This document shows positions 1 through 64,000 of a DNA stretch of 64,000 nt, piece by piece. The DNA comes from a virus. Where the stretch lies: positions 122,106 through 186,105 of the IMG/VR virus record IMGVR_UViG_3300032267_001142. One strand, written 5' to 3'. The position numbers were made by a program, and so were the translations under genes. Under the pieces are notes generated by a model. The model saw nothing but the letters and a program-made list of their open reading frames with translations. It did no database searches and had not been told where the DNA came from. Position 1 is the stretch's first letter; the number at the start of each line of letters is the position of its first letter.

Positions 1-783
1 GTGGACGGAAAGAATATGTGCCGCAGCGATTTGCTGCTTTTGAAATATACAGATTGGGACGGAGGTAGATACGAGTTTGAATGTTCCACGACAGAAGACA
101 CGGAAGGCTACCGAATTACGCCGAGTATCGCGCTGTGCTCGTCAGCGGAAAAATTAAGGACTCTGCCGGTCGGCGCTGTTCAAAAAATACTTTCTAGGTA
201 TTCACACATAAACGCCGCAGTAATAGGAGCGGAGAAAGATTATCCTAGATTGCCTATACAAGAGATATGTGCGAGCCGAGACATAAATCTTGATTATCGC
301 TGCGACTCCAGAAAAGACTACGCGTCGATTCAGTGGAAATTCAAGGCTGTCGCAGATTCGGATTTGGTAATAGCGACCGATTGTGGTTGGGCGTGGATTG
401 CGATGGCGCTCAAAATACCTGTAGTGTGGCTGGAGAGTAGGGTCTCTTACGAGCGCTTAATACCTAAGCATTATTGGGATGCCGTAAAACTCTACAAGTC
501 CTACAAAATAAGCTGCGATAGGATGTGTCAGGCCGGAAGGGAAGAGATGCTCGCAAGAATATATGGCGACAGCGCCAATCGCCCGAGAGAGAATTGGCAG
601 TTCTTTAATGGTGGTCCGAAAGAATTTTCACTCAGATTGCCTGACGCACAGTCTCACTTTGATTTGGCGTGTAGGCAAAAAGAAAACGTCCCCTGCCTAG
701 ATTATAGCGAGGCTGACGTTTCACAAATACTAAGCTTAGCAGAGGAATTGGCTCCCGCGCTGAAAGGATGCAGAATACGTTGA
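1..783 (+). CDS. Glycosyltransferase family 9-like protein (left end probably cut by window)
   Basis: The frame is open from base 1, so the true start may lie upstream. The visible 260 residues resemble the C-terminal lobe of GT9 (heptosyltransferase-type) enzymes: a strand-loop with ADSDLVIATDCGWAWIAMA followed by IPVVWL, where GT9 proteins bind the nucleotide sugar. Such phage proteins could modify a surface glycan or the virion, but no substrate can be read from the sequence. The family call rests on this motif alone, and a related Rossmann-type transferase is possible. Confidence 0.45.
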   Translation: MDGKNMCRSDLLLLKYTDWDGGRYEFECSTTEDTEGYRITPSIALCSSAEKLRTLPVGAVQKILSRYSHINAAVIGAEKDYPRLPIQEICASRDINLDYRCDSRKDYASIQWKFKAVADSDLVIATDCGWAWIAMALKIPVVWLESRVSYERLIPKHYWDAVKLYKSYKISCDRMCQAGREEMLARIYGDSANRPRENWQFFNGGPKEFSLRLPDAQSHFDLACRQKENVPCLDYSEADVSQILSLAEELAPALKGCRIR

Positions 784-816
784 CTCTACTGGCATAAAGA
801 GTAACATACAGAGAAT

Positions 817-1107
817 ATGGATAAGACCCAACACCTATTGACAATTCTCATGGAAGAATGCGCGGAAGTCTCGCAGCGGGCTAGTAAAGCGCTCCGCTTT
901 GGTCTAAAAGAGCAGCAGAGCGAGCTTCACCCGCCAAACGATGAGAGGCTCACTTACGAGTTTGCCGACCTATTGGCCGTGTATCGCTGTTTGGTGGATT
1001 TGGGACTACTGAAGACGCCATCACCAGAAGATTTGGAAAAGAAGAGGATGAAGCTGGAGGAGTATACAAAGTATTCTCAATCGCTAGGAATCGTTGACCC
1101 TGATTAA
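817..1107 (+). CDS. MazG-like nucleotide pyrophosphohydrolase-type protein
   Basis: A 96-residue all-helical protein. EECAEVSQRASKALRFG near residues 13-29 and YEFADLL near 48-54 match the metal-binding helices (EExxE, ExxD) of the MazG-like superfamily, which hydrolyse NTPs to NMP and pyrophosphate. Phage members are thought to clean nucleotide pools or lower alarmones. It is compact, single-domain and of usual phage length. The start is the first ATG, with no Shine-Dalgarno. Small phage genes follow closely. Confidence 0.7.
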   Translation: MDKTQHLLTILMEECAEVSQRASKALRFGLKEQQSELHPPNDERLTYEFADLLAVYRCLVDLGLLKTPSPEDLEKKRMKLEEYTKYSQSLGIVDPD

Positions 1108-1109
1108 AA

Positions 1110-1358
1110 ATGCGCCCAGCCAAAACTCATGAATTAAAAATCCTTCCGAAATACTTCGTAGCGGTAATCTCAGGCGCGAAAACGTTTGAGATTCGCGAGA
1201 AGAGGGATAGAGACTTTCAAGTAGGCGACATTCTTTGGCTAAGGCAGTATTTGCCGTACCCAGAGAACAGATTCACGGGTCTTGGCGTGTACAAGCGTGT
1301 CTCTTATATTTCCGAGTTCTTTGAAAAAGAGGGGTTCGTAGTGATGTCGATAGTATGA
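1110..1358 (+). CDS. DUF3850 / ASCH-type small protein
   Basis: 82 residues matching the DUF3850 pattern: THELKILPKYF, VISGAKTFEIREKRDRDFQVGD, then a beta-rich end. The fold is PUA/ASCH-like, a class often linked to RNA or modified-base binding. Common in phages, with no known role. Its stop overlaps the next ATG (ATGA), suggesting translational coupling with the YopX-family gene. Confidence 0.75.
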   Translation: MRPAKTHELKILPKYFVAVISGAKTFEIREKRDRDFQVGDILWLRQYLPYPENRFTGLGVYKRVSYISEFFEKEGFVVMSIV

Positions 1359-1759
1359 ACAATATCAGATATCGAGTTTGGGACATCAAGAATAAATCGT
1401 TCACAAACGATGATTCTATTTGCGTGTCGCCGCTAGGCAAGGTTTTCTCTATTCGTGATTATACGAGAGACGTATCGGACAGATTCATTATTCAGCGGTT
1501 TACTGGCGTCAAAGATAGCGTCGGCGTGGATATTTACGAAGGTGACATTGTTAAAACAGACCCGAAGCATATCACCGTCTCTTTGTGTGACGTTTCTGAA
1601 TATACGCATGGGGAAGTCCGTTGGTTTAACTCCTCGTTCAAAGTCTGTCAAGAGTTTATAGGCGCGGCGTATCTTAACGATTATGTCACTTGTAACTGCT
1701 GCGGCTGTGGCTTGACGATAATTGGAAACGTATTCAATACACCTTACCCTTGTGAATAA
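1355..1759 (+). CDS. YopX family protein
   Basis: 134 residues. The start (RYRVWDIKNKSF) and the core FTGVKDSVGVDIYEGDIV are diagnostic of the YopX family, known from SPbeta and many phages. Function is unknown. An unusual C-terminal Cys-rich turn (CNCCGCG) could bind metal. It overlaps the preceding gene by four bases. Confidence 0.75.
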   Translation: MNNIRYRVWDIKNKSFTNDDSICVSPLGKVFSIRDYTRDVSDRFIIQRFTGVKDSVGVDIYEGDIVKTDPKHITVSLCDVSEYTHGEVRWFNSSFKVCQEFIGAAYLNDYVTCNCCGCGLTIIGNVFNTPYPCE

Positions 1760-1765
1760 CAAAAG

Positions 1766-2371
1766 ATGAGCGACAAATACAAGATTAACGAAGTCTATAC
1801 TCTACGAGTTTTTTCTGAGCCGGAAGAAATGGAATACCTAGGAAAGATTCAAAACTCTAAAACTAACGGCGCGGACACTTCAATTGTTTTTGAAGTGTTT
1901 CGTCGCATGTCTTTCGGAAGATTAGATTTGATGGCGCTAGCCAGTAATAAGTTCATCGCTAGGTCATACGACGGGACTATAGAGGGATTGTTGGCGGAGA
2001 TTAGGAAAGGATTGACATTCTTCGGAAGTGGTCACGACTCCATCACAGTCGGCGACAAGAAACTACAAATAGGAGAGTTCAAAGCTCAGGTCGCCGGTTT
2101 ATTAACCGACGAGCAGATTGAAGAGAGTGTTTTACGAGGTCGTTACGACGCAATAAATAACGGACATGGTGAAGTGAAGTGGTGCCCATCTTGCGGAAGG
2201 GTATCGCAGACTAGCTGCGCTGCCTGTGGTTGCGGTAATTGTAAGACTTGCGGACATCGTTGGACGTGCCAAACACCATTTATGCAAGTTGTAAATCTTC
2301 TCTCTCCTTTCTCCAAGTTTTTTATTGACAAATCTGAAAATCAGTGTAATATAACAGCGCCTAGGAATTAG
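1766..2371 (+). CDS. Hypothetical protein with C-terminal zinc-ribbon-like cysteine cluster
   Basis: 201 residues, not recognised as a family. The N-terminal two thirds are a mixed alpha/beta domain. Residues about 139-168 hold eight cysteines in CxxC-type spacing (CPSCG, CAACGCGNCKTC), a likely zinc ribbon or double knuckle. It starts six bases after the YopX gene, so it is probably co-transcribed. Confidence 0.6.
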   Translation: MSDKYKINEVYTLRVFSEPEEMEYLGKIQNSKTNGADTSIVFEVFRRMSFGRLDLMALASNKFIARSYDGTIEGLLAEIRKGLTFFGSGHDSITVGDKKLQIGEFKAQVAGLLTDEQIEESVLRGRYDAINNGHGEVKWCPSCGRVSQTSCAACGCGNCKTCGHRWTCQTPFMQVVNLLSPFSKFFIDKSENQCNITAPRN

Positions 2372-2415
2372 CCTCGGCAGAACAAGTCCTCATTAGTGGG
2401 GCGAAAACAAAAAAA

Positions 2416-3147
2416 ATGTCAAATAAAGCAAACGCTTTGTCCGTTCTAGTAAACGGTCGTAACTGCAAGACCTATGGAAAAGATGGAAGGGTCTTCATTG
2501 AAGGCCGCAAAGGGTCCGAATACTCTATCAGGATTACCAATGACCGTATCCGCAGGGTTTTGGCCGTCATTACGGTAGACGGAATCAACGTCATCAGCGG
2601 CAATCTCGGCGGCGATGGTGATGAGGGTTACGTGATTGAGCCGTTCTCCAAGGCTGAGATTAAAGGGTTCCGCACTTCGGAAAGCGAAGTCCACCCGTTC
2701 CTGTTCAGCGACAAGGATAAAAGCTACGCCGCGAAAACCGATACCGAAGGTTCCAGTGACCGTAATTGTGGAGTTATTGCGGTTAAGCTATTTCAGGAAT
2801 ATCGTCCCGAACCGACTTACATGATGCGCAAGAAATCTCTGTCGCCAGACTGGGATTTATCAACAATGAGAGGCGCGCACGATGCACAGTATAGGTCTTG
2901 TCTGACCTCCTGCGCCTCGCTTAATGAGGTAGGCTCTTTTGATTTGGGCACCAAGTTTGCCGATGAGGCAATTACCGACACCGTTACCACAGTGTCCTTT
3001 ACTAAGGGGTCGCTCATTGGAATTGATGAGATTTACTACGCGTCTTTCTCCGAGCTAGAGAAGATGGGCGTCATTGATAAGTCCCCGAAGGTAGCTTTCC
3101 CTCAAGCTTTCCCTGAAAGGAAATTCTGCAAGCCTCCGAAAAAGTAA
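2416..3147 (+). CDS. Conserved phage protein of unknown function
   Basis: 243 residues. The pattern NGRxCKxYxxDGRVFIEGRKGSEYSI, then a strand-rich core with VDGINVISG and GYVIEPFS..I.GFR, recurs in large phages and seems to be a beta-sandwich fold. No catalytic residues stand out. It is the sole gene between two short gaps and probably has its own promoter. A virion role is possible but not shown. Confidence 0.6.
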   Translation: MSNKANALSVLVNGRNCKTYGKDGRVFIEGRKGSEYSIRITNDRIRRVLAVITVDGINVISGNLGGDGDEGYVIEPFSKAEIKGFRTSESEVHPFLFSDKDKSYAAKTDTEGSSDRNCGVIAVKLFQEYRPEPTYMMRKKSLSPDWDLSTMRGAHDAQYRSCLTSCASLNEVGSFDLGTKFADEAITDTVTTVSFTKGSLIGIDEIYYASFSELEKMGVIDKSPKVAFPQAFPERKFCKPPKK

Positions 3148-3189
3148 AAAGCTCTTGCAAAGGCGAAAAAGAGAGCTAGTATAGGATAT

Positions 3190-3480
3190 ATGCAAATTCC
3201 CACATCTGACGAACTCCAGCGCAATATCGTAACAGGAGCGCCTCGATATGATTCTCCTAGCCATAAGCAACAGGAGACAGCCGAGACAGCCGAGACAGCC
3301 GAGACAGTCCTAGCCGTAGGCGCAGCTCTAGGTGGCTCGTTGTCTTACGGGTTCGATGGTCCGTGCGAGCCAGCTCTCCGTGCCGAACTAGAGGCTAAAG
3401 GATATGAAGTAGAGGATGAGTGGTATCCAGCCGATGAGCGCGGGCCTAAATCTTGTTACGTTTTTGTCAGCCCGAAGTAA
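3190..3480 (+). CDS. Small hypothetical protein with ETA tripeptide repeat
   Basis: 96 residues. Residues about 30-40 read ETAETAETAET, encoded by a nine-base tandem repeat at 3274-3309. The C-terminal part (GYEVEDEWYPADERG) looks like a small folded domain. No family recognised. The repeat is in frame, so copy changes would alter only a linker. Confidence 0.55.
   Translation: MQIPTSDELQRNIVTGAPRYDSPSHKQQETAETAETAETVLAVGAALGGSLSYGFDGPCEPALRAELEAKGYEVEDEWYPADERGPKSCYVFVSPK
3274..3309 (+). repeat. Nine-base tandem repeat, four copies
   Basis: GAGACAGCC occurs three times in a row followed by GAGACAGTC. It lies inside the coding sequence and adds Glu-Thr-Ala units. It could change length by slippage. 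Confidence 0.85.
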
Positions 3481-3557
3481 TTCGGAAATCGTTCCCTCAA
3501 AAAAAAAACGAAAAAGTTCTGGACAATCCGAAGAAAGTAGTGTAAACATCATCAGTA

Positions 3558-3671
3558 ATGAAAGCAGTCACCTTTAGTATTAAACACGGTTCCGCCGATT
3601 TGGTGGGGTATAATCTCCCCACGAATCAGCGTCTACAGGCAACCTGTGCCTCAGAACCGAAAGAAACATAG
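3558..3671 (+). CDS. Small protein (37 aa), hypothetical
   Basis: An ATG-started frame encoding MKAVTFSIKHGSADLVGYNL and 17 further residues, ending in TAG. No homology is claimed. It sits alone between two genes and is followed by a terminator-like hairpin, which supports it as a transcribed unit. Confidence 0.45.
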   Translation: MKAVTFSIKHGSADLVGYNLPTNQRLQATCASEPKET

Positions 3672-3706
3672 AACTGCGAGCGATAAAAGAAAACAGGTCA
3701 GAAGAC

Positions 3707-3748
3707 AACCCGCCGCTCGCAGAAAACGAAGGCGGGTTTTCAATTTTA
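3707..3748 (+). terminator. Terminator-like hairpin
   Basis: AACCCGCC pairs with GGCGGGTT around a 16-base loop and is followed by a T-rich run (TTCAATTTT). It lies just after the 37-residue ORF and fits an intrinsic terminator. Confidence 0.55.
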
Positions 3749-3772
3749 GCAGAAAAGTTTAAGGGATAGCCA

Positions 3773-3844
3773 ATGTCCCCGAAAAAATTGGTAAACTCCG
3801 GTGAGGACGCGGCAGAAATTCCGGCTCTGTTTAACGACAGATGA
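3773..3844 (+). CDS. Possible 23-aa peptide
   Basis: ATG frame MSPKKLVNSGEDAAEIPALF..., ending TGA just upstream of the HNH gene. Codon use looks plausible but there is no other support. Confidence 0.25.
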   Translation: MSPKKLVNSGEDAAEIPALFNDR

Positions 3845-3871
3845 CTTAACTCGCGCATGTAAAAGACGATT

Positions 3872-4723
3872 ATGGAAAAAATCCATTATTCACGCAATGA
3901 ATACCGACAGGACTACCTTGCTTCCGACGATTGGAAGCAGAAAAGCCGTTTAATTTTAGATAGAGACAAGGTTTGTCGAGTTTGCGAAAGAAAAGAGAGT
4001 TGCGACACTCATCATCTGACCTACGAAAGAGTAGGTTTCGAGAACCTAGAAACAGATTTGATAGGTGTGTGCCGCAATTGTCATAATCGTATTCACCGCC
4101 ACGAAGAGTTGGTGAAGATTTCTGATTTGTCAGTATTAAAGATGGAGTTTGAGCGCTCGAAGAAACCCTTTTTGGTGAAAGAAGGTGTCGTCAATCAAAT
4201 TCTAGATTGTAACGTCGCGACTCAAAGAGCTATCGCAGGTATCCTAAGAATCAGACCGGAAGACATTTGTTTTCAAAAAAACAGAAAATGGCACTATTTC
4301 AGTGCGCAGAAAATCCTGTTCTTAATGAGAAACAATTTGCCTGACGGAAAGAGGCTCATGGACGTTAATAAGCACTCCGTAGCTAGTTTTAGAGACTTCG
4401 ATACTGAGGACTGGCTAAACTATAAAGAATCCTTATTGCGAAATCTCGGTGATAAAATCAAGAAGATGTCGCGGCGCGAAATTCTTAGGTTTTTTGCTAG
4501 AGAAAAAACGATTTGGGGACAAAAAAGACAAAACGACCTCAATAAAGAACGCCAAGTTTATCTCGACAAACGAGCTAAAACAAGGCAACTCAGAAAGAGT
4601 CAGGACGCGATTTTGAAGCGTCTAGCCCGAGAAGTCCTCACTCCAGAGTGCAGGAGTGAATTAGAGAAAGAACTAGGAATTTTGAACGCGGAAGCGAAAA
4701 GAAATTCTCCCACGGCGGGTTAG
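3872..4723 (+). CDS. HNH endonuclease (free-standing, homing type)
   Basis: 283 residues. A CRVCERKESCD..HHLTYERVG motif near residues 34-56 and VCRNCHNRIHR near 69-79 form an HNH nuclease with two zinc-binding Cys pairs. The long basic, coiled tail (about 150-283) is probably for DNA binding. It stops seven bases before the first tRNA gene, a typical position for a mobile nuclease next to a tRNA cluster. Confidence 0.8.
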   Translation: MEKIHYSRNEYRQDYLASDDWKQKSRLILDRDKVCRVCERKESCDTHHLTYERVGFENLETDLIGVCRNCHNRIHRHEELVKISDLSVLKMEFERSKKPFLVKEGVVNQILDCNVATQRAIAGILRIRPEDICFQKNRKWHYFSAQKILFLMRNNLPDGKRLMDVNKHSVASFRDFDTEDWLNYKESLLRNLGDKIKKMSRREILRFFAREKTIWGQKRQNDLNKERQVYLDKRAKTRQLRKSQDAILKRLAREVLTPECRSELEKELGILNAEAKRNSPTAG

Positions 4724-4729
4724 CCGAAT

Positions 4730-4803
4730 GCGCGCATCGTATATGAGTATTACTCCTGATTGCCATTCAGGGAAAGCGGTTGCAAGTCCCGCTGCGCGCT
4801 CCA
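4730..4803 (+). tRNA. tRNA-Gly(GCC)
   Basis: Perfect 7-bp acceptor (GCGCGCA/TGCGCGC), U73 and encoded CCA. Anticodon loop TTGCCAT. D-loop has A18 G19 (GAGT). T-loop TGCAAGT carries G55 in place of Psi55. Confidence 0.85.
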
Positions 4804-4820
4804 AGTTTTTCAAAAACCTG

Positions 4821-4848
4821 TTGACCTTTTCAAAAAAGGCAGTAGAGT
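4821..4848 (+). promoter_or_regulatory. Sigma70-type promoter before second tRNA-Gly
   Basis: TTGACC, 16-bp spacer, TAGAGT. It would give a leader of about 135 bases before the tRNA at 4994, containing no recognised gene. Confidence 0.6.
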
Positions 4849-4993
4849 GAGTGAAGTAAAGGGAAGCCGCCCTAAACGCAAACGGCGAAAACGACCATAG
4901 AGAGTCTAGCATTAAAATCGGCCAGCTAGCGCCCCTGTCGGATAGCTTGTAAAAAGCTTAAAGATGTTTGTTATTTGCAGTGGTAGTTATTAT

Positions 4994-5071
4994 GCGGTAT
5001 TCGCCTAGTTAGTTATGGCACCTGTCTTCCAAATAGGAATAACGTCGGAGCAAAGCCGACATACCGCACCA
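4994..5071 (+). tRNA. tRNA-Gly(UCC)
   Basis: Acceptor GCGGTAT/ATACCGC, A73, CCA. Anticodon loop CTTCCAA. D-loop with A18 G19. T-arm GTCGG-AGCAAAG-CCGAC with G55 C56. Confidence 0.8.
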
Positions 5072-5080
5072 TTCTTTACT

Positions 5081-5174
5081 TCCAAAGTACACTAACTGGA
5101 AAGTGGCGAAGCTGTTAACTTCGTGCATCCCACCCCTGCGTGGTATCTAGGTCCGAATCCTAGCTTTGGAGCCA
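5081..5174 (+). tRNA. tRNA-Asn(GUU), class II-like with long variable arm
   Basis: Acceptor TCCAAAG/CTTTGGA, G73, CCA. Anticodon arm CGAAG-CTGTTAA-CTTCG. A long variable arm is present although tRNA-Asn is normally class I. This is the only gene here with GG in the D-loop (AACTGGAA), and its T-loop is TCCGAAT, so positions 18 and 55 can form a Watson-Crick G-C pair. Confidence 0.75.
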
Positions 5175-5175
5175 C

Positions 5176-5742
5176 TTAACATTTGGAAGTAATAATACCA
5201 AGTTTTTTAGCTCTTTTGCGAATTCCTGTTGGGCTAATGTTTATTAATTCCGATATCGAATTCGGGCTGAGTTTTTGCACGACCATCATATCATACAGGT
5301 CTATTGACGACCAATCAAACTTCTCCCGAAGTTTGCACGCACAAGACCTCGAACAAACTTTGTAACCTACTGGTTTATCTGCGCCGCAGATAGGGCACGA
5401 ATTCATTTCTATCACTGTTTCCGGTCTATAGTTGACGAACGACTCATTAAACGCCCGAAAGGTTTCGGGAACATTTGCAACTCCGTTATGCACTTCTCGA
5501 TGACAGTTGGAACATAACAAAATACACTTTTTTAGTTCGGCACAAATCTTGCTCCAAGCTTTAGGTGACGACATAGTTTTACCAAACGAAAACTCTTTAA
5601 TAGATGGGTCTAAATGATGAAGTTCGAGCGCCGCGTTACATTTTTTGTAATTGCAGATTTGGCAGCATCCTCCCATAGATTCGATGATACGGATTTTGGT
5701 ATTTTTGCGCCACATTTTGACATGATTAGAATTTTTGCTCAT
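5176..5742 (-). CDS. HNH endonuclease inside tRNA cluster
   Basis: 188 residues on the minus strand. CCQICNYKKCN..LELHHLDP near residues 26-46 and LLCSNCHREVH near 75-85 form the HNH site. A second Cys cluster (CPICGADKPVGYKVCSRSC) and a C-terminal helix-turn-helix-like end (SPNSISELINISPTGIRKRA) suggest DNA recognition. It ends two bases from tRNA-Asn. Probably a homing nuclease that invaded the tRNA array. Confidence 0.8.
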   Translation of the reverse strand: MSKNSNHVKMWRKNTKIRIIESMGGCCQICNYKKCNAALELHHLDPSIKEFSFGKTMSSPKAWSKICAELKKCILLCSNCHREVHNGVANVPETFRAFNESFVNYRPETVIEMNSCPICGADKPVGYKVCSRSCACKLREKFDWSSIDLYDMMVVQKLSPNSISELINISPTGIRKRAKKLGIITSKC

Positions 5743-5904
5743 ATATTAACAGATTATGTTAATTTACACCATTAGTGGTGTGATGTGAGGGTTATCTTGG
5801 AATTAGAGCCTATTTCTAGTAGCGACACTGCCAAAGCGTTGAACGTGGCCCGTCATAGTAACGGGATAAAGAAATGCGTTTCTCAACCGCTAGAATTCAA
5901 TTTC

Positions 5905-5980
5905 GGGGCATTAGTGAGAGAAGTTAGCACAGGAAGCTTGCACCTTCCAAGAGACGGCGCGATACCGTCATGCTCCACCA
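5905..5980 (+). tRNA. tRNA-Ala(UGC)
   Basis: Acceptor GGGGCAT/ATGCTCC includes the alanine identity pair G3-U70. A73, CCA. Anticodon loop CTTGCAC. D-loop A18 G19. T-loop CGCGATA with G55 C56. The 162 bases upstream contain no gene I can support. Confidence 0.85.
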
Positions 5981-5992
5981 TTAGTTGAACAT

Positions 5993-6068
5993 CGGAACGT
6001 AGCCTAGCAGTTCAGGCACCTGTTTTGGGAACAGGACGAGGCGGGGGCAGCACCTGCCGTTCCGACCA
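5993..6068 (+). tRNA. tRNA-Pro(UGG), copy 1
   Basis: Acceptor CGGAACG/CGTTCCG, A73, CCA. Anticodon loop TTTGGGA. D-loop A18 G19. T-loop GGCAGCA with G55 C56. Confidence 0.85.
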
Positions 6069-6071
6069 TTT

Positions 6072-6158
6072 GGGTAGTTAGACTCGTAGAGTGCGAGGGC
6101 GGATTGTAAACCCGCCTCTGTAATGGACTGGTAGGTGCGACTCCTACATTGCCCACCA
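6072..6158 (+). tRNA. tRNA-Tyr(GUA), copy 1
   Basis: Acceptor GGGTAGT/ATTGCCC with two wobbles, A73, CCA. Anticodon loop TTGTAAA. Long variable arm as usual for bacterial Tyr. D-loop A18 G19. T-loop TGCGACT. Confidence 0.85.
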
Positions 6159-6164
6159 TTTTAT

Positions 6165-6239
6165 GTCCCATTCGTCCATAAGTTAAGACCGCAGCCTTTC
6201 AAGTTGCAGAACGCGGAGCGTTACCGCGATGGGATACCA
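6165..6239 (+). tRNA. tRNA-Glu(UUC)
   Basis: Acceptor GTCCCAT/ATGGGAT, A73, CCA. Anticodon loop CTTTCAA. D-loop CATAAGTTAA gives A18 G19. T-loop AGCGTTA, in which 54 and 58 are swapped (A and T) relative to canonical. Confidence 0.85.
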
Positions 6240-6302
6240 TTTATAAACGGTAGCTGATAACCTTGGCCGAGGTTTAGGCACGACCGAAACGAGAGAGACA
6301 CA

Positions 6303-6361
6303 GTAGCATATCTAGTAATGCAGGCCCCTAATTCGGGCCTTAACGTGGTGCAAATCCCGCG
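6303..6361 (+). pseudogene. tRNA-like remnant lacking an acceptor stem
   Basis: D-arm GCAT-ATCTAGTA-ATGC, anticodon arm AGGCCC-CTAATTC-GGGCCT and a T-arm with TGCAAAT are all present with the local A18/G55 signature. No matching acceptor strands or CCA are found. Either a decayed tRNA or part of another RNA. Confidence 0.4.
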
Positions 6362-6365
6362 AGTT

Positions 6366-6383
6366 GGAACGTCCGTGAAATCC
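6366..6383 (+). repeat. 18-base exact repeat, copy 1
   Basis: GGAACGTCCGTGAAATCC occurs here and at 8821-8838, each time in non-coding sequence a short way upstream of a tRNA. Function unknown. Confidence 0.8.
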
Positions 6384-6397
6384 TCGATAATTTTGAT

Positions 6398-6471
6398 ACC
6401 TCATTGGTGAATGAATATCACACAACCCTGTCACGGTTGAGTAACGGGTGTAAGTCCCGTATGGGGTGCCA
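6398..6471 (+). tRNA. tRNA-Asp(GUC), copy 1, A19-U56 elbow
   Basis: Acceptor ACCTCAT/ATGGGGT, G73 (Asp-type), CCA. Anticodon loop CTGTCAC. D-loop ATGAATA gives A18 A19 and T-loop TGTAAGT gives G55 U56, so the 19-56 pair is A-U instead of G-C. Confidence 0.85.
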
Positions 6472-6501
6472 TTTTCAATAAAACAGAGGCTATACTGTAT
6501 T

Positions 6502-6563
6502 AGCGACGAAATCGGAGCCGAAACATAGCGGAGGTTGCAAACTCCGTGGAATAACCCGTCGCT
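6502..6563 (+). pseudogene. Degenerate tRNA-Cys(GCA)-like element without T-arm
   Basis: AGCGACG/CGTCGCT can form a 7-bp acceptor, and TTGCAAA sits in an anticodon-like arm (CGGAG/CTCCG, 8-base loop). There is no T-arm and no CCA (CATT follows). Too short for a normal tRNA; a decayed or minimal tRNA-like RNA. Confidence 0.35.
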
Positions 6564-6581
6564 CATTGAAGAATTTTTAAT

Positions 6582-6658
6582 CGTAGTGAGGCTCGAACAG
6601 CATCGACACCCGCTTGATAGGCGGACCAAAGCAAGGGCAGCACTTGCCACTACGACCA
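6582..6658 (+). tRNA. tRNA-Ile(GAU)
   Basis: Acceptor CGTAGTG/CACTACG, A73, CCA. Anticodon loop TTGATAG on a 4-bp stem. D-loop ACAGCA with A18 G19. T-arm GCAAG-GGCAGCA-CTTGC. Confidence 0.8.
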
Positions 6659-6732
6659 GCGGGATAGTGTAAGAGTAGCATATCAGTCTCATAAGCTGAA
6701 GACGCCGTTGCAATTTACGGCTCCTGCAACCA
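6659..6732 (+). tRNA. Initiator-like tRNA-fMet(CAU), copy 1
   Basis: GCGGGA/TCCTGC pairs as positions 2-7/66-71, and the 3' end is TCCTGCA-A-CCA. Position 72 is A, and the only available position 1 is the terminal A of the preceding tRNA's CCA, giving the unpaired 1-72 typical of initiators. Anticodon loop CTCATAA. D-loop AAGAGTA. T-loop TGCAATTT is 8 nt. It lacks the GGG/CCC anticodon stem of E. coli initiators. Confidence 0.7.
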
Positions 6733-6783
6733 TACAGTCCGTCGGCTATTCCTCTGCGCGAGCATGAACCGATGGTTAGTTTC

Positions 6784-6858
6784 GCTGACGTAGCCCAATG
6801 CAGAGGCATGAGGTCGAGAACTTCATTAGTGTAGGTGCGAGTCCTATCGTCAGCACCA
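6784..6858 (+). tRNA. tRNA with GAG anticodon (Leu-type), C33
   Basis: Acceptor GCTGACG/CGTCAGC, A73, CCA. D-loop CAATGCAGA with A18 G19. T-loop TGCGAGT. The anticodon loop TCGAGAA places C at position 33 instead of the near-universal U, and the variable loop is short although tRNA-Leu is normally class II. Amino acid identity is therefore uncertain. Confidence 0.65.
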
Positions 6859-6870
6859 ATTTCAAATACT

Positions 6871-6945
6871 CCGCTCAGAGTGTGAAAGATAGCACGATAC
6901 TCTGTCACAGTATTAGAACGAGAGCGTTACTCGTTGGGCGGGCCA
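6871..6945 (+). tRNA. tRNA-Asp(GUC), copy 2
   Basis: Acceptor CCGCTCA/TGGGCGG, G73, CCA. Anticodon loop CTGTCAC. D-loop GAAAGATA with A18 G19. T-loop AGCGTTA. Confidence 0.85.
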
Positions 6946-6989
6946 AAAATTAAATTGTCTAAATCCGGGTTTCTTGTGTAAACTATTGT

Positions 6990-7517
6990 ATGACAATCCA
7001 GATAGGACATCTCTACAATTCTCTAAAAGTTTTAGAGTTTTCTCACACAGATAAACTAGGCCACAAGATTTGGAAATGCGAGTGCTGCTGCGGCAAGCTG
7101 TGCCTTCAGCCCTCTCGATATCTAGGGAAAACAAAAAGTTGCGGATGTCAAAGGAGAAGCAAAAACATCAAAGGAGAAGGAGAGATATATGGTTCGTTAT
7201 TCTCTGGTATGAGATTCGCCGCCAAGCGGCGGCGCATAGTTTTCGATGTCTCTCCGAAATTTTTGTGGCAGCTTTTCCTAAAACAGGAAAGAAAATGCGC
7301 GCTTAGCGACCTACCATTAGATTTCGGCAGGGGTAAAAGAGGACTGTTCAGAACGGCCTCCCTAGATAGAATAGACTCCAGCAAGGGATACACGGAGGAC
7401 AACGTTCAATGGGTTCATCGCCAAGTAAACGTAATGAAGCATGAGCTTTCTTATCAGGAATTTCAGGATTTAGTAGAGAGGGTTTTTAATAAAGCCCGAA
7501 AGGATAAAAAACATTGA
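6990..7517 (+). CDS. HNH homing endonuclease
   Basis: 175 residues. The N-terminus carries a Cys cluster (CECCCGKLC..CGCQ) and the C-terminus the motif ASLDRIDSSKGYTEDNVQWV followed by NVMKHELSYQEF, typical of phage free-standing HNH nucleases. It sits between tRNA-Asp and tRNA-Phe. Three tRNA-cluster HNH genes share little sequence, so they are probably separate invasions. Confidence 0.8.
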   Translation: MTIQIGHLYNSLKVLEFSHTDKLGHKIWKCECCCGKLCLQPSRYLGKTKSCGCQRRSKNIKGEGEIYGSLFSGMRFAAKRRRIVFDVSPKFLWQLFLKQERKCALSDLPLDFGRGKRGLFRTASLDRIDSSKGYTEDNVQWVHRQVNVMKHELSYQEFQDLVERVFNKARKDKKH

Positions 7518-7542
7518 CGTTCGCTGTAAAACGCGCTACTGT
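7514..7542 (+). promoter_or_regulatory. Promoter of tRNA-Phe
   Basis: TTGACG, 17-bp spacer, TACTGT. Transcription would start just before the tRNA 5' end at 7552. The -35 box overlaps the stop codon of the HNH gene. Confidence 0.65.
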
Positions 7543-7551
7543 CTAAAACAT

Positions 7552-7627
7552 CGCTGTTTAGCAAATCAAGAGATTGCGACCCGCTGAAGACGGGATGAGG
7601 TCGGCGCGATACCGACAACAGCGGCCA
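7552..7627 (+). tRNA. tRNA-Phe(GAA)
   Basis: Acceptor CGCTGTT/AACAGCG, G73, CCA. Anticodon loop CTGAAGA. D-loop ATCAAGAGA with A18 G19. T-arm GTCGG-CGCGATA-CCGAC. Confidence 0.85.
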
Positions 7628-7634
7628 TCTTAAA

Positions 7635-7805
7635 ATGAGAAAGTCTCACCTAGTCGAAAAATTGTTATCGCTCTCAATGAGCGAAGTTTTGAGTCCGAGA
7701 AATTCAAAATACGCAAAAGTAGGCGCATGGATAAGTAAACTCTCCAGCGAAGAAAAAGAAAAATTAAAGACTCTTGAGTCGAAAGACTTTAATCATCGAA
7801 TTTAA
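7635..7805 (+). CDS. Small hypothetical protein (56 aa)
   Basis: Starts eight bases after tRNA-Phe: MRKSHLVEKLLSLSMSEVLS and a Lys/Glu-rich helical tail ending in TAA six bases before tRNA-Gly. The tight fit between two tRNAs and good codon quality support it. No family recognised. Confidence 0.55.
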   Translation: MRKSHLVEKLLSLSMSEVLSPRNSKYAKVGAWISKLSSEEKEKLKTLESKDFNHRI

Positions 7806-7810
7806 GAAAT

Positions 7811-7884
7811 GTCTCATTAGCATAACAGTAATGCCTCTGCCTTCCAAGCAGAACATGTCGGGGCGGCACCGACATGGGACTCCA
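7811..7884 (+). tRNA. tRNA-Gly(UCC), copy 2
   Basis: Acceptor GTCTCAT/ATGGGAC, U73, CCA. Anticodon loop CTTCCAA. D-loop AACAGTA with A18 G19. T-loop GGCGGCA. Confidence 0.85.
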
Positions 7885-7893
7885 ATTTCAAAT

Positions 7894-7967
7894 GGGTTGC
7901 TAGCTTAAAAGTAAAGCCGTGGATTTTTACCCCACCTAACACGGAGCATTACCGTGGCGACTCTCCA
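7894..7967 (+). tRNA. tRNA-Lys(UUU)
   Basis: Acceptor GGGTTGC/GCGACTC with wobbles, U73, CCA. Anticodon loop TTTTTAC. D-loop AAAAGTA. T-arm CACGG-AGCATTA-CCGTG. Confidence 0.8.
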
Positions 7968-8015
7968 CTTCAAAGTTTTTCTGGAAACTTTTAATCCAGA
8001 CGTGTAATATACAGT

Positions 8016-8432
8016 ATGACTAAAATCTGTTATATGTGTAAGCTTCCGAAACCAGTCGAAAAGTTCGCCAAGAAGAAAGCGGCTAAAGACGGGTTGCAGA
8101 GTCGCTGCAACGAGTGTATGTCGAAAACGATGATACAAGTCTATAGGGATGACGTTTCAGCATGGAACGATAAAACTAAGTTGCAAAAAGGACGGAAAAG
8201 AGTTTGGGTTGACGAGCTTAAACAATCTGTTGGCTGTATAGTTTGTGGCGAAGAAAATCCTAGCTGTTTAGAGTTTCATCACGTAAGCGCCTCCAATAAA
8301 GAACACGACATATCACAAATGATAGTCAATAAAGCTTCCGACGAAAGGATTCGCGAAGAGATAGACAAGTGTTTGATTCTGTGTGCTAATTGCCACAGAA
8401 AAGTTCATAGAGGATACATCCTGATAGTATAA
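8016..8432 (+). CDS. HNH endonuclease
   Basis: 138 residues. It opens with a zinc knuckle (CYMCKLPKPVEKF ... CNEC), followed by CIVCGEENPSCLEFHHV and LCANCHRKVHRG, the His and Asn/His residues of the HNH site. It is short and lies between two tRNA-Lys genes. Likely a mobile nuclease. Confidence 0.8.
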   Translation: MTKICYMCKLPKPVEKFAKKKAAKDGLQSRCNECMSKTMIQVYRDDVSAWNDKTKLQKGRKRVWVDELKQSVGCIVCGEENPSCLEFHHVSASNKEHDISQMIVNKASDERIREEIDKCLILCANCHRKVHRGYILIV

Positions 8433-8435
8433 ATC

Positions 8436-8509
8436 GGACTACTAGCATAAAAGTAATGCGTTCGGCCCTTACCCGAATAAATACGGAGCGTTACCGTGGT
8501 TGTCCTCCA
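8436..8509 (+). tRNA. tRNA-Lys(CUU), copy 1, C33
   Basis: Acceptor GGACTAC/GTTGTCC with one U-U mismatch, U73, CCA. Anticodon arm TTCGG-CCCTTAC-CCGAA gives C at position 33. D-loop AAAAGTA. T-loop AGCGTTA. Confidence 0.75.
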
Positions 8510-8520
8510 TTTAACAAATT

Positions 8521-8605
8521 CGCTCTGTGATGAAATCAGAATACATGCAGGCTTTAGATACCTGTGCCGAAAGGCGTGCAAGTGCAAATCTTGTCGGAGC
8601 GACCA
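8521..8605 (+). tRNA. tRNA-Leu(UAG), class II
   Basis: Acceptor CGCTCTG/CGGAGCG, A73, CCA. Anticodon loop TTTAGAT. Variable arm hairpin GCC-GAAA-GGC. D-loop with A18 G19 (CAGA). T-loop TGCAAAT. Confidence 0.8.
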
Positions 8606-8613
8606 TTTTATAT

Positions 8614-8687
8614 TGCCCCTTAGCATAGAAGCAATGCCGTGGACTTTGAACCCACATAAGTCGGAGCGTTACCGACAGGGGCGACCA
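8614..8687 (+). tRNA. tRNA-Gln(UUG)
   Basis: Acceptor TGCCCCT/AGGGGCG with a weak U1-G72, as common in tRNA-Gln. A73, CCA. Anticodon loop CTTTGAA. D-loop AGAAGCA. T-arm GTCGG-AGCGTTA-CCGAC. Confidence 0.85.
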
Positions 8688-8895
8688 ATTAAATAACCTA
8701 CAGAATATCGCCGCGCCCTCGAAAGCACGGCTGGTCTAACCAAAAGATGCGGCATCTGGCCGCGATGATAGATAGCGGGGTAAGCTCGATAGACGGCTGA
8801 ACATACGCGTTAAGTAGGCCGGAACGTCCGTGAAATCCGAGAGTTTAATTTCATAAGGTTCTCTTCGTAAGTATCCTTTCAAAATACTTTCCGTG
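8688..8895 (+). other. Unassigned structured non-coding stretch with 18-base repeat
   Basis: No ORF or intact tRNA. It contains several short hairpins, a CTCGAAA loop resembling a Ser anticodon loop, and the second copy of the 18-base repeat at 8821-8838. It may be a decayed tRNA plus an unknown RNA element. Confidence 0.4.
8821..8838 (+). repeat. 18-base exact repeat, copy 2
   Basis: GGAACGTCCGTGAAATCC, identical to 6366-6383, lies 57 bases upstream of tRNA-Pro copy 2. Confidence 0.8.
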
Positions 8896-8969
8896 CGGTG
8901 CGTGAGTGTAAGTAACCTTCTCGCCTTGGAAGTGAGATATTGGGAGTGCGAATCTCCCCGCGCCGACCA
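8896..8969 (+). tRNA. tRNA-Pro(UGG), copy 2
   Basis: Acceptor CGGTGCG/CGCGCCG, A73, CCA. Anticodon arm CTCGC-CTTGGAA-GTGAG. T-arm GGGAG-TGCGAAT-CTCCC. The D-arm is weak but keeps AAGTA (A18 G19). Confidence 0.75.
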
Positions 8970-9030
8970 GATTCGACGTAATGGACAGCCTACCCACCAA
9001 GGGGCGCGTTTGAATAGTCCTGAAAATTTA

Positions 9031-9058
9031 TTGACGCCGCCACAAATCGGCATACACT
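9031..9058 (+). promoter_or_regulatory. Promoter before tRNA-Leu(CAA)
   Basis: TTGACG, 16-bp spacer, TACACT. Start would be about 40 bases upstream of the tRNA at 9105. Confidence 0.6.
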
Positions 9059-9104
9059 TAGGTCATAAGGAAATCATGTGAGTTTCCTCGAACAAAGTAA
9101 AAAT

Positions 9105-9180
9105 GGCCGCTTAGCCCAACAGCAGAGGCGACGAACTCAAAATCCGTAAAGCGAGAGTGCGAATCTCTCAGCGGCTACCA
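9105..9180 (+). tRNA. tRNA-Leu(CAA) with short variable loop
   Basis: Acceptor GGCCGCT/AGCGGCT, A73, CCA. Anticodon loop CTCAAAA. The variable loop is only about five bases (AAAGC), unusual for Leu. D-loop CAACAGCAGA. T-arm GAGAG-TGCGAAT-CTCTC. Confidence 0.75.
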
Positions 9181-9390
9181 TTTGCCCCTCGGAGGGATAA
9201 GTCCGAGACGAACCAACTAGACGCCGTAGTCACGTTACAATTAAGGACGTGATGGAGGCTATAAAGGTTTGATTACCAACAAAAAGATAGGGAGAATACG
9301 TCAAATATCTCAAGCCTAGTGTTGGAATAGTGCTGCGGAATCACCAGCAAGTTGAATGCATTGTTCGCGACGATGTTACTAGACCGAAAT
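9181..9390 (+). other. Unassigned non-coding stretch with hairpins
   Basis: No ORF or tRNA recognised. CTCGGA/TCCGAG and CACGT/ACGTG hairpins and a GC-rich tail suggest a structured transcript between tRNA-Leu and tRNA-Thr. Confidence 0.35.
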
Positions 9391-9458
9391 GCCCCATGTA
9401 AGCACCTAGACCTCCCTTGTAACGAGGCATGACGATTGCGATATCGTATGGGGCTCCA
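9391..9458 (+). tRNA. tRNA-Thr(UGU), reduced D-arm
   Basis: Acceptor GCCCCAT/ATGGGGC, U73, CCA. Anticodon arm CCTCC-CTTGTAA-CGAGG. T-arm ACGAT-TGCGAT-ATCGT (6-base loop, G55 C56). The D region is only 13 bases with no clear stem, so total length is 68. Confidence 0.6.
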
Positions 9459-9581
9459 TTTTTTATGCAGCGGCGTGGAACATTGACACGCGGTATATCC
9501 TAACGGTGATGCCGGAATAGAAACGATATCGTTTTACGACGATATTCGAGCCAGCCTTAACTGGTCTGCGTAAAGAATTTT

Positions 9582-9656
9582 GGTTTGTTGGGAAACCGTC
9601 AATCCGCCCGCCTGCAAAGCGGGAGATGCCACGTTGGATTCGTGGACAAACCTCCA
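9582..9656 (+). tRNA. tRNA-Cys(GCA), copy 1, variant elbow
   Basis: Perfect acceptor GGTTTGT/ACAAACC, U73 (Cys-type), CCA. Anticodon arm CCCGC-CTGCAAA-GCGGG. T-loop TTGGATT gives U55 G56; D-loop AACCGTCAA gives G18 U19, so the pairs would be G18-U55 and U19-G56. The 120 bases upstream hold no supported gene. Confidence 0.8.
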
Positions 9657-9694
9657 TTATGAATACATAGCAAAAACAAAACTGCAAAGAAGTA

Positions 9695-9922
9695 GTGTTC
9701 CACTTCAACAAAGGACACCTCGCGAATCCCAACATCCCCATGTGGGTCGTGAAAGCGAAAGGCCAGTCATACTACGTGTCCCACGTAGTCAGCAACGCGC
9801 CTTTCTCCACCAAAGAGACGCCAGAAAATGAGCACACAAAAGGCTCGCTAAAGTTCAAAAACGTCTCTATAGTGCTTGAGAACGGAGTAATCACAATCTC
9901 CCCAATCGAAGGAGGTGATTAA
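9695..9922 (+). CDS. Conserved small phage protein, GTG start
   Basis: The 75-residue product begins VFHFNKGHLANPNIPMWVVK and continues with KGQSYYVSHVVSNAPFSTKE, a pattern I recognise as a recurrent small phage protein of unknown function. In frame upstream there is a TAG and no ATG, so GTG at 9695 is the only standard start. Lies between tRNA-Cys and the suppressor tRNA. Confidence 0.65.
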   Translation: MFHFNKGHLANPNIPMWVVKAKGQSYYVSHVVSNAPFSTKETPENEHTKGSLKFKNVSIVLENGVITISPIEGGD

Positions 9923-9975
9923 AATGCGTTAGACTTAGTAAACAATTCCCCGAGGGCCGTAAAAAGCCCTCAACT

Positions 9976-10049
9976 GCTCGGCTAGCTTAATGATAAAGCA
10001 AGCCTCTCTAAAAGGTCGTATCTCGGTTTGAGTCCGAGGTCGAGCACCA
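9976..10049 (+). tRNA. Amber-suppressor-type tRNA (CUA anticodon)
   Basis: Acceptor GCTCGGC/GTCGAGC, A73, CCA. The best anticodon arm is AGCCT-CTCTAAA-AGGTC: U33, anticodon CUA, which reads UAG. D-loop AATGATA gives G18 A19 and T-loop TTTGAGT gives U55 U56, so 18-55 is canonical while 19-56 is A-U. Amino acid identity unknown. Confidence 0.65.
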
Positions 10050-10053
10050 ATTT

Positions 10054-10141
10054 GGGTTAATAGACGACTAAAGAGGTCGGCCAAGCTGTAACCTTGGTTG
10101 CTTAAATGCACATTTCGGCGCAATACCGGATTAGCCCACCA
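10054..10141 (+). tRNA. tRNA-Tyr(GUA), copy 2
   Basis: Acceptor GGGTTAA/TTAGCCC, A73, CCA. Anticodon arm CCAAG-CTGTAAC-CTTGG. Long variable arm. D-loop with A18 G19 (AAGA). T-loop CGCAATA. Confidence 0.85.
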
Positions 10142-10146
10142 TACAT

Positions 10147-10221
10147 GGCCTATTAGTGTAAAAGTAAGCACGACTGATTCTCAATCAGTAAACCTCGGAG
10201 CGTTACCGAGATAGGCTACCA
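10147..10221 (+). tRNA. tRNA-Glu(CUC)
   Basis: Acceptor GGCCTAT/ATAGGCT, A73, CCA. Anticodon arm ACTGA-TTCTCAA-TCAGT. D-loop AAAAGTAA. T-arm CTCGG-AGCGTTA-CCGAG. Confidence 0.85.
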
Positions 10222-10226
10222 ATTTT

Positions 10227-10302
10227 GTTCCTATGGTGAAATCAGAAATCATAGAGGCTTGCGAAGCCCCTGTTCCAGATGCGAGTTCTGGTAGGAACAC
10301 CA
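10227..10302 (+). tRNA. tRNA-Arg(GCG), copy 1
   Basis: Acceptor GTTCCTA/TAGGAAC, A73, CCA. Anticodon loop TTGCGAA. D-loop AATCAGAAA with A18 G19. T-arm CCAGA-TGCGAGT-TCTGG. Confidence 0.8.
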
Positions 10303-10307
10303 TTTAT

Positions 10308-10399
10308 GGCTAGTTAAGTGGTCGAGTGGCCACCTTCAATTGCTAATTGAAAGGCACCCTTAAACAAGGTGTAGCGGGCGGGACGTTAGCTAGCCGCCA
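10308..10399 (+). tRNA. tRNA-Ser(GCU)
   Basis: Acceptor GGCTAGT/GCTAGCC, G73, CCA. Anticodon arm TTCAA-TTGCTAA-TTGAA. Long variable arm (GGCACCCTTAAACAAGGTGT) shared with other Ser tRNAs here. D-loop GAGT. T-loop GGCGGGA. Confidence 0.85.
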
Positions 10400-10406
10400 T
10401 ATAATA

Positions 10407-10595
10407 ATGAACATCCTGAAATGGTTTAGGCGCTGTCAGTGCTGTAAAAAGCGAGGAGCGACCAGACGCCACCAAATGACTCAATACGCGGACGAAGAGC
10501 GCAACTTTGCGACGCTCTGCCCGCCTTGCCAAATCGGAAACGATAAGTATTGGGAGGATATGTGGGCCGAGTATCGTTCAAGTCAAGGTATCTGA
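10407..10595 (+). CDS. Small conserved phage zinc-finger-like protein
   Basis: 62 residues: MNILKWFRRCQCCKKRGAT, then YADEERNFATLCPPCQIGND, then YWEDMWAEYRSSQG. The two CxxC pairs form a zinc knuckle, and the C-terminal YW..MWAEYYSSQG-type end recurs in phage small proteins. It starts eight bases after tRNA-Ser, so it is likely transcribed with the tRNAs. Confidence 0.65.
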   Translation: MNILKWFRRCQCCKKRGATRRHQMTQYADEERNFATLCPPCQIGNDKYWEDMWAEYRSSQGI

Positions 10596-10666
10596 TTTTG
10601 CAGTGCAGAAAACCCGTTAATGGAGTCACGAGATGTTCGTCGGCAATAGAACTCCTTACTGCTTAT

Positions 10667-10742
10667 GTTCGCCTAGCTCAATAGATAGAGCACTACTTTG
10701 CGAAGGTAGAGGTTCCCGATGCAAGTTCGGGGGTGAACTCCA
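10667..10742 (+). tRNA. tRNA-Arg(GCG), copy 2
   Basis: Acceptor GTTCGCC/GGTGAAC, U73, CCA. Anticodon arm CTACT-TTGCGAA-GGTAG. D-arm GCTC-AATAGATA-GAGC with A18 G19. T-arm CCCGA-TGCAAGT-TCGGG. Confidence 0.8.
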
Positions 10743-10748
10743 TTTAAT

Positions 10749-10822
10749 CGGAGGTTGATGAAACAGTATCATATTTGGCCTACACCCAAAATTCGCAAGG
10801 GCAGCACTTGCACTTCCGACCA
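10749..10822 (+). tRNA. tRNA-Val(UAC), C33
   Basis: Acceptor CGGAGGT/ACTTCCG, A73, CCA. Anticodon arm TTTGG-CCTACAC-CCAAA places C at 33. D-loop AACAGTA. T-arm GCAAG-GGCAGCA-CTTGC. Confidence 0.75.
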
Positions 10823-10875
10823 ATTAGAGCCTTGACGCCTCTTGAAAAAAGCGTAATCTCAGGGCTGTTCTTTAC

Positions 10876-10950
10876 GCCGCCGTGGCAGAATAGATATGCG
10901 CCAGTCTCCTAAACTGGTTTATGAAAGTGCAACTCTTTCCGGCAGCACCA
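10876..10950 (+). tRNA. tRNA-Arg(CCU)
   Basis: Acceptor GCCGCCG/CGGCAGC with one C-A mismatch, A73, CCA. Anticodon arm CCAGT-CTCCTAA-ACTGG. D-loop GAATAGATA. T-arm GAAAG-TGCAACT-CTTTC. Confidence 0.8.
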
Positions 10951-11093
10951 GTTCTCTTGAAACAAGCGCCGAGAAATTGCAAAGGCACAAAGTCTTGGAG
11001 TAGGGAGAAAATTTTTCGAGTAGTAGTTTATCCTAGAAAAACAGCCCTTCACAAGAGGGCGAAGGTGAGGCATAGGAACTCCCCTCTCGACCA
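10951..11093 (+). other. Non-coding stretch ending in CTCTCG-A-CCA, possible decayed tRNA
   Basis: The 3' end looks like a tRNA terminus and a GCCCT/AGGGC hairpin is present, but no set of D, anticodon and T arms with a matching acceptor can be drawn. Confidence 0.3.
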
Positions 11094-11097
11094 TTTT

Positions 11098-11172
11098 GCC
11101 GCATAAACATAGTCAGCGATGTGCTAGTTTCGTAAACTAGATAGTAGGGTGCGTCTCCCTAATGTGGCTCCA
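11098..11172 (+). tRNA. tRNA-Thr(CGU)
   Basis: Acceptor GCCGCAT/ATGTGGC, U73, CCA. Anticodon arm CTAGT-TTCGTAA-ACTAG. D-loop AGTCAGCG with A18 G19. T-arm TAGGG-TGCGTCT-CCCTA. Confidence 0.85.
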
Positions 11173-11211
11173 TTTTGCAAAAAGAAAACTGATGCACCTA
11201 TGGTCAAAGGG

Positions 11212-11278
11212 GTGTTGTGAAAATCAGGGTGCGGCTTGCCGTGCGAAACACAGGGGTAAAAGTCCCAACTAGACCATC
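11212..11278 (+). other. tRNA-sized non-coding element, no intact tRNA
   Basis: ATGGTC and GACCAT close the stretch, and GGGG-TAAAAGT-CCC resembles a T-arm, but there is no clear anticodon arm. Probably a degenerate tRNA. Confidence 0.25.
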
Positions 11279-11283
11279 ATTTT

Positions 11284-11358
11284 GTCCCATTAGTGAAACA
11301 GATATAACAATGCGTTTCGACCGCATAATTCCGAGTGCAAATCTTGGGTGGGACACCA
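11284..11358 (+). tRNA. tRNA-Arg(UCG)
   Basis: Acceptor GTCCCAT/GTGGGAC, A73, CCA. Anticodon arm ATGCG-TTTCGAC-CGCAT. D-loop AACAGATA with A18 G19. T-arm CCGAG-TGCAAAT-CTTGG. Confidence 0.85.
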
Positions 11359-11487
11359 ATCGCTACGACCATTGCAACCAAACCCAAGTCTCACCGAGGG
11401 CGCAGCCAAGCAGGTATGGTGCAAATCTCCCTGTGCTGTGAGAGACTTGGGAAGGGTGCAAGTGCAACTCCCGCCTTGGCGTCCAAT
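11359..11487 (+). other. Structured element with 10-bp hairpin, ending TCCA
   Basis: CCCAAGTCTC (11383-11392) pairs perfectly with GAGACTTGGG (11442-11451) around an inner GC-rich domain containing TGCAAAT. Outer CGCTACG/CTTGGCG and a terminal T-CCA look tRNA-like. It might be a tRNA with an insertion in its anticodon region, or another RNA. Not resolved. Confidence 0.35.
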
Positions 11488-11495
11488 TTTTAGAT

Positions 11496-11570
11496 GGTTA
11501 CGTGAGTGTGATAGCCGCACTGAATTTTGTGAAAATTCCAGAATGGGAGCGAAACCCATACGTGACCCCA
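11496..11570 (+). tRNA. tRNA-His(GUG) with G-1 and C73
   Basis: Acceptor GTTACGT/ACGTGAC preceded by G-1 and followed by C73-CCA, the bacterial His identity pair. Anticodon arm GAATT-TTGTGAA-AATTC. D-loop TGATAGCCG with A18 G19. T-arm ATGGG-AGCGAAA-CCCAT. Confidence 0.85.
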
Positions 11571-11635
11571 TCTTTTCTTTCTCAAATTGGAGTTTAATCT
11601 TGCCGCCGCTTGAAAAGTGGGTATGATTATCGAAT

Positions 11636-11710
11636 CAGGTGATGATGTAGCACTCAGCATTCGATTCTGTGAAAATCGCCGGATACGTGGAACTCGTATG
11701 CACCTGACCA
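11636..11710 (+). tRNA. tRNA with GUG anticodon (His-type), C19-G56 elbow
   Basis: Acceptor CAGGTGA/GCACCTG with an A-G mismatch at 7-66, A73, CCA. No G-1/C73, so charging as His is uncertain. Anticodon arm CGATT-CTGTGAA-AATCG. D-loop AGCACTCA gives A18 C19 and T-loop TGGAACT gives G55 G56: 19-56 is C-G. Confidence 0.75.
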
Positions 11711-11714
11711 CTTT

Positions 11715-12269
11715 ATGAGCAACTTTAAGTTAGATAGACGGTATTGTTTTAACTGCCAGACTGATACAGAACAAATCGTGAGAGACTCGACGCACGAGCG
11801 GGACGCCTCAAATGATTATTACATCTGTCGGATGTGCCACCATCATTATTCAGGTCGCTCAGGCGAGTATGAAAAACCTTCGGCTTTCGATTTAGAATAC
11901 GAAGAGTCTCTCGCAAAGCAACTATCAACACGACCACAATACGAAAAACTCTTCAGAAGAGAGTTTAGAGCGTTAGACTCAGACTCTCAGCAATTAGCCG
12001 CAGTCACTCTTATCGACACATACAGCCATCGTGTCAACGTCCTCGCGAAGGCTTTTGAGAGTCTAGCCCTCCAGATGATTAAGTCTGGAAGCATTTCGCG
12101 TTTTCGTCGTATCGTAGGACGAGATTTCGTAATTAAACCCCTGCAAAGTTCCCCCTTTTTGAGCGAAAGAGAGCGAGCGTTAAAATCGCAACTGGCCACC
12201 CCGCCAACAGAACGGCAAGTGGAGACGAAAAGCGCATTTTTACGCTCGCTGAACGAAGAGAGTTGTTGA
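11715..12269 (+). CDS. Hypothetical protein with N-terminal zinc ribbon
   Basis: 184 residues. CFNCQTDTE near residues 11-19 and CRMCHHHYSG near 38-47 form a two-CxxC zinc ribbon; the rest is helical with no recognised family. It starts four bases after a tRNA CCA, so it is probably read from a tRNA transcript. The downstream tRNA promoter overlaps its stop. Confidence 0.6.
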   Translation: MSNFKLDRRYCFNCQTDTEQIVRDSTHERDASNDYYICRMCHHHYSGRSGEYEKPSAFDLEYEESLAKQLSTRPQYEKLFRREFRALDSDSQQLAAVTLIDTYSHRVNVLAKAFESLALQMIKSGSISRFRRIVGRDFVIKPLQSSPFLSERERALKSQLATPPTERQVETKSAFLRSLNEESC

Positions 12270-12294
12270 CTTTGGGTCAAAAAAGCCATATTCT
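12266..12294 (+). promoter_or_regulatory. Promoter of tRNA-Arg(UCU)
   Basis: TTGACT, 17-bp spacer, TATTCT, start about eight bases before the tRNA. Overlaps the upstream stop codon. Confidence 0.7.
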
Positions 12295-12302
12295 TAATTC
12301 AC

Positions 12303-12373
12303 GTCCTCGGTAATAGATACTTCTGGAGCTTCTAACTCTGAGAAACGCGGCGCGATACCGTGCGGGGACACCA
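12303..12373 (+). tRNA. tRNA-Arg(UCU)
   Basis: Acceptor GTCCTCG/CGGGGAC, A73, CCA. Anticodon arm TGGAG-CTTCTAA-CTCTG. Small D-arm GTA-ATAGA-TAC with A18 G19. T-arm CGCGG-CGCGATA-CCGTG. Confidence 0.8.
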
Positions 12374-12380
12374 CTCTAAA

Positions 12381-12782
12381 ATGAAAATCAGAACCGAAAA
12401 AGTAATCGACTGCAACGATTGGGACAAGCTGGTCAAAGAGACTTACGGCAAGCCTTACACGCTTCAACAACAGAGAGGCTGTCACGACCGAGGCTTTTTT
12501 CGCTTCACAGTTCCAGAGGAAACTGACGAAGATGACTACGCGCACGACGAGATACCGGAAGTCGTCAACGACGAAAAGATGTGCGTCAAATTCGATAAGT
12601 GGTTAGCGAGAGACCCGAAGCAGGAACTCAATGCCGAAGACGGCTCTTGCCGAAAAGAGGACTGGGCCATTGATTTGTGGTGGTCGCGCAATTTCTATCC
12701 AGCGTTTCAGGTTGTTGCTAATGATTTGCACAAACGCGGCAAAATTGAGGCGGGAGACTATACCATAGATATTAACTGGTAA
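12381..12782 (+). CDS. Hypothetical phage protein
   Basis: 133 residues from the ATG eight bases after tRNA-Arg. Acidic middle (EETDEDDYAHDE) and a C-terminal WxxDLWWSRNFYPAFQVV segment. It resembles small uncharacterised phage proteins but carries no catalytic motif. Its stop (TAATG) touches the next start. Confidence 0.6.
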   Translation: MKIRTEKVIDCNDWDKLVKETYGKPYTLQQQRGCHDRGFFRFTVPEETDEDDYAHDEIPEVVNDEKMCVKFDKWLARDPKQELNAEDGSCRKEDWAIDLWWSRNFYPAFQVVANDLHKRGKIEAGDYTIDINW

Positions 12783-12973
12783 TGACAGCCGAAGAAGAGT
12801 CCTCAATTAGAAACGCTATATCTCTGCTGCGGCGCTCATTGTGTTGTGACTACAATAACGAGACTTACATTAAAGTTTCGGAGGGTTACTTGGACTACGT
12901 TTTCAGACAGCTCAGAGCGGGACAAAAAGTTCAGCCCCACAAAGAGGCGGGTTTTGCGCTGGCAGGATTTTAG
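12782..12973 (+). CDS. Small hypothetical protein (63 aa)
   Basis: Overlaps the previous stop by one base (TAATG), so likely coupled. Helical, with YLDYVFRQLRAGQ; no family recognised. Confidence 0.5.
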   Translation: MTAEEESSIRNAISLLRRSLCCDYNNETYIKVSEGYLDYVFRQLRAGQKVQPHKEAGFALAGF

Positions 12974-12996
12974 TAATTACGGTGTTGATAGCGCGT

Positions 12997-13491
12997 CTAA
13001 TTACCATGAATAGACACAACACTACGGCACAATTTTAAGAAGTCGTCTAACGCCAAATCATTTTTAGCAACGTTTGCGTTTTTGGTAGTCAAACCCATAT
13101 TAGACAAGTCACAAGCGCCGCCTTTACTTCTTGGTACTTTATGGTCTAGTGAGTAGCTATCCGCTTTTAATAAGTCAATCTTTTCGCCTGTTAGGTAGCA
13201 GGTCGGATTTTCGCCAATAAACGCTAACGCATCCTTGAAGGAGATTGCAGGTTCCGCCTGCCCTTTCAATTTTCCGCCCATACTGAAAAATTTACCATAA
13301 AATCTTTGCAGCTTCCGTCTTAAAGGATGGGCTTTAGAATCGTACTCTTTGGCTTTCCTTAACGCGTAATCTCTAGCAGTTGGGCTAAGATAATATCGAA
13401 CACAAGCAATAGAAACCGATAGATGTTTAGCGATTTTTCTGTAACCCCAAGTTGGGTTTTGTAGTTTACAGTCAAGGACTTTTTGTTTCAT
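12997..13491 (-). CDS. HNH endonuclease with N-terminal helix-turn-helix
   Basis: 164 residues. MKQKVLDCKLQNPTWGYRKI opens an HTH-like DNA-binding segment; CYLTGEKIDLLKADSYSLDH and SKGGACDLSNMGLTTKNANVAK form the HNH core. A paralogue with the same start lies at 14314-14886, also on the minus strand. Both sit among tRNA genes, indicating duplication or repeated insertion of one mobile nuclease type. Confidence 0.8.
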   Translation of the reverse strand: MKQKVLDCKLQNPTWGYRKIAKHLSVSIACVRYYLSPTARDYALRKAKEYDSKAHPLRRKLQRFYGKFFSMGGKLKGQAEPAISFKDALAFIGENPTCYLTGEKIDLLKADSYSLDHKVPRSKGGACDLSNMGLTTKNANVAKNDLALDDFLKLCRSVVSIHGN

Positions 13492-13537
13492 GTGATTGTT
13501 TACACGTTGCTAAGAATTTTGGGAAATTTAGATACAT

Positions 13538-13629
13538 GGTTCTGTAATGTAAAGTAGCATCGCACGTCTTATAAACGTGGCGCACTTGATTGGTGCCGGG
13601 TCTCAGTGCAAGTCTGAGCAGAACTACCA
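13538..13629 (+). tRNA. tRNA-Ile(UAU) with long variable arm
   Basis: Acceptor GGTTCTG/CAGAACT, A73, CCA. Anticodon arm CACGT-CTTATAA-ACGTG gives UAU, which would read AUA without lysidine. The variable arm is long (GCAC...GTGC hairpin), unusual for Ile. D-loop AAAGTA. T-arm CTCAG-TGCAAGT-CTGAG. Confidence 0.75.
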
Positions 13630-13632
13630 TTT

Positions 13633-13708
13633 CGCTCCTTACTCCAATGCAGAGAGCGTGGTCTCAGAAACCGCGAAAGTGTCGTTGCAAGTACGACAGG
13701 AGCGACCA
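13633..13708 (+). tRNA. tRNA-Leu(CAG) with short variable loop
   Basis: Acceptor CGCTCCT/AGGAGCG, A73, CCA. Anticodon arm GTGGT-CTCAGAA-ACCGC. Variable loop about six bases. D-loop CAATGCAGA. T-arm GTCGT-TGCAAGT-ACGAC. Confidence 0.8.
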
Positions 13709-13718
13709 GAATTTAGAT

Positions 13719-13800
13719 TCCTAGTAAGGAAACGAGTGTAACCGGCGGTCTGTTAAACCGTGAAATAACGAGCTTCGTGCGACTCGAAGACTAGGAGCCA
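13719..13800 (+). tRNA. tRNA-Asn(GUU), copy 2
   Basis: Acceptor TCCTAGT/ACTAGGA, G73, CCA. Anticodon arm GCGGT-CTGTTAA-ACCGT. Variable region about 11 bases. D-loop contains GAGT (A18 G19). T-arm CTTCG-TGCGACT-CGAAG. Confidence 0.8.
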
Positions 13801-13806
13801 TTTCAA

Positions 13807-13827
13807 CCCTATTGAGAACCAATAGGG
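13807..13827 (+). terminator. Perfect hairpin after tRNA-Asn
   Basis: CCCTATTG pairs with CAATAGGG around AGAAC, directly after the tRNA. No T-run follows, so it may be a processing signal or a weak terminator. A second hairpin (CCCTGA/TCAGGG) follows within 40 bases. Confidence 0.4.
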
Positions 13828-13910
13828 GACGGCACCCTGACAGCAACTTAATCAGGGCGCAGTAAGCGGAAGTTTAAGTTCTAACCGCGTAGCCGTTGAA
13901 AATTTTCTTC

Positions 13911-13938
13911 TTGCGTTTAGCGAGAAAGACTGTAAGAT
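13911..13938 (+). promoter_or_regulatory. Promoter of tRNA-Trp
   Basis: TTGCGT, 16-bp spacer, TAAGAT; start falls just before the tRNA 5' end at 13948. Confidence 0.6.
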
Positions 13939-13947
13939 ATAACACAT

Positions 13948-14031
13948 ACACCCTCTCCCAAGAAGGATTGGAACTCGTCTCCAAAACGAGAGTCATCAGA
14001 CTAAGCCGAGCGTTACGGCAAGGGTGTGCCA
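13948..14031 (+). tRNA. tRNA-Trp(CCA) with extended variable region
   Basis: Acceptor ACACCCT/AGGGTGT, G73 (Trp-type), CCA. Anticodon arm CTCGT-CTCCAAA-ACGAG. Variable region carries AGTC/GACT hairpin, unusual for Trp. D-loop GAAGGA with A18 G19. T-loop AGCGTTA. Confidence 0.8.
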
Positions 14032-14035
14032 CTTT

Positions 14036-14109
14036 GGGCTGTTCGACTAAAATTAAGTCACGAGTCTCTTAAACTCAGGAACACGGAGAATTACCGTGAC
14101 GGCTCACCA
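14036..14109 (+). tRNA. tRNA-Lys(CUU), copy 2, U19-A56 elbow
   Basis: Acceptor GGGCTGT/ACGGCTC, A73, CCA. Anticodon loop CTCTTAA. D-arm GACT-AAAATTA-AGTC gives A18 U19, and T-arm CACGG-AGAATTA-CCGTG gives G55 A56: the 19-56 pair is U-A. Confidence 0.85.
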
Positions 14110-14184
14110 GCGGGATAGACAAGTAGTTAAGTCAGGGGTTTCATAAGCCTCCATGCATGGGTGCAAATCCCATTTCCGCAACCA
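14110..14184 (+). tRNA. Initiator-like tRNA-fMet(CAU), copy 2
   Basis: As at 6659, GCGGGA pairs with TTCCGC, A72 is unpaired, A73-CCA follows, and the only possible base 1 is the last A of the preceding tRNA's CCA. Anticodon arm GGGGT-TTCATAA-GCCTC. D-loop with A18 G19. T-arm ATGGG-TGCAAAT-CCCAT. Confidence 0.75.
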
Positions 14185-14194
14185 TTGTAAATAT

Positions 14195-14269
14195 GGGCCA
14201 TTGATGAAATAGTATCATGCAATTCTGGCAGAATTGATTTTCGGGTGCGAATCCCGAATGTGTCCACCA
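14195..14269 (+). tRNA. tRNA-Ala(GGC), bulged acceptor
   Basis: Acceptor GGGCCAT/ATG(T)GTCC keeps G3-U70 and has one bulged U on the 3' strand, as does tRNA-Ala(CGC). A73, CCA. Anticodon arm CAATT-CTGGCAG-AATTG. D-loop AATAGTA. T-arm TCGGG-TGCGAAT-CCCGA. Confidence 0.8.
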
Positions 14270-14271
14270 TT

Positions 14272-14363
14272 GGAAGCTAGGCGAATATAAGTTGGTCGCG
14301 CTAGTCTTGAAAACTAGTTCACTGTAACAGGTGAGGTCGGGGCAGTACCGACAGCTTCCGCCA
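14272..14363 (+). tRNA. tRNA-Ser(UGA)
   Basis: Acceptor GGAAGCT/AGCTTCC, G73, CCA. Anticodon arm CTAGT-CTTGAAA-ACTAG. Long variable arm. D-loop with AAGT. T-arm GTCGG-GGCAGTA-CCGAC. Its 3' part overlaps, antisense, the end of the HNH gene below. Confidence 0.85.
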
Positions 14364-14886
14364 TTTTGGATACTGAGTATCCACGGTGTATCAAAACTAA
14401 CTTACAGATTTCCTCGAACTCTTCTAATGTGGAGTCTGATTTTGCGCGATTTACCGCTTTTAGCGTCAAGCCGCAATTTGAAAGAGAATTATCTCCTCCT
14501 TTCGCAATAGGTTGAATATGGTCAAGCTCATAGGTTTTCGGCTCTAGTAGATTTATCGGTAGTCCCGTAAGATAGCAGATAGGCTGAGACAAGAGCTTGT
14601 CTTTAAGTTCTTGAGCAGAGAACAGAGAAGCTGCACGATTTCGTCCGCCCGCTAATCCGGCCTTAGTGCATCGCCGCCCCGCTATACATTGGAAATTATC
14701 CTTTTTGCGTTTCAAAATTCCGTTGAAATTCGCCCGATGCTTTCTCGTTCGTGCGAAGCTTCGTTTTTTACCTTCAGGATTCAAATAGTAAGCGACAGTA
14801 CTATAAGCGCAACCTAAAAATTTCGCTATGTTTTTATACCCCCATGTTGGGTTGGAGGTTTTACAATCAAGGATTTTTTGTTTCAT
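14314..14886 (-). CDS. HNH endonuclease, paralogue of 12997-13491
   Basis: The start at 14886 gives MKQKILDCKTSNPTWGYKNI, matching the paralogue's N-terminus. CYLTGLPINLLEPKTYELDH and AKGGDNSLSNCGLTLKAVNRA form the HNH core. The last 16 or so codons run antisense through tRNA-Ser(UGA), so the gene has either invaded or extended into the tRNA. 190 residues. Confidence 0.8.
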   Translation of the reverse strand: MKQKILDCKTSNPTWGYKNIAKFLGCAYSTVAYYLNPEGKKRSFARTRKHRANFNGILKRKKDNFQCIAGRRCTKAGLAGGRNRAASLFSAQELKDKLLSQPICYLTGLPINLLEPKTYELDHIQPIAKGGDNSLSNCGLTLKAVNRAKSDSTLEEFEEICKLVLIHRGYSVSKMAEAVGTAPTSPVTVN

Positions 14887-14938
14887 ACATGATTTTACAC
14901 GTCGCGTCACATTTTTTCTAGTATTTGTATCGCTGCTT

Positions 14939-15027
14939 AGCAGATTACCCGAATAAGATTCGGCCTCGCCTCGAAAGCGAAGGGCACCCCAAAAGGGTGT
15001 GGGGCGCGCTACCTCAATCTGCTGCCA
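14939..15027 (+). tRNA. tRNA-Ser(CGA)
   Basis: Acceptor AGCAGAT/ATCTGCT, G73, CCA. Anticodon loop CTCGAAA. Variable arm GGCACCCC...GGGTGT. D-loop ATAAGAT. T-arm TGGGG-CGCGCTA-CCTCA. Confidence 0.85.
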
Positions 15028-15030
15028 TTT

Positions 15031-15121
15031 GGTAAGTAAATCATCAAAGTGATGACCTAAGCTGGAAACTTAGTGGCACCCTTAAAAAAGGTGTGGGATG
15101 CGAGTTCTCTGCTTACCGCCA
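15031..15121 (+). tRNA. tRNA-Ser(GGA)
   Basis: Acceptor GGTAAGT/GCTTACC, G73, CCA. Anticodon arm CTAAG-CTGGAAA-CTTAG. Variable arm nearly identical to Ser(GCU). D-loop contains AAAGT. T-loop TGCGAGT. Confidence 0.8.
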
Positions 15122-15122
15122 C

Positions 15123-15145
15123 GCAGCTCAAAATGAGCTGCTTTT
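15123..15145 (+). terminator. Intrinsic terminator after tRNA-Ser(GGA)
   Basis: GCAGCTCA pairs perfectly with TGAGCTGC around AAA and is followed by TTTT. The next tRNA begins at once. Confidence 0.7.
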
Positions 15146-15220
15146 AGCCCTGTGGTGTAATAGAAACATATCTGGTTCTGACCCAGCAGACTCAACGTGC
15201 AAGTCGTTGCGGGGCTTCCA
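15146..15220 (+). tRNA. tRNA-Gln(CUG)
   Basis: Acceptor AGCCCTG/CGGGGCT, U73, CCA. Anticodon loop TTCTGAC. D-arm GTGT-AATAGAA-ACAT. T-arm CAACG-TGCAAGT-CGTTG. Confidence 0.8.
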
Positions 15221-15223
15221 ATT

Positions 15224-15430
15224 ATGCCTAGTATCAAAGAAAAGAAAGTCGCGTTCCTACTCGAAAGAGGCGCGGCGGTCGCCTTAGACCAGTTCAATAG
15301 GACTGTGTTGAAGCAAGGTGGCGCGTTTTGTCTCGTTGACGACTATGGCCGCGTCACTTGGTATACGAATAAGACTCTGGAAGAAATGCGAGTCATAAGA
15401 AACGATGCGAGAGTCGAGATTGAATTATGA
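15224..15430 (+). CDS. Small hypothetical protein (68 aa)
   Basis: The ATG lies three bases after tRNA-Gln. MPSIKEKKVAFLLERGAAVA opens a helical N-terminus; then LVDDYGRVTWYTNKTLEEM. Overlaps the next start by four bases (ATGA). No family recognised. Confidence 0.55.
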   Translation: MPSIKEKKVAFLLERGAAVALDQFNRTVLKQGGAFCLVDDYGRVTWYTNKTLEEMRVIRNDARVEIEL

Positions 15431-15684
15431 AAAGCATGCTCCGCAGTGTCATAAAGGCGAACAAGCAGATAGAAGAGGCTAGAAGCATAATTGCCAAGGT
15501 TCAAGCGAAATGCTCACACCCTGACGCGACGCTCGATAAAGTTTACAAAGCGGACACTGGCAACTGGTGCGAGCAGGACAACTCGTATTGGGCAGAACTG
15601 ACGTGTAACCGATGCGGCAAATTTTGGTACGCAGACAGCGTAAAGAATCCAGAAGACTACCGCAGGGGCACAGTAAAAGTTTGA
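15427..15684 (+). CDS. Small zinc-binding-type protein
   Basis: 85 residues. CSHPDATLDKVYKAD and LTCNRCGKFW suggest a CxxH/CxxC zinc site after an N-terminal helix. Coupled to the preceding gene by ATGA. Function unknown. Confidence 0.55.
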   Translation: MKSMLRSVIKANKQIEEARSIIAKVQAKCSHPDATLDKVYKADTGNWCEQDNSYWAELTCNRCGKFWYADSVKNPEDYRRGTVKV

Positions 15685-15708
15685 CAGCTCAGAAAGTTTC
15701 GATATCAT
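15681..15708 (+). promoter_or_regulatory. Leaderless-type promoter for 15715 gene
   Basis: TTGACA, 16-bp spacer, TATCAT, then six bases to ATG. No Shine-Dalgarno. Confidence 0.75.
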
Positions 15709-15714
15709 AAAAGC

Positions 15715-16131
15715 ATGAAACCAATCTCCCGTAAGTCCTTCTTTGCTATTTTTGTCGCCCCGCTTTTGGCTCCGTTTTTACCAAAAGCCGTTGCAAAAAT
15801 CGTTAATCCAACTAGCGAGCCAACCGCTTCAAAGGTTTTCCTTACAGCGACAGAGGTAACGACAAACAAGAGAATCGGAAGCGTGAGCTTTTACAGTAAG
15901 TATCTTGCTAACGGACGAACGGAAGTCGCCGATAGAGCGCTGGCTCTCTTAGTTAGGCGGGCCGTCGATAGTGGCGCGTCGCACTATGTCGTCACATGGT
16001 CAGATGCGAACGCTCAGCGGGCATATTTCCATGAAAAATTTAACATACCGCTGAAAAACCTAGACTCTATGTTAGGAAAGTCCGAGCACTGGCTGAGCCG
16101 AGCTGAATTCGAGACACAATATCCTCTTTGA
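15715..16131 (+). CDS. Exported hypothetical protein
   Basis: 138 residues. The N-terminus has a basic start (MKPISRKSF) and a hydrophobic run to about residue 28, consistent with a signal peptide or anchor. The mature part has no recognised domain. Own promoter directly upstream. Confidence 0.55.
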   Translation: MKPISRKSFFAIFVAPLLAPFLPKAVAKIVNPTSEPTASKVFLTATEVTTNKRIGSVSFYSKYLANGRTEVADRALALLVRRAVDSGASHYVVTWSDANAQRAYFHEKFNIPLKNLDSMLGKSEHWLSRAEFETQYPL

Positions 16132-16210
16132 TGCTCTTTATACCTTATTCCAACGATTTTTTACTTCAGTCTCGATGCCGCCTCGGCGGAGGATGTAAAT
16201 ATGGGAAAAT

Positions 16211-16262
16211 AATCGAGTTGGATGCTCGTTTTGAAAACGAGATAGGAATTATAGTAATTCGA
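16211..16262 (+). pseudogene. tRNA-Ser(UGA)-like remnant
   Basis: CTCGT-TTTGAAA-ACGAG is an ideal anticodon arm, but no acceptor, T-arm or CCA can be assigned in the flanking AT-rich bases. Confidence 0.3.
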
Positions 16263-16273
16263 TAACGAATTAT

Positions 16274-16350
16274 GTCCTGTGAGGGAGCAAGTTGAACCCC
16301 ACAATCTGCAAAATTGTTGTTGCACGGCGCGATACCGTGACAGGACTCCA
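16274..16350 (+). tRNA. tRNA-Cys(GCA), copy 2
   Basis: Acceptor GTCCTGT/ACAGGAC, U73, CCA. Anticodon arm ACAAT-CTGCAAA-ATTGT. D-loop AGCAAGTTGAA. T-arm CACGG-CGCGATA-CCGTG. Confidence 0.85.
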
Positions 16351-16352
16351 AT

Positions 16353-16697
16353 ATGAAACCCGAAGCGCAAAGAAAAGCTATCATTAAGTTCTGTGGCTGG
16401 AAAGACATCTCCGATAGCTGCCGCTATCGTTTAATGACTTTAGCAGTGATTCGAGACGAGCGGATGTTTAACGTCCACGACCCTTTGACGGATTTGAACG
16501 CGATGCGCGAGGCGGAGAGGATGTTGTCAGTAAAGCAAGCGAAACTTTATGTCGAGCTTTTGGGTGAGATAGTTCTGGACAACGGGGGCTGTTACTTCAA
16601 TAAGAACAAATATATGGCATTCGTGGCTCTAAATTCCACGGCTGCGCAGCGCGCCGAAGCTTTTCTAAAAGCTCTTGGACTTTGGACAGAAGATTAA
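16353..16697 (+). CDS. Hypothetical phage protein (KPEAQRKAI..CGW type)
   Basis: 114 residues. Begins two bases after tRNA-Cys with MKPEAQRKAIIKFCGWKDIS, then YRLMTLAVIRDERMFNVHDPLTDL-type text seen in uncharacterised phage proteins that often handle query-plate-like fixed positions. No catalytic motif. Six bases later a strong promoter drives the large RNA. Confidence 0.5.
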   Translation: MKPEAQRKAIIKFCGWKDISDSCRYRLMTLAVIRDERMFNVHDPLTDLNAMREAERMLSVKQAKLYVELLGEIVLDNGGCYFNKNKYMAFVALNSTAAQRAEAFLKALGLWTED

Positions 16698-16702
16698 AAG
16701 TG

Positions 16703-16730
16703 TTGACGTTTTAGCAAAAGAGCCTAGAAT
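16703..16730 (+). promoter_or_regulatory. Promoter of the large structured RNA
   Basis: TTGACG, 16-bp spacer, TAGAAT; predicted start about 16737. Confidence 0.7.
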
Positions 16731-16736
16731 GTAACC

Positions 16737-17715
16737 ATGCGATTGAGACAGGAAACTCTCTCGAAAGCAACAAAAGGGGGCATGACCTCTTAGATAACGC
16801 GCCGCAAGGCGAAGAAAGGCTGAAAGCCCTACATTTTCAGCCGCCGTTTACGGTCACTTATGCAACCGTAGTTCCTCGGTTTACAATGCCAAACATTGTG
16901 GACTAGACTATCGAGGTTCCGGCGTCCCGAAAGGGGCGTTTCCAGACGTGAAACTCTGGTAAACGGGTTCAAACTTAAATAGTCGAGAACGAAGCGTAGT
17001 TGTTTATGTCGAGCCTAGCAAGCAAGACGCGAACAGCAGCCCAAACGGGAGTGGACTCGTGAGAGTTTATGACCGAGAAAGCCGTCGAAATCGCCGCTGG
17101 CGAAAGATATCATGTTGTGTTGTATTGGGTGGTCGAAAGGTCATCTAGCGACTGGACAGACGCAACATAATAGGGATAAGTATTTGGAACTTACAAGAAA
17201 AAGTTCTGTCCACGTTAGCGCGATAAGCAGATTAAGTCGCTGGCCTTCGGGCAACAGCGAGCGTTAAACCTCTCAAGGGAATAACGTTTGGCGTCAGAGT
17301 AAGATTGGTTGGCCTTTAGCGGGGTTAGCTGAGACGAAAAAACGCTGAGTAGCGCGACGGTTAATGGATATGCTACCATTCAAAAGCATCTGTGAGAAAT
17401 AGCGGTCGAAAGGTCGCTGGATAACAAGATAACACATACGTCTTGTAAAGGTTCTCGAATCGAAGCATAGTCTCAGCTTTGATAATTTGGTCAGCGGGCG
17501 AGCTATTTGAACGCAGTCGTTTGCAAAACTTCTATAGCAAGGTGAGATTCCTTGGCTGACCTCCATCTCATCAGTAGCGTATTACGCTAGTTTGGCTGCG
17601 GCCCATTGGGTCGCGAATTAAAGAGTTCGGGTTGCTCTGAGCTTAGTAGATTGGCAGGACGGAGGTAATAATATCCGCGCTTGTTAGTTGCTGGACGGGG
17701 AGTTAGCCCCTTGAG
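16737..17715 (+). ncRNA. Very large ornate non-coding RNA (GOLLD/ROOL-type candidate)
   Basis: About 980 bases without any plausible ORF, driven by its own promoter and full of short GC stems capped by GAAA, GCAA or UUCG-like loops (CCCGAAAGGGG, GCCGCAAGGC, GGTCGAAAGGTC twice, GCCTTCGGGC). A tRNA-like domain is embedded at 17489-17565 and further hairpins follow. Length, ornateness, phage location beside tRNAs and the embedded tRNA are known features of GOLLD RNAs, and ROOL RNAs share several of them. I cannot align it to either family here. The 3' end is approximate. Confidence 0.65.
17489..17565 (+). tRNA. tRNA-Cys(GCA)-like domain within large RNA, U19-A56 elbow
   Basis: Acceptor GGTCAGC/GCTGACC, U73, CCA. 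T-arm CAAGG-TGAGATT-CCTTG gives G55 A56, and D-arm GCG-AGCTATTTGAA-CGC gives A18 U19, an independent U19-A56 case. The anticodon arm around TTGCAAA is poorly paired, so it may not be a working Cys tRNA. Confidence 0.6.
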
Positions 17716-17719
17716 AAAT

Positions 17720-17794
17720 GGGTCATTGGTGAAATAGAATCACGACGCACTCGCAATGCGTAGTCGAGGGTGCGACTCCCTCATGTATCCACCA
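17720..17794 (+). tRNA. tRNA-Ala(CGC), bulged acceptor
   Basis: Acceptor GGGTCAT/ATG(T)ATCC with G3-U70 and the same bulged U as tRNA-Ala(GGC). A73, CCA. Anticodon arm ACGCA-CTCGCAA-TGCGT. D-arm GTGA-AATAGAA-TCAC. T-arm GAGGG-TGCGACT-CCCTC. Confidence 0.8.
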
Positions 17795-17828
17795 CAATTT
17801 TTACGTCGGAAACACAAAGAAAACATAA

Positions 17829-17903
17829 ATGCCACTCAATATCTTAACTCTTTCGGTAGTGATGTCCGCGTTACTAATCTTAACTAGCCGCCGTATTCGA
17901 TGA
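17829..17903 (+). CDS. Tiny hydrophobic peptide (24 aa)
   Basis: MPLNILTLSVVMSALLILTS plus RRIR: one membrane helix with a basic end. Its TGA overlaps the next gene's ATG by four bases (ATGA), which supports translation. Confidence 0.5.
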   Translation: MPLNILTLSVVMSALLILTSRRIR

Positions 17904-18400
17904 AATTTTTCAAGAAAGTCAAAACCATTACCTCCAAAGAGGGCGAGCTGCACTTCGAGCGCTGGGCGATTTTCGAGTCAAAGTGGCTCTCGTGGTATAT
18001 CCACAGAATACACAAGGCAGACAGGGACCATTTACATTCCTATCCTTGGAATTTTCTGTCACTAATCTTGAAGGGCTGTTATCTCGAAGAGAACGCTTAC
18101 GATACAGCAGATGGAAGTTTCTGCACAGGCTTAAAGATAAAGAGCCCGTTCACAGTCACTTACTGTAACAAATCTAAATTTCATAAAATCAACACCATCA
18201 TCTCTGGTCCGGTTTACACGACGATGTTTGTGTGGGGCGACACCCAGAAGTGGTTTTATCGGGTAGGAAAGAAGAGAATTCCTTTTGAGGAATATCGCGA
18301 AATCAAAGCCGCAGCCAAAGAGGCGGGGCTTTCTATCGAGGAGTATATCTTCAAATATGAGATTGGGCTCTTGACTCCGTCGCAAAAACGAGTAGACTAG
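17900..18400 (+). CDS. Cupin-like phage protein
   Basis: 166 residues. WYIHRIHKADRDHLHSYPWNF near residues 32-52 resembles a cupin metal-binding strand pair (HxH with DH..PW), a type seen in uncharacterised phage proteins; FTVTYCNKSKFHKI near 85-98 may give a further His. Enzyme activity cannot be assigned. Coupled to the peptide upstream. Confidence 0.5.
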   Translation: MKFFKKVKTITSKEGELHFERWAIFESKWLSWYIHRIHKADRDHLHSYPWNFLSLILKGCYLEENAYDTADGSFCTGLKIKSPFTVTYCNKSKFHKINTIISGPVYTTMFVWGDTQKWFYRVGKKRIPFEEYREIKAAAKEAGLSIEEYIFKYEIGLLTPSQKRVD

Positions 18401-18412
18401 TAAAAATCAAAC

Positions 18413-18799
18413 ATGAAATCATTCCTAAAACTTGCAATCATCGCCGTCGCGTCACTATCAATCGCTGGGTGCCAGCCAGAATCAGACGTAGCCGCCTATA
18501 ATGTTTCGCAGGCCGCGCATAATTTTGAAGTCAACAGACGAGTCGTGTTCTACAACGGCATCACAGGAGATTACATACTCACCATCGAGGGTCTTCTATC
18601 TGTGACGCCAGAAGATAAGCGCCTCTCGGTTATCGTAAAGACTGGGCCGAATCAGTATAAGAAGCACTATCTTGGTGTTTCTGATAACGTGACTTGGTTC
18701 TGCGAACAAATCGAATCCGTTCCAGCGTCGCCTTTTCATTATCGTGTCATCTTCCGTCCTACCACGATTATCCCAGATGTCGAAGTTAGGACGCGCTAA
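18413..18799 (+). CDS. Beta-sandwich phage lipoprotein
   Basis: 128 residues. A signal peptide ends in the lipobox SIAGC (Cys 20). The mature part AYNVSQAAHNFEVNRRVVFY NGIT and KHYLGVSDNV is the pattern of a known family of small phage lipoproteins with a beta-sandwich. Likely membrane-anchored in the infected host; role unknown. Confidence 0.7.
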   Translation: MKSFLKLAIIAVASLSIAGCQPESDVAAYNVSQAAHNFEVNRRVVFYNGITGDYILTIEGLLSVTPEDKRLSVIVKTGPNQYKKHYLGVSDNVTWFCEQIESVPASPFHYRVIFRPTTIIPDVEVRTR

Positions 18800-18817
18800 G
18801 AGAAGTTTAGTCAAAAT

Positions 18818-18901
18818 GTCGGTGTGAGTTAATGGCGAATAGCACAGCCTCTCCGCTTAAAACGGATACTTTTGCAGGTGCAAGTCCTGTCACCGATACC
18901 A
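18818..18901 (+). tRNA. tRNA-Leu(UAA)
   Basis: Acceptor GTCGGTG/CACCGAT, A73, CCA. Anticodon loop CTTAAAA. About nine extra bases lie between acceptor and a GGC/GCC D-stem; loop contains TAGC (A18 G19). Short variable loop. T-loop TGCAAGT. Confidence 0.65.
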
Positions 18902-18908
18902 AATTACA

Positions 18909-19133
18909 ATGAATGGAACATATCTTGACGCTCTCAATGTCACACTACACTGGTTTGGAGGCTCAATCAATCGAATGGATATTTTCGTGGCCTCTATCGA
19001 AGGACGCGTTATGAGAGATTTGGTTGATTCGGGACATTTGAGAAAAAGATTTTTTGGATGGGAAATCACTAGTAAAGGGCGCGAAGCTCTCGAAGAAGCT
19101 GACATCCATTGTTTCGAGGACACGCGTTCATAA
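18909..19133 (+). CDS. Small winged-helix-like hypothetical protein
   Basis: 74 residues. RVMRDLVDSGHLRKRFFGWEIT then SKGREALEE resembles the recognition helix and wing of a small winged-helix protein. It begins seven bases after tRNA-Leu. Fold call is tentative. Confidence 0.45.
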   Translation: MNGTYLDALNVTLHWFGGSINRMDIFVASIEGRVMRDLVDSGHLRKRFFGWEITSKGREALEEADIHCFEDTRS

Positions 19134-19139
19134 TTTTAT

Positions 19140-19213
19140 CGCTAATTCGTTCAAAAGCAGGACTCGCGTTTCATAAGCGCAGGACGCTGGAGCGTTACCA
19201 GCATTAGCGACCA
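19140..19213 (+). tRNA. tRNA-Met or Ile2 (CAU), fully paired acceptor
   Basis: Acceptor CGCTAAT/ATTAGCG fully paired, A73, CCA. Anticodon loop TTCATAA. D-loop AAAAGCA. T-arm GCTGG-AGCGTTA-CCAGC. A paired 1-72 argues for an elongator Met or lysidine-type Ile. Confidence 0.8.
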
Positions 19214-19304
19214 TGTTAGTAAAACCCCGTCTCCCTCGGTTAAGGGGAGGTTGCCAGCGATGGCGATAATATCTGGGGCCGTAAAGTCGGAATCCGAACC
19301 TCCA

Positions 19305-19384
19305 CGCGGTCGGGCATAGGAGAAGTTTCTTCTGGTCTGTCTCATAAGCAGATAAATTACGTGCGATTCGTAACGCCGCAACCA
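19305..19384 (+). tRNA. Initiator-like tRNA-fMet(CAU), copy 3, C1-A72
   Basis: 5' CGCGGTC and 3' CGCCGCA-A-CCA: C1 faces A72 as in E. coli initiators and G2-C71 to G5-C68 pair. Anticodon arm TCTGT-CTCATAA-GCAGA. T-arm TTACG-TGCGATT-CGTAA. The D region is enlarged and folds oddly. Confidence 0.65.
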
Positions 19385-19431
19385 ACAGACTGTGCAAGCC
19401 TATACACAAAACTCAAATCGCGCAGTCATTT

Positions 19432-19505
19432 CGAGACATAGTTCAATAGTAGAATTTTTGATTGACATTCAAAAGACGAAGGAGCGTAACCTTCTGTTTC
19501 GACCA
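19432..19505 (+). tRNA. tRNA-Val(GAC)
   Basis: Acceptor CGAGACA/TGTTTCG, A73, CCA. Anticodon arm TTTGA-TTGACAT-TCAAA. D-loop AATAGTA. T-arm GAAGG-AGCGTAA-CCTTC. Confidence 0.85.
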
Positions 19506-19514
19506 AATTTTAAC

Positions 19515-19588
19515 GCCTCGTTAATTTAATAGTAAACCGCCTTTTTGGTAAAAAGGGTTCGCTGGAGCGTAACCAGCACGAGGCTCCA
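19515..19588 (+). tRNA. tRNA-Thr(GGU)
   Basis: Acceptor GCCTCGT/ACGAGGC, U73, CCA. Anticodon arm CCTTT-TTGGTAA-AAAGG. D-loop AATAGTA. T-arm GCTGG-AGCGTAA-CCAGC. Last tRNA of the cluster. Confidence 0.85.
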
Positions 19589-19626
19589 TCCATCTGAATT
19601 AATGTCTCCATACAACGCACTTCTCT

Positions 19627-20262
19627 ATGATAGAATATCCATCAATTATCAGTGCATCAAAAGCTCCACGAGCACCATGCGTAGCCTTCGATAAGCTAGA
19701 TGGCTCAAATATCAGAGCAAAGTGGACACAAAAACGGGGTTTTGAGCTATTCGGCAGTCGCCATACCCTCATTGAAGAAACGCACCCGCATTTAGGGGAC
19801 GCCGTGTCGATTTTTAAGTCAACGCATGCAAAGCCGCTGGACGACTTCTTCAGGAAGGATAAAGAGTTCAGAAACGAAAGAGAAATTGTTGTATTCTCTG
19901 AGTTTTTCGGCGCTAAAAGTTTCGCTGGATGGCACGAGCCCGAAGACCCAAAGAAGTTGGTCGTATTCGATATTCTCGTAGGCCACAAAAATAAATGGTT
20001 TGTCAAACCTTTCGATTTCCACAATACGTTTAACAAAATCGTTCCGACTCCTGCGGTGATTTACGTCGGGAACATGAACGACCAACTCATTGAGGACGTT
20101 CGTGCAGGCAAATATAACGTCAATGAGGGTGTTATATGCAAGGGCACCCTAACTAGAGGCGATTGTGTCGGGAAAATCTGGATGTGCAAAATAAAGACGC
20201 ACGACTATTTCGAGAGATTGCGCTCGCGTTTCAAGGAAAAGTGGGAACAATATGCTGAATGA
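19627..20262 (+). CDS. RNA ligase (Rnl2-like nucleotidyltransferase)
   Basis: 211 residues. FDKLDGSN near residues 22-29 is motif I (Lys is the adenylation site), FSEFFGAKSF is motif III-like, EGVICKG near 171-177 is motif IV and CKIKT near 188-192 is motif V. It would join 3'-OH and 5'-phosphate RNA ends. Placed right after the tRNA cluster, it may repair phage tRNAs cut by host nucleases. The C-terminal domain is short. Overlaps the next ATG. Confidence 0.8.
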   Translation: MIEYPSIISASKAPRAPCVAFDKLDGSNIRAKWTQKRGFELFGSRHTLIEETHPHLGDAVSIFKSTHAKPLDDFFRKDKEFRNEREIVVFSEFFGAKSFAGWHEPEDPKKLVVFDILVGHKNKWFVKPFDFHNTFNKIVPTPAVIYVGNMNDQLIEDVRAGKYNVNEGVICKGTLTRGDCVGKIWMCKIKTHDYFERLRSRFKEKWEQYAE

Positions 20263-20759
20263 GTGAATCACCAGCGGTAGTCCATGTCTTCGGCGCGAAC
20301 CTCGACGGTTTTCACGGAGGGGGGAACGCGGGCCGGTTGTGGAAATCCGCGATGCGGAGTTGGCGCGACGACAAAGACTTCTCGCTAGCTTTAAGGGAGT
20401 TGAACAGGAAGACGAAAGGTCTGCCGTATATCAGGCAGGGTCTTATCGGAGAGTATTGTACGCTAGGAACCATCGGCCTACAGTCGGGCTCGCTAGGGTT
20501 CTCCTATGGGATAGTCACTACAGAGCGCCCCGCTCATCAGGGCATCGTAACCACCGATGTTCTTAGATATGAAATCGCAAAGCTTTTCAAATGCGCCCGC
20601 CAATATCCAGACAAGGAATTTCGGTGTTTGAATTTCGGGCTAAAGCGCCCTAACGGATTTTCGTGGTGGACACCGCAAGAAATCTGTGATATTTGGACAT
20701 CACTCGGCACCGCTCCAGAAAATCTCATTCCACCTCAATACTTAATCGGACTAATCTAA
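20259..20759 (+). CDS. A1S_2505-type phage protein (macro-domain-like)
   Basis: 166 residues. VHVFGANLDGFHGGGNAG near residues 8-25 and the C-terminal EFRCLNFGLKRPNGF match phage non-structural proteins annotated as A1S_2505-like, which resemble macro domains. It could bind ADP-ribose-type ligands. Coupled to the RNA ligase gene (ATGA) and the next gene (TAATG). Confidence 0.65.
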   Translation: MSESPAVVHVFGANLDGFHGGGNAGRLWKSAMRSWRDDKDFSLALRELNRKTKGLPYIRQGLIGEYCTLGTIGLQSGSLGFSYGIVTTERPAHQGIVTTDVLRYEIAKLFKCARQYPDKEFRCLNFGLKRPNGFSWWTPQEICDIWTSLGTAPENLIPPQYLIGLI

Positions 20760-20971
20760 TGCACCATCCATACGCCAAATGCCCCTTTTGTGGGGTCACG
20801 AAAGCGTTATTGACTTGGAAGGCGTGCAGCCGTTGGTGTCGCGATTATATGGAATCAGTTCCGAAGGAGCGCTGGGCGTCGCCTGACGCTCCTATTGGCG
20901 AAGAAGAGCCCTTTACAGAGTTCGGCCTTGCTATTGACAAGGAGAGAATAAACACTGGACTCGGCCAGTAA
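20759..20971 (+). CDS. Small zinc-knuckle protein (70 aa)
   Basis: Starts within the previous stop (TAATG). MHHPYAKCPFCGVTKALLTW carries CxxC, and CSRWC follows at 30-34: a probable zinc site. Function unknown. Confidence 0.55.
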   Translation: MHHPYAKCPFCGVTKALLTWKACSRWCRDYMESVPKERWASPDAPIGEEEPFTEFGLAIDKERINTGLGQ

Positions 20972-20990
20972 ACTCTACTAGTATTACAAC

Positions 20991-21485
20991 ATGATAACCT
21001 ACCTGTTTTTGCTACTACTCATTATAGTAGCTATGCAACGAGACTTTCTTTTTTTCTTTTTTAGCTTTATTTTTTTACTTTTAGTATACGGGGTGGTAGG
21101 TGGCATCGCTTCTGCACGCTTTATGAAGGAGACTCATCGAGACGATATAAAGCTCCCGATTTACTCATTCGCTAACTCTTCCGGCTTCAAAGGAGAGTTT
21201 ACATTGGGGCTTTTTACAGGCTTAGGACAAATGGGAACGTATGAAGAGTATCGTTACTACTTCATGAACGATAAAGGAGCGCTTCAGCTAGGAAAGACGC
21301 CAGTAAATTTAGCGCAGATTTATCTAAGGGATGAGCCGCCCTATTTGTTTAGGCAGGTTGTCCACTACAGATATCCTAAATGGTTCTGCGCTCCGCCTTT
21401 TGATTTCGCGAGAGAGACGAGGGAGACGACAACGGACTTCATTATCCCTAACGGCTCGCTAATCCAAAAATACGAGCTACGATAG
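20991..21485 (+). CDS. Membrane-anchored hypothetical protein
   Basis: 164 residues. Two N-terminal hydrophobic segments (about 1-14 and 19-40) precede a soluble domain without known motifs. A TAGTAT -10 box ends six bases before ATG. Confidence 0.55.
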   Translation: MITYLFLLLLIIVAMQRDFLFFFFSFIFLLLVYGVVGGIASARFMKETHRDDIKLPIYSFANSSGFKGEFTLGLFTGLGQMGTYEEYRYYFMNDKGALQLGKTPVNLAQIYLRDEPPYLFRQVVHYRYPKWFCAPPFDFARETRETTTDFIIPNGSLIQKYELR

Positions 21486-21487
21486 GC

Positions 21488-21515
21488 TTGACTTTTCTAA
21501 ATTGGCGGCTATAGT
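21488..21515 (+). promoter_or_regulatory. Leaderless-type promoter for 21522 gene
   Basis: TTGACT, 16-bp spacer, TATAGT, six bases to ATG. Confidence 0.8.
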
Positions 21516-21521
21516 CGAAAT

Positions 21522-21809
21522 ATGAACCTAATGACTCAAGAAGACGCCGCCCTACTCAAAGATGGAGACCTAGTGGATGTTTGGTGGTTTTCCCCCCGCA
21601 AAGACAAGCATAACCCCGACGCCAAAACCCGCGAATATGGTGGGCGCACGGAGTATCTTGAATTAGTATGGCGCAACGTGCCGGTTAAGGGCGAGCCGTA
21701 TATGACCGCTTCCGACGGGTATTTAGTGCCCGTTTTGGACCCCAACGACAAGACAGTGAAGCACTTTCTAGCTAGTCGCATGAGTTTTGCTGAAAAAGTG
21801 CAGACCTAG
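21522..21809 (+). CDS. Hypothetical protein (95 aa)
   Basis: Residues MNLMTQEDAALLKDGDLVDV then a beta-rich part (SDGYLVPVLDPNDKTVKHF). No family recognised. Own promoter, no Shine-Dalgarno. Confidence 0.55.
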   Translation: MNLMTQEDAALLKDGDLVDVWWFSPRKDKHNPDAKTREYGGRTEYLELVWRNVPVKGEPYMTASDGYLVPVLDPNDKTVKHFLASRMSFAEKVQT

Positions 21810-21831
21810 AATTGCTAGTGTAAACTAATGA

Positions 21832-22560
21832 GTGCCTATTCTATTGGTCATACTTTCTATGTTCGGGTGGATGCTCTCGTCTGAGCATCTCGTATGGAAT
21901 GACGAATTTAGCGGCGAAAAGCTTAACCAAGATAAATGGGTCGCGTGGGTTGATGAAAAGCGACACGATGCGACGAACCTCCTTGATTTAGCGAAGGTCT
22001 CAGGAGGAAAGTTGTCAATATCCCCGATAACCTCGGAAAAAGTCCACCATTCTTCAATGGTATGCACAGATTCAAAGTTCGACATGCTATATGGGCGAGT
22101 CGAAATAAGAGTTAAGCTTAGCACAGAATCGGGCGCGTGGTCTAACTTTTGGCTGTATACTCACGAAATGCTAAAAGACAAAGGTTCAGAAATAGACCTT
22201 TTCGAGCATCGCGCCGCGTATGAGAGCACTGACCTTAGCGGTATTGTGGCTCACTCGCTTCACTACAACGGCTACGGCAGCAATCACCTGTGTAACGGCA
22301 AGGACGCCAAGATAAGCTCAAAGGACTGGAATGTCATATCTTTGACGCGCACAAAAGACTATAATCTGTTTACCGTTAATGGCGTCGAAACGTGGAAGAC
22401 TTACGAGGCCGTCAATGACGAAAGGCTATTTTTTGTTCTTAGTGTCGAGATAGCCGATAAGTTTTGGGCTGGTGATATTCCGAAAGGCGGATATTCTGGT
22501 AAACCGATGTTGGAAGTTGACTATATCCGCGTTTTTTCTTTGCCGTCGCTGGCAAAGTAA
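21832..22560 (+). CDS. Glycoside hydrolase family 16 enzyme, exported, GTG start
   Basis: 242 residues. The GTG start gives a signal-like N-terminus (MPILLVILSMFGWMLSSE). GSEIDLFEH near residues 122-130 is the GH16 catalytic ExDxxE; WNDEFSG near 23-29, GRVEIRVKL and the C-terminal MLEVDYIRVF strand complete the jelly roll. Such enzymes cut beta-glucans, laminarin, agar or carrageenan. An ATG five bases upstream is in another frame. A phage copy may degrade capsule or matrix. Confidence 0.8.
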   Translation: MPILLVILSMFGWMLSSEHLVWNDEFSGEKLNQDKWVAWVDEKRHDATNLLDLAKVSGGKLSISPITSEKVHHSSMVCTDSKFDMLYGRVEIRVKLSTESGAWSNFWLYTHEMLKDKGSEIDLFEHRAAYESTDLSGIVAHSLHYNGYGSNHLCNGKDAKISSKDWNVISLTRTKDYNLFTVNGVETWKTYEAVNDERLFFVLSVEIADKFWAGDIPKGGYSGKPMLEVDYIRVFSLPSLAK

Positions 22561-22576
22561 GGGATACTCCCGACAG

Positions 22577-22807
22577 ATGATTAAGAAAGAAACGTCACAC
22601 AGCAGGAAGCATCACGCAAGGTTCCAAAATTATGACACGATTAACGTTGACGGGGTAGAGCGCGGCGATTTAGTTTCGTTCGCGTTTGTGGCGGGCGCTG
22701 CTTATCTAAAGTCCTCGTTCGGAGATATCGAAAAATTTCCTGTTGGAGAATTTAGCGTAACGCGGTCTACCTCTGGTTGGGGGCTGCGTATTACTTCGCG
22801 TTCATAA
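22577..22807 (+). CDS. Small hypothetical protein starting MIKK
   Basis: 76 residues, beginning MIKKETSHSRKHHARFQNYD, with a beta-rich remainder (GDLVSFAFVAGAAYL). Shares the M(I/V)K start seen in the distal gene array. No family recognised. Confidence 0.5.
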   Translation: MIKKETSHSRKHHARFQNYDTINVDGVERGDLVSFAFVAGAAYLKSSFGDIEKFPVGEFSVTRSTSGWGLRITSRS

Positions 22808-22815
22808 AGAGTAAT

Positions 22816-23496
22816 ATGCGAGCCTTAGTCTCTATCGCCGATTTCGGAGGGCGAGCCACCTTGCCGAAAGTTAAGGCGTGTTTCGCCGACAACGCTTTTA
22901 CCGTCGTTACTTTCTCTACCAAATCAGGCGAATACCTTTTCGACGAGAGCATAGGCGAAGACTTGCCGTTTGCGCACCGGCAGCTTTTTGCAAACGAAGT
23001 AGATAACTATGACTATTTCTTTTTCACAGAGAACGATATATTCTACCCAGAGTCATCCTTAAAGCACCTTTTTCATAATTTTGACCAGTTCGGCGAGCGC
23101 CGACCTCTAGGTTTCTTACGATACGAGGAAGACCAACTAATAGATTTCGCCGCCACTCCTAAAGGAACAGTCATCGTAACTAGGGACAGCGAAAGCTTCG
23201 TTCCGACTAATGTTCATCAGGCGTCTTACATAGTCTCGCAGGCGCAGTTAAGAATCGCGATAGACAGCGGAAACTATTTGATTTCGCCGTGCCGAAAGCA
23301 CGGTTACGGTAAGCTAGAAACCGGCGCATCGAGTGTCTATATGGACTGCGGGCTCACCAAAGCCTATCCTGTCAAGAATTTGGAGTCTTTGTCGGCGAAG
23401 CACTTAGATTTGAAGTGGAAGCCACGACAACACAAATATACACTCCCGATGCTAAACGAAGAAATACGCTTGTTTCCTGAGCAAAAGCAGGGATAA
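22816..23496 (+). CDS. Hypothetical protein, glycosyltransferase-like
   Basis: 226 residues from ATG 22816. NYDYFFFTENDIFYPESS near residues 69-86 resembles the acidic loop of GT-A glycosyltransferases, and the N-terminus has an alternating strand-helix pattern. No exact family match. It precedes a phosphatase and ATP-grasp gene, hinting at a small-molecule or glycan pathway. Confidence 0.4.
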   Translation: MRALVSIADFGGRATLPKVKACFADNAFTVVTFSTKSGEYLFDESIGEDLPFAHRQLFANEVDNYDYFFFTENDIFYPESSLKHLFHNFDQFGERRPLGFLRYEEDQLIDFAATPKGTVIVTRDSESFVPTNVHQASYIVSQAQLRIAIDSGNYLISPCRKHGYGKLETGASSVYMDCGLTKAYPVKNLESLSAKHLDLKWKPRQHKYTLPMLNEEIRLFPEQKQG

Positions 23497-23505
23497 TAGT
23501 GGGGA

Positions 23506-24165
23506 ATGAAAGCAAAACGCATTTTTATCGTCCGCCACGGCCAGAGCGCGGCAAACGTGGACAAGCAAGTTTATACGCACACGCCGGATTACGCTGTAAG
23601 GTTGACCGAGGTTGGCAAAAGACAGGCGTTTGAGGTTGGCGAAAAGATAAAAGGAATCATCGGCGATGAGACTGTGCAATTTTACGTTTCTCCGTTTTAT
23701 AGGACCAGAGAGACAGCCATCGAGATGCGTAAGAGTATTCTCGCGCACGGATTTCGCGAGGATGTAAGACTGAGAGAGCAGGAGTGGCAGACTAGGTTCA
23801 TGGCCGAACAGGGGTTCCACCAGCAGGTTCACGAAGAGCGTGCTGCCTACGGCTATTACTACTACCGCTTCAACGGAGGCGAGTCGCCTGCGGACTGTTA
23901 CGATAGGCTCAGCGGTTTTTTGGACACCCTGCATCGAGACATGGAGAAAGAGGACTTTCCCGAGAACGTAATTATCGTAAGCCACGGTATCGCGATGCGA
24001 GTTTTTCTTCAGCGTTGGTTTCATTTGTCTGTGGAAAGTTTTGAAGAGTTGAAGACTCCGAAGAACTGCGAATTTTATCTGCTAGAAATACAGGAAAATA
24101 ACAAATACAAGCTCGCCACTGAGCCAGAAAAGTACGAACATCACGCTCCTGCGTTTTCTTTTTAG
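23506..24165 (+). CDS. Histidine phosphatase (phosphoglycerate mutase superfamily)
   Basis: 219 residues. IFIVRHGQSAAN near residues 6-17 carries the phospho-accepting His, YVSPFYRTRETA near 62-73 the second Arg, and VIIVSHGIAMRVFL near 157-170 the second His. Substrate unknown; relatives act on sugar phosphates, nucleotides or phosphoproteins. Confidence 0.8.
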   Translation: MKAKRIFIVRHGQSAANVDKQVYTHTPDYAVRLTEVGKRQAFEVGEKIKGIIGDETVQFYVSPFYRTRETAIEMRKSILAHGFREDVRLREQEWQTRFMAEQGFHQQVHEERAAYGYYYYRFNGGESPADCYDRLSGFLDTLHRDMEKEDFPENVIIVSHGIAMRVFLQRWFHLSVESFEELKTPKNCEFYLLEIQENNKYKLATEPEKYEHHAPAFSF

Positions 24166-24177
24166 CCTTATCACGAA

Positions 24178-24993
24178 ATGAAGACTACTTGGATTATCGA
24201 AAACCTAACACGAGAAGAAAGTTACGTTGAGTTAGCGAAAGCCGTCGAAGAAGCTGGGCTTGAGCTAATTAGGCTAGATGGGGACTTTTCAAAATCTGAG
24301 TTTTTGCAAACGCTAGGAAACGAGCCGAAACCTACGGTCGTTTGCGCTAGCATACAGATGAACAGTCTCATTAGGGACTGCCTGCCTAAGTGGGCGACGC
24401 CGCCGTATTGCACGCCTGCGAATTATCTATGCTCGCGGTATTACCCTATTTTTGACAAATATTTATTCAATGACAAATACATAATGATGCCCGCGAGAAT
24501 GGCTAGGAAAATGTATTGGGACATTTATGGTCGCTTCGCTAAGGAAGCTCAGGTTTTTTGCCGCCCCAATTCAGGAGAGAAGCCTTTCAAAGCGGGGCTG
24601 GTTGATTTGCAAGAATTTGAGCGGTTCTTGGATGGATATACAGAAGAGGGCCAACTTTTACTGTTTTCGTCGCCTAAAAACATCCTCGGGGAATGGCGCT
24701 TCGTAGTCTCGAAAGACGCAGACATCATCGCTCAATCGAGTTACAAATATCAAGGCTTGCTTACAAAAGTCCCGTCCGCGCCAAAAGCGGCAACAGATTT
24801 TGTGAATGAGATATTAGCGGTCGGGTATTATCCAGATGATGTGTTTTGTGTGGACGTTGCCCTTGATGGGGACTCTAAACCTTGGCTGATGGAATTGACG
24901 AGCTTTTCTTCCGCAGGACTTTATGCTTGCGATAAAAACAGAATCGTAGAAGGAGTGAGTAAGATAGCGAGCAAAAGCTCGTCTCCTCTATAA
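24178..24993 (+). CDS. ATP-grasp domain protein (DUF4343-like)
   Basis: 271 residues. GEWRFVVSKDADIIAQSSYKY near 177-197 and VFCVDVALDGDSKPWLMELTSF near 221-242 fit the ATP-grasp core (E for Mg and a C-terminal E.NsFssaG). It probably forms an amide or thioester-type bond using ATP. Lies between a phosphatase and a phosphoesterase gene. Confidence 0.65.
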   Translation: MKTTWIIENLTREESYVELAKAVEEAGLELIRLDGDFSKSEFLQTLGNEPKPTVVCASIQMNSLIRDCLPKWATPPYCTPANYLCSRYYPIFDKYLFNDKYIMMPARMARKMYWDIYGRFAKEAQVFCRPNSGEKPFKAGLVDLQEFERFLDGYTEEGQLLLFSSPKNILGEWRFVVSKDADIIAQSSYKYQGLLTKVPSAPKAATDFVNEILAVGYYPDDVFCVDVALDGDSKPWLMELTSFSSAGLYACDKNRIVEGVSKIASKSSSPL

Positions 24994-25012
24994 AAATAGA
25001 TACAATGCGGTG

Positions 25013-25810
25013 ATGCCACAGGTTATACACATTTTTGGAGACGTTCACGAATACGTCGAGAACGCTCAATACCTATTAAAGAAGCACAGCGTCGAACGCG
25101 CTATTTGGCTAGGCGACTTTTTTGACCGTAAGCGGCGCGATGGACTTGAAGATGGCGATGGAGGACTTCGTCGGGCCTGCGCGTTTCTTAACGACATAGC
25201 CGAAAATCGCCCCGAGGATATCGTTCTTGCGGGCAATCACGATATTCCCTATCTCTCTGGATACAAGAAGTATTTTCGGTATGGCTGCGACCCGTGGAGG
25301 TATGCAACTTTTAATAGTGAAATCAGCGCTGCGGCCAAGAGGAATTTCCGAATTTTTCACAAGATTAACTGGAATGGCAGAACTGTCGTATTCTCTCATG
25401 CGGGGTTTGATGACAGGTTTTCTGCAAATTTTGGAGGATGGAAAGACCCCGAGGCGGTGGAAAGATATGTTCGCAGCTCTTGTCAACTCCTACGAAGGAG
25501 TGACGCGGATAATGACCTGTTCGATAGCGAGTTCGGACCTCAGTGGATACGCTGGAACGCCCTCACTCTATCAAAAGAAATCAGCAACATCGTTGGGCAT
25601 ACCCCTCAAAAAGAAGCCCAAATACTTCAACAAAGTCAAGGTAAGCGAAACTTCAATATCTGTATAGATGTGCTATGGCGCGGTCAATTCCTCGAAATTA
25701 CTGAGAACGCGATTTATCTTATAGATGATAAAGAAGATACCAGAACTATGCTTGTAGGCGTCGAGATGGTAGGACGGAAGAAAAAGAGGGTGGTGAATTT
25801 TGACGAATAG
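25013..25810 (+). CDS. Metallophosphoesterase (calcineurin-like)
   Basis: 265 residues. HIFGDVHEY (GDxH), WLGDFFDRK (GDxxDR), VLAGNHDIPY (GNHD) and later VFSHAG and IVGHTP supply the two-metal site of PPP-like phosphatases. The start is ambiguous between two adjacent ATGs (25010 or 25013). Could act on phosphoproteins, diadenosine polyphosphates or nucleic acid ends. Confidence 0.8.
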   Translation: MPQVIHIFGDVHEYVENAQYLLKKHSVERAIWLGDFFDRKRRDGLEDGDGGLRRACAFLNDIAENRPEDIVLAGNHDIPYLSGYKKYFRYGCDPWRYATFNSEISAAAKRNFRIFHKINWNGRTVVFSHAGFDDRFSANFGGWKDPEAVERYVRSSCQLLRRSDADNDLFDSEFGPQWIRWNALTLSKEISNIVGHTPQKEAQILQQSQGKRNFNICIDVLWRGQFLEITENAIYLIDDKEDTRTMLVGVEMVGRKKKRVVNFDE

Positions 25811-25875
25811 GCTGAAGTTTCGTAAGAAATCAAATAAAAATGTAGAATTCCGCAGAGTGTCGTGTAAAATGTTAC

Positions 25876-25957
25876 GACCGCTGACTAACAGATTAGGCCG
25901 CAAATAAAAGGCCGGTAGCCACTTGATTGTGGTGAATCGTATCTTTAGGCAGCGGTC
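25876..25957 (+). ncRNA. Small structured RNA candidate, tRNA-sized
   Basis: GACCGCTG pairs with CAGCGGTC to close an 82-base element containing CTAA/TTAG, GGCC/GGCC and CCAC/GTGG hairpins, a cloverleaf-like layout without a normal anticodon or T-loop. A TAAAAT -10-like box ends five bases upstream. It lies in a 183-base gap with no ORF. Confidence 0.4.
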
Positions 25958-25993
25958 AACTATTCGCGAAACCTGACTTTTACATTTTTTACC

Positions 25994-26269
25994 ATGCCTC
26001 CAGTCGATATGCAAGATGAGATGAACAAAGAGTGGCGCAGCTTGTTGATTCAAAAAATCGACGAGTTGAACAGCGATATCAAGGCTATGCGTCACGAAAT
26101 CGACCAGAAAATCGAAAGAATATCAGAATGGAAGGGTGGGCTTGACGAAAAATACGTTTCCCAAAAGGAATTTGCGCCAGTAAAACAGTTGATTTATGGA
26201 GCGGTCGGCACGATACTTCTAGCACTGCTCGGTTCTGTTATCGCGTTAGTTACACACGCACCCAAATAA
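25994..26269 (+). CDS. Coiled-coil protein with C-terminal membrane helix
   Basis: 91 residues. A long amphipathic helix (about 8-55, IDELNSDIKAMRHEIDQKIE) then one hydrophobic helix (66-87). This layout matches the XhlA-like holin-associated proteins of phages, although no lysis enzyme is adjacent. Coupled by ATGA to the next membrane protein. Confidence 0.5.
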   Translation: MPPVDMQDEMNKEWRSLLIQKIDELNSDIKAMRHEIDQKIERISEWKGGLDEKYVSQKEFAPVKQLIYGAVGTILLALLGSVIALVTHAPK

Positions 26270-26871
26270 TGAGTCCCAGACAAATATCATCGACCCTTTT
26301 CTCTGGTCGAATCGTGGGGGTTTTGCTGGTGTTGATTGCTCTTTTTGACTTTTCTATCCAAGTCGCGTCGGCAGAGACGTATAAGTCATTTTTTCTCAAA
26401 TATAGCCACCTAACTTTCTCTCCTATAGATTGTTTGTCAATGATAGTGGCGGGACTTATTCTGATGGTCGGAATAATCGACAGGGATTGGAAAATGTGGG
26501 TCCATACGATAGGAGGCGCGGCCCTAATCTCATTTAATTCAGCGCGAGTAATTTGGGAATTGTTAGTTGAAGGAGGAAATAATGGTGCGGTGCCGATAGC
26601 GATATTCGGCACGTTCGGAACTTGGGTCGTGATAAGGTTGATGTTTCCAAAAAGACCCCTTACACTGATGCTTCCTTATGTGATGATGTTCACTTCTTTG
26701 GTCATCTTCTTTATCGACTTTGCTCATTACGCGTCTATAGCTTTGGTATCCGGTTATAGCGCTACGGCACCGCATTCTTTGTTTGTATGTATTCTTCTCT
26801 TCTGTATAGGTTTGGTGGCCAAACACTATAATGAGACGCTTTTGAGCGACGGAAGAGTGAATGCGGCTTAA
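26269..26871 (+). CDS. Polytopic membrane protein
   Basis: 200 residues with about six hydrophobic segments (near 12-30, 55-72, 82-98, 107-122, 132-152, 165-185). No family recognised. Starts within the stop of the coiled-coil membrane gene; the pair may act together at the inner membrane. Confidence 0.55.
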   Translation: MSPRQISSTLFSGRIVGVLLVLIALFDFSIQVASAETYKSFFLKYSHLTFSPIDCLSMIVAGLILMVGIIDRDWKMWVHTIGGAALISFNSARVIWELLVEGGNNGAVPIAIFGTFGTWVVIRLMFPKRPLTLMLPYVMMFTSLVIFFIDFAHYASIALVSGYSATAPHSLFVCILLFCIGLVAKHYNETLLSDGRVNAA

Positions 26872-26881
26872 CGGATAAGTG

Positions 26882-26909
26882 TTGACCTTTTTCTAAAAGG
26901 GGATACAGT
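26882..26909 (+). promoter_or_regulatory. Promoter of RNase P RNA
   Basis: TTGACC, 16-bp spacer, TACAGT; start about 26916, at the base of helix P1. Confidence 0.75.
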
Positions 26910-26916
26910 GGTTAGT

Positions 26917-27210
26917 AACGCAATCGCTAAGCGACTCTACGCGCAATGCCGTAACCAGTGCGGTAAAGTGAGGAAAGTTCTTGGCAGCCGAGAGAACGAC
27001 AGGAGAGCGCCCGCTAGCAATAGCGGCGTTCGTTAATACTGCAAGTTAGCTGCAACCCGAACAGTCCGATGGTAGCTCTCCCAAATGAGGACGGGTCGGG
27101 GCGGTAGGATTCACACCCTACGGGCGCTGTAAAGCGTTCAGTCAAATGTAGAGTTGAAGTCCCGCAAGGGACCAGACCAGAACCGAGGCTATAGCTAGCG
27201 ATTGCGTATC
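26917..27210 (+). ncRNA. rnpB: RNase P RNA (phage-encoded)
   Basis: The ends form a perfect 12-bp P1 (ACGCAATCGCTA at 26918 with TAGCGATTGCGT ending at 27207). GAGGAAAGTTC (CR-I) and CCAGAACCGAGGCTATAG (CR-V) pair as P4 with the conserved bulged U. AACAGTCCGATGG and CAAATGAGG match the bacterial type A segment AACAGUCCG...CAAAUAGG. The part of the specificity domain that normally carries the T-loop-binding GGUGAAA/GGUAA motifs is short and divergent. RNase P makes tRNA 5' ends. No RNase P protein gene is visible, so it would use host RnpA. Confidence 0.85.
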
Positions 27211-27249
27211 TTTTCTTACAAATAATGATTATTAAGACTAACAGGTGAT

Positions 27250-27474
27250 ATGGCAGCTAAAAGAAAGCCCGCACGAGGCAAGAAAAAGCTAAATAAGTCC
27301 GCTCTTAAAGAAGGGCTTGAGGCGGCACGCTCATTGACTAGAGAGCGATGGATGCATGAAGTAACGAGCGCCCTTACTTTCCTTCTGACAGGTAAAGACG
27401 ACGAAAGAATCGTCCGACTATGTGGGGCTCTTCAAGACGCTATACGCTGGAGCAACTTCAGCGACGATAAATAA
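27250..27474 (+). CDS. Small basic hypothetical protein
   Basis: 74 residues. Lys/Arg-rich start (MAAKRKPARGKKKLNKSALK) and a helical remainder; may bind nucleic acid. Directly downstream of the RNase P RNA. Overlaps the next start (TAATG). Confidence 0.5.
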   Translation: MAAKRKPARGKKKLNKSALKEGLEAARSLTRERWMHEVTSALTFLLTGKDDERIVRLCGALQDAIRWSNFSDDK

Positions 27475-27839
27475 TGACTGTCAATAATACGAAACTCAAT
27501 CTCTTGATTGCGGAGCTAGGAGGATGGAAGGAACTGCCCCAACATGAATTTGTAAAAGTGTATCAACCTTGGCAAGCGAAAGTTTATAGCAGCAAATATA
27601 AGCACATCCGAAACTATGGAGCTTCACTTGACGCGTGTGCCGAATTTGAGAAAAGCTTGACCGCTTTACAAAAACTGAAATTCGCTTTCGTTCTTTGCAG
27701 CGTTGTGGGTAGTCAAGGAATGCAACACGGTATGCTAGTAGAAGATGTGAACCGAATCGCGTTTGCAACGCCAATCCAACGCTGCCTAGCATATATCCGC
27801 ACTGTCGCGCCAGAACGAGAGAAGGAGATTTACGATTAA
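27474..27839 (+). CDS. Hypothetical protein (121 aa)
   Basis: Helical protein with no recognised motif (LNLLIAELGGWKELPQHEF at the start). One-base overlap with the previous stop. Confidence 0.5.
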   Translation: MTVNNTKLNLLIAELGGWKELPQHEFVKVYQPWQAKVYSSKYKHIRNYGASLDACAEFEKSLTALQKLKFAFVLCSVVGSQGMQHGMLVEDVNRIAFATPIQRCLAYIRTVAPEREKEIYD

Positions 27840-27882
27840 ACTCTGCTCTTGTGCCTTTTGTAAAACTAAGTAAAGTCTGATA

Positions 27883-28338
27883 ATGCTAACTGTCTATCCG
27901 CCCGATTACGGGCCGCACCACGATTATCCGAGCGAGCCAATCGGGGAAGGAAACCCGTATTATCAATGTTGCTCGTGTGGAGCCTCAGACCCGCAAATAA
28001 ACGGCACCCTTAGTGGTCATAAGGGCGGTTGCGGCTGGGTTGCCGGTTTCCAAAAAGGATGGCAAGAGCGCTACTACGATTCGATGATTGACTGCGCCGC
28101 TATTCGTGGTCCCGATGGGCGGGTCTGGACCGGCAAGCGGCATTACCACTGTATCAATACAATTATCCAAGCTACCGGCGTAAAACAGGTTGCCGAAGGA
28201 TACGAACAGGGGTTCGTTACCATGTCTGGGCGATTTGTTACGCGCAGAGAGGCAGGACAACTTGTGCAAAAAACTGGACAGGTAAAAGTGACACCATACA
28301 ACCCAAAGCTTGAACTTTTCAGTGAAAATTTATATTAG
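27883..28338 (+). CDS. Hypothetical protein with Cys-rich segment
   Basis: 151 residues. YYQCCSCGASDP near 26-37 and GGCGWVAGF near 47-55 suggest a metal site; the C-terminus (SGRFVTRREAGQLVQKTGQ) resembles short phage motifs that bind nucleotides or proteins. Unknown function. Confidence 0.5.
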   Translation: MLTVYPPDYGPHHDYPSEPIGEGNPYYQCCSCGASDPQINGTLSGHKGGCGWVAGFQKGWQERYYDSMIDCAAIRGPDGRVWTGKRHYHCINTIIQATGVKQVAEGYEQGFVTMSGRFVTRREAGQLVQKTGQVKVTPYNPKLELFSENLY

Positions 28339-28409
28339 TGAGTTTCTGATTCAAAAGCCCCGTTGCTTTATAGTCTTGCGTCTTCGGTAAAACCCGCCAA
28401 TCTTCCGTC

Positions 28410-28913
28410 ATGACTTTTTCTCTCGACATGACTCTCAAGTATGACCCTACTGATGCCCGCGCTACTCGCAAGGGTTTTCAGAAGTGGTGGGCTATGGCGC
28501 TAGCGCCAAAGGGCTTACACGACTACTACGCGCACTGGTTGATGAAGACCCACGGCGTCAAGCTTACGCTTCCGCTATGGGGCGTGCATCTTACGGTTAT
28601 CCGTGGAGAGTTGCCTCGTCATCTGCGTAATTGGCGTAAGTATGATGGGCAGACCTTCCGAGTGTATTACGACGGCTCTGACCTTCAGTATTCGGATAAG
28701 TATGCGTGGCTACCCGCGCATTCTCCTGATTTGGAGGCGGTTCGTCGTGAACTTGGGCTTCGCTCGCAGCCGAAGGTAGCTTTTCACGTTACTTTGGGTA
28801 ATCGTAAAAATCTGGAACTTCCGAAGAAGAGGGTTTTTAATCCAGTCGTTTTCCCTTGGGAAAAGCACAACTTCGAGTCCTACGAATATCGAGAGTTCTC
28901 CCCCGCGAAATAG
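28410..28913 (+). CDS. acb1: Acb1-like anti-CBASS 2H phosphoesterase
   Basis: 167 residues. Two HxT motifs, WGVHLTVIRGELP (His 60, Thr 62) and AFHVTLGNRKN (His 126, Thr 128), are spaced as in T4 Acb1 (gp57B). LHDYYAHWL, NWRKYDGQ, YAWLP and VRRELGLRS also follow the Acb1 pattern. Acb1 cleaves cyclic di- and trinucleotide signals and so blocks CBASS abortive infection. Another 2H activity such as RNA 2',3'-cyclic phosphate hydrolysis remains possible. Confidence 0.75.
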   Translation: MTFSLDMTLKYDPTDARATRKGFQKWWAMALAPKGLHDYYAHWLMKTHGVKLTLPLWGVHLTVIRGELPRHLRNWRKYDGQTFRVYYDGSDLQYSDKYAWLPAHSPDLEAVRRELGLRSQPKVAFHVTLGNRKNLELPKKRVFNPVVFPWEKHNFESYEYREFSPAK

Positions 28914-29001
28914 CGCCGACGAAAGTTCGTGCTATTTTCGCTTTTAATGCGAGAAAAAGTTAGACGCGCTATAAAAACGCGCTAGATTCTTAATTCACAA
29001 T

Positions 29002-29853
29002 ATGGGCTGCTTAAACTCTACAGGACAATTCACTCACTGGTTCGGAAACATTCACCTATCGGGACCGTGCAATCGCTCTTGCTATTTTTGTATCGGGCAG
29101 CACATGATGGCGCTTGACCCGCTCAATAATTTAGATGAATGGCCTTTAAGGAACTTCGATAAATTCATAGTGCTTTGTGGAGAGCGCTGCGTTTCCGAGG
29201 TTAATTTGACAGGCAGCAATACTGACCCCTTGATGTATAAACATCACGCTAGTTTGACCGCCGCGCTAAAGGAACAGATTCCTAACTGTAAACTTGGGCT
29301 GCGCACGAACGGCGCTATGGCGGAAAGTCACCCTGAGATATGGAGTCTTTACGATAAGGCGAGTATCTCCATTACTTCGTTTGACGCTGACATTTACAAA
29401 GCGACTATGGGGTGCGGCGCTCCGCCGAACATTTCTGCCCTCTTGAAGTTAAAACCAGAAATGCCAGTCAAGGTGAACGTCGTCCTCTGTCCAGAGGTAA
29501 TGGGCGAGGATATCAAAAGGACGCTGGACATTCTTACGGACGCTGGAATAAAAACGGTGAACCTTCGGGAACCTTACGGCCAACCGCATCTAGGAAGTCC
29601 GTTGAAAAATCCCACTGGCAGTCGGTTGGGTATGCCTCGCTACGATTGGAAAGGAATGGACGTTACTTATTGGGACGTGCATTACGTGGAAGTTGAAAGT
29701 GTCAACCTATACGCTAACGGAATCGTTAGTGAGACCTACCCTATCACTAAGGGTCACGCTCCTAACGGAGAGGTCATTGCGCAACAGAACTGGACGCGTA
29801 GCGGCAGGCAGCGCCCTCAGTGGTTGAAGTATGATAAAGAGTTGACTGCCTAA
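29002..29853 (+). CDS. Radical SAM protein
   Basis: 283 residues. CNRSCYFCIG near residues 26-35 is the CxxxCxxC motif binding a 4Fe-4S cluster, following a beta strand (GNIHLSGP). NLTGSNTDPL and the repeated strand-helix pattern fit the TIM-barrel. Substrate unknown. No maturation partner adjacent. The start follows a TAGATT-like -10. Confidence 0.7.
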   Translation: MGCLNSTGQFTHWFGNIHLSGPCNRSCYFCIGQHMMALDPLNNLDEWPLRNFDKFIVLCGERCVSEVNLTGSNTDPLMYKHHASLTAALKEQIPNCKLGLRTNGAMAESHPEIWSLYDKASISITSFDADIYKATMGCGAPPNISALLKLKPEMPVKVNVVLCPEVMGEDIKRTLDILTDAGIKTVNLREPYGQPHLGSPLKNPTGSRLGMPRYDWKGMDVTYWDVHYVEVESVNLYANGIVSETYPITKGHAPNGEVIAQQNWTRSGRQRPQWLKYDKELTA

Positions 29854-29878
29854 CAAAATAGCAGTATACATCGCCTAC

Positions 29879-30328
29879 ATGAATCACGAAATCTTCCCGA
29901 CTCTTTTGTTTGGTCATTTGCTTGGTGACTATCTGTTCCAAAATCGGAAGATGGCGGTGAATAAGTCGAAAAGCACGCCAATATGCTTGCTGCATTGCAC
30001 AATTTATACGCTATGCGTGACTGCGACGGCGTGGCCCATCGTTCACTCATGGAGTTGGTCAATCTTTATCTTTCTCACCCACTTTCCTATCGACAGGTTT
30101 TCTTTGGCAGGTCATTGGATGAAGATGTTGGGGTCGCCGACTTTGGAGGATTTCGTAACGAAATCCGACGATAGTATCCCGAATAATGTCATTGTCAGCA
30201 AATACCTCGCGCTGCAAGGAGGGTTCGCGGCGCTCGTTTACGCCGTTTGTGACAACGCGATGCATCTGATGTTGATGTATTATGGTTATTTCTTTTTCTT
30301 CGATGACGGACTGGCGTTTTCTTACTGA
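29879..30328 (+). CDS. DUF3307 membrane protein
   Basis: 149 residues. LLFGHLLGDYLFQNRKMAVNK then CLLHCTIYTLCV is the DUF3307 signature; about three to four hydrophobic segments. Widespread in bacteria and phages, role unknown. Confidence 0.7.
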   Translation: MNHEIFPTLLFGHLLGDYLFQNRKMAVNKSKSTPICLLHCTIYTLCVTATAWPIVHSWSWSIFIFLTHFPIDRFSLAGHWMKMLGSPTLEDFVTKSDDSIPNNVIVSKYLALQGGFAALVYAVCDNAMHLMLMYYGYFFFFDDGLAFSY

Positions 30329-30369
30329 ACTCTCTTGCCAGCATCACAAAAACCTATAATATCAAAAAC

Positions 30370-30909
30370 ATGAACATCACACTGTCCCTATCCGAAGTCG
30401 TCAATTTCGTCATTTTTATGCGAACGCTGAACAAGCAACCTTTTAGCGCCCACGACGTGACACAGGCGGTTCGCTCAGCCGTTCAACAGGGCATCGTCCT
30501 GTCGGACGCGGCTGTGGTGCGTCATTATGGTTCCGGTGGTGTCCGCGAGCTTGTCAAAGCTTATGTGGAGAAGTTTCCTGACGCTTTTGATAAATCCTTT
30601 GCCGCTGGAGGTTGGTTTGTCTATACCTACCGTGGCGACGACAAGGCACCCGTGAGCGCTGCGGTAGCTGTTCCGATGCCTCAGTCGGCTACGACGCTCG
30701 AAATGGCGGTGAAGCGTCATCTTGTCGCCAAGGGAACGGGAAAGCAAGTCACCATCAAGGGCATCCAGAGCGCTCTCAAGAGTTTCAGCGTCAAGTGCAG
30801 TGAAATCCACGACGCTCTCGTCTCTCTCTCGAAAGCCGGTCACAAAATCGTCATCTGGAACGACCCCGACGGTAATATCAGCAAAACTACGGTCAAAATC
30901 ATTGACTAA
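30370..30909 (+). CDS. Hypothetical protein, possible winged helix
   Basis: 179 residues. The C-terminal part (VTIKGIQSALKSFSVKCSEIHDALVSLSKAGHKIVIW) looks like a winged helix-turn-helix. N-terminal half helical. A TATAAT box lies upstream of ATG. Candidate DNA-binding protein. Confidence 0.45.
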   Translation: MNITLSLSEVVNFVIFMRTLNKQPFSAHDVTQAVRSAVQQGIVLSDAAVVRHYGSGGVRELVKAYVEKFPDAFDKSFAAGGWFVYTYRGDDKAPVSAAVAVPMPQSATTLEMAVKRHLVAKGTGKQVTIKGIQSALKSFSVKCSEIHDALVSLSKAGHKIVIWNDPDGNISKTTVKIID

Positions 30910-30936
30910 AAACCAAAAACGAGTGTAATTCATTTT

Positions 30937-31167
30937 ATGAGCAAGGACAACGATATCTTCGAGTGCGAAAACTGCGGAAACGAGTTTTGCTGGGACGACG
31001 ACTGCGCCGAACTTACGGAAGACGAAAAGGGTAAGGTCACGGACTTGATTTTGGTCTGCGCTCCATGTCGCAGGGCAGACCTCGGAGCGAAATTGAAGAA
31101 GTCAGGTGACTCAGGAAATGGTATGGCGGCAGCAATCGCAGTGCCATGTCGAACCGATGGAAAGTAA
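30937..31167 (+). CDS. Small zinc-finger protein
   Basis: 76 residues. CENCGNEFCWDDDC near 9-22 and CAPC near 46-49 give two CxxC pairs. Overlaps the next gene by 22 bases in a different frame. Confidence 0.5.
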   Translation: MSKDNDIFECENCGNEFCWDDDCAELTEDEKGKVTDLILVCAPCRRADLGAKLKKSGDSGNGMAAAIAVPCRTDGK

Positions 31168-31409
31168 CGATTGAGGATTGGAAAGTCGAGAACTTCGGCG
31201 AATCGACGCCAGTTTTCGTTCTTAGCGGCAAGGTTTTCGGCCACCCTAAAATCAAGGATGGTGAAGAGTATTTCACTTCCAGAATCATTGGTTGGTATCC
31301 ATGCTCTCACAAGGTTGTCTCTAGCGCCGGAATGACTTATTCGTTGGGCGAACCTGACAAAAAGTGGGCCGCACTCAACGCAAAGACTTGCGCTTTACTG
31401 AAAAAGTAA
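31146..31409 (+). CDS. Hypothetical protein (87 aa)
   Basis: Beta-rich small protein (WKVTIEDWKVENFGESTPVF, VFVLSGKVFGHPKI). No family recognised. The start overlaps the previous gene. Confidence 0.5.
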   Translation: MSNRWKVTIEDWKVENFGESTPVFVLSGKVFGHPKIKDGEEYFTSRIIGWYPCSHKVVSSAGMTYSLGEPDKKWAALNAKTCALLKK

Positions 31410-31422
31410 CTATAAGTAGGTA

Positions 31423-31800
31423 GTGAATCACGCCGCGCTTATATCGGAAATCCAAAAGTCGCTTTCTCCAGACCTCCTAAAAGGCAGGTGGAAATATCAT
31501 CAGACGCACCCCCTTTCAGGACATTGTTATGTAGCCTCTGAGGCTTTGTGGCATCTGATAGACGATAAAAGCACTTGGGCCGTAATGTGTGCGTCGTATA
31601 ACGACGCGAACGGAAAGGCGACCCATTGGTGGCTAAAAAACAAAAACACCAAAGAAATACTTGACCCCACCGCCGCTCAGTTTCAAGTATCGCCGCCTTA
31701 TCACCTTGGCAAAGGGTGTGGGTTCTTGACAAAACTACCATCGAAAAGGGCGCAGACTTTGATAGACAGAGTTGTCGCCCGCACTGAATACACGCCATGA
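31423..31800 (+). CDS. Papain/transglutaminase-like phage protein (YunG-type), GTG start
   Basis: 125 residues. HPLSGHCYVASEALWHL (Cys 34), THWWLKN (His) and DPTAAQF (Asp) occur in the order of a Cys-His-Asp hydrolase, as in YunG-like proteins. GTG at 31423 is the best start. Overlaps the next gene by four bases. Confidence 0.55.
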   Translation: MNHAALISEIQKSLSPDLLKGRWKYHQTHPLSGHCYVASEALWHLIDDKSTWAVMCASYNDANGKATHWWLKNKNTKEILDPTAAQFQVSPPYHLGKGCGFLTKLPSKRAQTLIDRVVARTEYTP

Positions 31801-31988
31801 ACCTCCCAAAGACGGACAAACCTTGCCGTTCACTGCTAGCGGCAGTCGTGAGGCTTTATCGCCGCGCTAGACTTGAGTTTGTTTTATGGCGATATGGGAT
31901 GACGGGGACCCGAATGCAGGTAAGACTTTTGAGGACGCGTGGCTATAAAAATGTTGCAGAGTGGCGAAAGCCGTGTAAGATAAGGTAG
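31797..31988 (+). CDS. Small Arg-rich protein (63 aa)
   Basis: MNLPKTDKPCRSLLAAVVRL then many Arg. Coupled to the previous gene (ATGA). The tmRNA promoter lies inside its 3' end. No family recognised. Confidence 0.4.
   Translation: MNLPKTDKPCRSLLAAVVRLYRRARLEFVLWRYGMTGTRMQVRLLRTRGYKNVAEWRKPCKIR
31954..31981 (+). promoter_or_regulatory. Promoter of tmRNA
   Basis: TTGCAG, 16-bp spacer, TAAGAT; about 20 bases upstream of the mature tmRNA 5' end. Confidence 0.65.
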
Positions 31989-32003
31989 TTCTTTGATAGT
32001 AAT

Positions 32004-32417
32004 GGGGTAGCAAGGATTCGACAAATAAGACGAGTCTAAACCCGCAAGCCGCTTATGGTAGTTAGACTGCGTCAAATCTCTACCAAGCATAAACGTCTCA
32101 AACGTAATTGCAAAAGTGAAGACCGCTTGGAGCGCCTTCCGTAATAACCTTACGGTTGCCTTCGGGAGCTTTTCGCCCGTCGTGGCCTAATCACGGCCAC
32201 CCGTATCATTTCCGATTTCTGCTAGGACTTAGATGCGACATTAGCAGGATTTACGAAATAAGTTCGCATATTCTTATTCGTCACATACGATATACGCTGT
32301 GGTCAGTTAGGTTTTGTCATTTTAGACAACTGGCCGAAAGCAAAAAAGAAACTAAGCTTGTAGAAGGTCTGATAAAAATTGTTTGGACAGGGGCTTCGAT
32401 GCCCCTCTACTCCACCA
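32004..32417 (+). ncRNA. ssrA: tmRNA (phage-encoded)
   Basis: The 5' GGGGTAGCAAGGATTCGAC and 3' GGGGCTTCGATGCCCC...CTACTCC-A-CCA are the tRNA-like domain of tmRNA, with acceptor GGGGTAG/CTACTCC holding the Ala identity pair G3-U70 and a canonical TTCGA T-loop. A resume codon GCA at 32110 opens a 26-codon tag beginning AKVKTAWSAF and ending SPVVA, whose TAA (32188) sits in the loop of a GTGGCC/GGCCAC hairpin. An alternative frame ending in tandem TAATAA at 32142 would give KSEDRLERLP. tmRNA rescues stalled ribosomes. Confidence 0.9.
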
Positions 32418-32423
32418 TTAGCC

Positions 32424-32451
32424 TTGATTTTTGAGCAAAGAGCACTATCAT
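32424..32451 (+). promoter_or_regulatory. Leaderless-type promoter for 32458 gene
   Basis: TTGATT, 16-bp spacer, TATCAT, six bases to ATG 32458. Begins seven bases after the tmRNA CCA. Confidence 0.7.
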
Positions 32452-32457
32452 AAAACA

Positions 32458-33300
32458 ATGAACTCTCTTCTTGCTTTATTCGAGGCTACTAAAAATGACC
32501 GGCGCTGCGAAGACATTGGGCAACATTTGCCCACCTTGCGGCGTGTTGCTGGTGAATGCAACACCGCGCTAGAGATTGGCGTCCGAGGCGGATGCTCAAC
32601 AATAGGTATCGCCGCTGGTCTTTACGATGGAATCGTAACGCGTTACCGCAGCCAAGCGGTGTTCGTCCGTTATACGTGCCCCAAGTGCCGACTGGATTGC
32701 GTAGTGATGCATAGTCACCGAGGGCAACGGGCGTGTGGGTATTGCGAAAATACCATAGTGAGCGCTTTTTTTGAAAAGGTTATGGTTAGGGACGCCGACG
32801 AAGACGTATGGAAGGTTCTCACCAATTGTCCATTTGAGTCGGAGAGGATTTTCAATAGCCTTCCGACGTTTCCCGTTTTGGATTCATTGGATATTTCGGA
32901 CTGCGAGAACACCGGCATCAGGTCTCTCGTTAATGCCCAAGGGATATCAGGGAAGTTCACTCGTGCCGACTCACTCACTTTCACGCCTAGCCAGAGTTAC
33001 GATTTGGTGTTTATCGACACCCTTCATACCTATTTGCAACTAAAGGCTGAGCTTGATAGATACTCAAACTTCGCTAACAAATACATCGCGCTTCACGATA
33101 CCGAGCCGCCCTTCAAGTATCAGGACGAGACGGAGAACCCCGACTCACCTCACACTGGCCTGCGCTGGGCCGTGAAGGACTTCATTCAAGAGAATGCTGG
33201 CAAGTGGTATGTAAAAGAGCACCACGCCTATTGTCACGGCATGACGATTCTAGCGAAAGGCTCCGGCGAAGATTGCGGGGAATGGATTAATGCCGAATGA
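32458..33300 (+). CDS. Class I SAM methyltransferase with inserted zinc ribbon
   Basis: 280 residues. ALEIGVRGGCSTIGIAAGL near 39-57 is the SAM-binding loop and LVFIDTLHTY near 181-190 the later acidic strand. Between them RYTCPKCRLDC ... RACGYCEN forms a zinc ribbon that is not part of the usual fold. Substrate unknown. ATG 32458 is preferred over an in-frame TTG because of the promoter spacing. Overlaps the next gene (ATGA). Confidence 0.65.
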   Translation: MNSLLALFEATKNDRRCEDIGQHLPTLRRVAGECNTALEIGVRGGCSTIGIAAGLYDGIVTRYRSQAVFVRYTCPKCRLDCVVMHSHRGQRACGYCENTIVSAFFEKVMVRDADEDVWKVLTNCPFESERIFNSLPTFPVLDSLDISDCENTGIRSLVNAQGISGKFTRADSLTFTPSQSYDLVFIDTLHTYLQLKAELDRYSNFANKYIALHDTEPPFKYQDETENPDSPHTGLRWAVKDFIQENAGKWYVKEHHAYCHGMTILAKGSGEDCGEWINAE

Positions 33301-34067
33301 TAGCTAGACTGTTTAATCAGGATTGCCGAGAAGGATTAAAGCGAATAGCTCCGCTGTCTGTTGACACTATCGTTACGTCACCGCCGTATAATATCGGGGC
33401 CGATTACGCGTCTTACGACGACAATAAAGACGAGAACCTGTATTTGTCCTTTTTAGCGGACGTATTCGTTGAGATACGAAATAAGATGACAGAGGGAGCG
33501 TCTTTGTTCCTAAACGTAGGCTCGAAGCCCACGAACCCTATATTCCCTCATAGGGTGGCTTCGGTAGTGTCTGATATTTTGTGTTTGCAGAATACTTTCC
33601 ATTGGATAAAGTCAGTGACCATCGACAAATCGGGAACACAAATATCTGCGGGGCATTTCAAACCGATAAACAGCAAAAGATTCGTGAACGATTGTCACGA
33701 ATACATCTTTCATTTCAGCAAAAATGGTAGCGCTGAACTTGACCGTTTGGCCGTAGGCGTTGAATATGCGGACATCTCAAACACTAAGAGATGGAAGGCG
33801 GGAAACACTAAACGGTGCCGAGGAAATAATTGGTTTATTCCGTATTCGACAGTGCAGGCGAAAAAGTTTCATCCGGCGACATTCCCCGAAGCTTTAGTAG
33901 AAAGATGCCTCGCGGTCTCAGGCGGCGCGACAAATAAGGTAATCATGGACCCTTTTATGGGAGTTGGCACCACCGGCATAGTCGCAAAGCGCTTAGGTGC
34001 GCGAGAGTTTGTAGGGTTTGAAATAGACAAAATTTACTTTGATATCGCACAAAACGGGTTAAAGTAG
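33297..34067 (+). CDS. Site-specific DNA methyltransferase (N6-adenine or N4-cytosine)
   Basis: 256 residues. TIVTSPPYNIGADY near 25-38 is the catalytic (N/S/T)PP(Y/W) motif and MDPFMGVGTTGIVAKRLG near 218-235 the SAM motif, in the order of beta-class enzymes. It probably protects phage DNA. No restriction partner is adjacent. The stop is TAG and the next gene follows nine bases later in the same frame, so amber suppression would fuse them. Confidence 0.8.
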   Translation: MIARLFNQDCREGLKRIAPLSVDTIVTSPPYNIGADYASYDDNKDENLYLSFLADVFVEIRNKMTEGASLFLNVGSKPTNPIFPHRVASVVSDILCLQNTFHWIKSVTIDKSGTQISAGHFKPINSKRFVNDCHEYIFHFSKNGSAELDRLAVGVEYADISNTKRWKAGNTKRCRGNNWFIPYSTVQAKKFHPATFPEALVERCLAVSGGATNKVIMDPFMGVGTTGIVAKRLGAREFVGFEIDKIYFDIAQNGLK

Positions 34068-34076
34068 CAATTCAAG

Positions 34077-34502
34077 ATGAACAACCAAGAAGACATCAAC
34101 GTCGGTGATAAGGTCGTGTGTATCGCTGGACACTATTTCAAATTTCAACTGCTGAAATCGACGGTAGCTTACTCTGTAAAAAGTGTTTCAGAAGAGGGAA
34201 ATATCACCCTAGAAGAGACAGGAAACTTCCTGTTCCCTAAGAAATGCTTCAAAAAATTCAAAGCTCGACTCGCGAAGGGTGTAAAGAGAGGAACACCCGA
34301 AGAGTTCGCCGATAACCTCGCTAAGCAAAAAGAAGAGACGCTAGCGCGCCTCTCTGAGCTAGGAATAGAGTGGGAAGTCGCGAGCGATGAAGGTGATAAG
34401 CAGGAAGCGGAGCGTCTTATGTCCCATATCGACTTCCTTCTTGAGAAACTTCACGTAATCAATTCCTCTCCTAATGGCACTAGCACCGACCAAGAAGGCT
34501 AA
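34077..34502 (+). CDS. Hypothetical protein with SH3-like start
   Basis: 141 residues. INVGDKVVCIAG and YSVKSVSEEGNITLEETG look like a small beta barrel, followed by a helical tail. Overlaps the next gene by 29 bases. Confidence 0.5.
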   Translation: MNNQEDINVGDKVVCIAGHYFKFQLLKSTVAYSVKSVSEEGNITLEETGNFLFPKKCFKKFKARLAKGVKRGTPEEFADNLAKQKEETLARLSELGIEWEVASDEGDKQEAERLMSHIDFLLEKLHVINSSPNGTSTDQEG

Positions 34503-34962
34503 ATTTTTAGTTGACCTCGCCAGAGGTAAAGCGGGCGAAGAGTTGGTTGCCAAAACGCTATTACCTTTCTATGGTGCTAAAGAAGCCGTTACTGATTCTT
34601 CGGCGACGCATGATTTGACTTTTATTCTCGCTGACGATGCTCGGCATAAAGTTGAGGTCAAGGTTGACTTTTTGGCCGGTAAGACAGGCAATGTCTTTAT
34701 CGAATACCTTTGTTCCAAAAAGCAATCAGGCATTCTTGCTACCACAGCGCAGGATTGGGCGATTGTGGTCCCCGATAAGAATGCAATTTATGTTTTCTGC
34801 CCAAAGCTTTTAGTTCAGGCGATTGAGAAATCTTCGGTCAAGTTTCGTCAAGTATCAGGAGGCGATAGGTATGCAACGCGTGGTTGGTTAGTGCCTCTGG
34901 AGGAACTTGAGAAAATGCAGTTTTGTACGAAACTTCCTGCGGAATGCTCTGCTCAGGTGTAG
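34474..34962 (+). CDS. PD-(D/E)XK-like nuclease
   Basis: 162 residues. GKAGEELVAKTLLP near 18-31 is the leading helix, HDLTFI (Asp) and KVEVKVDFLAG (ExK) form the catalytic core near 46-68, then NVFIEY. This fits the restriction-endonuclease-like superfamily. May cleave host DNA or process phage DNA. Ends in tandem TAGTAG. Confidence 0.6.
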   Translation: MALAPTKKAKFLVDLARGKAGEELVAKTLLPFYGAKEAVTDSSATHDLTFILADDARHKVEVKVDFLAGKTGNVFIEYLCSKKQSGILATTAQDWAIVVPDKNAIYVFCPKLLVQAIEKSSVKFRQVSGGDRYATRGWLVPLEELEKMQFCTKLPAECSAQV

Positions 34963-35054
34963 TAGAGTGAAAGCTTCGTCAATCGCAGGTTTCAAGGTCA
35001 AAATCGTCGCCGATAAAGCTGGACGACGCAGCAAAGCCTGTCATATTCACTTAC

Positions 35055-37205
35055 ATGATTCCTACCACTTCCGACGTGCCGAAAGTCTCTAGCTTCGGTC
35101 TCGCTTCTGCTCCGGTATCTTTCTCGATTCAGGCGAACAAAGCGGCATTCAAGATTTTGTCTAGCAATGTCTATACTGACAAAATCCTTGCCGTGTGCCG
35201 AGAGCTGTTCACTAATGGCTGGGACGCGCACATCGTAGCAGGAAACACAGACAAGGCTATCAAAGTCCATTTGCCTAATGCTCTGGAGCCTTTCTTTAGC
35301 ATTCGCGACTTTGGAACCGGCCTTAGTCACGAGAACATGGAGGTTTTGTATAGCACTTATTTTTCTTCGACTAAGCGAGACAACAACTCCCAAACTGGAT
35401 GCCTCGGCATCGGAAGCAAAAGCCCATTCGCTTATACTGATTCATTTGAGGTAGTCTCCTATTATGATGGAAGAAAGCGTGTGTATGTGGCTTTTACCGG
35501 CGACGACGGAGCACCAAAACTAAACCTTCTTAACGACGAAGACACGGAGGAAGATAATGGATTGGAAATTATCATCAGTGTCAACGCAACTGACTATTCT
35601 TCATTTTCTGAAAAGCTCGCACAGGCTACGCGGTTCTTTCCTCTGCCTCCCGAAGTCGTCGGTGCCGCGAACTGGACTCCAGCGAGGTTGCCCGACAAGA
35701 CAATTGCGAGCGGCGAAGGGTGGGCAATTTACCCACACTATTTGAACAACATCAGGGGCGCGACGGTAGTGATGGGCAACATCGGCTATCCGATTAGCAA
35801 TCTATACAGTCAGTCCGCAATTTCCCATACGCGGGGCGTCGATGATGTAATCAAAGCTCTTCTTGCCTCACCGTTGGTAGTCCGTGCCCCGCTCGGTTCC
35901 TTGGATATTGCGGCATCTCGTGAAGAGTTGTCTTTTGACCCAAAGACAGTCGCGACCCTGCGCGAGCTTCTATTGAAGGTCGCAGAGGACTTTAAGGTTC
36001 AGCTAGTTAAGGGGTTGAATTTGCTGCCGTGTCTTTGGGACGTAAGGAGCGAGATTTTGAAAATTACACGAGGTAATTGGTCACTTCGTACGGTTATTGA
36101 GCACGAAGTAGTGAAAGGCACAACGATTAAAGACCTTTTGAATGCTTACTTTTCCTGTAATGGCACCCAGCACGTAACGCATTCGACGCGAAACCAATCA
36201 GGAATCAAAATCACTAAACGCTCTTCTTATGTCGGCGCGAATGATGGCACGGTCTTTCTCTATAGGAAGCCTACTGATACTAAAGTTATGTCGCGTATTG
36301 GCGCTTTCTTTAGCAAATCTTCGGAAAACGCCGCCAAGAGCATCATTCTAATCAACGGCGATGAAGTTAGCGAACAAGAAGCTATCAACGCATTCAAAAT
36401 CACGCCCGCGCACATAATTCAAGTATCTTCACTGGATGTTCCCGCCCGCGCAATTCATTCCTATACCGGCGTCACGCCCACCGTCAGGTCCGTTGGCAAT
36501 AATTTCTTTCAGTTCAGCGTTACTAATAACGTAGCTCATCAAAAAATGAGTAAAGCCGTCATTGACAAGTCTGTTCCTGAATTTTTCGTAATACACGAGG
36601 GCGGTCGGTGTCTCGGTTCGAGAGGTTGGTGGGCTGATACGCTTCGTTTGGTTCCTTGGACTTCCGCCATCCGTGATTTCGGACTTGACGAACTGCTGAC
36701 TAAGCGGGTGTTTTTAGTCACGAAGACTCAAGCAGAATCACTAAAAGAAGAAAACCCTGCGTGGACTAGCTTTGGCGAGTATGTCGTTACAAAACTTGAC
36801 ACCTTCGCAAAGACTCAGCCCGATTACGAGCCGCGACTTGCGATTGCGAAACGTATCCCAAGTGGTCGTGGATTAGTCATCTCAATTTTCCAATCGTTCA
36901 AGAAAGCTGGGATTCCTCTTCCGTCCGCTTATGCTGGACTTGAGGATAAGATACTTGACTATTACGGAACTAGCTCTTCTCCAGCTTGGAAGAACCTTGT
37001 CCTGTGTTATCAGCGACTATCAAATTCCGACTATTCTTATGCGCCGAAGCTATGGGCAGATGCCAATAGAGATGTCTATTCTCGTTTGTTTAACGATTAT
37101 CCGTTGCTGAGCGTCATGGAAGGATATCGTCTATCTGAAAAGGCTATCGACGATATTCGTGATTACATGATAGCCTTGGACAAAATGCGCTCGACAAAAT
37201 CCTAA
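35055..37205 (+). CDS. rIIA: rIIA-like protein with GHKL ATPase domain
   Basis: 716 residues. The N-terminal 250 residues form a GHKL fold: RELFTNGWDAH (N-box), IRDFGTGLSHENM (G1, DxGxG), GCLGIGSKSPFAYTDSF (G2). The long C-terminal region and the position just upstream of a rIIB-like gene match T4 rIIA, a membrane-associated factor for lysis inhibition and growth on lambda lysogens. A macro-domain gene lies between the two, unlike T4. Confidence 0.8.
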   Translation: MIPTTSDVPKVSSFGLASAPVSFSIQANKAAFKILSSNVYTDKILAVCRELFTNGWDAHIVAGNTDKAIKVHLPNALEPFFSIRDFGTGLSHENMEVLYSTYFSSTKRDNNSQTGCLGIGSKSPFAYTDSFEVVSYYDGRKRVYVAFTGDDGAPKLNLLNDEDTEEDNGLEIIISVNATDYSSFSEKLAQATRFFPLPPEVVGAANWTPARLPDKTIASGEGWAIYPHYLNNIRGATVVMGNIGYPISNLYSQSAISHTRGVDDVIKALLASPLVVRAPLGSLDIAASREELSFDPKTVATLRELLLKVAEDFKVQLVKGLNLLPCLWDVRSEILKITRGNWSLRTVIEHEVVKGTTIKDLLNAYFSCNGTQHVTHSTRNQSGIKITKRSSYVGANDGTVFLYRKPTDTKVMSRIGAFFSKSSENAAKSIILINGDEVSEQEAINAFKITPAHIIQVSSLDVPARAIHSYTGVTPTVRSVGNNFFQFSVTNNVAHQKMSKAVIDKSVPEFFVIHEGGRCLGSRGWWADTLRLVPWTSAIRDFGLDELLTKRVFLVTKTQAESLKEENPAWTSFGEYVVTKLDTFAKTQPDYEPRLAIAKRIPSGRGLVISIFQSFKKAGIPLPSAYAGLEDKILDYYGTSSSPAWKNLVLCYQRLSNSDYSYAPKLWADANRDVYSRLFNDYPLLSVMEGYRLSEKAIDDIRDYMIALDKMRSTKS

Positions 37206-37226
37206 AAGCTGAGAAACTAGAAAAAC

Positions 37227-37736
37227 ATGCACCTACTCCCTACTATTGTTGGCGACATCCTCGACCCGTCTTTGAATATCGACTGCATTTTGCATCAAGC
37301 GAATATCTACCACAGGTTCGGCGGCGGATTGGCGGCGCAAATCGCCAAGCGCTATCCAGAGGCACTGGAAGCAGACCGTGCGACGGGCTATGGAGACGAA
37401 TCCAAACTAGGCTCTTTCTCTGTGGCACGCGTGCCGGTCGCCGATGAAGTTTCGGGCGCGACTGTAAGCGAGCTTCGTATCTTCAACATTTACTCCCAAA
37501 TTGGGATGAGCGAAACTTCCTACGACTACATGCGTATGGCCCTTGTCAAGGTCTCCGAACACTTGGAAGGTCTGAGGCTCGGCGAGTGGCGTGGGCAAAA
37601 ATATCGGGTCGCCATTCCTTACAATCTCGGATGCGGTATCGCCGATGGTAATTTCAATGTAGTGCAAGCTATCGTAAAAGAATATCTTGGGCATGACGGT
37701 TCGGTGTTTATCGTCAGGCGTCCGTGCGACTTTTAA
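37227..37736 (+). CDS. Macro domain protein (ADP-ribose binding or hydrolase)
   Basis: 169 residues. CILHQANIYHRFGGGLAAQI near 20-39 holds the Asn and Gly-rich loop, and IPYNLGCGIADGNF near 131-144 the second ligand loop of macro domains. Likely removes or binds ADP-ribose. Located between rIIA and rIIB and 2.5 kb from a PARP gene in the same direction. Confidence 0.8.
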   Translation: MHLLPTIVGDILDPSLNIDCILHQANIYHRFGGGLAAQIAKRYPEALEADRATGYGDESKLGSFSVARVPVADEVSGATVSELRIFNIYSQIGMSETSYDYMRMALVKVSEHLEGLRLGEWRGQKYRVAIPYNLGCGIADGNFNVVQAIVKEYLGHDGSVFIVRRPCDF

Positions 37737-37740
37737 TGCG

Positions 37741-37769
37741 TTGACTTCCGTTGCAAAACTCGATAAAAT
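37741..37769 (+). promoter_or_regulatory. Leaderless-type promoter for rIIB
   Basis: TTGACT, 17-bp spacer, TAAAAT, six bases to ATG. Confidence 0.8.
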
Positions 37770-37775
37770 AACAAA

Positions 37776-38615
37776 ATGACCAACCCGACAAATCTAGCTT
37801 ACATCGTTTCCGGTAGCGGAATCATCTCAGGAACAGCAAAAGGCAAGCGCTTCTCCGTAGGTAAGGAGCACGCGAACTATTCGGTAATCATCGAAGCTCT
37901 GCGCGATAAGGACGCAGATAAGGTGTGTTCACTTGTGGATATTTCCGGCTCAGTGCTTTCGATGACGAAAGGAAAGTGCGAGGTCCAGAACGGCGTCGTG
38001 CTATACAACGGAAAGCAAATCGGCAACTCCGTTACTTACCGCATTATTTCCATGATGCGAACGGGTTTCGACTTTCAACCGATGCTACGGTTCTTGGAGA
38101 ACCTGATGAGCAATCCTTCGGAAACGGCACGCGAAGAGCTTTATCTGTTCCTTGAGGCGAACGAAATTCCTATCACCGAGGACGGGCATTTTCTCGCCTA
38201 CAAGAAGGTCAACGCGAACTTCTGTTCGATTCACCCATCTCCAGACGGAACGCATCTCGACCACTCTATCGGCAAGACGCCGAGTATGGACAGGAAAAGC
38301 GTTTGTGCTGACCGCGACCGCACTTGTTCGCAAGGGCTGCATTTCTGCTCGTTCTCCTATCTGTCCTCTTATGGCTCCGCGCCTAACGACAAGGTGGTAA
38401 TCGTGAAGATTAACCCCGCTGACGTAGTGAGTATTCCTTCCGATTATCGGAACGCGAAAGGACGTGCGTGGAGGTATGAAGTCGTCGCCGAGCACAAGGA
38501 AGAAGGCGAAGCTTTCGATATCGAAACCCCTGTTTATGTCGCCTCGTCAACCGAAGGGTTTAGGCCGAGCGGACCAAAGCGTGACAGCCGTGGCAGGTTC
38601 GTGACCGCCTCCTAA
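37776..38615 (+). CDS. rIIB: rIIB-like protein
   Basis: 279 residues. EDGHFLAYKKVN near 136-147 and CSQGLHFCSFSYL near 184-196 followed by VVIVKINPADVVSIPSDY are the conserved rIIB text. T4 rIIB works with rIIA at the membrane. Own leaderless promoter. C-terminus is basic and Ser-rich. Confidence 0.8.
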   Translation: MTNPTNLAYIVSGSGIISGTAKGKRFSVGKEHANYSVIIEALRDKDADKVCSLVDISGSVLSMTKGKCEVQNGVVLYNGKQIGNSVTYRIISMMRTGFDFQPMLRFLENLMSNPSETAREELYLFLEANEIPITEDGHFLAYKKVNANFCSIHPSPDGTHLDHSIGKTPSMDRKSVCADRDRTCSQGLHFCSFSYLSSYGSAPNDKVVIVKINPADVVSIPSDYRNAKGRAWRYEVVAEHKEEGEAFDIETPVYVASSTEGFRPSGPKRDSRGRFVTAS

Positions 38616-38619
38616 TTCC

Positions 38620-39048
38620 ATGATTCAACTCTCATATTGTCACTACGGAAACGGACTAGCTATCAGTGCGGCTGGACCGATTGATAAAGTCACTCAAACC
38701 TTCAACCGCTTCGCTAATTTCGGGATTACGAACAGTGAACCTATCTGGCTTAACGAAGACAAACTCAGGGCGCTCGCTTATATCCTGACCGACCAGAAAA
38801 AGCTGCTTGACGGATTTACAGCAATGAAAGGGGCGGGACTTATTACGCGCTGTTTGAGCAAGCGTACGAAGTCGGACAGGCGGGACCGCCGCTATAAGGG
38901 GCAGAAAAAGGGAGTAATGCCCACCGCTAGGCAGAGGGCTTTGGAGTCCATCAGCAAGATTCCGAAAGGAGATTTTCTGGAGGATACCTCTAGTTCAGTA
39001 AGCTCTGTTTCCCTTTTGGGGGAAGAGCGCGGAGGTTTTGAAGAATAA
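38620..39048 (+). CDS. Hypothetical protein (142 aa)
   Basis: N-terminal mixed fold (LSYCHYGNGLAISAAGPIDK), then a basic linker (RTKSDRRDRRYKGQKK) and an acidic tail. No family recognised. Four bases after rIIB, so probably co-transcribed. Confidence 0.5.
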   Translation: MIQLSYCHYGNGLAISAAGPIDKVTQTFNRFANFGITNSEPIWLNEDKLRALAYILTDQKKLLDGFTAMKGAGLITRCLSKRTKSDRRDRRYKGQKKGVMPTARQRALESISKIPKGDFLEDTSSSVSSVSLLGEERGGFEE

Positions 39049-39087
39049 GTGTGGCGCAGCGTGTAAATAAGAGTAACATCAAAAAAC

Positions 39088-39582
39088 ATGAGTGAAAAAG
39101 AAAAGTTTGTTGGCGCGGTGTCTGCTGGCGAGGTCGCCAAGGGACAAACATTGGCTATTCTAGGGTTCAGGGAAATTCGCCGCGAGGTCTTTATCAACGG
39201 CGAGTCTGTTTCGGTGGCGGAAAGGCCGGAAAATAACGCCGTGGTAGGCGTTCCCCTGAAAGTTCTTGCAAAAAGTGGGCCGATGACAGTGATGTCAAAT
39301 ATCTGCAATATCCCCAATCTGCCGTCGATTTTGACAGTGGATACGCGGATTGTGGAATTGACAGAAATCGGTAGCGATTATATTGCTGCCTTTCGTAAAG
39401 CCGTCAAGCTCGGCTCGCAGGAAGACAAACGGCGCTCAGGCGGCGATTCTGACGAAGACCTAGACCTGTCGTTGCGAGAGATTTTCGTTGACGGACCCAA
39501 GGAGCCTGCGGTAGATATTCCTATCCAACCCCCCAATACAGGCCAACATCCTTTCACTCTATTCGGAATAACGCGTAATTAA
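39088..39582 (+). CDS. Hypothetical protein (164 aa)
   Basis: Beta-rich first 110 residues (KGQTLAILGFREIRREVFI) and a disordered acidic, Pro-rich tail. No family recognised. Confidence 0.5.
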   Translation: MSEKEKFVGAVSAGEVAKGQTLAILGFREIRREVFINGESVSVAERPENNAVVGVPLKVLAKSGPMTVMSNICNIPNLPSILTVDTRIVELTEIGSDYIAAFRKAVKLGSQEDKRRSGGDSDEDLDLSLREIFVDGPKEPAVDIPIQPPNTGQHPFTLFGITRN

Positions 39583-39587
39583 TTTTC

Positions 39588-39644
39588 ATGGCTATACTAA
39601 TTTTAGCAATCATTCTCGCGATTTTGATTCATCGAAAGCGGTAG
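39588..39644 (+). CDS. Tiny membrane peptide (18 aa)
   Basis: MAILILAIILAILIHRKR: one hydrophobic helix with a basic end. Starts six bases after the previous stop. Similar tiny membrane peptides occur elsewhere in the window. Confidence 0.4.
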   Translation: MAILILAIILAILIHRKR

Positions 39645-39686
39645 AAAAAGATAGCCAAAGCGCAAAAGTCCTGTATAACTGAACAC

Positions 39687-39941
39687 ATGAAACAACTCCT
39701 ATTCTTCCTCGTATTTTCTGCCGCGCTTTCCTTTTCTGGATGCAGCGAAACTCCCAAAGCGTCGCCAGAAGTGGCGGCTCCGAAAGAAGACTTGGTTGAT
39801 TTGGAATCCACGGAAGTTTATCAATTCGCCATTCCGGGACGCTATTACGGAGGCCGCGTTCACTTCTTTGATAGGCATGGTAAGACCTTCGCCGTAGCTG
39901 TTACCTCGGAAGGCATTTCCATCATTCAGGTCCAGCAGTAA
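39687..39941 (+). CDS. Small lipoprotein
   Basis: 84 residues. Signal peptide with lipobox LSFSGC (Cys 19), an acidic linker and a beta-rich C-terminus. No family recognised. Likely anchored to a host membrane. Confidence 0.6.
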   Translation: MKQLLFFLVFSAALSFSGCSETPKASPEVAAPKEDLVDLESTEVYQFAIPGRYYGGRVHFFDRHGKTFAVAVTSEGISIIQVQQ

Positions 39942-39955
39942 AAGCTGACTTGTTT

Positions 39956-40216
39956 ATGAGCGTTGTATACGAACCCAAATATGGCGAGCTGTCTTTCTCT
40001 TGTTATCAGGGGAGAATATACGTCAATTGGTGCTTGAGGACTCAAGAGGAATGCGATAAGCTGACCGAGAGATTTGAGCGTGAGTATCCGTTTATGTGTA
40101 TTCGGAAAGCCGAACAGCGCACCATCTGGATTGACCGAATGACGCCTTCTGGACGCGTATATTTCAGTCAGACTGGCGTATTCGACCCGTTCTATCTTTC
40201 TAAGTTCATCAAGTAA
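39956..40216 (+). CDS. Hypothetical protein (86 aa)
   Basis: MSVVYEPKYGELSFSCYQGR, then ECDKLTERFEREYPF. ATG 39956 is preferred to an in-frame TTG six bases earlier. No family recognised. One base before the PARP gene. Confidence 0.5.
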   Translation: MSVVYEPKYGELSFSCYQGRIYVNWCLRTQEECDKLTERFEREYPFMCIRKAEQRTIWIDRMTPSGRVYFSQTGVFDPFYLSKFIK

Positions 40217-40217
40217 C

Positions 40218-41474
40218 ATGGCTGAAACAATTACGCTAATCTTCGCCGATATTAAAGGCAACAATAATAAAATGTGGAAAGCCACATTGCATGATGACGA
40301 CAGCGTCATCAGCGAGTTTGGCCGAGTTGGTCTAGGAACGCAAAGGAAGGACTACGGGAAAGTCGGTAAGGTGTTCTTCGACAAAAAGGTCCGCGAGAAA
40401 ACCAAAAAGGGATACACGGAAGCCAAGACCGTAGATAATTCAGCATCCTCGACCAGTGCGGCTACGTCAAATAATCTGTTGCTGGATATCGCGAAGTCGC
40501 AAATCAAACTCGGCAGCGCGTCCCTTGAGCGGCTAATCGAACGTTTAGTCTCGTCGAATATCCACCGCATCACGTCTTCTACCCAAATCAATTACAACAC
40601 GTCAACAGGCGTGTTCAGCACACCTTTGGGAGTCGTAACGAAAGAGGGGATTACTGAGGCGCGAGACATCTTAGCGCAGATGGTCCCGCTAGTCTCCGCC
40701 AGAAATCACTCGTCATGCGTTGACCTAGCAAATAAGTATCTGCGCATTGTGCCTCAAAATTTAGGAATGAGGAAGCTTGATGTTTCGTGGCTATTTCCTG
40801 ATATTGCCGCAATTCAAAAGCAGCAAAGCGTTTTGGACTCTCTCGAATCTAGTCTTGACACGCTTAGCTCCAAACCCCTGAAAGATTCAGCATCGACAAA
40901 TAACGCGACCTACGAGAAGGTATTTGGCGCTTCTTTGAATATCTGCGGCGACGATAAGGTCCGCGCTCGTTTAGTAAAATGGTTTGAGAGTACAAAGAAG
41001 CCGATGCACGGATACGGAAGTGCCAAAGTCGCAGAGATTTACGAAGTGGACGTAGTGGACTATAACGCGGAATTTATTTCGGACCCCAATACTGTCGAGG
41101 TTTTTCATGGAACGTCTCAGGCTAATGTTCTTAGCGTGCTAAAGAGCGGCCTTTTGATTTCCCCTCCCAGCACCGCTGTTATTGCAGGGAAGTTATTTGG
41201 TAACGGGCTTTATGGTTCACAGACCTCGACGAAAAGCTTAGGATACGCTTTGGGTCGATGGGGCGCTAGCGTGGGTGATGCAGGATGGCTTTTCGTTTGT
41301 AATTTTGCGATGGGAAAGGCTTACTATCCAACGACTTACGGCATTTCTTCGGTGCCTGCGGGATTCGATTCTTGTTGGGCGCTGCCCGAGAAGACGAGGC
41401 TTCATAATGATGAGTTGATTGTCTATAGCAAGAATAGGATTCGTATGAATTACCTGCTGGAAGTGAAAGCTTAA
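40218..41474 (+). CDS. Poly(ADP-ribose) polymerase with WGR domain
   Basis: 418 residues. Residues about 5-75 form a WGR domain (MWKATL..EFGRVGLGTQRKDYG..KTKKGYTEAK), about 95-240 a helical regulatory domain, and 290-418 the catalytic ART fold: VFHGTSQANVL (His), NGLYGSQTSTKSLGYALG (Tyr) and HNDELIVYSKNRIRMNYLLEV (Glu), the H-Y-E triad. It would transfer ADP-ribose from NAD+, perhaps triggered by DNA or RNA ends through WGR. PARPs are rare in phages. A macro-domain gene upstream could reverse or read the mark. Confidence 0.85.
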   Translation: MAETITLIFADIKGNNNKMWKATLHDDDSVISEFGRVGLGTQRKDYGKVGKVFFDKKVREKTKKGYTEAKTVDNSASSTSAATSNNLLLDIAKSQIKLGSASLERLIERLVSSNIHRITSSTQINYNTSTGVFSTPLGVVTKEGITEARDILAQMVPLVSARNHSSCVDLANKYLRIVPQNLGMRKLDVSWLFPDIAAIQKQQSVLDSLESSLDTLSSKPLKDSASTNNATYEKVFGASLNICGDDKVRARLVKWFESTKKPMHGYGSAKVAEIYEVDVVDYNAEFISDPNTVEVFHGTSQANVLSVLKSGLLISPPSTAVIAGKLFGNGLYGSQTSTKSLGYALGRWGASVGDAGWLFVCNFAMGKAYYPTTYGISSVPAGFDSCWALPEKTRLHNDELIVYSKNRIRMNYLLEVKA

Positions 41475-41482
41475 AAATACTC

Positions 41483-41510
41483 TTGCCGTATCCGCAAAAC
41501 CGTTTAGAGT
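41483..41510 (+). promoter_or_regulatory. Leaderless-type promoter for oxidoreductase
   Basis: TTGCCG, 16-bp spacer, TAGAGT, seven bases to ATG. Confidence 0.7.
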
Positions 41511-41517
41511 TTGCGGT

Positions 41518-42930
41518 ATGAACAGCGGCAACAACATTCTTCTTATCGGAGCGGGGCAGTATGGACGCTCTTGTTACGTTAAGCACTTTTTGGAGCATTC
41601 CTACTCGGATGCCCGACTGGCGCTTATCGTTGACCTCGAAAAGGAACGCTCAAATATCGAGGCTTACGTGTCGCTCTTTCCTCAAGAAAAGCGTCCCGAG
41701 TGTATCTTCTTGCCCGCGCCCCTACAGTCTTCGGAACTGGCCACATTCCTTTCTTCGATAGAGCGTAACTTCGATTCGGTAATCATCAGCACCCCGCCCG
41801 AGGACAGGATGAACTATTTCCGCAATCTATTGCACATGGGCAAGAATATCCTGTGCGATAAGCCTTTGACCGCCCCCAAGAATATCAGCGTGGATGTTGA
41901 GGCTGCGCGTCTTTTTGTAAGTGAATACGAGGATGTTTGTTACGCCTATCGCCGAGCGCTTGCGGAGCGTCCGGACATTCGATTTGACGTGATGGTTCAG
42001 CGTCGCTATCATCCTGTTTTTCAGCTAATCCGTAACAAGCTTATGGAGGTTGCGGAATATACCGGATGCCCGCTTACTCATTTCCAAGGCACACACGCCG
42101 ATGGACAGTGGCGCACGCCGCAGGAAATCATTGATATTGATTATCATGGCTTCAATATCGGGCAGGGTAAGGCTAGTCATTCCGGCTATCACTTCTTTGA
42201 TATTGCGGCGTGGATGGTCGAGGGTTCTTTTGTAGCCGCTCGTCGTAACGAAGTGGATTCCGTGGAGGCTTATAGCGTTCCGTCACTTCCCCAAGATTAT
42301 TTCCGAGTGATGAATAACAATGTTCATCAGCGGACCCTACAGGGATACGCGCCTATTGATGAGGCTAAGTTTGCCGAAGCGACGAAGAACTTCGGAGAGA
42401 TTGACTGCAACGTCTCTTTGAACTTCAAGGCTGGCAATAACTCGATGGTCAATGGAAACCTGAACTTGCTGCATAATAGTTTCAGCGGTCGATACTGGAA
42501 TGAGCCTAATATGCAAGACCTGTATCGCGCTAATGGTCGTCTGCGTCAGGAATTGCATTACTTTGTTCAGGGACCGTTTCAGTCTATCTCTGTTGTTAGC
42601 CTGCGCGGATGTAGCAAGGTGCCCGTAGCGAAGCGTCTTGAGGAAGACTCAGCCAAGGAGCCCTTGGAAATCCACGTTTTCCGAAATACCGGAATTAACC
42701 GTAACTGGAAGGCTTACGAGCGTTTCACTATTGGCGATTTGATTCCTACACTTGAGATTCACGACGCTCACTTGGCGCACGCCCGCAATCTCTGTATTGA
42801 ACAATTCGTTCGTCGCGAAGGTGAAGTCTCGAATCTACTTACGCATTCAAATAGTGTGAATGTTATGGCCGCCGCGTGCGAAAGCATCGCGACTAAAAAG
42901 ATGGCGACCCGTTCTTTCTGGATTGGCTAA
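41518..42930 (+). CDS. Gfo/Idh/MocA family oxidoreductase
   Basis: 470 residues. ILLIGAGQYGRSCYVKH near 7-23 is the Rossmann dinucleotide loop; SVIISTPPEDRMNYF and ILCDKPLTAPK (residues 117-127, catalytic-type EKP replaced by DKP) are typical of the family; the rest is the C-terminal alpha/beta domain with YHFFDIAAWMVEG. Probably acts on a sugar or nucleotide sugar. Unusual in phages. Own promoter. Confidence 0.75.
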   Translation: MNSGNNILLIGAGQYGRSCYVKHFLEHSYSDARLALIVDLEKERSNIEAYVSLFPQEKRPECIFLPAPLQSSELATFLSSIERNFDSVIISTPPEDRMNYFRNLLHMGKNILCDKPLTAPKNISVDVEAARLFVSEYEDVCYAYRRALAERPDIRFDVMVQRRYHPVFQLIRNKLMEVAEYTGCPLTHFQGTHADGQWRTPQEIIDIDYHGFNIGQGKASHSGYHFFDIAAWMVEGSFVAARRNEVDSVEAYSVPSLPQDYFRVMNNNVHQRTLQGYAPIDEAKFAEATKNFGEIDCNVSLNFKAGNNSMVNGNLNLLHNSFSGRYWNEPNMQDLYRANGRLRQELHYFVQGPFQSISVVSLRGCSKVPVAKRLEEDSAKEPLEIHVFRNTGINRNWKAYERFTIGDLIPTLEIHDAHLAHARNLCIEQFVRREGEVSNLLTHSNSVNVMAAACESIATKKMATRSFWIG

Positions 42931-43017
42931 CATGATACCCAAAGGCTACAAGCGTCCCTAACAGATGAGTCCGTAGATTAAGATTTACATAGTCGAAAAC
43001 ATCACTAAGGTCATCAC

Positions 43018-43257
43018 ATGACATTCGAGGAAATTAAAATTTGGGCGCGAAAAATGACCGAAAAAGAGGGTCACGACTCGGAAGACGCGGCGAAAGCTTT
43101 AATTGGAGCATTACGGCTCGCGCAGTGCGCTCAGGACGAGCGAAGCTCTTGTCAAGCGCAAGCCGTGTACGGAAAGTATTTCGCGCACGTATGTCTAGCC
43201 GAAAAGAAGGCGAAAGTCTACCGTTTGTGCGTCGCTGCTGATATTGTTGTTGACTGA
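43018..43257 (+). CDS. Hypothetical protein (79 aa)
   Basis: MTFEEIKIWARKMTEKEGHD then a helical Ala-rich part. No family recognised. The 180 bases downstream hold two TTGACG boxes (43318 and 43404) but no supported gene. Confidence 0.45.
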   Translation: MTFEEIKIWARKMTEKEGHDSEDAAKALIGALRLAQCAQDERSSCQAQAVYGKYFAHVCLAEKKAKVYRLCVAADIVVD

Positions 43258-43440
43258 AAGAGTCGGCAATACGCGGAAATCCGCCCTATCGAACTTTGTT
43301 AATCGTCGAGAAAACTGTTGACGACCGAAAATGCCCTGATACTTAGCGACGAAGTCTCATTGGCCGCTTACATTCTCGATTCTCAAAAATCTTCCTAAAA
43401 GGGTTGACGCCTCACAAAACTCAGATAGCCTAGACTCAAC

Positions 43441-43695
43441 ATGAACACCAAACGCACACTCGTTATTCTCGCAGAAAGCAACATCATCAAGGAGCGCCTC
43501 ACGGAAACCGCATGGGGTCCGTTCAAGAGCATTCCCGAAGCAAGCTCTCTCGGCAAGGAAAAAATCAAGAGCCTCCGTTGGCGCGTGGCCTATCGCGTCG
43601 AACGCGAGCGTAAGAATGAACCCGATGAAGTCACCTACGAGTTCGTGGGTGGACTCAACGAACCCGAGCGCCGCGCCGTGAATTTCGCCGCTTAA
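43441..43695 (+). CDS. Hypothetical protein (84 aa)
   Basis: MNTKRTLVILAESNIIKERL, then RWRVAYRVERERKNEPDEVT. No family recognised. First gene before the amidoligase cluster; TTGACG at 43404 lies upstream. Confidence 0.5.
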   Translation: MNTKRTLVILAESNIIKERLTETAWGPFKSIPEASSLGKEKIKSLRWRVAYRVERERKNEPDEVTYEFVGGLNEPERRAVNFAA

Positions 43696-43771
43696 TTCTC
43701 TTCACAAAAAGCAAAAACCTACTACTCTCAAAAACGTAACAGTAAAACCAAACATCGAAAACTAAACTCCA

Positions 43772-44020
43772 ATGCCTACTCCCGCTAAAACCGCTAAGCC
43801 CTCGTCCAACGTCGCCGCCCGCATCGCAGGCGATAACGTTCATCTGACGCTTCCCAAGTCCGCTCTTGAGCGTATCAAGGCGAAGACTGGAGCGCCGCTA
43901 CAGTTCGTCGTCGTCGGTAACACGATTCAGATTCTCGTCGGTAGCGACAAGAGCCTGACGCACGAAATGCCTGTCGTCTCCGCTGACGACGTTGCCGACC
44001 AGTTCATCGCCGTCGCCTAA
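43772..44020 (+). CDS. AbrB/SpoVT-like DNA-binding protein
   Basis: 82 residues. NVHLTLPKSALERIKAKTGAPLQ near 29-51 then FVVVGNTIQILV resembles the swapped-hairpin AbrB/MazE fold. A possible small regulator of the neighbouring amidoligase genes. Confidence 0.5.
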   Translation: MPTPAKTAKPSSNVAARIAGDNVHLTLPKSALERIKAKTGAPLQFVVVGNTIQILVGSDKSLTHEMPVVSADDVADQFIAVA

Positions 44021-44051
44021 GTATCAACCGTCTAGTTTAACACTCACTCTT

Positions 44052-44960
44052 ATGTCCAAGTATAACTGTGGTAAAGTCATCATCGGATGTGACCCCGAAA
44101 TGGGCGTCACGCGAGCGCGCAAGAATTTCACGGAGGCAATGTGGGGAGTCATCGAAGCGAGGGACAGCGGCGTGACAAATTCCAGCCCGTTCGGCCTTGA
44201 CGGCTGCGAACGTATCTTTGAGCTTCGCCCTAAGCAGTCGCTCGACCCGCTTCAAGTTGTGGCGAATATCAAGACGCTACTCCATGAGCGCGTTCAGAAG
44301 GTTCCCGAAATCACTTCCGTTCAGTGGAAGGCGGGTAGCCGAGTTGACAACGAGCCGATTGGCGGACATATCCACGTCTGCGCTGAAAGCGCAACTGACA
44401 AGACTACGATTCGCGAGTATATCCCGAACGGGTTCATGCTGTTCCTCGCACCTATCGTCGGGCTGCTCGAAGCTCCCTCGGAAGCGCGGTTCCGTCGCGG
44501 CAGTCGCTCAGGCTACGGAAAGGCACTTGATATTCGTCGCCCCGACCACGGTGGTATCGAATACCGCTATCCGAGTTCTTGGATTACCTCGCCAATCATC
44601 GCGGCGGGTATTCTTACTCTGGCGAAGTTTATCGCCGAGGATATCGTCGCCAATCGCAGCGCGTCGCCTTTCGTAAAGCATTACGAAGGTTTTGACCAAG
44701 AAGCGCTGGAGGTAATCAACCGCGACAAGCTCAAGAGCATGTATGCTACAGTGCGGTCGATTATCGAGCAGAACGCAAATTACGCTTTCTACAAGGCGCA
44801 TATCAGTCCGCTCTTCGCGATTATCGACGCTGGCAAGTCTTGGTTCCCGAAAATCGGAATGCTCCAAGCTTGGGGAATCTCCCCGTCGCGGGCTCGCGCA
44901 TTCAAAGCGCCGCTACAGCAAAAAACTGGCACCGCTCTGCTTGCCGAGTTCGGATTCTAG
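44052..44960 (+). CDS. Phage amidoligase (phiEco32-like COOH.NH2 ligase, type 2)
   Basis: 302 residues from ATG 44052. KVIIGCDPEMGV near 7-18, CERIFELRPKQSLDP and GGHIHVCAE near 117-125 are the glutamine-synthetase-like active-site segments of phage COOH.NH2 ligases; GGIEYRYPSSWIT follows. These enzymes are predicted to form amide bonds on peptides or small molecules. A class II glutamine amidotransferase and an ATP-grasp gene lie downstream, the combination described computationally for phage amidoligase loci. Confidence 0.8.
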   Translation: MSKYNCGKVIIGCDPEMGVTRARKNFTEAMWGVIEARDSGVTNSSPFGLDGCERIFELRPKQSLDPLQVVANIKTLLHERVQKVPEITSVQWKAGSRVDNEPIGGHIHVCAESATDKTTIREYIPNGFMLFLAPIVGLLEAPSEARFRRGSRSGYGKALDIRRPDHGGIEYRYPSSWITSPIIAAGILTLAKFIAEDIVANRSASPFVKHYEGFDQEALEVINRDKLKSMYATVRSIIEQNANYAFYKAHISPLFAIIDAGKSWFPKIGMLQAWGISPSRARAFKAPLQQKTGTALLAEFGF

Positions 44961-44995
44961 TCGCCAAAAACGAAAACCTTAGTATTCTCATCACC

Positions 44996-45412
44996 ATGAT
45001 TACATTCACTACCGCAGACTTCAATCTTGCCGCAATCCACAAAGCGTCCAAGCTCAACAAGGCGCTCATCCGAAATACCTACAACCTTTTCGGATTGGCG
45101 AACCATCAGGCAAATCCGCCCGTCATCATCGAAATCAATCCCGAAACCGGAATGAATTACGGGCGAGCGCTTGAAATCCTGAGCAATTCAGGTATCGCCT
45201 ACCGCATCGACGAAGAGGATTACGTCGGCACGCGTGAGGTTCGCATCGGTCTCCGCAAGGATGTGCGCGAGAATGTCAAGCTGTCCGCAGCAATCGCCGC
45301 CATCGTGGTTTACGAGGGCGAGGGTCGCCTTGGCTCGTATTATGACGCGAAGTTCAAGGGCGTTTCCTTTCCAGAAGTCTACGGCTCCGCTACCACAGGC
45401 ACGACGGCATAA
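44996..45412 (+). CDS. Hypothetical protein of amidoligase locus (138 aa)
   Basis: MITFTTADFNLAAIHKASKL, then NPETGMNYGRALEILSNSGI. No family recognised. TATTCT ends seven bases before the ATG. Position suggests a partner or substrate of the amidoligase. Confidence 0.55.
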   Translation: MITFTTADFNLAAIHKASKLNKALIRNTYNLFGLANHQANPPVIIEINPETGMNYGRALEILSNSGIAYRIDEEDYVGTREVRIGLRKDVRENVKLSAAIAAIVVYEGEGRLGSYYDAKFKGVSFPEVYGSATTGTTA

Positions 45413-45433
45413 AGCCCAGTCGTAAAAGATAAG

Positions 45434-45466
45434 AAAGTGTGCCGAATCTTGGATTCGGCACACTTT
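45434..45466. terminator. Perfect 15-bp hairpin terminator
   Basis: AAAGTGTGCCGAATC pairs perfectly with GATTCGGCACACTTT around TTG. With A and T ends it can terminate in both directions. It separates the amidoligase genes from the inserted HNH gene. Confidence 0.75.
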
Positions 45467-45483
45467 CCAGTGTAAAGTTGGTG

Positions 45484-45984
45484 ATGACTCCTATCACGCC
45501 AACCAAAACCTGTCAGATTTGTCAATCTGTAAAGTCTCTTAATTTATTCGCTAGACACGTCAATAACAGCCTCCGACGTATGTGTAGAGAATGCTGGGAG
45601 GTTCATACTCCGCAAGAACAAAAAGATAAATTCTTTCTCAAGAAAGAACAGCGAAAAACCGCAGAACGGGACTGGCATAGAAATAATATCGAACGAACTA
45701 TTTGGAAAGGAGCGAAGCACAGGGCCAAAAAGCAAGGAGTGCCTTTCAATATCGAGATTTGTGATATTGACATTCCTGAATACTGCCCCATACTTGGGTT
45801 GAAGTTAGCGCAAAGTGAAGGGAAAACCAGCGGTTGCTCGCCTTCACTTGATAAAATAGTCCCGTCTAAAGGTTACGTCAAGGGAAACATACAGATAATT
45901 AGTTGGAAAGCTAATTCCTTAAAAAAAGACGCCACTTTAGAAGAACTCGAAAAAATTTCAGACTACATCAGGAAAAACTCTTGA
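45484..45984 (+). CDS. HNH homing endonuclease inserted in amidoligase locus
   Basis: 166 residues from ATG 45484. CQICQSVKSLNLF...CREC zinc pair at the N-terminus, PEYCPILGLKL and PSLDKIVPSKGYVKGNIQII then KANSLKKDATLEEL are typical of phage HNH nucleases. It separates two genes that are usually neighbours, so probably a recent insertion. Confidence 0.8.
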   Translation: MTPITPTKTCQICQSVKSLNLFARHVNNSLRRMCRECWEVHTPQEQKDKFFLKKEQRKTAERDWHRNNIERTIWKGAKHRAKKQGVPFNIEICDIDIPEYCPILGLKLAQSEGKTSGCSPSLDKIVPSKGYVKGNIQIISWKANSLKKDATLEELEKISDYIRKNS

Positions 45985-46068
45985 TGAAATCGAAAACGCT
46001 GTTAGGCTAAAAAAGTCAAGCAGTCACCACAAACAAAAAACACAAAAAGAAAGGTTAGGGTTAATTAT

Positions 46069-46896
46069 ATCTGTCGCATCGCCATTTTTCCTCCGAACAC
46101 CACCAAAGAGCAAGCCATTAGCGTTCTCCGTAACTTCTACGGCAACAATTCTGATGGCGTCGGAACAGTCTATGTCAAAGACGGGCAGTTCGTCGTCAAC
46201 AAGACTCCGCTGTCGCTTCCCCAAGCAATCCTCCAAGAGTTCCCGCTGTTCGCCCACATGCCTCACGATGGCTGGACGCTCGCCCATCTTCGTGCCGCGT
46301 CTCATGGCGAGGTCGAACACCGCAATACGCACCCGTTCGTCGTCGGCAACTTCGCTTACATCCATAACGGGGTTTGGAGCGATTACGAAATCGCTAGCAA
46401 CCTGCTCAAGTCATTCGGCACCAAGTTCACAGGAGAAACCGACAGCGAAGTCGCCGCGCATTATATGAATCGCATCGGCAAAGAGCGGTTCATCGACACG
46501 GTGGGTAACAGCGGCGTGTGGGCACGCCTGCATATCAACGGCAGCGTTGAACTGGTGAAGACTAGCGGTGATTTGGAAGCCGCAAAGTTGGAATCTGGCG
46601 CGGTCATTCTCGCTTCGACTCTCAACTCTTCCAAGTATCCCAGCGCCAAGGAAACCTTCAAGGGGTGGATTCGGTTCGATGCTACGGGCCGATATGTCAA
46701 TCATCGCTTGACGCGCCCTAACAAGGGATTCGGGAGTCTCGGCGAGTATCCCGCTATCGCCAACACGGGACTCAAGGATTTCTGTCTGCCCTATCAGCTT
46801 ACTCGGCTTCCGGTAGCTGCAAAAAGCTATCCCCGCTATCAGAGCGGTTCAACCAAAGGTCCGCTTGATTACCTGAATCTCGGCGGCTACCACTAA
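46069..46896 (+). CDS. Class II glutamine amidotransferase, apparent ATC start
   Basis: 275 residues if read from ATC 46069. The enzyme needs Cys at position 2: the frame gives xCRIAIFPPNTTKEQAI, FGNNSDGVG-type text, HMPHDGWTLAHLRAASHGE, NTHPFVVG, HNGVWSDYE and ETDSEVAAHY, all conserved in YafJ-like class II amidotransferases. No ATG, GTG or TTG precedes the Cys codon in frame; ATG appears only inside the domain (46258). It would supply ammonia from glutamine. The HNH insertion upstream may have damaged the start. Confidence 0.75.
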   Translation: MCRIAIFPPNTTKEQAISVLRNFYGNNSDGVGTVYVKDGQFVVNKTPLSLPQAILQEFPLFAHMPHDGWTLAHLRAASHGEVEHRNTHPFVVGNFAYIHNGVWSDYEIASNLLKSFGTKFTGETDSEVAAHYMNRIGKERFIDTVGNSGVWARLHINGSVELVKTSGDLEAAKLESGAVILASTLNSSKYPSAKETFKGWIRFDATGRYVNHRLTRPNKGFGSLGEYPAIANTGLKDFCLPYQLTRLPVAAKSYPRYQSGSTKGPLDYLNLGGYH

Positions 46897-46928
46897 ATTA
46901 TCAGACTCAGCTTACTAAAAACAACACC

Positions 46929-47651
46929 ATGAAAACCTTCATCGTTACCTGTCAGAGTGAATACGAATCGGCTAGCTCCCTCGGCCTGCCTTGCACAGTT
47001 TGGGACATGCACGAGGATTATCGCAAAGACAAAGACCTTCTCATCCGCTGGGGTGCCAGCGGAGAAGAGAGCGAAGACGTTGGAGCGTTTCACGTCGCCA
47101 ACCCTTCTAAGGCGATTGCCGCTAACGTCCGCAAGTTGAACGCAATCCGCATCTTGGCCCGCGTTGTGGACACGCCAAAGCTCTTCTCTGGCAGTGTTCC
47201 GGCAGGAGTCAAGGTCGTGTATCGTCCTACGCGTCACTCGGCTGGAAAAGGATTCGGCGTAAAGGTGGGACCGTTCCGCATCGAATACGCGCACTACGCT
47301 ACGGAATACATCAAAACCGATACGGAAGTGCGCGCATGGTTCTCTCCCTTCGGTATCATGGTCGGTAAGCGCGTCGCACTGGCTCGCCTGAAACAGACTA
47401 GCAACGTCGAGCATCCTTGCCGTTCCGAATGGGGTTATAGTTTCATCACTAAGCCACGAGGTCTCGAAGAGCAAGTAATGAAGGCAGCTAAGGAAATTGG
47501 CCTGCACTTCGGCGCTGCCGACATTCTGATTCACGAAGGCAAGTATTACTTCTTGGAGCTTAACTCTGCGCCCTCCGTGGACTGCCGAGCGGTTCGTGAA
47601 TTTTATCAGCGAGCCATCGAACGCTACGCTTCTTCCTTGAAGCCTCAGTAA
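46929..47651 (+). CDS. ATP-grasp-like ligase of amidoligase locus
   Basis: 240 residues. VVYRPTRHSAGKGF near 97-110, TEVRAWFSPFGIMVGKR near 136-152 and DILIHEGKYYFLELNSAPSVD near 196-216 (the E.N metal-binding end) mark an ATP-grasp fold. With the amidoligase and amidotransferase it probably completes a peptide-tagging or amidation pathway. Confidence 0.7.
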   Translation: MKTFIVTCQSEYESASSLGLPCTVWDMHEDYRKDKDLLIRWGASGEESEDVGAFHVANPSKAIAANVRKLNAIRILARVVDTPKLFSGSVPAGVKVVYRPTRHSAGKGFGVKVGPFRIEYAHYATEYIKTDTEVRAWFSPFGIMVGKRVALARLKQTSNVEHPCRSEWGYSFITKPRGLEEQVMKAAKEIGLHFGAADILIHEGKYYFLELNSAPSVDCRAVREFYQRAIERYASSLKPQ

Positions 47652-47672
47652 AAGCGGATAGGCTTCTCTTAT

Positions 47673-48098
47673 ATGAGTACCACCAAATCCAAGATTCCGA
47701 GTTTCAAACAAGTAAAAGCGATTTTCACGCTCTCGGAGGTTCCCGTTATCTCCTATTGCTTGCACAAGAACAAGAAGTGTGGCGACTATTGGGAAGTGGT
47801 CACTGGATACGGACCTGTAGAGATTCACTGTAACAGCGGTGGCCTGCTGCTCAAGTGGGAGCGCTCTAGCCTGAAATCTTTGAAAGGCAAAAGTCAAGGT
47901 GTCTGGCAATGGGAGCGAAACTCGGGCTTGATAGGCTACCGCTGTGCGGTATGCGCGGAATGGAATGAGTTTGGTGGGCGCGGCCCGCGTGGCGGATGCA
48001 AGTGCGGATATCAGAAAATCTATCACCAAATGTCAACGAATGTGTCCGGTTTGGTCAGCCTGATTCTCGGTATCAAAAAAGGGGGTGGCTGCATCTAG
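47673..48098 (+). CDS. Hypothetical protein with C-terminal zinc ribbon
   Basis: 141 residues. YRCAVCAEWNEFGGRGPRG then CKCGYQK near 90-116 is a CxxC...CxC metal site. No family recognised. Overlaps the next gene by 14 bases. Confidence 0.5.
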   Translation: MSTTKSKIPSFKQVKAIFTLSEVPVISYCLHKNKKCGDYWEVVTGYGPVEIHCNSGGLLLKWERSSLKSLKGKSQGVWQWERNSGLIGYRCAVCAEWNEFGGRGPRGGCKCGYQKIYHQMSTNVSGLVSLILGIKKGGGCI

Positions 48099-48354
48099 TC
48101 AGATTACTGAACCCGCAAAACTGGCAAGCGAACACGTCTTCACTATTCAGCGCTGCGTACAATCGAGTCTTAAAGAGCTGGAAAAGCTGCACTGGAGCGT
48201 CTTGCCCTTTATGAAGGCTAAAGGTAAATCCGCCAAGGCGGCACAATTTGCGGCTCTTGAAGAAATCCGCAAACAAGAACGCGCTATTGAGTCCGCAATG
48301 GAGGCTATCTCGGCACTATATTCTTCGCAATTTCCAGACGAAATTGAGGAATGA
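48085..48354 (+). CDS. Helical hypothetical protein, GTG start
   Basis: 89 residues. GTG start inside the previous gene. Long helices (SLKELEKLHWSVLPFMKAKG, ALEEIRKQERAIESAMEAIS). Ends on the ATGA overlap with the next gene. Confidence 0.5.
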   Translation: MAASSQITEPAKLASEHVFTIQRCVQSSLKELEKLHWSVLPFMKAKGKSAKAAQFAALEEIRKQERAIESAMEAISALYSSQFPDEIEE

Positions 48355-48629
48355 TAAAACCTAAAAGCGCTAACTCTATTGAAGAGCTTCGCGTAAGCGA
48401 CACAGTTGAGTTTCTTAAAGAAAAGTGGGAAGCTGCCCACCCTACTAGGAATGATAATGAACGGGGATTCTTTATGAAGGTCCGCGAGTTATCTAACTTG
48501 CGTCCGAATCCCACTTTCAGAGGCATTTATCTGACTCAGCCGTCATCGACAAAACAGAGATTGCTTGGGACGTTATCGAACTGGATGAACCCTAGATACT
48601 TCAAAAAGACGCTGGACTTCCAGCAATAA
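48351..48629 (+). CDS. Small protein with MIKP start
   Basis: 92 residues: MIKPKSANSIEELRVSDTVE, basic middle. First member of the M(I/V)KP-start genes in the distal array. No function known. Confidence 0.5.
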   Translation: MIKPKSANSIEELRVSDTVEFLKEKWEAAHPTRNDNERGFFMKVRELSNLRPNPTFRGIYLTQPSSTKQRLLGTLSNWMNPRYFKKTLDFQQ

Positions 48630-48646
48630 CAGTATAAAAAAGAACC

Positions 48647-49105
48647 ATGTCTTACAGACTCAACCTACTGCACCCGCCGAAAACCCCAATCAAAAAGCCC
48701 GTCGCGAAAGCCCCGCTTTATACGTGCCCTATTGGATGGTGGTCGGTCTCTACCGACGGGGACGTAGAAGGAAGGACTACGAGAGAGCTTGGTCAGTTTT
48801 ACGGACACATTGCGGAGATTGCCTTTTCTCTTGCAGACAAAGTTTTTTACTCTATACGGTTCAGCCCCGTAGCTGATGAGTGTATTCGCAGTGTTCCTAA
48901 AGAACGCCCTCAGTATCAGGCGAAAAAGTCTGCTGTATGGGTATCTTTGGGCATCCAGTCGGGCACTTGGGAGATGAATCCAGAAAGGCGTGCCGAATGG
49001 ATGGCGTTCTTCCTGAATTGCCGAGACGAAGTATCTGTAGAATCTCACGAACGAGGCGCTGTCTATTACGCCGCTTCATATCTCATATTACGCGAAAATG
49101 ATTAA
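48647..49105 (+). CDS. Hypothetical protein (152 aa)
   Basis: LLHPPKTPIKKPVAKAPLY linker, then YTCPIGWWSVSTDGDVEG and a C-terminal helical part. No family recognised. The last codons overlap the next MIKP start by eight bases (ATGATTAA). Confidence 0.5.
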   Translation: MSYRLNLLHPPKTPIKKPVAKAPLYTCPIGWWSVSTDGDVEGRTTRELGQFYGHIAEIAFSLADKVFYSIRFSPVADECIRSVPKERPQYQAKKSAVWVSLGIQSGTWEMNPERRAEWMAFFLNCRDEVSVESHERGAVYYAASYLILREND

Positions 49106-49457
49106 ACCTGCCAGTCATTCAGTCACTCAGCGTTGCAACCGTCAGAATACTTCGGTTGGTGATATCGTCACCTTTTTGAATAATAAATATAACGGTTCTG
49201 GAGCTTTTGATGCGCTAGTCATTAGCGGAGTTGACAGCAGCTTGGATTTCAAGGGGTTCGTGATTTCTTCCGCGAATAGGTTCCATTGTGTCGGAACCAA
49301 AGTCGATAATTTTAACGCGATGTTTTTTAGGATAAAAGAAACGTCTTCCAAGAAGCTCTGGCATCCCGAACAGAAGCCGGAAGAGATTTATCTAGGCAAC
49401 CTTTGTGAACGTAGCCGAACGGGTGTCGCTGGTGGTCGCTCAGGCAGGGTCAAGTAG
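49098..49457 (+). CDS. Small protein with MIKP start, probably frame-disrupted at its end
   Basis: 119 residues, beginning MIKPASHSVTQRCNRQNTSV, with a beta-rich middle (SLDFKGFVISSANRFHCVG). The last 20 or so residues (ERSRTGVAGGRSGRVK) look like out-of-frame text; protein-like sequence continues in other frames to 49607. Confidence 0.45.
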   Translation: MIKPASHSVTQRCNRQNTSVGDIVTFLNNKYNGSGAFDALVISGVDSSLDFKGFVISSANRFHCVGTKVDNFNAMFFRIKETSSKKLWHPEQKPEEIYLGNLCERSRTGVAGGRSGRVK

Positions 49458-49607
49458 CTCTCGGTGCGGACGGTTCGCCGCTGCGCCAAATCTATCGCGA
49501 TACATTTCCGGCATTCGTTTTGAAATCTGAAATTCGTAGTGCTATTTCTTTCGGGAGTTATGACGGCGCAAAGACCTTAGCGGAAATGTTGCGCAAAGGT
49601 TCAATCT
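49390..49607 (+). pseudogene. Coding remnant with frame changes
   Basis: One frame reads VNVAERVSLVVAQAG, another continues LGADGSPLRQIYRDTFPAFV to KTLAEMLRKGSI and TAA at 49607. Neither has a start of its own. Together they look like one gene broken by small indels, or an unrecognised frameshift. Confidence 0.4.
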
Positions 49608-49611
49608 AAGG

Positions 49612-49639
49612 TTGACCGCAGCCAACACCCTGATATTCT
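49612..49639 (+). promoter_or_regulatory. Leaderless-type promoter for 49647 gene
   Basis: TTGACC, 16-bp spacer, TATTCT, seven bases to ATG. Confidence 0.8.
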
Positions 49640-49646
49640 CTAAAAC

Positions 49647-49919
49647 ATGAACTATAGCAAAACATTCCGCAAATCATCCGATTACGTTCCGAATCCAGCC
49701 GCCGACACGGTAATCTTTATTTTTCTGTTCGTCCTTTGTCTGTGGCTGGTGCCATATACACTGAATTTCTGGCTCGGCTACGCTGGTAAGGCTCAGTCCG
49801 TAAACTTCATTCATGGAACGGTAGCGTTCGCGATTCTTGAGTTTCTCGGCGCGAAATCTCGCCTGTTCGTGTTGGTTTTTCTGCCGTGCGCGACTTGGGT
49901 CGCCTCGCTTTTTCTGTAA
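49647..49919 (+). CDS. Small membrane protein
   Basis: 90 residues with two to three hydrophobic segments (near 21-41, 55-68, 70-88). No family recognised. Own promoter. Confidence 0.55.
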   Translation: MNYSKTFRKSSDYVPNPAADTVIFIFLFVLCLWLVPYTLNFWLGYAGKAQSVNFIHGTVAFAILEFLGAKSRLFVLVFLPCATWVASLFL

Positions 49920-49927
49920 GCGATAGC

Positions 49928-49955
49928 TTGACGCGGCGCAACACTCAGCTACCGT
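49928..49955 (+). promoter_or_regulatory. Leaderless-type promoter for 49962 gene
   Basis: TTGACG, 16-bp spacer, TACCGT, six bases to ATG. Confidence 0.65.
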
Positions 49956-49961
49956 CTAGGA

Positions 49962-50651
49962 ATGACACGAGACCCTCTCAAGCTAAAATCCCTGTCTGAT
50001 TTCTCAGTTCTGGACGCTCCAGATTTCATCGGACCTTACAATCCGAGAGTGCCCGAGAAAGAGCAAATGATTCTTCGGATGCTCGTTTGTCCGAAATACG
50101 GAACGCTTCGGATTCCCCAAGAGCTATCGTGGCTCAGCGGCGCTATCGAAACAATCTCAGAACACGACAAAGCAGTAACCGGCATTGCCGATAGCTGGTG
50201 CTACGTTACAGTCCGTCATGGCAAAGTCAAGTCAACAACAGATGACGAATGGCACTTCGACGGAGCCTCTTTTCGAGTCGAGCATATTCCCGAAAGGAAT
50301 TACATTTGGTCAAGCGCGGACCCGACAGAATACAAAACGGGAAAGCTCAGTATCCCCGAAGATTTCGACCCAATGCGGCACCATCTCTTTAAGCTCGCAG
50401 AAGCGCAGACAAAAGACGAGCCAATCAAGACGATTAAAGCTCGATGCTGGTATCGGCTCTCGCCGTTCTGTCTCCACCGCAGGCCGACAATCAATCACGA
50501 TGGAATCCGCACTTTTATTCGTGTATCTTTCACGGACATCGAGATTCGGGACGTAAATAATACGCAGAACCCGCTAATTCCAACTAACGCCTACGGAAGA
50601 GACGCCGTTAAAGCGTTTCGCAAGCAGCTTCAAGAATATCCAAATGGTTAA
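49962..50651 (+). CDS. Hypothetical protein (229 aa), 2OG/cupin-like beta-rich fold possible
   Basis: DEWHFDGASFRVEHIPERNY near 80-99 has an HxD-type pattern and ADPTEYKTG near 107; FIRVSFTDIEIRDVNNTQNP near 191-210 could supply the Arg strand of a 2-oxoglutarate oxygenase-like fold. This is only a motif-level guess. The stop overlaps the next start by eight bases (ATGGTTAA). Confidence 0.4.
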   Translation: MTRDPLKLKSLSDFSVLDAPDFIGPYNPRVPEKEQMILRMLVCPKYGTLRIPQELSWLSGAIETISEHDKAVTGIADSWCYVTVRHGKVKSTTDDEWHFDGASFRVEHIPERNYIWSSADPTEYKTGKLSIPEDFDPMRHHLFKLAEAQTKDEPIKTIKARCWYRLSPFCLHRRPTINHDGIRTFIRVSFTDIEIRDVNNTQNPLIPTNAYGRDAVKAFRKQLQEYPNG

Positions 50652-50922
50652 ACCCAAGAAACAAGAGTTCTACGAACGCGTTTACGATAGGATTTCGCGA
50701 GCGCGGGACGGGCTGCGTCGATATATTCCCTCGCGGACGATGACGCGCTTGCACCTCTCTAGTTTGAAAATCGTTTTTCATGCAGCTTTGCGACGCAGGG
50801 AGCATAGGACGGCGAATCGAATTATCAGAATCGTCTTCGACGCCAGCCTGTTCCATCCATGCGCGGACATGCTGAAAGAATCTCTCAAAATGATGACTTG
50901 CCTTAGAGCGAACCTCTGGTAG
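50644..50922 (+). CDS. Basic small protein with MVKP start
   Basis: 92 residues, MVKPKKQEFYERVYDRISRA, strongly basic and helical. Overlaps the previous stop through ATGGTTAA. Possible nucleic-acid binder. Confidence 0.45.
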   Translation: MVKPKKQEFYERVYDRISRARDGLRRYIPSRTMTRLHLSSLKIVFHAALRRREHRTANRIIRIVFDASLFHPCADMLKESLKMMTCLRANLW

Positions 50923-50931
50923 AGTAGCGAC

Positions 50932-51189
50932 ATGAAGATTTCCAGACACGAGCGGCTGCTAAAGCTAGCCATTCATAAAATCAAAAAGCACGACGGGCGC
51001 GTTTGGTGCGGCTATTTGACGCCGTGTGAAATCAGGGCTCTCGTTCGTGTCGGCGTAATCTTTAGGTATAGCCACGAAGACACCGTGCGGCGAATCGACA
51101 GCGAAATCAAAAAGGGCTTATGTTCGCCTACTTGGTTTTATTTTCAGCTTTCTAAACCGCTCGCAAAAAAAGTAGGAGCAGAAGTCTAA
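50932..51189 (+). CDS. Hypothetical protein (85 aa)
   Basis: MKISRHERLLKLAIHKIKKH and helical remainder. A TAGAGT-like -10 ends six to seven bases before ATG. No family recognised. Confidence 0.45.
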   Translation: MKISRHERLLKLAIHKIKKHDGRVWCGYLTPCEIRALVRVGVIFRYSHEDTVRRIDSEIKKGLCSPTWFYFQLSKPLAKKVGAEV

Positions 51190-51193
51190 AAAT

Positions 51194-51442
51194 ATGCCTA
51201 TATCTCCAAACATCCACGACGGAAAGCACCCGCGCTTCAAAATTCAGCGAGTAATCGACGGCAAGCTTACCTCCGCGCTTCATGCAGCGCCGACTCAGGA
51301 CGCCATTGTTATCGTTTTGCCCGATTGGGCGAAAGTCTCCAAAGGTGTGATGAGCAGACTCGCGAAGGCTTATCAAAATCTCGGATGGGCGAGCGTCGAA
51401 GCTGACGCTACTGGACTCGTTCTGACATTCAAGAAACCTTAG
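51194..51442 (+). CDS. Hypothetical protein (82 aa), paralogue of 54994 gene
   Basis: Its middle DAIVIVLPDWAKVSKGVMSR and LAKAYQNLGWASVEADATGL resembles FFVQLPDKISQGTYNKLRDE and YRKAGWNQV of the product at 54994-55242, suggesting distant paralogues. Confidence 0.45.
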   Translation: MPISPNIHDGKHPRFKIQRVIDGKLTSALHAAPTQDAIVIVLPDWAKVSKGVMSRLAKAYQNLGWASVEADATGLVLTFKKP

Positions 51443-51446
51443 TAAA

Positions 51447-51722
51447 ATGGTAAAGGCCAAAAAACTCAACACAGAATTGCCAAATGGTTGTTCTTGGCAC
51501 AATCCTTCCGGTTTGACACCTGAGCAAGTTGGGGAAGGATGGCGTCTGTGTCTGAAAGAAGAGCCGGGTATTATTGATTGCTGTCAGTTTTACGATGATT
51601 GGGACAGAAGTTGGTCATCTACTAATACCTATAGCAAATACGGACTTGACAGGGGAAAATATGGCACCCTGCGCGTCCGTAACTACCGCCCGTTCATGCT
51701 TCGGAAGGAGAAAAATGATTAA
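51447..51722 (+). CDS. SWHNP-family small protein, copy 1
   Basis: 91 residues: MVKAKKLNTELPNGCSWHNP, VGEGWRLCLKEEPG, a Trp-rich part, KYGLDRGKYGTLRVRNYRPF. Two homologues follow in tandem. Unknown function. Eight-base ATGATTAA overlap with the next copy. Confidence 0.6.
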   Translation: MVKAKKLNTELPNGCSWHNPSGLTPEQVGEGWRLCLKEEPGIIDCCQFYDDWDRSWSSTNTYSKYGLDRGKYGTLRVRNYRPFMLRKEKND

Positions 51723-51984
51723 ACCGTTTCAAAACAAACCCCGTCCTACACCACCCGAAGGATGCTCATGGCATAATCCATTGAATCTCTCGGATGAGAC
51801 TTTAGGAGAAGGATACCGTTTTCTACTCAAAGAAGAGCCTAACTTAGTCCAGCGCTCGCAATACTGGCAAGCTAAGACGGGGAGATGGTCCGATGTAGCT
51901 CAGTGGCGAAAATATGGGCTTAATGTTGATGACTGCGGGACGCTTCGAGTAAAATCCAGTAGACCGTTCTTACTGCCGAAATGA
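51715..51984 (+). CDS. SWHNP-family small protein, copy 2
   Basis: 89 residues: MIKPFQNKPRPTPPEGCSWH, LGEGYRFLLKEEPN, QYWQAKTGRW, KYGLNVDDCGTLRVKSSRPF. Close paralogue of its neighbours. Ends in an ATGA overlap with copy 3. Confidence 0.6.
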   Translation: MIKPFQNKPRPTPPEGCSWHNPLNLSDETLGEGYRFLLKEEPNLVQRSQYWQAKTGRWSDVAQWRKYGLNVDDCGTLRVKSSRPFLLPK

Positions 51985-52208
51985 TTAAAAAACCCAACAT
52001 AGGCTATCCAGTTCCGCCCGAAGGACATAAGTGGCACAACCCGCTTCATCTTACTTCATCAAAGGTAGGAAAAGGATACCGCCTCTGTTTACAGAAGGAG
52101 CCTAACAGTATTCCTGAAAGTCAGTATTGGGATGGCGAACGGTGGTCCCGCATCGACAGGTTCCTGCATCTCGCCCTTTCGTGTTGCCTCCCAAGTAAAC
52201 CGCGCTAA
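51981..52208 (+). CDS. SWHNP-family small protein, copy 3, C-terminally truncated
   Basis: 75 residues. MIKKPNIGYPVPPEGHKWHN and VGKGYRLCLQKEPN match copies 1 and 2 up to QYWDGERW; then the sequence becomes unrelated (RFLHLALSCCLPSKPR) and lacks the KYGL..GTLRV..RPF end. Looks like a truncated member. Confidence 0.55.
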   Translation: MIKKPNIGYPVPPEGHKWHNPLHLTSSKVGKGYRLCLQKEPNSIPESQYWDGERWSRIDRFLHLALSCCLPSKPR

Positions 52209-52217
52209 GCTCTTCAC

Positions 52218-52550
52218 ATGCACAACTTCAAAAAGACCGCCGCCATGCGATTCCAGCGAAACAACGTCGCCGTCTTCACTCAGCGAGTGGAGGTTTACAT
52301 TCCGAAATCTTTTCTCGCGTGCTTGGCGCGTTTGGGATTTAGGCAGGAGAGTGGAAAGCGCGAGGGTTTTTGCTGGAGGCGCGATGTGAAATTCAGAAGT
52401 TCGGCCACCCAAAAGGTATACATCGACTTTGAAGAACGCACCATTCGTTTGAAGTTCATCGACGGGAAAGGTGTGGAGTTCGATGGAATGAGGTTCCCGA
52501 ATTTCTCCGCTTTTTGCCGGAATGTCGATATTCGGTCGATGAAAAAGTAA
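52218..52550 (+). CDS. Hypothetical protein (110 aa)
   Basis: MHNFKKTAAMRFQRNNVAVF then beta-rich. No family recognised. Ten bases after the truncated copy 3. Confidence 0.5.
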   Translation: MHNFKKTAAMRFQRNNVAVFTQRVEVYIPKSFLACLARLGFRQESGKREGFCWRRDVKFRSSATQKVYIDFEERTIRLKFIDGKGVEFDGMRFPNFSAFCRNVDIRSMKK

Positions 52551-52832
52551 ATGGACCGGCCTCCGTATCAAAAATACACGCCCCTCATGTGTATCAGAAC
52601 GCTTATCAAAGACGGCAACGTCCTGCTGAGCGAGGGGGTCGTCTATTACGTGGGTTGGAGTTTCATCACCGAATCGGACCCCAAAGACCCAAGGATTCTC
52701 GTCAGTATTACGACGCTTCCGAACAAAATCGGAGGATTTCACGTATTTGACAGCACCTATTTCGCAAAGTATCGGCCCACCCGTTCATACAGTGAACATA
52801 AACTAAAACCCTTGGCGTGGCCGCACTTTTAG
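52551..52832 (+). CDS. Hypothetical protein (93 aa)
   Basis: Begins directly at the base after the previous stop (MDRPPYQKYTPLMCIRTLIK). Beta-rich. No family recognised. Confidence 0.5.
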   Translation: MDRPPYQKYTPLMCIRTLIKDGNVLLSEGVVYYVGWSFITESDPKDPRILVSITTLPNKIGGFHVFDSTYFAKYRPTRSYSEHKLKPLAWPHF

Positions 52833-52860
52833 GAAGACTCGATGACACGATAGAACAAGA

Positions 52861-52888
52861 TTGACGACAGAGAATAACCCGCTATTCT
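52861..52888 (+). promoter_or_regulatory. Leaderless-type promoter for 52895 gene
   Basis: TTGACG, 16-bp spacer, TATTCT, six bases to ATG. Confidence 0.85.
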
Positions 52889-52894
52889 GTATCC

Positions 52895-53137
52895 ATGTTC
52901 AAGAAAACTCTATGGGTCCGCGCCTTTGGTCGCAAACAAGAATGGGAACGCACTCAGGTTCTCGAATGTCGATATAGCTTTTGTGGCTTCACTTTCTGGA
53001 AAAAGGAGATTGACCGCGAGACGGTTCCTTCTCATGTCGCAATCGAGGTCGCATGTCTCGGCGGCACCGCATGGCGAAGCAAATTCTCAGGCATCGGCGC
53101 TCTGACGAATCGTTATGGCAAAATCGTAAAGTTCTAA
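52895..53137 (+). CDS. Hypothetical protein (80 aa)
   Basis: MFKKTLWVRAFGRKQEWERT, then beta-rich. No family recognised. Own promoter. Confidence 0.5.
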   Translation: MFKKTLWVRAFGRKQEWERTQVLECRYSFCGFTFWKKEIDRETVPSHVAIEVACLGGTAWRSKFSGIGALTNRYGKIVKF

Positions 53138-53160
53138 ATCCCTTAAACCTCCTACTTAAT

Positions 53161-53577
53161 ATGCACATCGCCTACTCCATCATCGCCCTAGTCTTCGCCA
53201 CTTTAGCGGTTGCGTCCTCTTATGCTTACGCTAGTCGCTGCCATCGCCGTAATGAATTAGCGTGGAAAGCCTTCGATATAAGCAGCGAAGATAATGAAGA
53301 GCTTTGCCGAATAATTGATTCTCAAGACCGGCGTATTCAACAACTTGAAAACGGCGAGCCGCATGATTTGTCTCGGTTTATTTCAGAGGTCGAAGCTTCA
53401 TACTTTCGCTCAGCCTACGACACCGGAGCCAATTTAAATGCTCTGCTTATTTGGAATCTCGTGCGCGAAAATGCCGGTCTACCAAGGCTAAAACTCACGG
53501 ACCTACCAGCTTATTGCGTTACTTGCAACAGTTATCATGTGAATCCTCACAAGACCGCAGACTCAGTAGCAGCTTAA
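53161..53577 (+). CDS. Membrane-anchored coiled-coil protein
   Basis: 138 residues from ATG 53161. One N-terminal membrane helix (about 3-24), then a coiled segment (LCRIIDSQDRRIQQLENGEP) and a C-terminal CVTCNSYH zinc-like pair. No family recognised. Confidence 0.5.
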   Translation: MHIAYSIIALVFATLAVASSYAYASRCHRRNELAWKAFDISSEDNEELCRIIDSQDRRIQQLENGEPHDLSRFISEVEASYFRSAYDTGANLNALLIWNLVRENAGLPRLKLTDLPAYCVTCNSYHVNPHKTADSVAA

Positions 53578-53578
53578 C

Positions 53579-53785
53579 ATGAACGAATACTATATCTACC
53601 TCAATTCCGACGCCCAAACTAACGGACATAAGGGATTCCTCCACAAAGACGCCAACCTTCGTGCCCGCCATGTTAAAACAACTACCGAATTTGCTTTCGC
53701 TATGCGTTTTACCACGATGAGGGAATTGAACAAAGTCAATCGTCGCCGAAGCGTTCAGGGAATCGTGTTTACTAGGCTCAATTAA
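53579..53785 (+). CDS. Small hypothetical protein (68 aa)
   Basis: MNEYYIYLNSDAQTNGHKGF and KTTTEFAFAMRFTTMRELN. No family recognised. One base after the previous stop. Confidence 0.5.
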   Translation: MNEYYIYLNSDAQTNGHKGFLHKDANLRARHVKTTTEFAFAMRFTTMRELNKVNRRRSVQGIVFTRLN

Positions 53786-53788
53786 CTT

Positions 53789-54043
53789 ATGACAGTTACT
53801 TCTGATTTCGTGCCCGAAACCGAGAAGAAAAGTGAAACGCCCGTTAAGCGTCTCGCCTCAAAAATCATTCAAGTTGCAACTATGTATTTCCCCGCAGGCC
53901 CGAATAACGGCGACTGCAATAAGCTTGTGGCACTCTGTAAAGATGGCTCTTTGTGGGAACAGTGGCACAGCATGGGCTATTCAAATGTCCCTAATGACGG
54001 ACTTTGGTATCCTAACTACGCCGCCCATCCTCCACGGCGCTAA
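53789..54043 (+). CDS. Hypothetical protein (84 aa)
   Basis: A short basic linker then a beta-rich end with LVALCKDGSLWEQWHSMGYS, a pattern like Trp-containing repeat segments. No family assigned. Confidence 0.5.
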   Translation: MTVTSDFVPETEKKSETPVKRLASKIIQVATMYFPAGPNNGDCNKLVALCKDGSLWEQWHSMGYSNVPNDGLWYPNYAAHPPRR

Positions 54044-54052
54044 AGTTCACAG

Positions 54053-54080
54053 TTGACGAGGCGCAAAAATCTGATAATTT
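54053..54080 (+). promoter_or_regulatory. Leaderless-type promoter for 54087 gene
   Basis: TTGACG, 16-bp spacer, TAATTT, six bases to ATG. Confidence 0.7.
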
Positions 54081-54086
54081 TGACCC

Positions 54087-54281
54087 ATGAGCAAATACAA
54101 GGTCGGCGACATCCTCGAATACACCGGAAAGTTCTTCGGTAAGTTCACTCTATTCGTCACGCAGCTTAACTTTGGCGGCACTGGCATCGGTGGCACCGTT
54201 CAGACAGCAGGCGAAGGATGCCCTTTCCGTGAAGGTTTCCTTGTTCACTTCGGAATGTATCCTTTCGTTAAAATCAATTAA
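54087..54281 (+). CDS. Small hypothetical protein (64 aa), SH3-like
   Basis: MSKYKVGDILEYTGKFFGKF starts a small beta barrel-like domain. No family assigned. Confidence 0.5.
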   Translation: MSKYKVGDILEYTGKFFGKFTLFVTQLNFGGTGIGGTVQTAGEGCPFREGFLVHFGMYPFVKIN

Positions 54282-54284
54282 GTC

Positions 54285-54593
54285 ATGGAAAACATCTGGT
54301 ATATCATTCTTTTGTGCGTTAGTTCGTCCTTGGTAGGATACGGGCTGTCGTTGCTCACTATGCGAATTGCTGCGGCGCGAGCTAGATTGAGGATTCGTTT
54401 GCAGGAGTTGTTTTCTGAATCTCGTTGTCCCAGCGCTAATATCTCAGATTTGCGCTGCCTCTGTAACAACATCCGAAACGAGATACAAGATTTGCCTTTC
54501 GGAGTCGGTAAGGCGATTAAGTCGGAGATGATTAAGCTCGAACGGTACACTTTAGGGCGTCATCAGCAGCTAGATGTAATTTTCACGAAGTAA
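54285..54593 (+). CDS. Membrane-anchored hypothetical protein
   Basis: 102 residues. One N-terminal membrane helix (about 4-26) and a helical soluble tail with a CxxxxxC pair. No family recognised. Confidence 0.5.
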   Translation: MENIWYIILLCVSSSLVGYGLSLLTMRIAAARARLRIRLQELFSESRCPSANISDLRCLCNNIRNEIQDLPFGVGKAIKSEMIKLERYTLGRHQQLDVIFTK

Positions 54594-54614
54594 CAGCAAA
54601 TTAACACACCTACA

Positions 54615-54725
54615 ATGTTAGCAACCATCACTTTTTACGTATTTCAATTCCTAGCGGGTTTTGTGGCTGGATTCTTTCTGTTCCTGTATGCCGGATATGT
54701 CAAACGCCAGCGAGCGAATGCATAA
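54615..54725 (+). CDS. Tiny membrane peptide (36 aa)
   Basis: MLATITFYVFQFLAGFVAGF and a second half ending KRQRANA: a single membrane helix with basic end. No family recognised. Confidence 0.45.
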   Translation: MLATITFYVFQFLAGFVAGFFLFLYAGYVKRQRANA

Positions 54726-54740
54726 TCAGAATATCGCGAT

Positions 54741-54974
54741 TTGATTCGTGACGCCTACATGGTTTCCGCAACGGTGCCCGACCTTCGTGTCGTAAAAGCA
54801 CTAATCAACTCCACTATTACGTTTCTTCCTTGGCATGTCAGCAAAACCCGTTACGTCTCTTTGAAAGAGTTCGTCAATGGCAGGCTGAAACAGCTAAGGG
54901 ATATTGATAGGCTTACCGGCCAAGAGGACTTCATTCTCTCGATTCAGCCAAAGACCGACTTGACGCAAAGTTAA
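54741..54974 (+). CDS. Hypothetical protein (77 aa), uncertain start
   Basis: The frame is open from TTG 54741; ATG 54759 is the alternative. LRVVKALINSTITFLPWHVS and VNGRLKQLRDIDRLTG. No family recognised. Confidence 0.45.
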   Translation: MIRDAYMVSATVPDLRVVKALINSTITFLPWHVSKTRYVSLKEFVNGRLKQLRDIDRLTGQEDFILSIQPKTDLTQS

Positions 54975-54993
54975 AACCAGATACATTCAAGAC

Positions 54994-55242
54994 ATGGCAC
55001 TATCTCCACTTCCAGTCGTTCCGAAACCGCAGCTAACGGTTCCGTATTTGGTCTGCTTTATTGACGAATCGCTCTCTCGTCAAATGAGGGAGAACCAGCA
55101 TGTTTTGACTTTTTTCGTTCAGTTGCCCGACAAGATTAGTCAGGGCACGTATAATAAACTACGTGACGAGTATCGCAAAGCGGGCTGGAATCAGGTTTAC
55201 GAATCGTGCCTACAGACGCTTACTTTTGGGCGACACAACTAA
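54994..55242 (+). CDS. Hypothetical protein (82 aa), MALSPLPVV start
   Basis: MALSPLPVVPKPQLTVPYLV, then FFVQLPDKISQGTYNKLRDE. Distant paralogue of 51194-51442. A truncated copy of its start lies just downstream at 55254. Confidence 0.5.
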   Translation: MALSPLPVVPKPQLTVPYLVCFIDESLSRQMRENQHVLTFFVQLPDKISQGTYNKLRDEYRKAGWNQVYESCLQTLTFGRHN

Positions 55243-55253
55243 ATTTCATTCTC

Positions 55254-55298
55254 ATGGCTATAGCCCCGATTCCTTCCGTTCAATACACCTATCGTTAA
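55254..55298 (+). pseudogene. Truncated duplicate of the 54994 gene start (14 codons)
   Basis: MAIAPIPSVQYTYR* closely follows MALSPLPVVPKPQL of the gene upstream and then stops. Either a duplicated remnant or a tiny peptide. Confidence 0.4.
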
Positions 55299-55323
55299 TA
55301 CTTGATACATCAATATCTCTCTT

Positions 55324-55521
55324 ATGGCTAATTCCATCATCAACCTTGTCTATTATTTCTTCCTCGCGGCACTGATAATCTACGCCGGTTCGGACCCCTC
55401 TAATCCGCCTCAAGCGTTTGTTACTGCAATCGTTATACTTTGTGTGGTGTTCTTTTTGGCGCTACTTTCTGGATGGCGTTTGATGCTCCAACTCGAAGAG
55501 CGCGACGCTAACCGACTCTAA
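55324..55521 (+). CDS. Small membrane protein (65 aa)
   Basis: Two hydrophobic segments (about 4-20 and 31-51). No family recognised. Confidence 0.5.
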   Translation: MANSIINLVYYFFLAALIIYAGSDPSNPPQAFVTAIVILCVVFFLALLSGWRLMLQLEERDANRL

Positions 55522-55526
55522 AACTC

Positions 55527-55898
55527 ATGCCTCATATTCTCGTCTACGGCTCGCTGCGGTCCAGCGGCACACGTAATTTCAACTTTGAACGGTTCGGTCC
55601 TCAGAAGAGCCTCGGCACCTATAGCCTAAAAGGCTTCGCGATGTTCGACTTGGGCGGCTATCCGGCTGTCGTTTATGACCCCAAAGCGACAATCACGGTC
55701 GAGCTTCACGAGGTTTCGGATGAGACGTTCGCGCAACTAGATTTGATGGAAGCAGCCTCGGGCTATGACAGATTGGAGGTCGAGGTCGATGGCGAAAAGG
55801 CAACTATTTGGCATATGAATCTCGAAAATATGTTCCACTGGTTTCAGCCTCAACTTGTGCGCCACGGCGATTGGGTCAGGCACACTGGCAAGAAGTAG
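55527..55898 (+). CDS. Gamma-glutamylcyclotransferase (GGCT/AIG2)-like protein
   Basis: 123 residues. HILVYGSLRSSGTRNF near 3-18 is the YGSLR substrate loop, GGYPAVVYDP follows, and ELHEVSDETFAQLDLMEA near 67-84 supplies the later acidic segment. GGCT enzymes cyclise gamma-glutamyl groups; here it could trim gamma-glutamyl amides, which would fit the amidoligase locus upstream. Confidence 0.7.
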   Translation: MPHILVYGSLRSSGTRNFNFERFGPQKSLGTYSLKGFAMFDLGGYPAVVYDPKATITVELHEVSDETFAQLDLMEAASGYDRLEVEVDGEKATIWHMNLENMFHWFQPQLVRHGDWVRHTGKK

Positions 55899-55984
55899 CA
55901 GTGGCGCAAAGATATATGTAGCAAGCTTTTACGATAGGTCTTTTTGCATATACTAAAACCTATAGGGACGGTCGCTTTAAGCCC

Positions 55985-56060
55985 TTTTTAGCGGAAACTT
56001 CAAATTGCTCTCAGAGGCGGAAATTTCAATTCGTAAAAATACTTAGGTTTCCGCTAAAAA
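55985..56060. repeat. Inverted repeat TTTTTAGCGGAAAC, 14 bp, 48-bp spacing
   Basis: TTTTTAGCGGAAAC at 55985-55998 is the exact reverse complement of GTTTCCGCTAAAAA at 56047-56060, in a 178-bp gap. A third copy lies at 57202. Could be an operator pair or an RNA hairpin. Confidence 0.7.
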
Positions 56061-56076
56061 TAAAAGCTCAAAAACA

Positions 56077-56400
56077 ATGATAAAGCCAGCCAAAGAATCC
56101 TCAAGAAAGAGCCCTACCCAAAGGACCGACATGAATGGTTTTATGGATAGCATTCTTAGGCGATATAGGCAGCTTCAAAGGTCGTGGAATCATTGGCAAA
56201 GTCCTGTGCTGGAAGAGTTTACAGATAACAGGTTTACTAATTTTTACAGCGATTACCATGTCGGAAATTCGTCGCGCTATTTTCCGTCGCCCCTGCTCGG
56301 CCAGAGCGGCGAAGCCGCTCCCTCCAGCCCTCTCTCCAACACAACAACAACACAGGTAGACATAGTAAGGGTAGAAGAGATGAACACCGAGATGCATTAG
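56077..56400 (+). CDS. Hypothetical protein with MIKP start
   Basis: 107 residues: MIKPAKESSRKSPTQRTDMN, low-complexity Ser/Thr/Pro-rich second half. Ends TAGTAG. The frame is open but coding quality is modest. Confidence 0.4.
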   Translation: MIKPAKESSRKSPTQRTDMNGFMDSILRRYRQLQRSWNHWQSPVLEEFTDNRFTNFYSDYHVGNSSRYFPSPLLGQSGEAAPSSPLSNTTTTQVDIVRVEEMNTEMH

Positions 56401-56950
56401 TAGGTAAAGGCTTGAGAATCAGAGACTTAAATAAGTGATTGGTATAGAAGAGAGAGGATTGTATGATTGATTCTCGTATTCATTTTATGTCATTTGCTTA
56501 AATACTATGCATTGCACGCCTTAATTATCCCAAAAAGTTCACTCAGCAACTCTTTTTTGTGGACAAATGCACTATTTTGGTGTAGCAAACGCCACCTTTT
56601 ACGCCCTTTTCTGTAAGAAAAGACCCTCTCAGCCATCAATTCCTAAATCATATAAACCCCTGTGCAAAGTGACACTTCTACAGAGTAAAACCGAAAAACC
56701 CATGCTGTAAAATAGCGTCAAAAATAGGGTTTTTCTCTGATGGGGCCGCTTTAGCCACCTGTGACTCGGGGCAGATTTCACAATTGCAAATAATGCGTGT
56801 ATACATTCTAGGCGCACAAAATAAGCAAAAACGGCTCCAAATCGCCAAAAACTTTGTATAAACCCCTATACGCGGAGACACTCAAGCTCGCCAAAGTGAA
56901 GATTTTTGAAAAAGTTTCGACTTTATCTGAAAGCCTGTCATTCTAATCCC
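56401..56950. other. 550-bp AT-rich intergenic region
   Basis: No supported ORF on either strand. It holds two copies of TATAAACCCCT (about 56651 and 56858), several T- and A-runs and a hairpin-like AAACCC...GGGTTT. It may be regulatory, an origin-type region, or the scar of a lost gene. Confidence 0.45.
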
Positions 56951-57190
56951 ATGCCTAGCACCTTTAATCTCCGACACGTTGGTAAAATCGGCAACAGCGA
57001 AGTTGCCACGAACTACCCGATTGTAGTTTTCGGCGTCATCAGCGGTTTCATCAGTCGCCACAAGACAATTCGGGGCGCGAAAAAGACGCTCAGCCGTCAC
57101 GACCGCAAGCATCGGAAGAACAACGCAATTCCCGATGGGCACATTTACGTTTGGCGCAATAACGCGTGGCACGGATACGCGGGAGAATAG
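56951..57190 (+). CDS. Small hypothetical protein (79 aa)
   Basis: MPSTFNLRHVGKIGNSEVAT, basic middle (RHKTIRGAKKTLSRHDRKHR), aromatic end. Resembles small phage proteins with an N-terminal NFxxxGKIGN motif. No function. Confidence 0.5.
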   Translation: MPSTFNLRHVGKIGNSEVATNYPIVVFGVISGFISRHKTIRGAKKTLSRHDRKHRKNNAIPDGHIYVWRNNAWHGYAGE

Positions 57191-57201
57191 TGGTTAATTG
57201 A

Positions 57202-57215
57202 TTTTTAGCGGAAAC
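57202..57215 (+). repeat. Third copy of TTTTTAGCGGAAAC
   Basis: Identical to 55985-55998, upstream of a lipoprotein gene. Confidence 0.75.
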
Positions 57216-57271
57216 CTTCCTCGGCTCTAATTCCTCTGGACAAATCACGAAACTCTGGCATAATAATCACC

Positions 57272-57535
57272 ATGAAACACCTTCTATTCGCAACCATTTT
57301 TTCTGTCGCACTCGCTGGATGCTCGCAGCCTCAAGCACAGCAAAACATGCAAAATAAGTATCCGAACGAAGATGTCGTGCCGGTTCTTAAACCTAGCTGT
57401 TTCAGTTATCAATTCATTCTTCGCGCCGAAGACGGTAGCATTTATTGGGTTGAAAATGACGGCGGTAACTATGGAAATTCCTCCCATCTTTCAGAAGGTA
57501 GAAAAGTCCTTCTTTTTCGCCCCAAAACCAACTAA
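57272..57535 (+). CDS. Small lipoprotein
   Basis: 87 residues. Signal peptide with lipobox VALAGC (Cys 16), Gln-rich linker, beta-rich end (YQFILRAEDGSIYWVENDGG). No family recognised. Confidence 0.6.
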   Translation: MKHLLFATIFSVALAGCSQPQAQQNMQNKYPNEDVVPVLKPSCFSYQFILRAEDGSIYWVENDGGNYGNSSHLSEGRKVLLFRPKTN

Positions 57536-57546
57536 AATCGCCAAAA

Positions 57547-57759
57547 ATGCCAAATCCAGCACCAAAATCCTCAATTACGCTCAAGCGCGGCTCATTGTAT
57601 CGCATTATCGGAAGTAGCGTCGCCCGTTTCCGCTCTGTCGCCTATGGTGATTACGTCGTGATGAGTGTTCACAACAAGCCCGTTGTCGTCGAGCGTGGCC
57701 GCGTCGTTCTCGCAAGCAAAGAGGATGTCCAGCACTATCTCAAAGACGCCGGAGTCTAA
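57547..57759 (+). CDS. Small hypothetical protein (70 aa)
   Basis: SSITLKRGSLYRIIGSSVAR and RGRVVLASKEDVQHYLKDAG: small beta-rich protein. No family recognised. The frame continues after TAA with protein-like text to 57855. Confidence 0.5.
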   Translation: MPNPAPKSSITLKRGSLYRIIGSSVARFRSVAYGDYVVMSVHNKPVVVERGRVVLASKEDVQHYLKDAGV

Positions 57760-57765
57760 AGCGAT

Positions 57766-57855
57766 TTGCCTTTGCGTCTGCCACGACAAAAAAGCGTCGC
57801 GCCGCAAGCTGCATCCGTTAAACAAATTGCCGAGTTGTTGCGTCAGTCCAAATAA
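57766..57855 (+). CDS. Possible 29-aa peptide with TTG start
   Basis: TTG-started frame ending VKQIAELLRQSK, in the same frame as the gene upstream after its TAA. Could be a decayed C-terminus. Confidence 0.2.
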   Translation: MPLRLPRQKSVAPQAASVKQIAELLRQSK

Positions 57856-57910
57856 AGGATACTACGACGCGCAAGGGGTAGATTTGTTCCTTTACCTTAA
57901 CTAATTCACC

Positions 57911-58033
57911 ATGCAACCTCCTAATCCTGACCCACAGGACGAACAGACGACTTTCGTTATTGTATTCGTTGTGTTGATTGCGGCGATTTACGCGATGCAA
58001 ATTTATCTCAAGACGTTTCTTGCGCCGCAGTAA
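57911..58033 (+). CDS. Tiny membrane protein (40 aa)
   Basis: MQPPNPDPQDEQTTFVIVFV, then a continuous hydrophobic helix and short tail. No family recognised. Confidence 0.45.
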   Translation: MQPPNPDPQDEQTTFVIVFVVLIAAIYAMQIYLKTFLAPQ

Positions 58034-58054
58034 AACCTGAGTAGTATCTTCCTC

Positions 58055-58696
58055 ATGTCCGATATCCTCGATAAACCTCATGTTTTGTTTCTGAATGCTT
58101 CATGGATGCCTATTTTGACTGGCACCGTGCGTAAGGCTATCTGCGACATGAACGCGGACAGCGAGAACCGCAGCCTAGTGGCAGCGGCGCTCGACATTCA
58201 GTACGGCCTCAAGGAGGATGGCACTTGGGACTTTGATAATCCGCCCGTGGCGATGATTCCTACCAAGTGGGCCGATTGGGTTAGTCTTCCAGTTCGCGAC
58301 TACGACGAAGTAATCAATTCAGCACTCCTAAAGATTCGGGTGCCTACGGTCGTCGTCAGCCTCGGCTATCGTAAGATGCCCTTGAAGAAGTTCCGCCCAA
58401 GCAAGCGGACTGTCTATCAACGAGACAAGGGGACTTGCCAATACACCGGAAGGAAGCTCAGCTATTCCGAAGCAACGCTCGACCACGTAAATCCTAAGTC
58501 CAAGGGAGGTAAGGATACCTTTACCAATCTTGTACTGTGCGCTCCCGACGTAAACCACAAAAAGGGAAATAAGTCAAACCAAGAGGCGGGCCTCAAACTT
58601 CTTCGGAAGCCTATTGAGCCTGCACCAGTCCCAGCCGCCGCCTTAATTACTGAGGCTCGCACGCGAGATTGGTCTTGGTTTCTGATGAAAACCTAA
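58055..58696 (+). CDS. HNH endonuclease, McrA-like
   Basis: 213 residues. FRPSKRTVYQRDKGTCQYTG near 112-131 then LSYSEATLDHVNPKSKGGKD and CAPDVNHKKGNKSNQEAGLK form the HNH core with DH and NH..K residues. The N-terminal 100 residues (VLFLNASWMPI) are the usual extension of this phage family. Could be a homing or defence-type nuclease. Confidence 0.8.
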   Translation: MSDILDKPHVLFLNASWMPILTGTVRKAICDMNADSENRSLVAAALDIQYGLKEDGTWDFDNPPVAMIPTKWADWVSLPVRDYDEVINSALLKIRVPTVVVSLGYRKMPLKKFRPSKRTVYQRDKGTCQYTGRKLSYSEATLDHVNPKSKGGKDTFTNLVLCAPDVNHKKGNKSNQEAGLKLLRKPIEPAPVPAAALITEARTRDWSWFLMKT

Positions 58697-58708
58697 TAAG
58701 CTCGTCTC

Positions 58709-58975
58709 ATGTCAAAGTCCACTGCATTCATCATCGCGTCTGTCGCTCTTGTCCTCGCTTCCTGCACTGATAACAGTTCAGTCCGCTACTTCGGCGGAAA
58801 GGAAAAGATGGAGCTTCCCGATAAGCAGAAACTCGTAAATGTCACTTGGAAAGAATCTTCTCTCTGGGTGCTCACGCGTCCGAGGCGTGCCGATGAGTTT
58901 CCTGAGACGTACACGTTCCAAGAAAAATCAGCCTTCGGAGTCGTGCAGGGTGTTGTTGTCCTGCAAGAGCGGTAA
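58709..58975 (+). CDS. Small phage lipoprotein
   Basis: 88 residues. Lipobox LVLASC (Cys 19). KLVNVTWKESSLWVLTRPRR and DEFPETYTFQEKSAFGVVQG match a recurrent phage lipoprotein pattern. Role unknown. Confidence 0.65.
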   Translation: MSKSTAFIIASVALVLASCTDNSSVRYFGGKEKMELPDKQKLVNVTWKESSLWVLTRPRRADEFPETYTFQEKSAFGVVQGVVVLQER

Positions 58976-59010
58976 GGCCGAGCAAAACAGGCGACCCGCG
59001 CAAAATAGAA

Positions 59011-59298
59011 ATGACAAAAGGTAAAAAATGGCGTCCCTTCAAGAGTCTGTCGGTTCTGACAACTCACGATGAGTCTATCTGCGCGGGTCGTAGCTGTTGC
59101 GTCCACAATCCAAGTAATCACCACATGCGGAAGTTTCCGCAGCACTACAGAACCGACATCGGAGTGACAGAGCGTATCTGTCCTCATGGTATCGGGCATC
59201 CTGACCCTGACCAACCCTTTCCCGAAGACGGATGGCAGTGGATTCACGGTTGCGATGGCTGCTGCACGCCGCCCAAAAAGAAACGCCGAAACAAATGA
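59011..59298 (+). CDS. Conserved Cys/His-rich phage protein
   Basis: 95 residues. SICAGRSCCVHNPSNHHMRK, ERICPHGIGHPDPDQ and WIHGCDGCC repeat text seen in uncharacterised phage proteins; a metal-binding role is likely. Overlaps the next ATG (ATGA). Confidence 0.65.
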   Translation: MTKGKKWRPFKSLSVLTTHDESICAGRSCCVHNPSNHHMRKFPQHYRTDIGVTERICPHGIGHPDPDQPFPEDGWQWIHGCDGCCTPPKKKRRNK

Positions 59299-59489
59299 AA
59301 CAGATAATCTCTTTTGCCGATTTGCGGCATTCAATGGGTCACGACGAATTTTACGTCTACCCTTCCTTGACTTCCAACTTCGCGATGGGTCGCGGAGGAT
59401 TGGACAAGAACTATCGCTTCGGAAAAGCGCCAAAAACCTTGCAGGATTTTCAATCCCTGATATACGTTGGCGGACAGTCGCTCAACTAA
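59295..59489 (+). CDS. Small hypothetical protein (64 aa)
   Basis: MKQIISFADLRHSMGHDEFY. No family recognised. Coupled to the preceding gene. Confidence 0.5.
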   Translation: MKQIISFADLRHSMGHDEFYVYPSLTSNFAMGRGGLDKNYRFGKAPKTLQDFQSLIYVGGQSLN

Positions 59490-59498
59490 ATTTGTCTA

Positions 59499-59816
59499 AT
59501 GAAATCACGCCTAAATACTCTACAGAAAATCACCATCGCCCTGTTTTACGCGGCTATCGCAGTTTTTATTCTGATTATCTGTCTCGCGCACCCCAAGGGT
59601 GATAACGCACAGAAAGCTAAGGACGCGACCGAGTACTTGGAGCCGCAATGCAAATCTCCTGAGCCCGAGCTGCCCCTTCCGCAAAAGCCCGCTGAATCGG
59701 ATGGTCCCTCAACTATTGACGACCTCCTGCCTTTACCCTCCCAAGCTGAGCTACTCGGCACCGACATTGAGTTCATTCCCCACATCGCCACCATCACCCG
59801 CAAGAAAAGAAAGTAA
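59499..59816 (+). CDS. Membrane-anchored Pro-rich protein
   Basis: 105 residues. N-terminal membrane helix (about 9-28), then an acidic Pro-rich tail (CKSPEPELPLPQKPAESDGP). Could be a spanin-like or adaptor protein; no evidence for either. Confidence 0.5.
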   Translation: MKSRLNTLQKITIALFYAAIAVFILIICLAHPKGDNAQKAKDATEYLEPQCKSPEPELPLPQKPAESDGPSTIDDLLPLPSQAELLGTDIEFIPHIATITRKKRK

Positions 59817-59821
59817 AAACT

Positions 59822-60067
59822 ATGCACGTCATCATTAAAGTAAACGGTCTAACTTACAAAGGTAAAGGAGCCCCGTCCACTAACCAAGAAGATTTCCTGC
59901 TTGCCGTGCAGGCTTTTCGCCAAGCTCTGAGGGAAGAACAGGCAGGAGCTTTCAGTATGGAACTGGCGGATGGTTCGGTTGTGGTTTTTGGCCAAGACGT
60001 TCTGCGCGCCGCTATCTTCGAGTTCTACAACGACGGAAAGAAGGCGCGTAACGCCCTCGTGTCATGA
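59822..60067 (+). CDS. Small hypothetical protein (81 aa)
   Basis: MHVIIKVNGLTYKGKGAPST, helical centre, MELADGSVVVFGQDVLRAAI. No family recognised. ATGA overlap with the next gene. Confidence 0.5.
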   Translation: MHVIIKVNGLTYKGKGAPSTNQEDFLLAVQAFRQALREEQAGAFSMELADGSVVVFGQDVLRAAIFEFYNDGKKARNALVS

Positions 60068-60216
60068 TTGCCACGCTCGAATCGGAAGACCCGAAGTTTC
60101 TCAAGTACACCGACGGTTACATCGTTTGGTATACGGACACCGATGGTTGCTTCGTAGGCAACACTCTCGAAGAAGCACTCAAGGAAGTCTCGCCGCCCAA
60201 AGCCCAAGATGATTAA
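60064..60216 (+). CDS. Small hypothetical protein (50 aa)
   Basis: MIATLESEDPKFLKYTDGYI and WYTDTDGCFVGNTLEEALKE, ending QDD*. Short but coupled on both sides: ATGA upstream and an eight-base ATGATTAA overlap downstream. Confidence 0.55.
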   Translation: MIATLESEDPKFLKYTDGYIVWYTDTDGCFVGNTLEEALKEVSPPKAQDD

Positions 60217-60475
60217 GCTCGCAAAACCCGAGGCTCCCGTCTATTTTGACGCTATGGATGACTCTAGCCGGAGATATCCTATCCCTATTATGAGGGCGAA
60301 GCTCGGCCCGAAGAGGGCTGTCCAATCTAGTGAGTGGTATATCACAGGGTTAGCGGATACCAGCCGAAGCATCTTAGCTAGTGTTTTAGTTGGAGGGGCA
60401 TGGTATATCCGACAAAGTGATGACGAGCACGCCGGTAACGTAGAGTGGATTGTCGAAATCCAAAAAGAGTCTTGA
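60209..60475 (+). CDS. M(I/V)K-family small protein
   Basis: 88 residues: MIKLAKPEAPVYFDAMDDSS ... SEWYITGLADTSRSILASVL ... VEWIVEIQKES. Belongs to the tandem paralogue array (KP.APVYF start, WYI.G middle, W.VE.I end). Confidence 0.55.
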   Translation: MIKLAKPEAPVYFDAMDDSSRRYPIPIMRAKLGPKRAVQSSEWYITGLADTSRSILASVLVGGAWYIRQSDDEHAGNVEWIVEIQKES

Positions 60476-60499
60476 CCGCCGCCGATACCTTACTAGATT
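60472..60499 (+). promoter_or_regulatory. Leaderless-type promoter for 60506 gene
   Basis: TTGACC (overlapping the upstream stop), 16-bp spacer, TAGATT, six bases to ATG. Confidence 0.85.
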
Positions 60500-60505
60500 A
60501 ATCTC

Positions 60506-60763
60506 ATGGTCAAACTCGCATCCGCTAAGTCTAAAACCTTGTCTAATCGCACATTTGTCTGTGACGAGGGTAGGCGCTGGCTCGCTATAGAGAGGCGAGT
60601 AATCCAGCGCTACGATAAATACTTCGTTGCGGACTCGGAATCTTTTCCAAGCGCTGATTATCTCAAATCGGAGCGGCGTCAAGTGTTGTCATTGGCAGGG
60701 TTCTACAATATGTTTGTTGGTGAGGTTAGATGGGTCGTCAAACCCTACCCGCGCAATGGTTAG
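60506..60763 (+). CDS. M(I/V)K-family small protein, W..L/FVG.xRWxV type
   Basis: 85 residues: MVKLASAKSKTLSNRTFVCD ... GRRWLAIERRVIQRYDKYFVADSE-like text ... MFVGEVRWVVKPYP. Paralogue of 61254, 62306, 62584 and 62822 products. Confidence 0.6.
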   Translation: MVKLASAKSKTLSNRTFVCDEGRRWLAIERRVIQRYDKYFVADSESFPSADYLKSERRQVLSLAGFYNMFVGEVRWVVKPYPRNG

Positions 60764-60791
60764 TTGACTCTGCCACAAACACCGCTATTCT
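60764..60791 (+). promoter_or_regulatory. Leaderless-type promoter for 60798 gene
   Basis: TTGACT, 16-bp spacer, TATTCT, six bases to ATG. Confidence 0.85.
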
Positions 60792-60797
60792 CAAGAT

Positions 60798-61001
60798 ATG
60801 AAAACTCTTCTTTGTTTCCTTTCCGCGCTCCTCTTTTTGGCCGTAGCGCTAATTGCTCATGAGGCTGTTTATGGCCGGTATACCGTACGAGAGGTTCATT
60901 TGGTCTCTTTCGTTGTGACGGCAACGCTCGTTGGGTGGTCTCTCATGGACGTCTGCCTCCATTCCGACAAGGACAAAACTCAAATTGATAACCAAAATTG
61001 A
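60798..61001 (+). CDS. Small membrane protein (67 aa)
   Basis: Two hydrophobic segments (about 3-20 and 33-52). No family recognised. Confidence 0.5.
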   Translation: MKTLLCFLSALLFLAVALIAHEAVYGRYTVREVHLVSFVVTATLVGWSLMDVCLHSDKDKTQIDNQN

Positions 61002-61257
61002 TTGCCAGCTTCCCCATCTAATCGAGGTCATCGACTCAGGATGCTATGTCGGTATAGACAGCCCCAAGGGTTTCAAGGCGGTAATCACGAAAATAAACGA
61101 CTCCTACTATATGCACGGCCTAGGCACACATAGCGGGACTTCGGTGGAGCTTCGTGATTTGTCTTTGGACTTGAGGGATTTCGCCAATCAGGGATGCGAT
61201 ATTGTCGTGACGGCGAACCTGAATGACTTTTTGGACTGGTTCCGTATTTCAGTATGA
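60985..61257 (+). CDS. Hypothetical protein, probable TTG start
   Basis: 90 residues if read from TTG 60985 (MITKIDCQLPHLIEVIDSGC). No ATG is available near. SFK-type beta strands and VVTANLNDFLDWFRIS end. Overlaps the preceding gene by 17 bases and the next by four. Confidence 0.5.
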   Translation: MITKIDCQLPHLIEVIDSGCYVGIDSPKGFKAVITKINDSYYMHGLGTHSGTSVELRDLSLDLRDFANQGCDIVVTANLNDFLDWFRISV

Positions 61258-61517
61258 TAAAATTTAAGCCTCAAACGGAAGCTCGTGAACACGTCATCAC
61301 TGACTATCACGGTCGTAAATGGAAACTGCTCAGTAACCTACCACTGCAAGCGGTCGAGCAGTATTTTATCGCGGGAAGTGACAGGTTTCTGGAGCTGGAG
61401 AAACTCAAGCTCCATCAGCGCTGCGGCGGACATTTCTCTGTTTTGCGCACCCATTGTGGCAATCATAACTCTTTCGTTGGAGTGCGGCGCTGGACCGTAA
61501 AACCGTTGAACCGGTAG
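61254..61517 (+). CDS. M(I/V)K-family small protein
   Basis: 87 residues: MIKFKPQTEAREHVITDYHG, GRKWKLLSNLPLQAVEQYFI, SFVGVRRWTVKPLNR. Same pattern as 60506 and 62306 products. Confidence 0.6.
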   Translation: MIKFKPQTEAREHVITDYHGRKWKLLSNLPLQAVEQYFIAGSDRFLELEKLKLHQRCGGHFSVLRTHCGNHNSFVGVRRWTVKPLNR

Positions 61518-61564
61518 AGCCTTAATCACCTTGCGTCCCGATAAAACTCAGCTACAATAGCGAT

Positions 61565-61807
61565 ATGGTAAAGAAAAAGCAAGTCTCGAAGCCTAAAACA
61601 ATCGAAGGTACGATATTCAGCGATAGGAGGGGCGAGCGCTATCGTGTGACTACTTATGGCGCGGTGCCACTCGGAGGGTATTATGTAGGAGGTACGGCGG
61701 GATATTCAATTCGTGCGCTTCGAGGGCTCTTAAATAATTCACCATTTGTCTTCATCCGTAAGTGTGACGGTGCATTCAGTAGGTGGAAATGTGAACCAAT
61801 TCGATGA
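61565..61807 (+). CDS. M(I/V)K-family small protein
   Basis: 80 residues: MVKKKQVSKPKTIEGTIFSD, GERYRVTTYGAVPLGGYYVG, FSRWKCEPIR. ATGA overlap with the next member. Confidence 0.55.
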   Translation: MVKKKQVSKPKTIEGTIFSDRRGERYRVTTYGAVPLGGYYVGGTAGYSIRALRGLLNNSPFVFIRKCDGAFSRWKCEPIR

Positions 61808-62037
61808 TTAAGAAACAAACTAATAAACCCATATTTTTCAAAGTCAACGACGTTAAATACGCTCTGGGTGCGTACCGTCTTCCGAAGGCGGGCGAGCTTT
61901 ATGTTGCTCATTCCTATGCAGTCTCTAGGCGGGACATCATAAAATGGGTTCAAAGTGACGACCCAATCAATATCATGGCTGCTTTAGGTGATTATGATGC
62001 GGCGCGATGGATATGCTCCCGAGCTAACTCCGCATAG
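61804..62037 (+). CDS. M(I/V)K-family small protein
   Basis: 77 residues: MIKKQTNKPIFFKVNDVKYA, YRLPKAGELYVAHSYAVSRR, DAARWICSRANSA. Paralogue of its neighbours. Confidence 0.55.
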   Translation: MIKKQTNKPIFFKVNDVKYALGAYRLPKAGELYVAHSYAVSRRDIIKWVQSDDPINIMAALGDYDAARWICSRANSA

Positions 62038-62075
62038 TATGGTTGAGAACAAAAGCGTGAAAACTACGATTAAGT

Positions 62076-62306
62076 ATGGTCAAAACCACCAAACATAAAC
62101 CCTTCCGTTTTATTCATCACCAAGTCAAGTATGAAGTGGTCGGACTTCGCCGATTGAGAAAGGGAATGTTTTTTATCTGCTATCACAACGGATGCGCGAC
62201 GCTCTCGACGATTCGTCGTATGCACCGCTCGATGCGATTCTGGCCATGCATCGGTGAGCGAACGACTCGCGACATCGTATGGGCCTGCAAAAGGATTAGC
62301 CGCTAA
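62076..62306 (+). CDS. M(I/V)K-family small protein
   Basis: 76 residues: MVKTTKHKPFRFIHHQVKYE, RLRKGMFFICYHNGCATLST, RDIVWACKRISR. One-base overlap with the next start (TAATG). Confidence 0.55.
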   Translation: MVKTTKHKPFRFIHHQVKYEVVGLRRLRKGMFFICYHNGCATLSTIRRMHRSMRFWPCIGERTTRDIVWACKRISR

Positions 62307-62557
62307 TGATTAAACCAATCAAAGAAACACCTGCCAACAGAATCTACACCGATAGATTTGGACGCAGGTGGAAGATTTTGCGCAGGATGGTGCTGCCTCC
62401 TAGCAGCGCTCAGCCCTTCGTTCTCGATTCCGAACATTGTCGAAGTGTAGCGGAAGTATTCCGTCACTTGCAGAGCTATGATGGTAGAGGAATCATGCCA
62501 CCTGGACATGGTTTCTTCGGCGTGACTAGATGGGCAGTTAGCAGACTTCTTGACTAG
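62306..62557 (+). CDS. M(I/V)KP-family small protein
   Basis: 83 residues: MIKPIKETPANRIYTDRFGR, RWKILRRMVLPPSSAQPFVL, FFGVTRWAVSRLLD. Same family core. Confidence 0.6.
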   Translation: MIKPIKETPANRIYTDRFGRRWKILRRMVLPPSSAQPFVLDSEHCRSVAEVFRHLQSYDGRGIMPPGHGFFGVTRWAVSRLLD

Positions 62558-62583
62558 TGGATAAAACCTTATAGCCTGAACTC

Positions 62584-62829
62584 ATGGTAAAACCTCGCAG
62601 AGCCGCATCAGATAATCAGATTGTGACCTATTTAGGCGTAAAGTGGAGACTTCTGGAGTATCGTCGCGTCAAGAATGAAGATATCTTTATCGCTGATACT
62701 TACTCAAAGATGCCCAGAGCGATACTACAGCAATTCATGCACAAGGGCCATAAGGTTCTTAACGCGTCTGAATTTCCTTGGTTAGTCGGAGAGAAAAGAC
62801 AGATAGTCGAGAAGGTTACAAATGGTTAA
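62584..62829 (+). CDS. M(I/V)KP-family small protein
   Basis: 81 residues: MVKPRRAASDNQIVTYLGVK, WRLLEYRRVKNEDIFIADTY, FPWLVGEKRQIVEKVTNG. Closest to the next gene. Eight-base ATGGTTAA overlap downstream. Confidence 0.65.
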   Translation: MVKPRRAASDNQIVTYLGVKWRLLEYRRVKNEDIFIADTYSKMPRAILQQFMHKGHKVLNASEFPWLVGEKRQIVEKVTNG

Positions 62830-63061
62830 ACCGCGTAAAGAAACAGAAGCAAAGACTTTCTGCTATAAAGGCTCATCTTGGAAGCTCGTCGAGCATCGAC
62901 CTCTGAAAGAAGGCGACTTCTTTGTCACGAATACTTATAGTCGTTGCGCTCTATCGAATATCCAAGCGACGCTGAATCGTAACGGTAGCTCCGTCGGAGA
63001 AGCCTATTATTATCCTTGGTTGCTTGGCGAACACCGCTGGGTTGTTGAACGGCTCCGATGA
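62822..63061 (+). CDS. M(I/V)KP-family small protein
   Basis: 79 residues: MVKPRKETEAKTFCYKGSSW, KLVEHRPLKEGDFFVTNTYS, YPWLLGEHRWVVERLR. ATGA overlap with the next gene. Confidence 0.65.
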   Translation: MVKPRKETEAKTFCYKGSSWKLVEHRPLKEGDFFVTNTYSRCALSNIQATLNRNGSSVGEAYYYPWLLGEHRWVVERLR

Positions 63062-63294
63062 TTAAGATACCCAAACCCCTACGCCGCATCTATTTCGCGC
63101 CAGTCGGATACCGAAAAGTGCTTCTGGGAGAATTGCGCATTCCGAAAATAGGAGAGATGATTCTTCCTGGACTTTCAGACAGAACACGAAGTGAATTGGC
63201 TAGGTTAGTAAAATACCCCTCTGTCGTTATCTGTGAGGCCGATGAAAGTTTCGTGCGGTTCCAAGAGTGGTGCGTGACTGTAATTGAAAAATGA
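63058..63294 (+). CDS. M(I/V)K-family small protein, KVLLGELRIPKIGE type
   Basis: 78 residues: MIKIPKPLRRIYFAPVGYRK, VLLGELRIPKIGEMILPGLS, EWCVTVIEK. ATGA overlap with the next gene. Confidence 0.65.
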   Translation: MIKIPKPLRRIYFAPVGYRKVLLGELRIPKIGEMILPGLSDRTRSELARLVKYPSVVICEADESFVRFQEWCVTVIEK

Positions 63295-63563
63295 TTAAAC
63301 CCTATCGCCCGCCAGCGCCGTTCTATTTCTCCGCCACCCTAAAGGGTCCACGGAGTGTTACCGAATGCCCGAAGGTCAAGCTGCTTGAGAATTGTTTGCC
63401 AAAGTTAGGGCAGATGATTATACCTTATGTTGGTGACGTGCGGAAAAGGGATTTGCTTGGCTCGCTGAGGCGCGCCGCTCTTTATATTCGTGAGGCGAGC
63501 ATGTATGACTTACACACTAAACAGTGGTGCGTCGAAGTTATCGACGAAGCCTCTCGGGCTTGA
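63291..63563 (+). CDS. M(I/V)KP-family small protein
   Basis: 90 residues: MIKPYRPPAPFYFSATLKGP, VKLLENCLPKLGQMIIPYVG, QWCVEVIDEASRA. Overlaps the next promoter at its stop. Confidence 0.65.
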   Translation: MIKPYRPPAPFYFSATLKGPRSVTECPKVKLLENCLPKLGQMIIPYVGDVRKRDLLGSLRRAALYIREASMYDLHTKQWCVEVIDEASRA

Positions 63564-63587
63564 CACTGAAACATAACCTGCTAGATT
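63560..63587 (+). promoter_or_regulatory. Leaderless-type promoter for 63594 gene
   Basis: TTGACA, 16-bp spacer, TAGATT, six bases to ATG 63594. Confidence 0.85.
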
Positions 63588-63593
63588 GACAAT

Positions 63594-63886
63594 ATGGTCA
63601 AACCGACTACGCCGCCGAGACTTTTACTTTTGTCGCTATTGAATATCCCGCCTACACAAGAGACAACAGCGCGGTGATTCGCCACAAATGCGTCAACCTC
63701 GGCGAGCGACGGCTAATAAAAATTGGCGAATACTATATTCCTGGAATGGTCAACTACGAAGCTCATCATCTAAGGAGTCTTCTCAAACACTCGGGAACTG
63801 GACTTCGTTGTTATTCCATTACCAAAGCTAAAGATGATAGTGTTGGTAAAGAATGGTCAGTAACTTTTGGAGTCACTAATGATTAA
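63594..63886 (+). pseudogene. M(I/V)KP-family member with frameshift near 63618
   Basis: The start frame gives MVKPTTPPR then unrelated text and a stop. From about 63620 the shifted frame gives FTFVAIEYPAYTRDNSAVIR and VNLGERRLIKIGEYYIPGM, which matches the family. One missing base joins the two. It may be a mutation, a sequencing error or programmed frameshifting. Eight-base ATGATTAA overlap with the next gene. Confidence 0.6.
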
Positions 63887-64000
63887 GCCTCAAAAACCGC
63901 CCGTCCCGTTTTTCTTTCCCGCTCGCACAGAGGTCAAGGATAAGATAGCTTATCCCAAAGTTTTGCTTGGTGAACTTCGCGTACCTGAGCTTGGTGAATA
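63879..64000 (+). CDS. M(I/V)KP-family small protein, cut by window end
   Basis: Visible part: MIKPQKPPVPFFFPARTEVK, then KVLLGELRVPELGEY, nearly the same as the 63058 product. The array continues beyond the window. Confidence 0.6.
   Translation, partial: MIKPQKPPVPFFFPARTEVKDKIAYPKVLLGELRVPELGE

Follow-up and report, generated by a model that had tools for sequence, protein, structure and literature searches.

Few ribozymes are as conserved as RNase P RNA, which has been treated as a cellular molecule. The nearest known reductions of it are the archaeal T-type (cited in PMC7191817) and the diverged RNAs of CPR bacteria (PMC8172020). In the former, found in Pyrobaculum and its kin, the RNA is reduced and the S domain largely lost; it belongs to an archaeal lineage, whereas the phage RNA described below keeps P6 and has an S domain made of a single hairpin with a conserved loop of its own. 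The CPR RNAs lack P13, P14 and other helices and are missed by Rfam thresholds, but they are cellular, their changes vary between genomes and some are without the CCA-binding UGG, where the phage RNA keeps its GGU (PMC8172020). No earlier report of a phage or viral RNase P RNA was found in the full text of 5.4 million open papers.

The RNA in question runs from 26918 to 27207 on the plus strand of a 64,000-nt stretch of viral DNA (the window; bases 122106-186105 of a 186-kb IMG/VR record), where it lies between short phage genes; the record encodes the tape measure, terminase, DnaB helicase, ribonucleotide reductase and rIIA of a tailed phage. As far as sequence can tell, the phage encodes an RNase P RNA here, identified by homology, architecture and covariation. 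The Rfam RNase P models give no match to it even at E=10, because its sequence is too divergent for them: neither the type A model (RF00010, whose gathering cut-off is likewise not reached) nor the type B model (RF00011) matches at E<=10, the archaeal model (RF00373) gives no match, and an nhmmer profile from eight bacterial A-type RNAs also misses it. The type A search had been proposed as a check in an earlier note on this DNA, for which an empty result, taken alone, was to refute the identification. A covariance model built from 21 related phage RNAs with the window RNA left out (R1) matches it with 31.1 bits (E=1.4e-6), the next best match in the 64 kb having E=1.9, and finds it as the only match in the whole 186-kb record. 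The R1 alignment is good over the 5' two thirds and is broken in the 3' part by an extra hairpin, P18 and P19. R1 also matches bacterial RNase P RNAs (E. coli 39 bits, L010 43 bits) and thus links the window RNA, the phage class and bacteria. Furthermore the fold has a z-score of -5.3, with 0/200 shuffles equally stable, and with the R1 match this bears out the identity that the earlier note had proposed.

A hand-drawn fold contains P1, P2, P3, CR-I, P4 with its bulged U, P5, P6, P15-L15-P16-P17, P18, P19 and CR-V, with the core helices all in the correct order and topology; the MFE fold conflicts with the pairing of P6 and P4. The RNA shares with bacterial type A (RF00010) the order and topology of P1-P2-P3-P4-P5-P6-P15-P16-P17-P18, CR-I, CR-V, the GGU of L15 and a GNRA loop on P18, but differs in having lost recognisable P8, P9, P13, P14 and canonical CR-II/CR-III and in the distance from CR-I to J5/15, which is 82 nt as against 167-206 nt in the bacteria measured (61-117 nt in the phage class, a range bounded by the search). 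P1 joins the two ends of the RNA in 12 bp (26918-26929 with 27196-27207) and P2 (26933-26940 with 27148-27155; 8 bp) is pseudoknotted with P4; a 203-kb phage with a tRNA array and a tmRNA, G007, is nearest to the window in architecture and has a P1 that is also of 12 bp with almost wholly different sequence, and a P2 with altered pairs. After the P3 hairpin (26943-26969) comes CR-I, GAGGAAAG (26970-26977), which makes up J3/4 and the start of P4 and whose GAGGAA is invariant in 21/21 members of the class alignment, themselves retrieved by this motif. The 5' strand of P4 (26976-26984) pairs in 8 bp with 27183-27190, leaving a bulge that is either U26978 or U26979, and the 3' strand lies in the CR-V-like CAGAACCGAGGCUAU (27178-27192), which aligns to the class-invariant CAGAA. 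A perfect P1, and CR-I and CR-V forming P4 with its bulged U, are as the earlier note had described them, and GAGGAAAG and CAGAACC are correctly spaced relative to P4, P1 and P2, as looked for at the level of the clan.

P5 pairs CAGC (26985-26988) with GCUG (27049-27052) and its equivalent is 100% paired in the class. P6 pairs GAGAG (26990-26994) with CUCUC (27076-27080) in L17, a pseudoknot from the P5/P7 joint to L17 that is a type A trait, type B RNase P RNA having no P6. Between these strands and J5/15 the specificity domain is reduced to 54 nt (26995-27048) and a single hairpin arm with short stems AAC/GUU and CAG/CUG, an internal loop of GAG (27003-27005) facing CGUUAAUA (27031-27038) and a hairpin capped by GCAA (27006-27030); the P8, P9, P10-P14 and CR-II/CR-III of a type A S domain are not there, P8, P9, P13 and P14 being unrecognisable in the window and canonical CR-II/CR-III absent. 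That this domain is short and unlike the bacterial consensus had been correctly noted. J5/15 follows as CAA (27053-27055), part of a GCAA that is invariant in the class and belongs to the search motif, and which we take to be the equivalent of E. coli A248/A249. The P15-P16-P17 arm occupies 27056-27100 (P15 27056-59/27097-100, P16 27064-67/27089-92, P17 27070-72/27081-83), P15 and P16 covarying in the class, and its L15 GGU (27094-27096), the predicted contact of the CCA end, is invariant there; a placement of L15 at 27103 (GGUAGG) was rejected on the class alignment. The second sequence motif that the earlier note had relied on is present in so far as AACAG occurs, but its placement had to be corrected, AACAG being part of a J5/15-P15-P16 block conserved across the phage class, and the CAAAUGAGG of the window that resembles E. 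coli CAAAUAGGG lies elsewhere in the fold, in P17/J17-16.

The remainder of the RNA comprises an extra hairpin in J15/18 (27104-27119), present in G007 with other sequence, a P18 hairpin with a GUAA tetraloop (27121-27139), also present in G007, and J18/2, AGUCAAAU(G) (27140-27147), whose letters are identical in L115 and which has the AG...AAUG pattern seen both in the class and in bacterial RNase P. P19 (27159-27173, GUCCC-GCAA-GGGAC) is placed as in the RNase P RNA of Actinomycetota and some Alphaproteobacteria, and with the extra hairpin is absent from most class members. In other letters than the window, G007 retains the 12-bp P1, P2, P4, P6, P15, P16, the extra hairpin, a GUAA-capped P18 and a GCAA-capped P19; its outermost P4 pair is A-C as drawn and 7/8 P4 pairs form. 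Upstream, a sigma-70-like site (TTGACC-16-TACAGT, 26882-26909, plus strand; 9/12 in a consensus scan) ends nine bases before P1, with an expected start at about 26915. For the promoter that had been claimed for the RNA the score is weak evidence on its own, shuffled sequence giving 0.4 such sites in the same region, and the position just ahead of P1 adds weight.

Relatives were sought from a pattern for tRNAs with odd T-loops, which gave 113 viral contig stretches. RF00010 run on the whole contigs of 19 of these found divergent RNAs inside tRNA arrays in L134, L135 and L136, and a fourth, L138, came from 50 more such contigs; a scan for CR-I and CR-V with P1/P4 pairing required added L115 and L059, the RNA of the latter being matched independently by the archaeal RNase P model (E=1e-10, below cut-off) and having tRNA genes 7-8 nt off on each side. 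A motif drawn from the first relatives, GAGGAA..GNGCAANNCMAA..ACAGAAYC, was scanned over all viral contigs and returned 45. About 30 of them combine an 8-bp P4 with tRNA genes at the locus; about 14 have a P4 of <=6 bp, and most of these lack tRNA genes altogether. L117 is a true member that owes its low P4 score only to a one-base gap. A final scan added L243/L249, L248 and L250. In all, motif and model searches of IMG/VR yielded close to 40 uncultured phage contigs with a miniature RNase P RNA, nearly all of them beside tRNA arrays, and the class as listed comprises G007, G005, G006, G009, L059, L134, L135, most of L198-L236, L243, L248 and L250. The Rfam RNase P cut-off is reached by none of 14 class loci, and by L134 with 112 bits. 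Very large phage contigs are also among the carriers, such as L243 (435,946 bp) and L214 (329,018 bp).

Candidates from loose patterns (L004, L005, L006, L015) were rejected as chance matches in coding sequence, as were the motif candidates L150 and L066, which lie away from tRNAs and are coding in appearance; a mismatch-tolerant version of the motif scan was abandoned as non-discriminating, its P4 test losing known positives. Deposited phage records in which blast detected a canonical rnpB seem to be bacterial contamination or host flank: MaAM05 (L017, MW495066.1, deposited as Microcystis phage MaAM05) looks like a bacterial chromosome, with flagellar, SecDF and lipid genes beside rnpB, and in MD-2021a host genes stand beside an integrase. 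Nearer to the window itself, blastn of its RNA and of one relative against deposited phages found nothing, a neighbouring protein and rIIA used as baits returned the same phage only and no near relative, and the strict pattern CR-I...ACAGUCCG...AGAAYC, across 2.9 million viral contigs, had an identical copy of the same phage as its sole other match; a second IMG/VR contig is 100% identical to the window phage over the 8.6 kb compared, with the same neighbours.

An alignment of 21 class members (A1; the alignment A2 includes the window) gives RNAalifold enough to find P4, P5, P15 and P16 unaided, with compensatory changes on both sides in 13/19 pairs. Cells of the class helices are paired in 97.5% of cases, against 73% in shuffled and 26-38% in slid controls, and the covariation score is 0.597 against 0.147; for P4 alone 99.4% of cells are paired and both sides have changed in 5/8 pairs. 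P6 pairs better within than between 26 RNAs (mean 15.0 vs 10.8), a difference reached by 0/2000 permutations. Invariant in the class are the P4 bulged U, the L15 GGU, the J5/15 GCAA and the CR-V ACAGAA, the invariance being partly circular where GAGGAA, GNGCAA and ACAGAAYC had served as search criteria, which the helices, GGU and bulge had not. The bulged U, CR-V, J5/15 and L15 GGU are active-site elements of RNase P or its contact with CCA. In most members the S domain consists of a single hairpin arm bearing the asymmetric GAG/CGUUAAUA internal loop, and the window, whose match to R1 is significant, has that loop aligned in A2; MAFFT further aligns its GAG...CGUUAAUAC, GCAACCCGAACAG, GGACGGGU and AGUCAAAUG with the class. 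We read the window RNA as a divergent representative of this class, whose members are miniature RNase P RNAs of type-A-like form found in viruses.

The analysis establishes the homology of this RNA, its architecture and covariation, and its genomic link to tRNA arrays. In the window a plus-strand array of 33 candidate tRNA genes (4730-19588), nearly all of those in good register encoding NCCA, lies about 7.3 kb upstream of the RNA, which is not embedded in it, and a tmRNA (32004-32417, plus strand) 4.8 kb downstream; the G007 RNA is likewise downstream of its array. An RnpA gene was sought in the 186-kb record, which is possibly incomplete, and none was found; the host would accordingly supply the protein, unless the RNA works alone, and the earlier note's self-contained system of tRNA maturation is left unsupported.

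From the sequence we infer catalysis, the use of host RnpA, the substrates, the role of the S-domain loop and the timing. With active site and CCA contact kept, catalysis is the simplest reading, and we consider it likely that this molecule serves as RNA subunit in a phage RNase P: an RNA with its own promoter and an A-type core that uses host RnpA and cuts the leaders of phage pre-tRNAs and pre-tmRNA. Transcribed from that promoter, the RNA would fold to the A-type core P1-P2-P3-P4-P5-P6-P15-P16-P17-P18, plus P19, and would bind host RnpA, most probably through conserved J3/4, P2/P3, J18/2 and CR-V surfaces; the complex would cut the 5' leaders of the predicted substrates, the tRNAs of the array and the tmRNA, L15 GGU pairing with the encoded CCA ends. 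Contact with the tRNA elbow, made in bacteria by the CR-II/CR-III module, would here fall to the single S-domain hairpin and its GAG/CGUUAAUA loop, and the benefit may be a supply of tRNA when the host has too little RNase P or its transcription has been shut down.

The tRNAs of this phage do have altered elbows, as had been claimed: of the 31 in good register, 28 have G at position 55, 2 have U and 1 has C, and G55 is coupled to A18 in place of G18-U55. At other viral loci, leaving out the tRNAs chosen by pattern, GG D-loops have 318 U55 and 6 G55 whereas AG D-loops have 132 G55 and 11 U55 (Fisher p ~1e-94, kinship uncorrected), a covariation which indicates that A18-G55 replaces G18-U55 as a unit; in three control phages the loops are canonical. 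The exchange is array-wide also in L034, L041, L084, L069, L114, L115 and L117, with single cases in many more, and we know of no report of an array-wide swap of this elbow pair. One of the few window tRNAs with U55 (9976-10049) has the anticodon CUA, of the amber suppressor type.

It was further proposed that the ribozyme had co-evolved with these tRNAs, the S domain being reshaped for the swapped 18-55 elbow in a maturation system apart from that of the host. Both traits do occur in the window phage, and the G55-rich G005, G006, G007 and G009 also carry the RNA; there is a looser, weak link between G55 arrays and its carriage, 5/11 G55-rich against 4/32 G55-poor arrays having it (p=0.03), in a small and unevenly searched sample with kinship uncorrected and the rich contigs searched more thoroughly. 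Yet most miniature RNAs accompany ordinary U55 tRNAs, so a changed elbow fails to account for the small domain: its GAG/CGUUAAUA loop also stands beside arrays that are wholly or almost wholly U55 in L198 (27/27), L232 (28/28) and L233 (34/36), and the same kind of small S domain beside canonical arrays in these and in L203, L224, L248 and others. On these comparative grounds the altered elbow was rejected as the cause of the small S domain. RNase P stacks on the G19-C56 pair of tRNA, and this pair is mostly kept in the altered-elbow tRNAs, which also tells against a co-evolved pair; we regard the idea as unlikely.

A very unlikely alternative to a working phage RNase P is that the RNA is a non-catalytic mimic, a decoy or inhibitor that sequesters host RnpA or other partners and slows host tRNA processing. 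A kept protein-binding surface, a reduced substrate domain and a record that encodes no RnpA would suit such a role, but a decoy would need none of the bulged U, CR-I, CR-V, J5/15 A's and GGU that are invariant in the class, and the link with phage tRNA arrays also speaks against it. The RNA might instead act on phage mRNA leaders, GOLLD or other structured RNAs; bacterial RNase P is known to cut several non-tRNA substrates (PMC11143913), and both GOLLD and tmRNA turn up repeatedly in the phages that carry the miniature RNA. The strong positional link to tRNA genes and the retention of L15 GGU, which fits encoded CCA ends, leave this reading only a slim chance. That a captured bacterial rnpB is here decaying to a pseudogene, as high divergence, domain loss and the lack of an Rfam match might suggest, is barely credible against a P1 that is long and perfect, core helices maintained through compensatory changes both between window and G007 and across 21 members, and a shared derived S-domain loop.

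With regard to the phages at large we lean, if only slightly, towards their having an RNase P RNA type of their own, a shrunken A-type with a minimal elbow-reading loop that serves as dedicated maturase of tRNA arrays, some of which, as in this phage, have the swapped 18-55 pair. If true, this recurrent viral form would offer structural and engineering studies a naturally minimal RNase P, small enough to reveal what the ribozyme can dispense with, and since the same phages vary the tRNA elbow, the parts of the S domain needed for elbow reading become testable. It would also add 5' maturation, an unrecognised step, to the provisions that phages make for their own tRNAs, in an RNA nearly invisible to current annotation.

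Finally, other elements were seen in these loci. Inside the window array a GOLLD RNA (17110-17479) scores 150.6 against an Rfam cut-off of 150, and L213 has GOLLD and a miniature RNase P RNA together; a raiA-like RNA (L114, 6012-6319; 54.9 bits, below cut-off) lies inside the G007 tRNA array. A non-tRNA segment at about 9683-9777 is 76% identical to Rhizobium phage RHph_I1_18, with a tRNA gene nearby in both. The tmRNA at 32004-32417 has an unusual tag, AKVKTAWSAFRNNLTVAFGSFSPVVA, and a canonical T-loop, UUCGAUG, unlike the window tRNAs. An R2K ATP-grasp protein and a small radical-SAM protein (24178-24993, 29002-29853) are encoded near the RNase P RNA, and a protein with WGR and PARP catalytic domains is encoded by the phage at 40218-41474.
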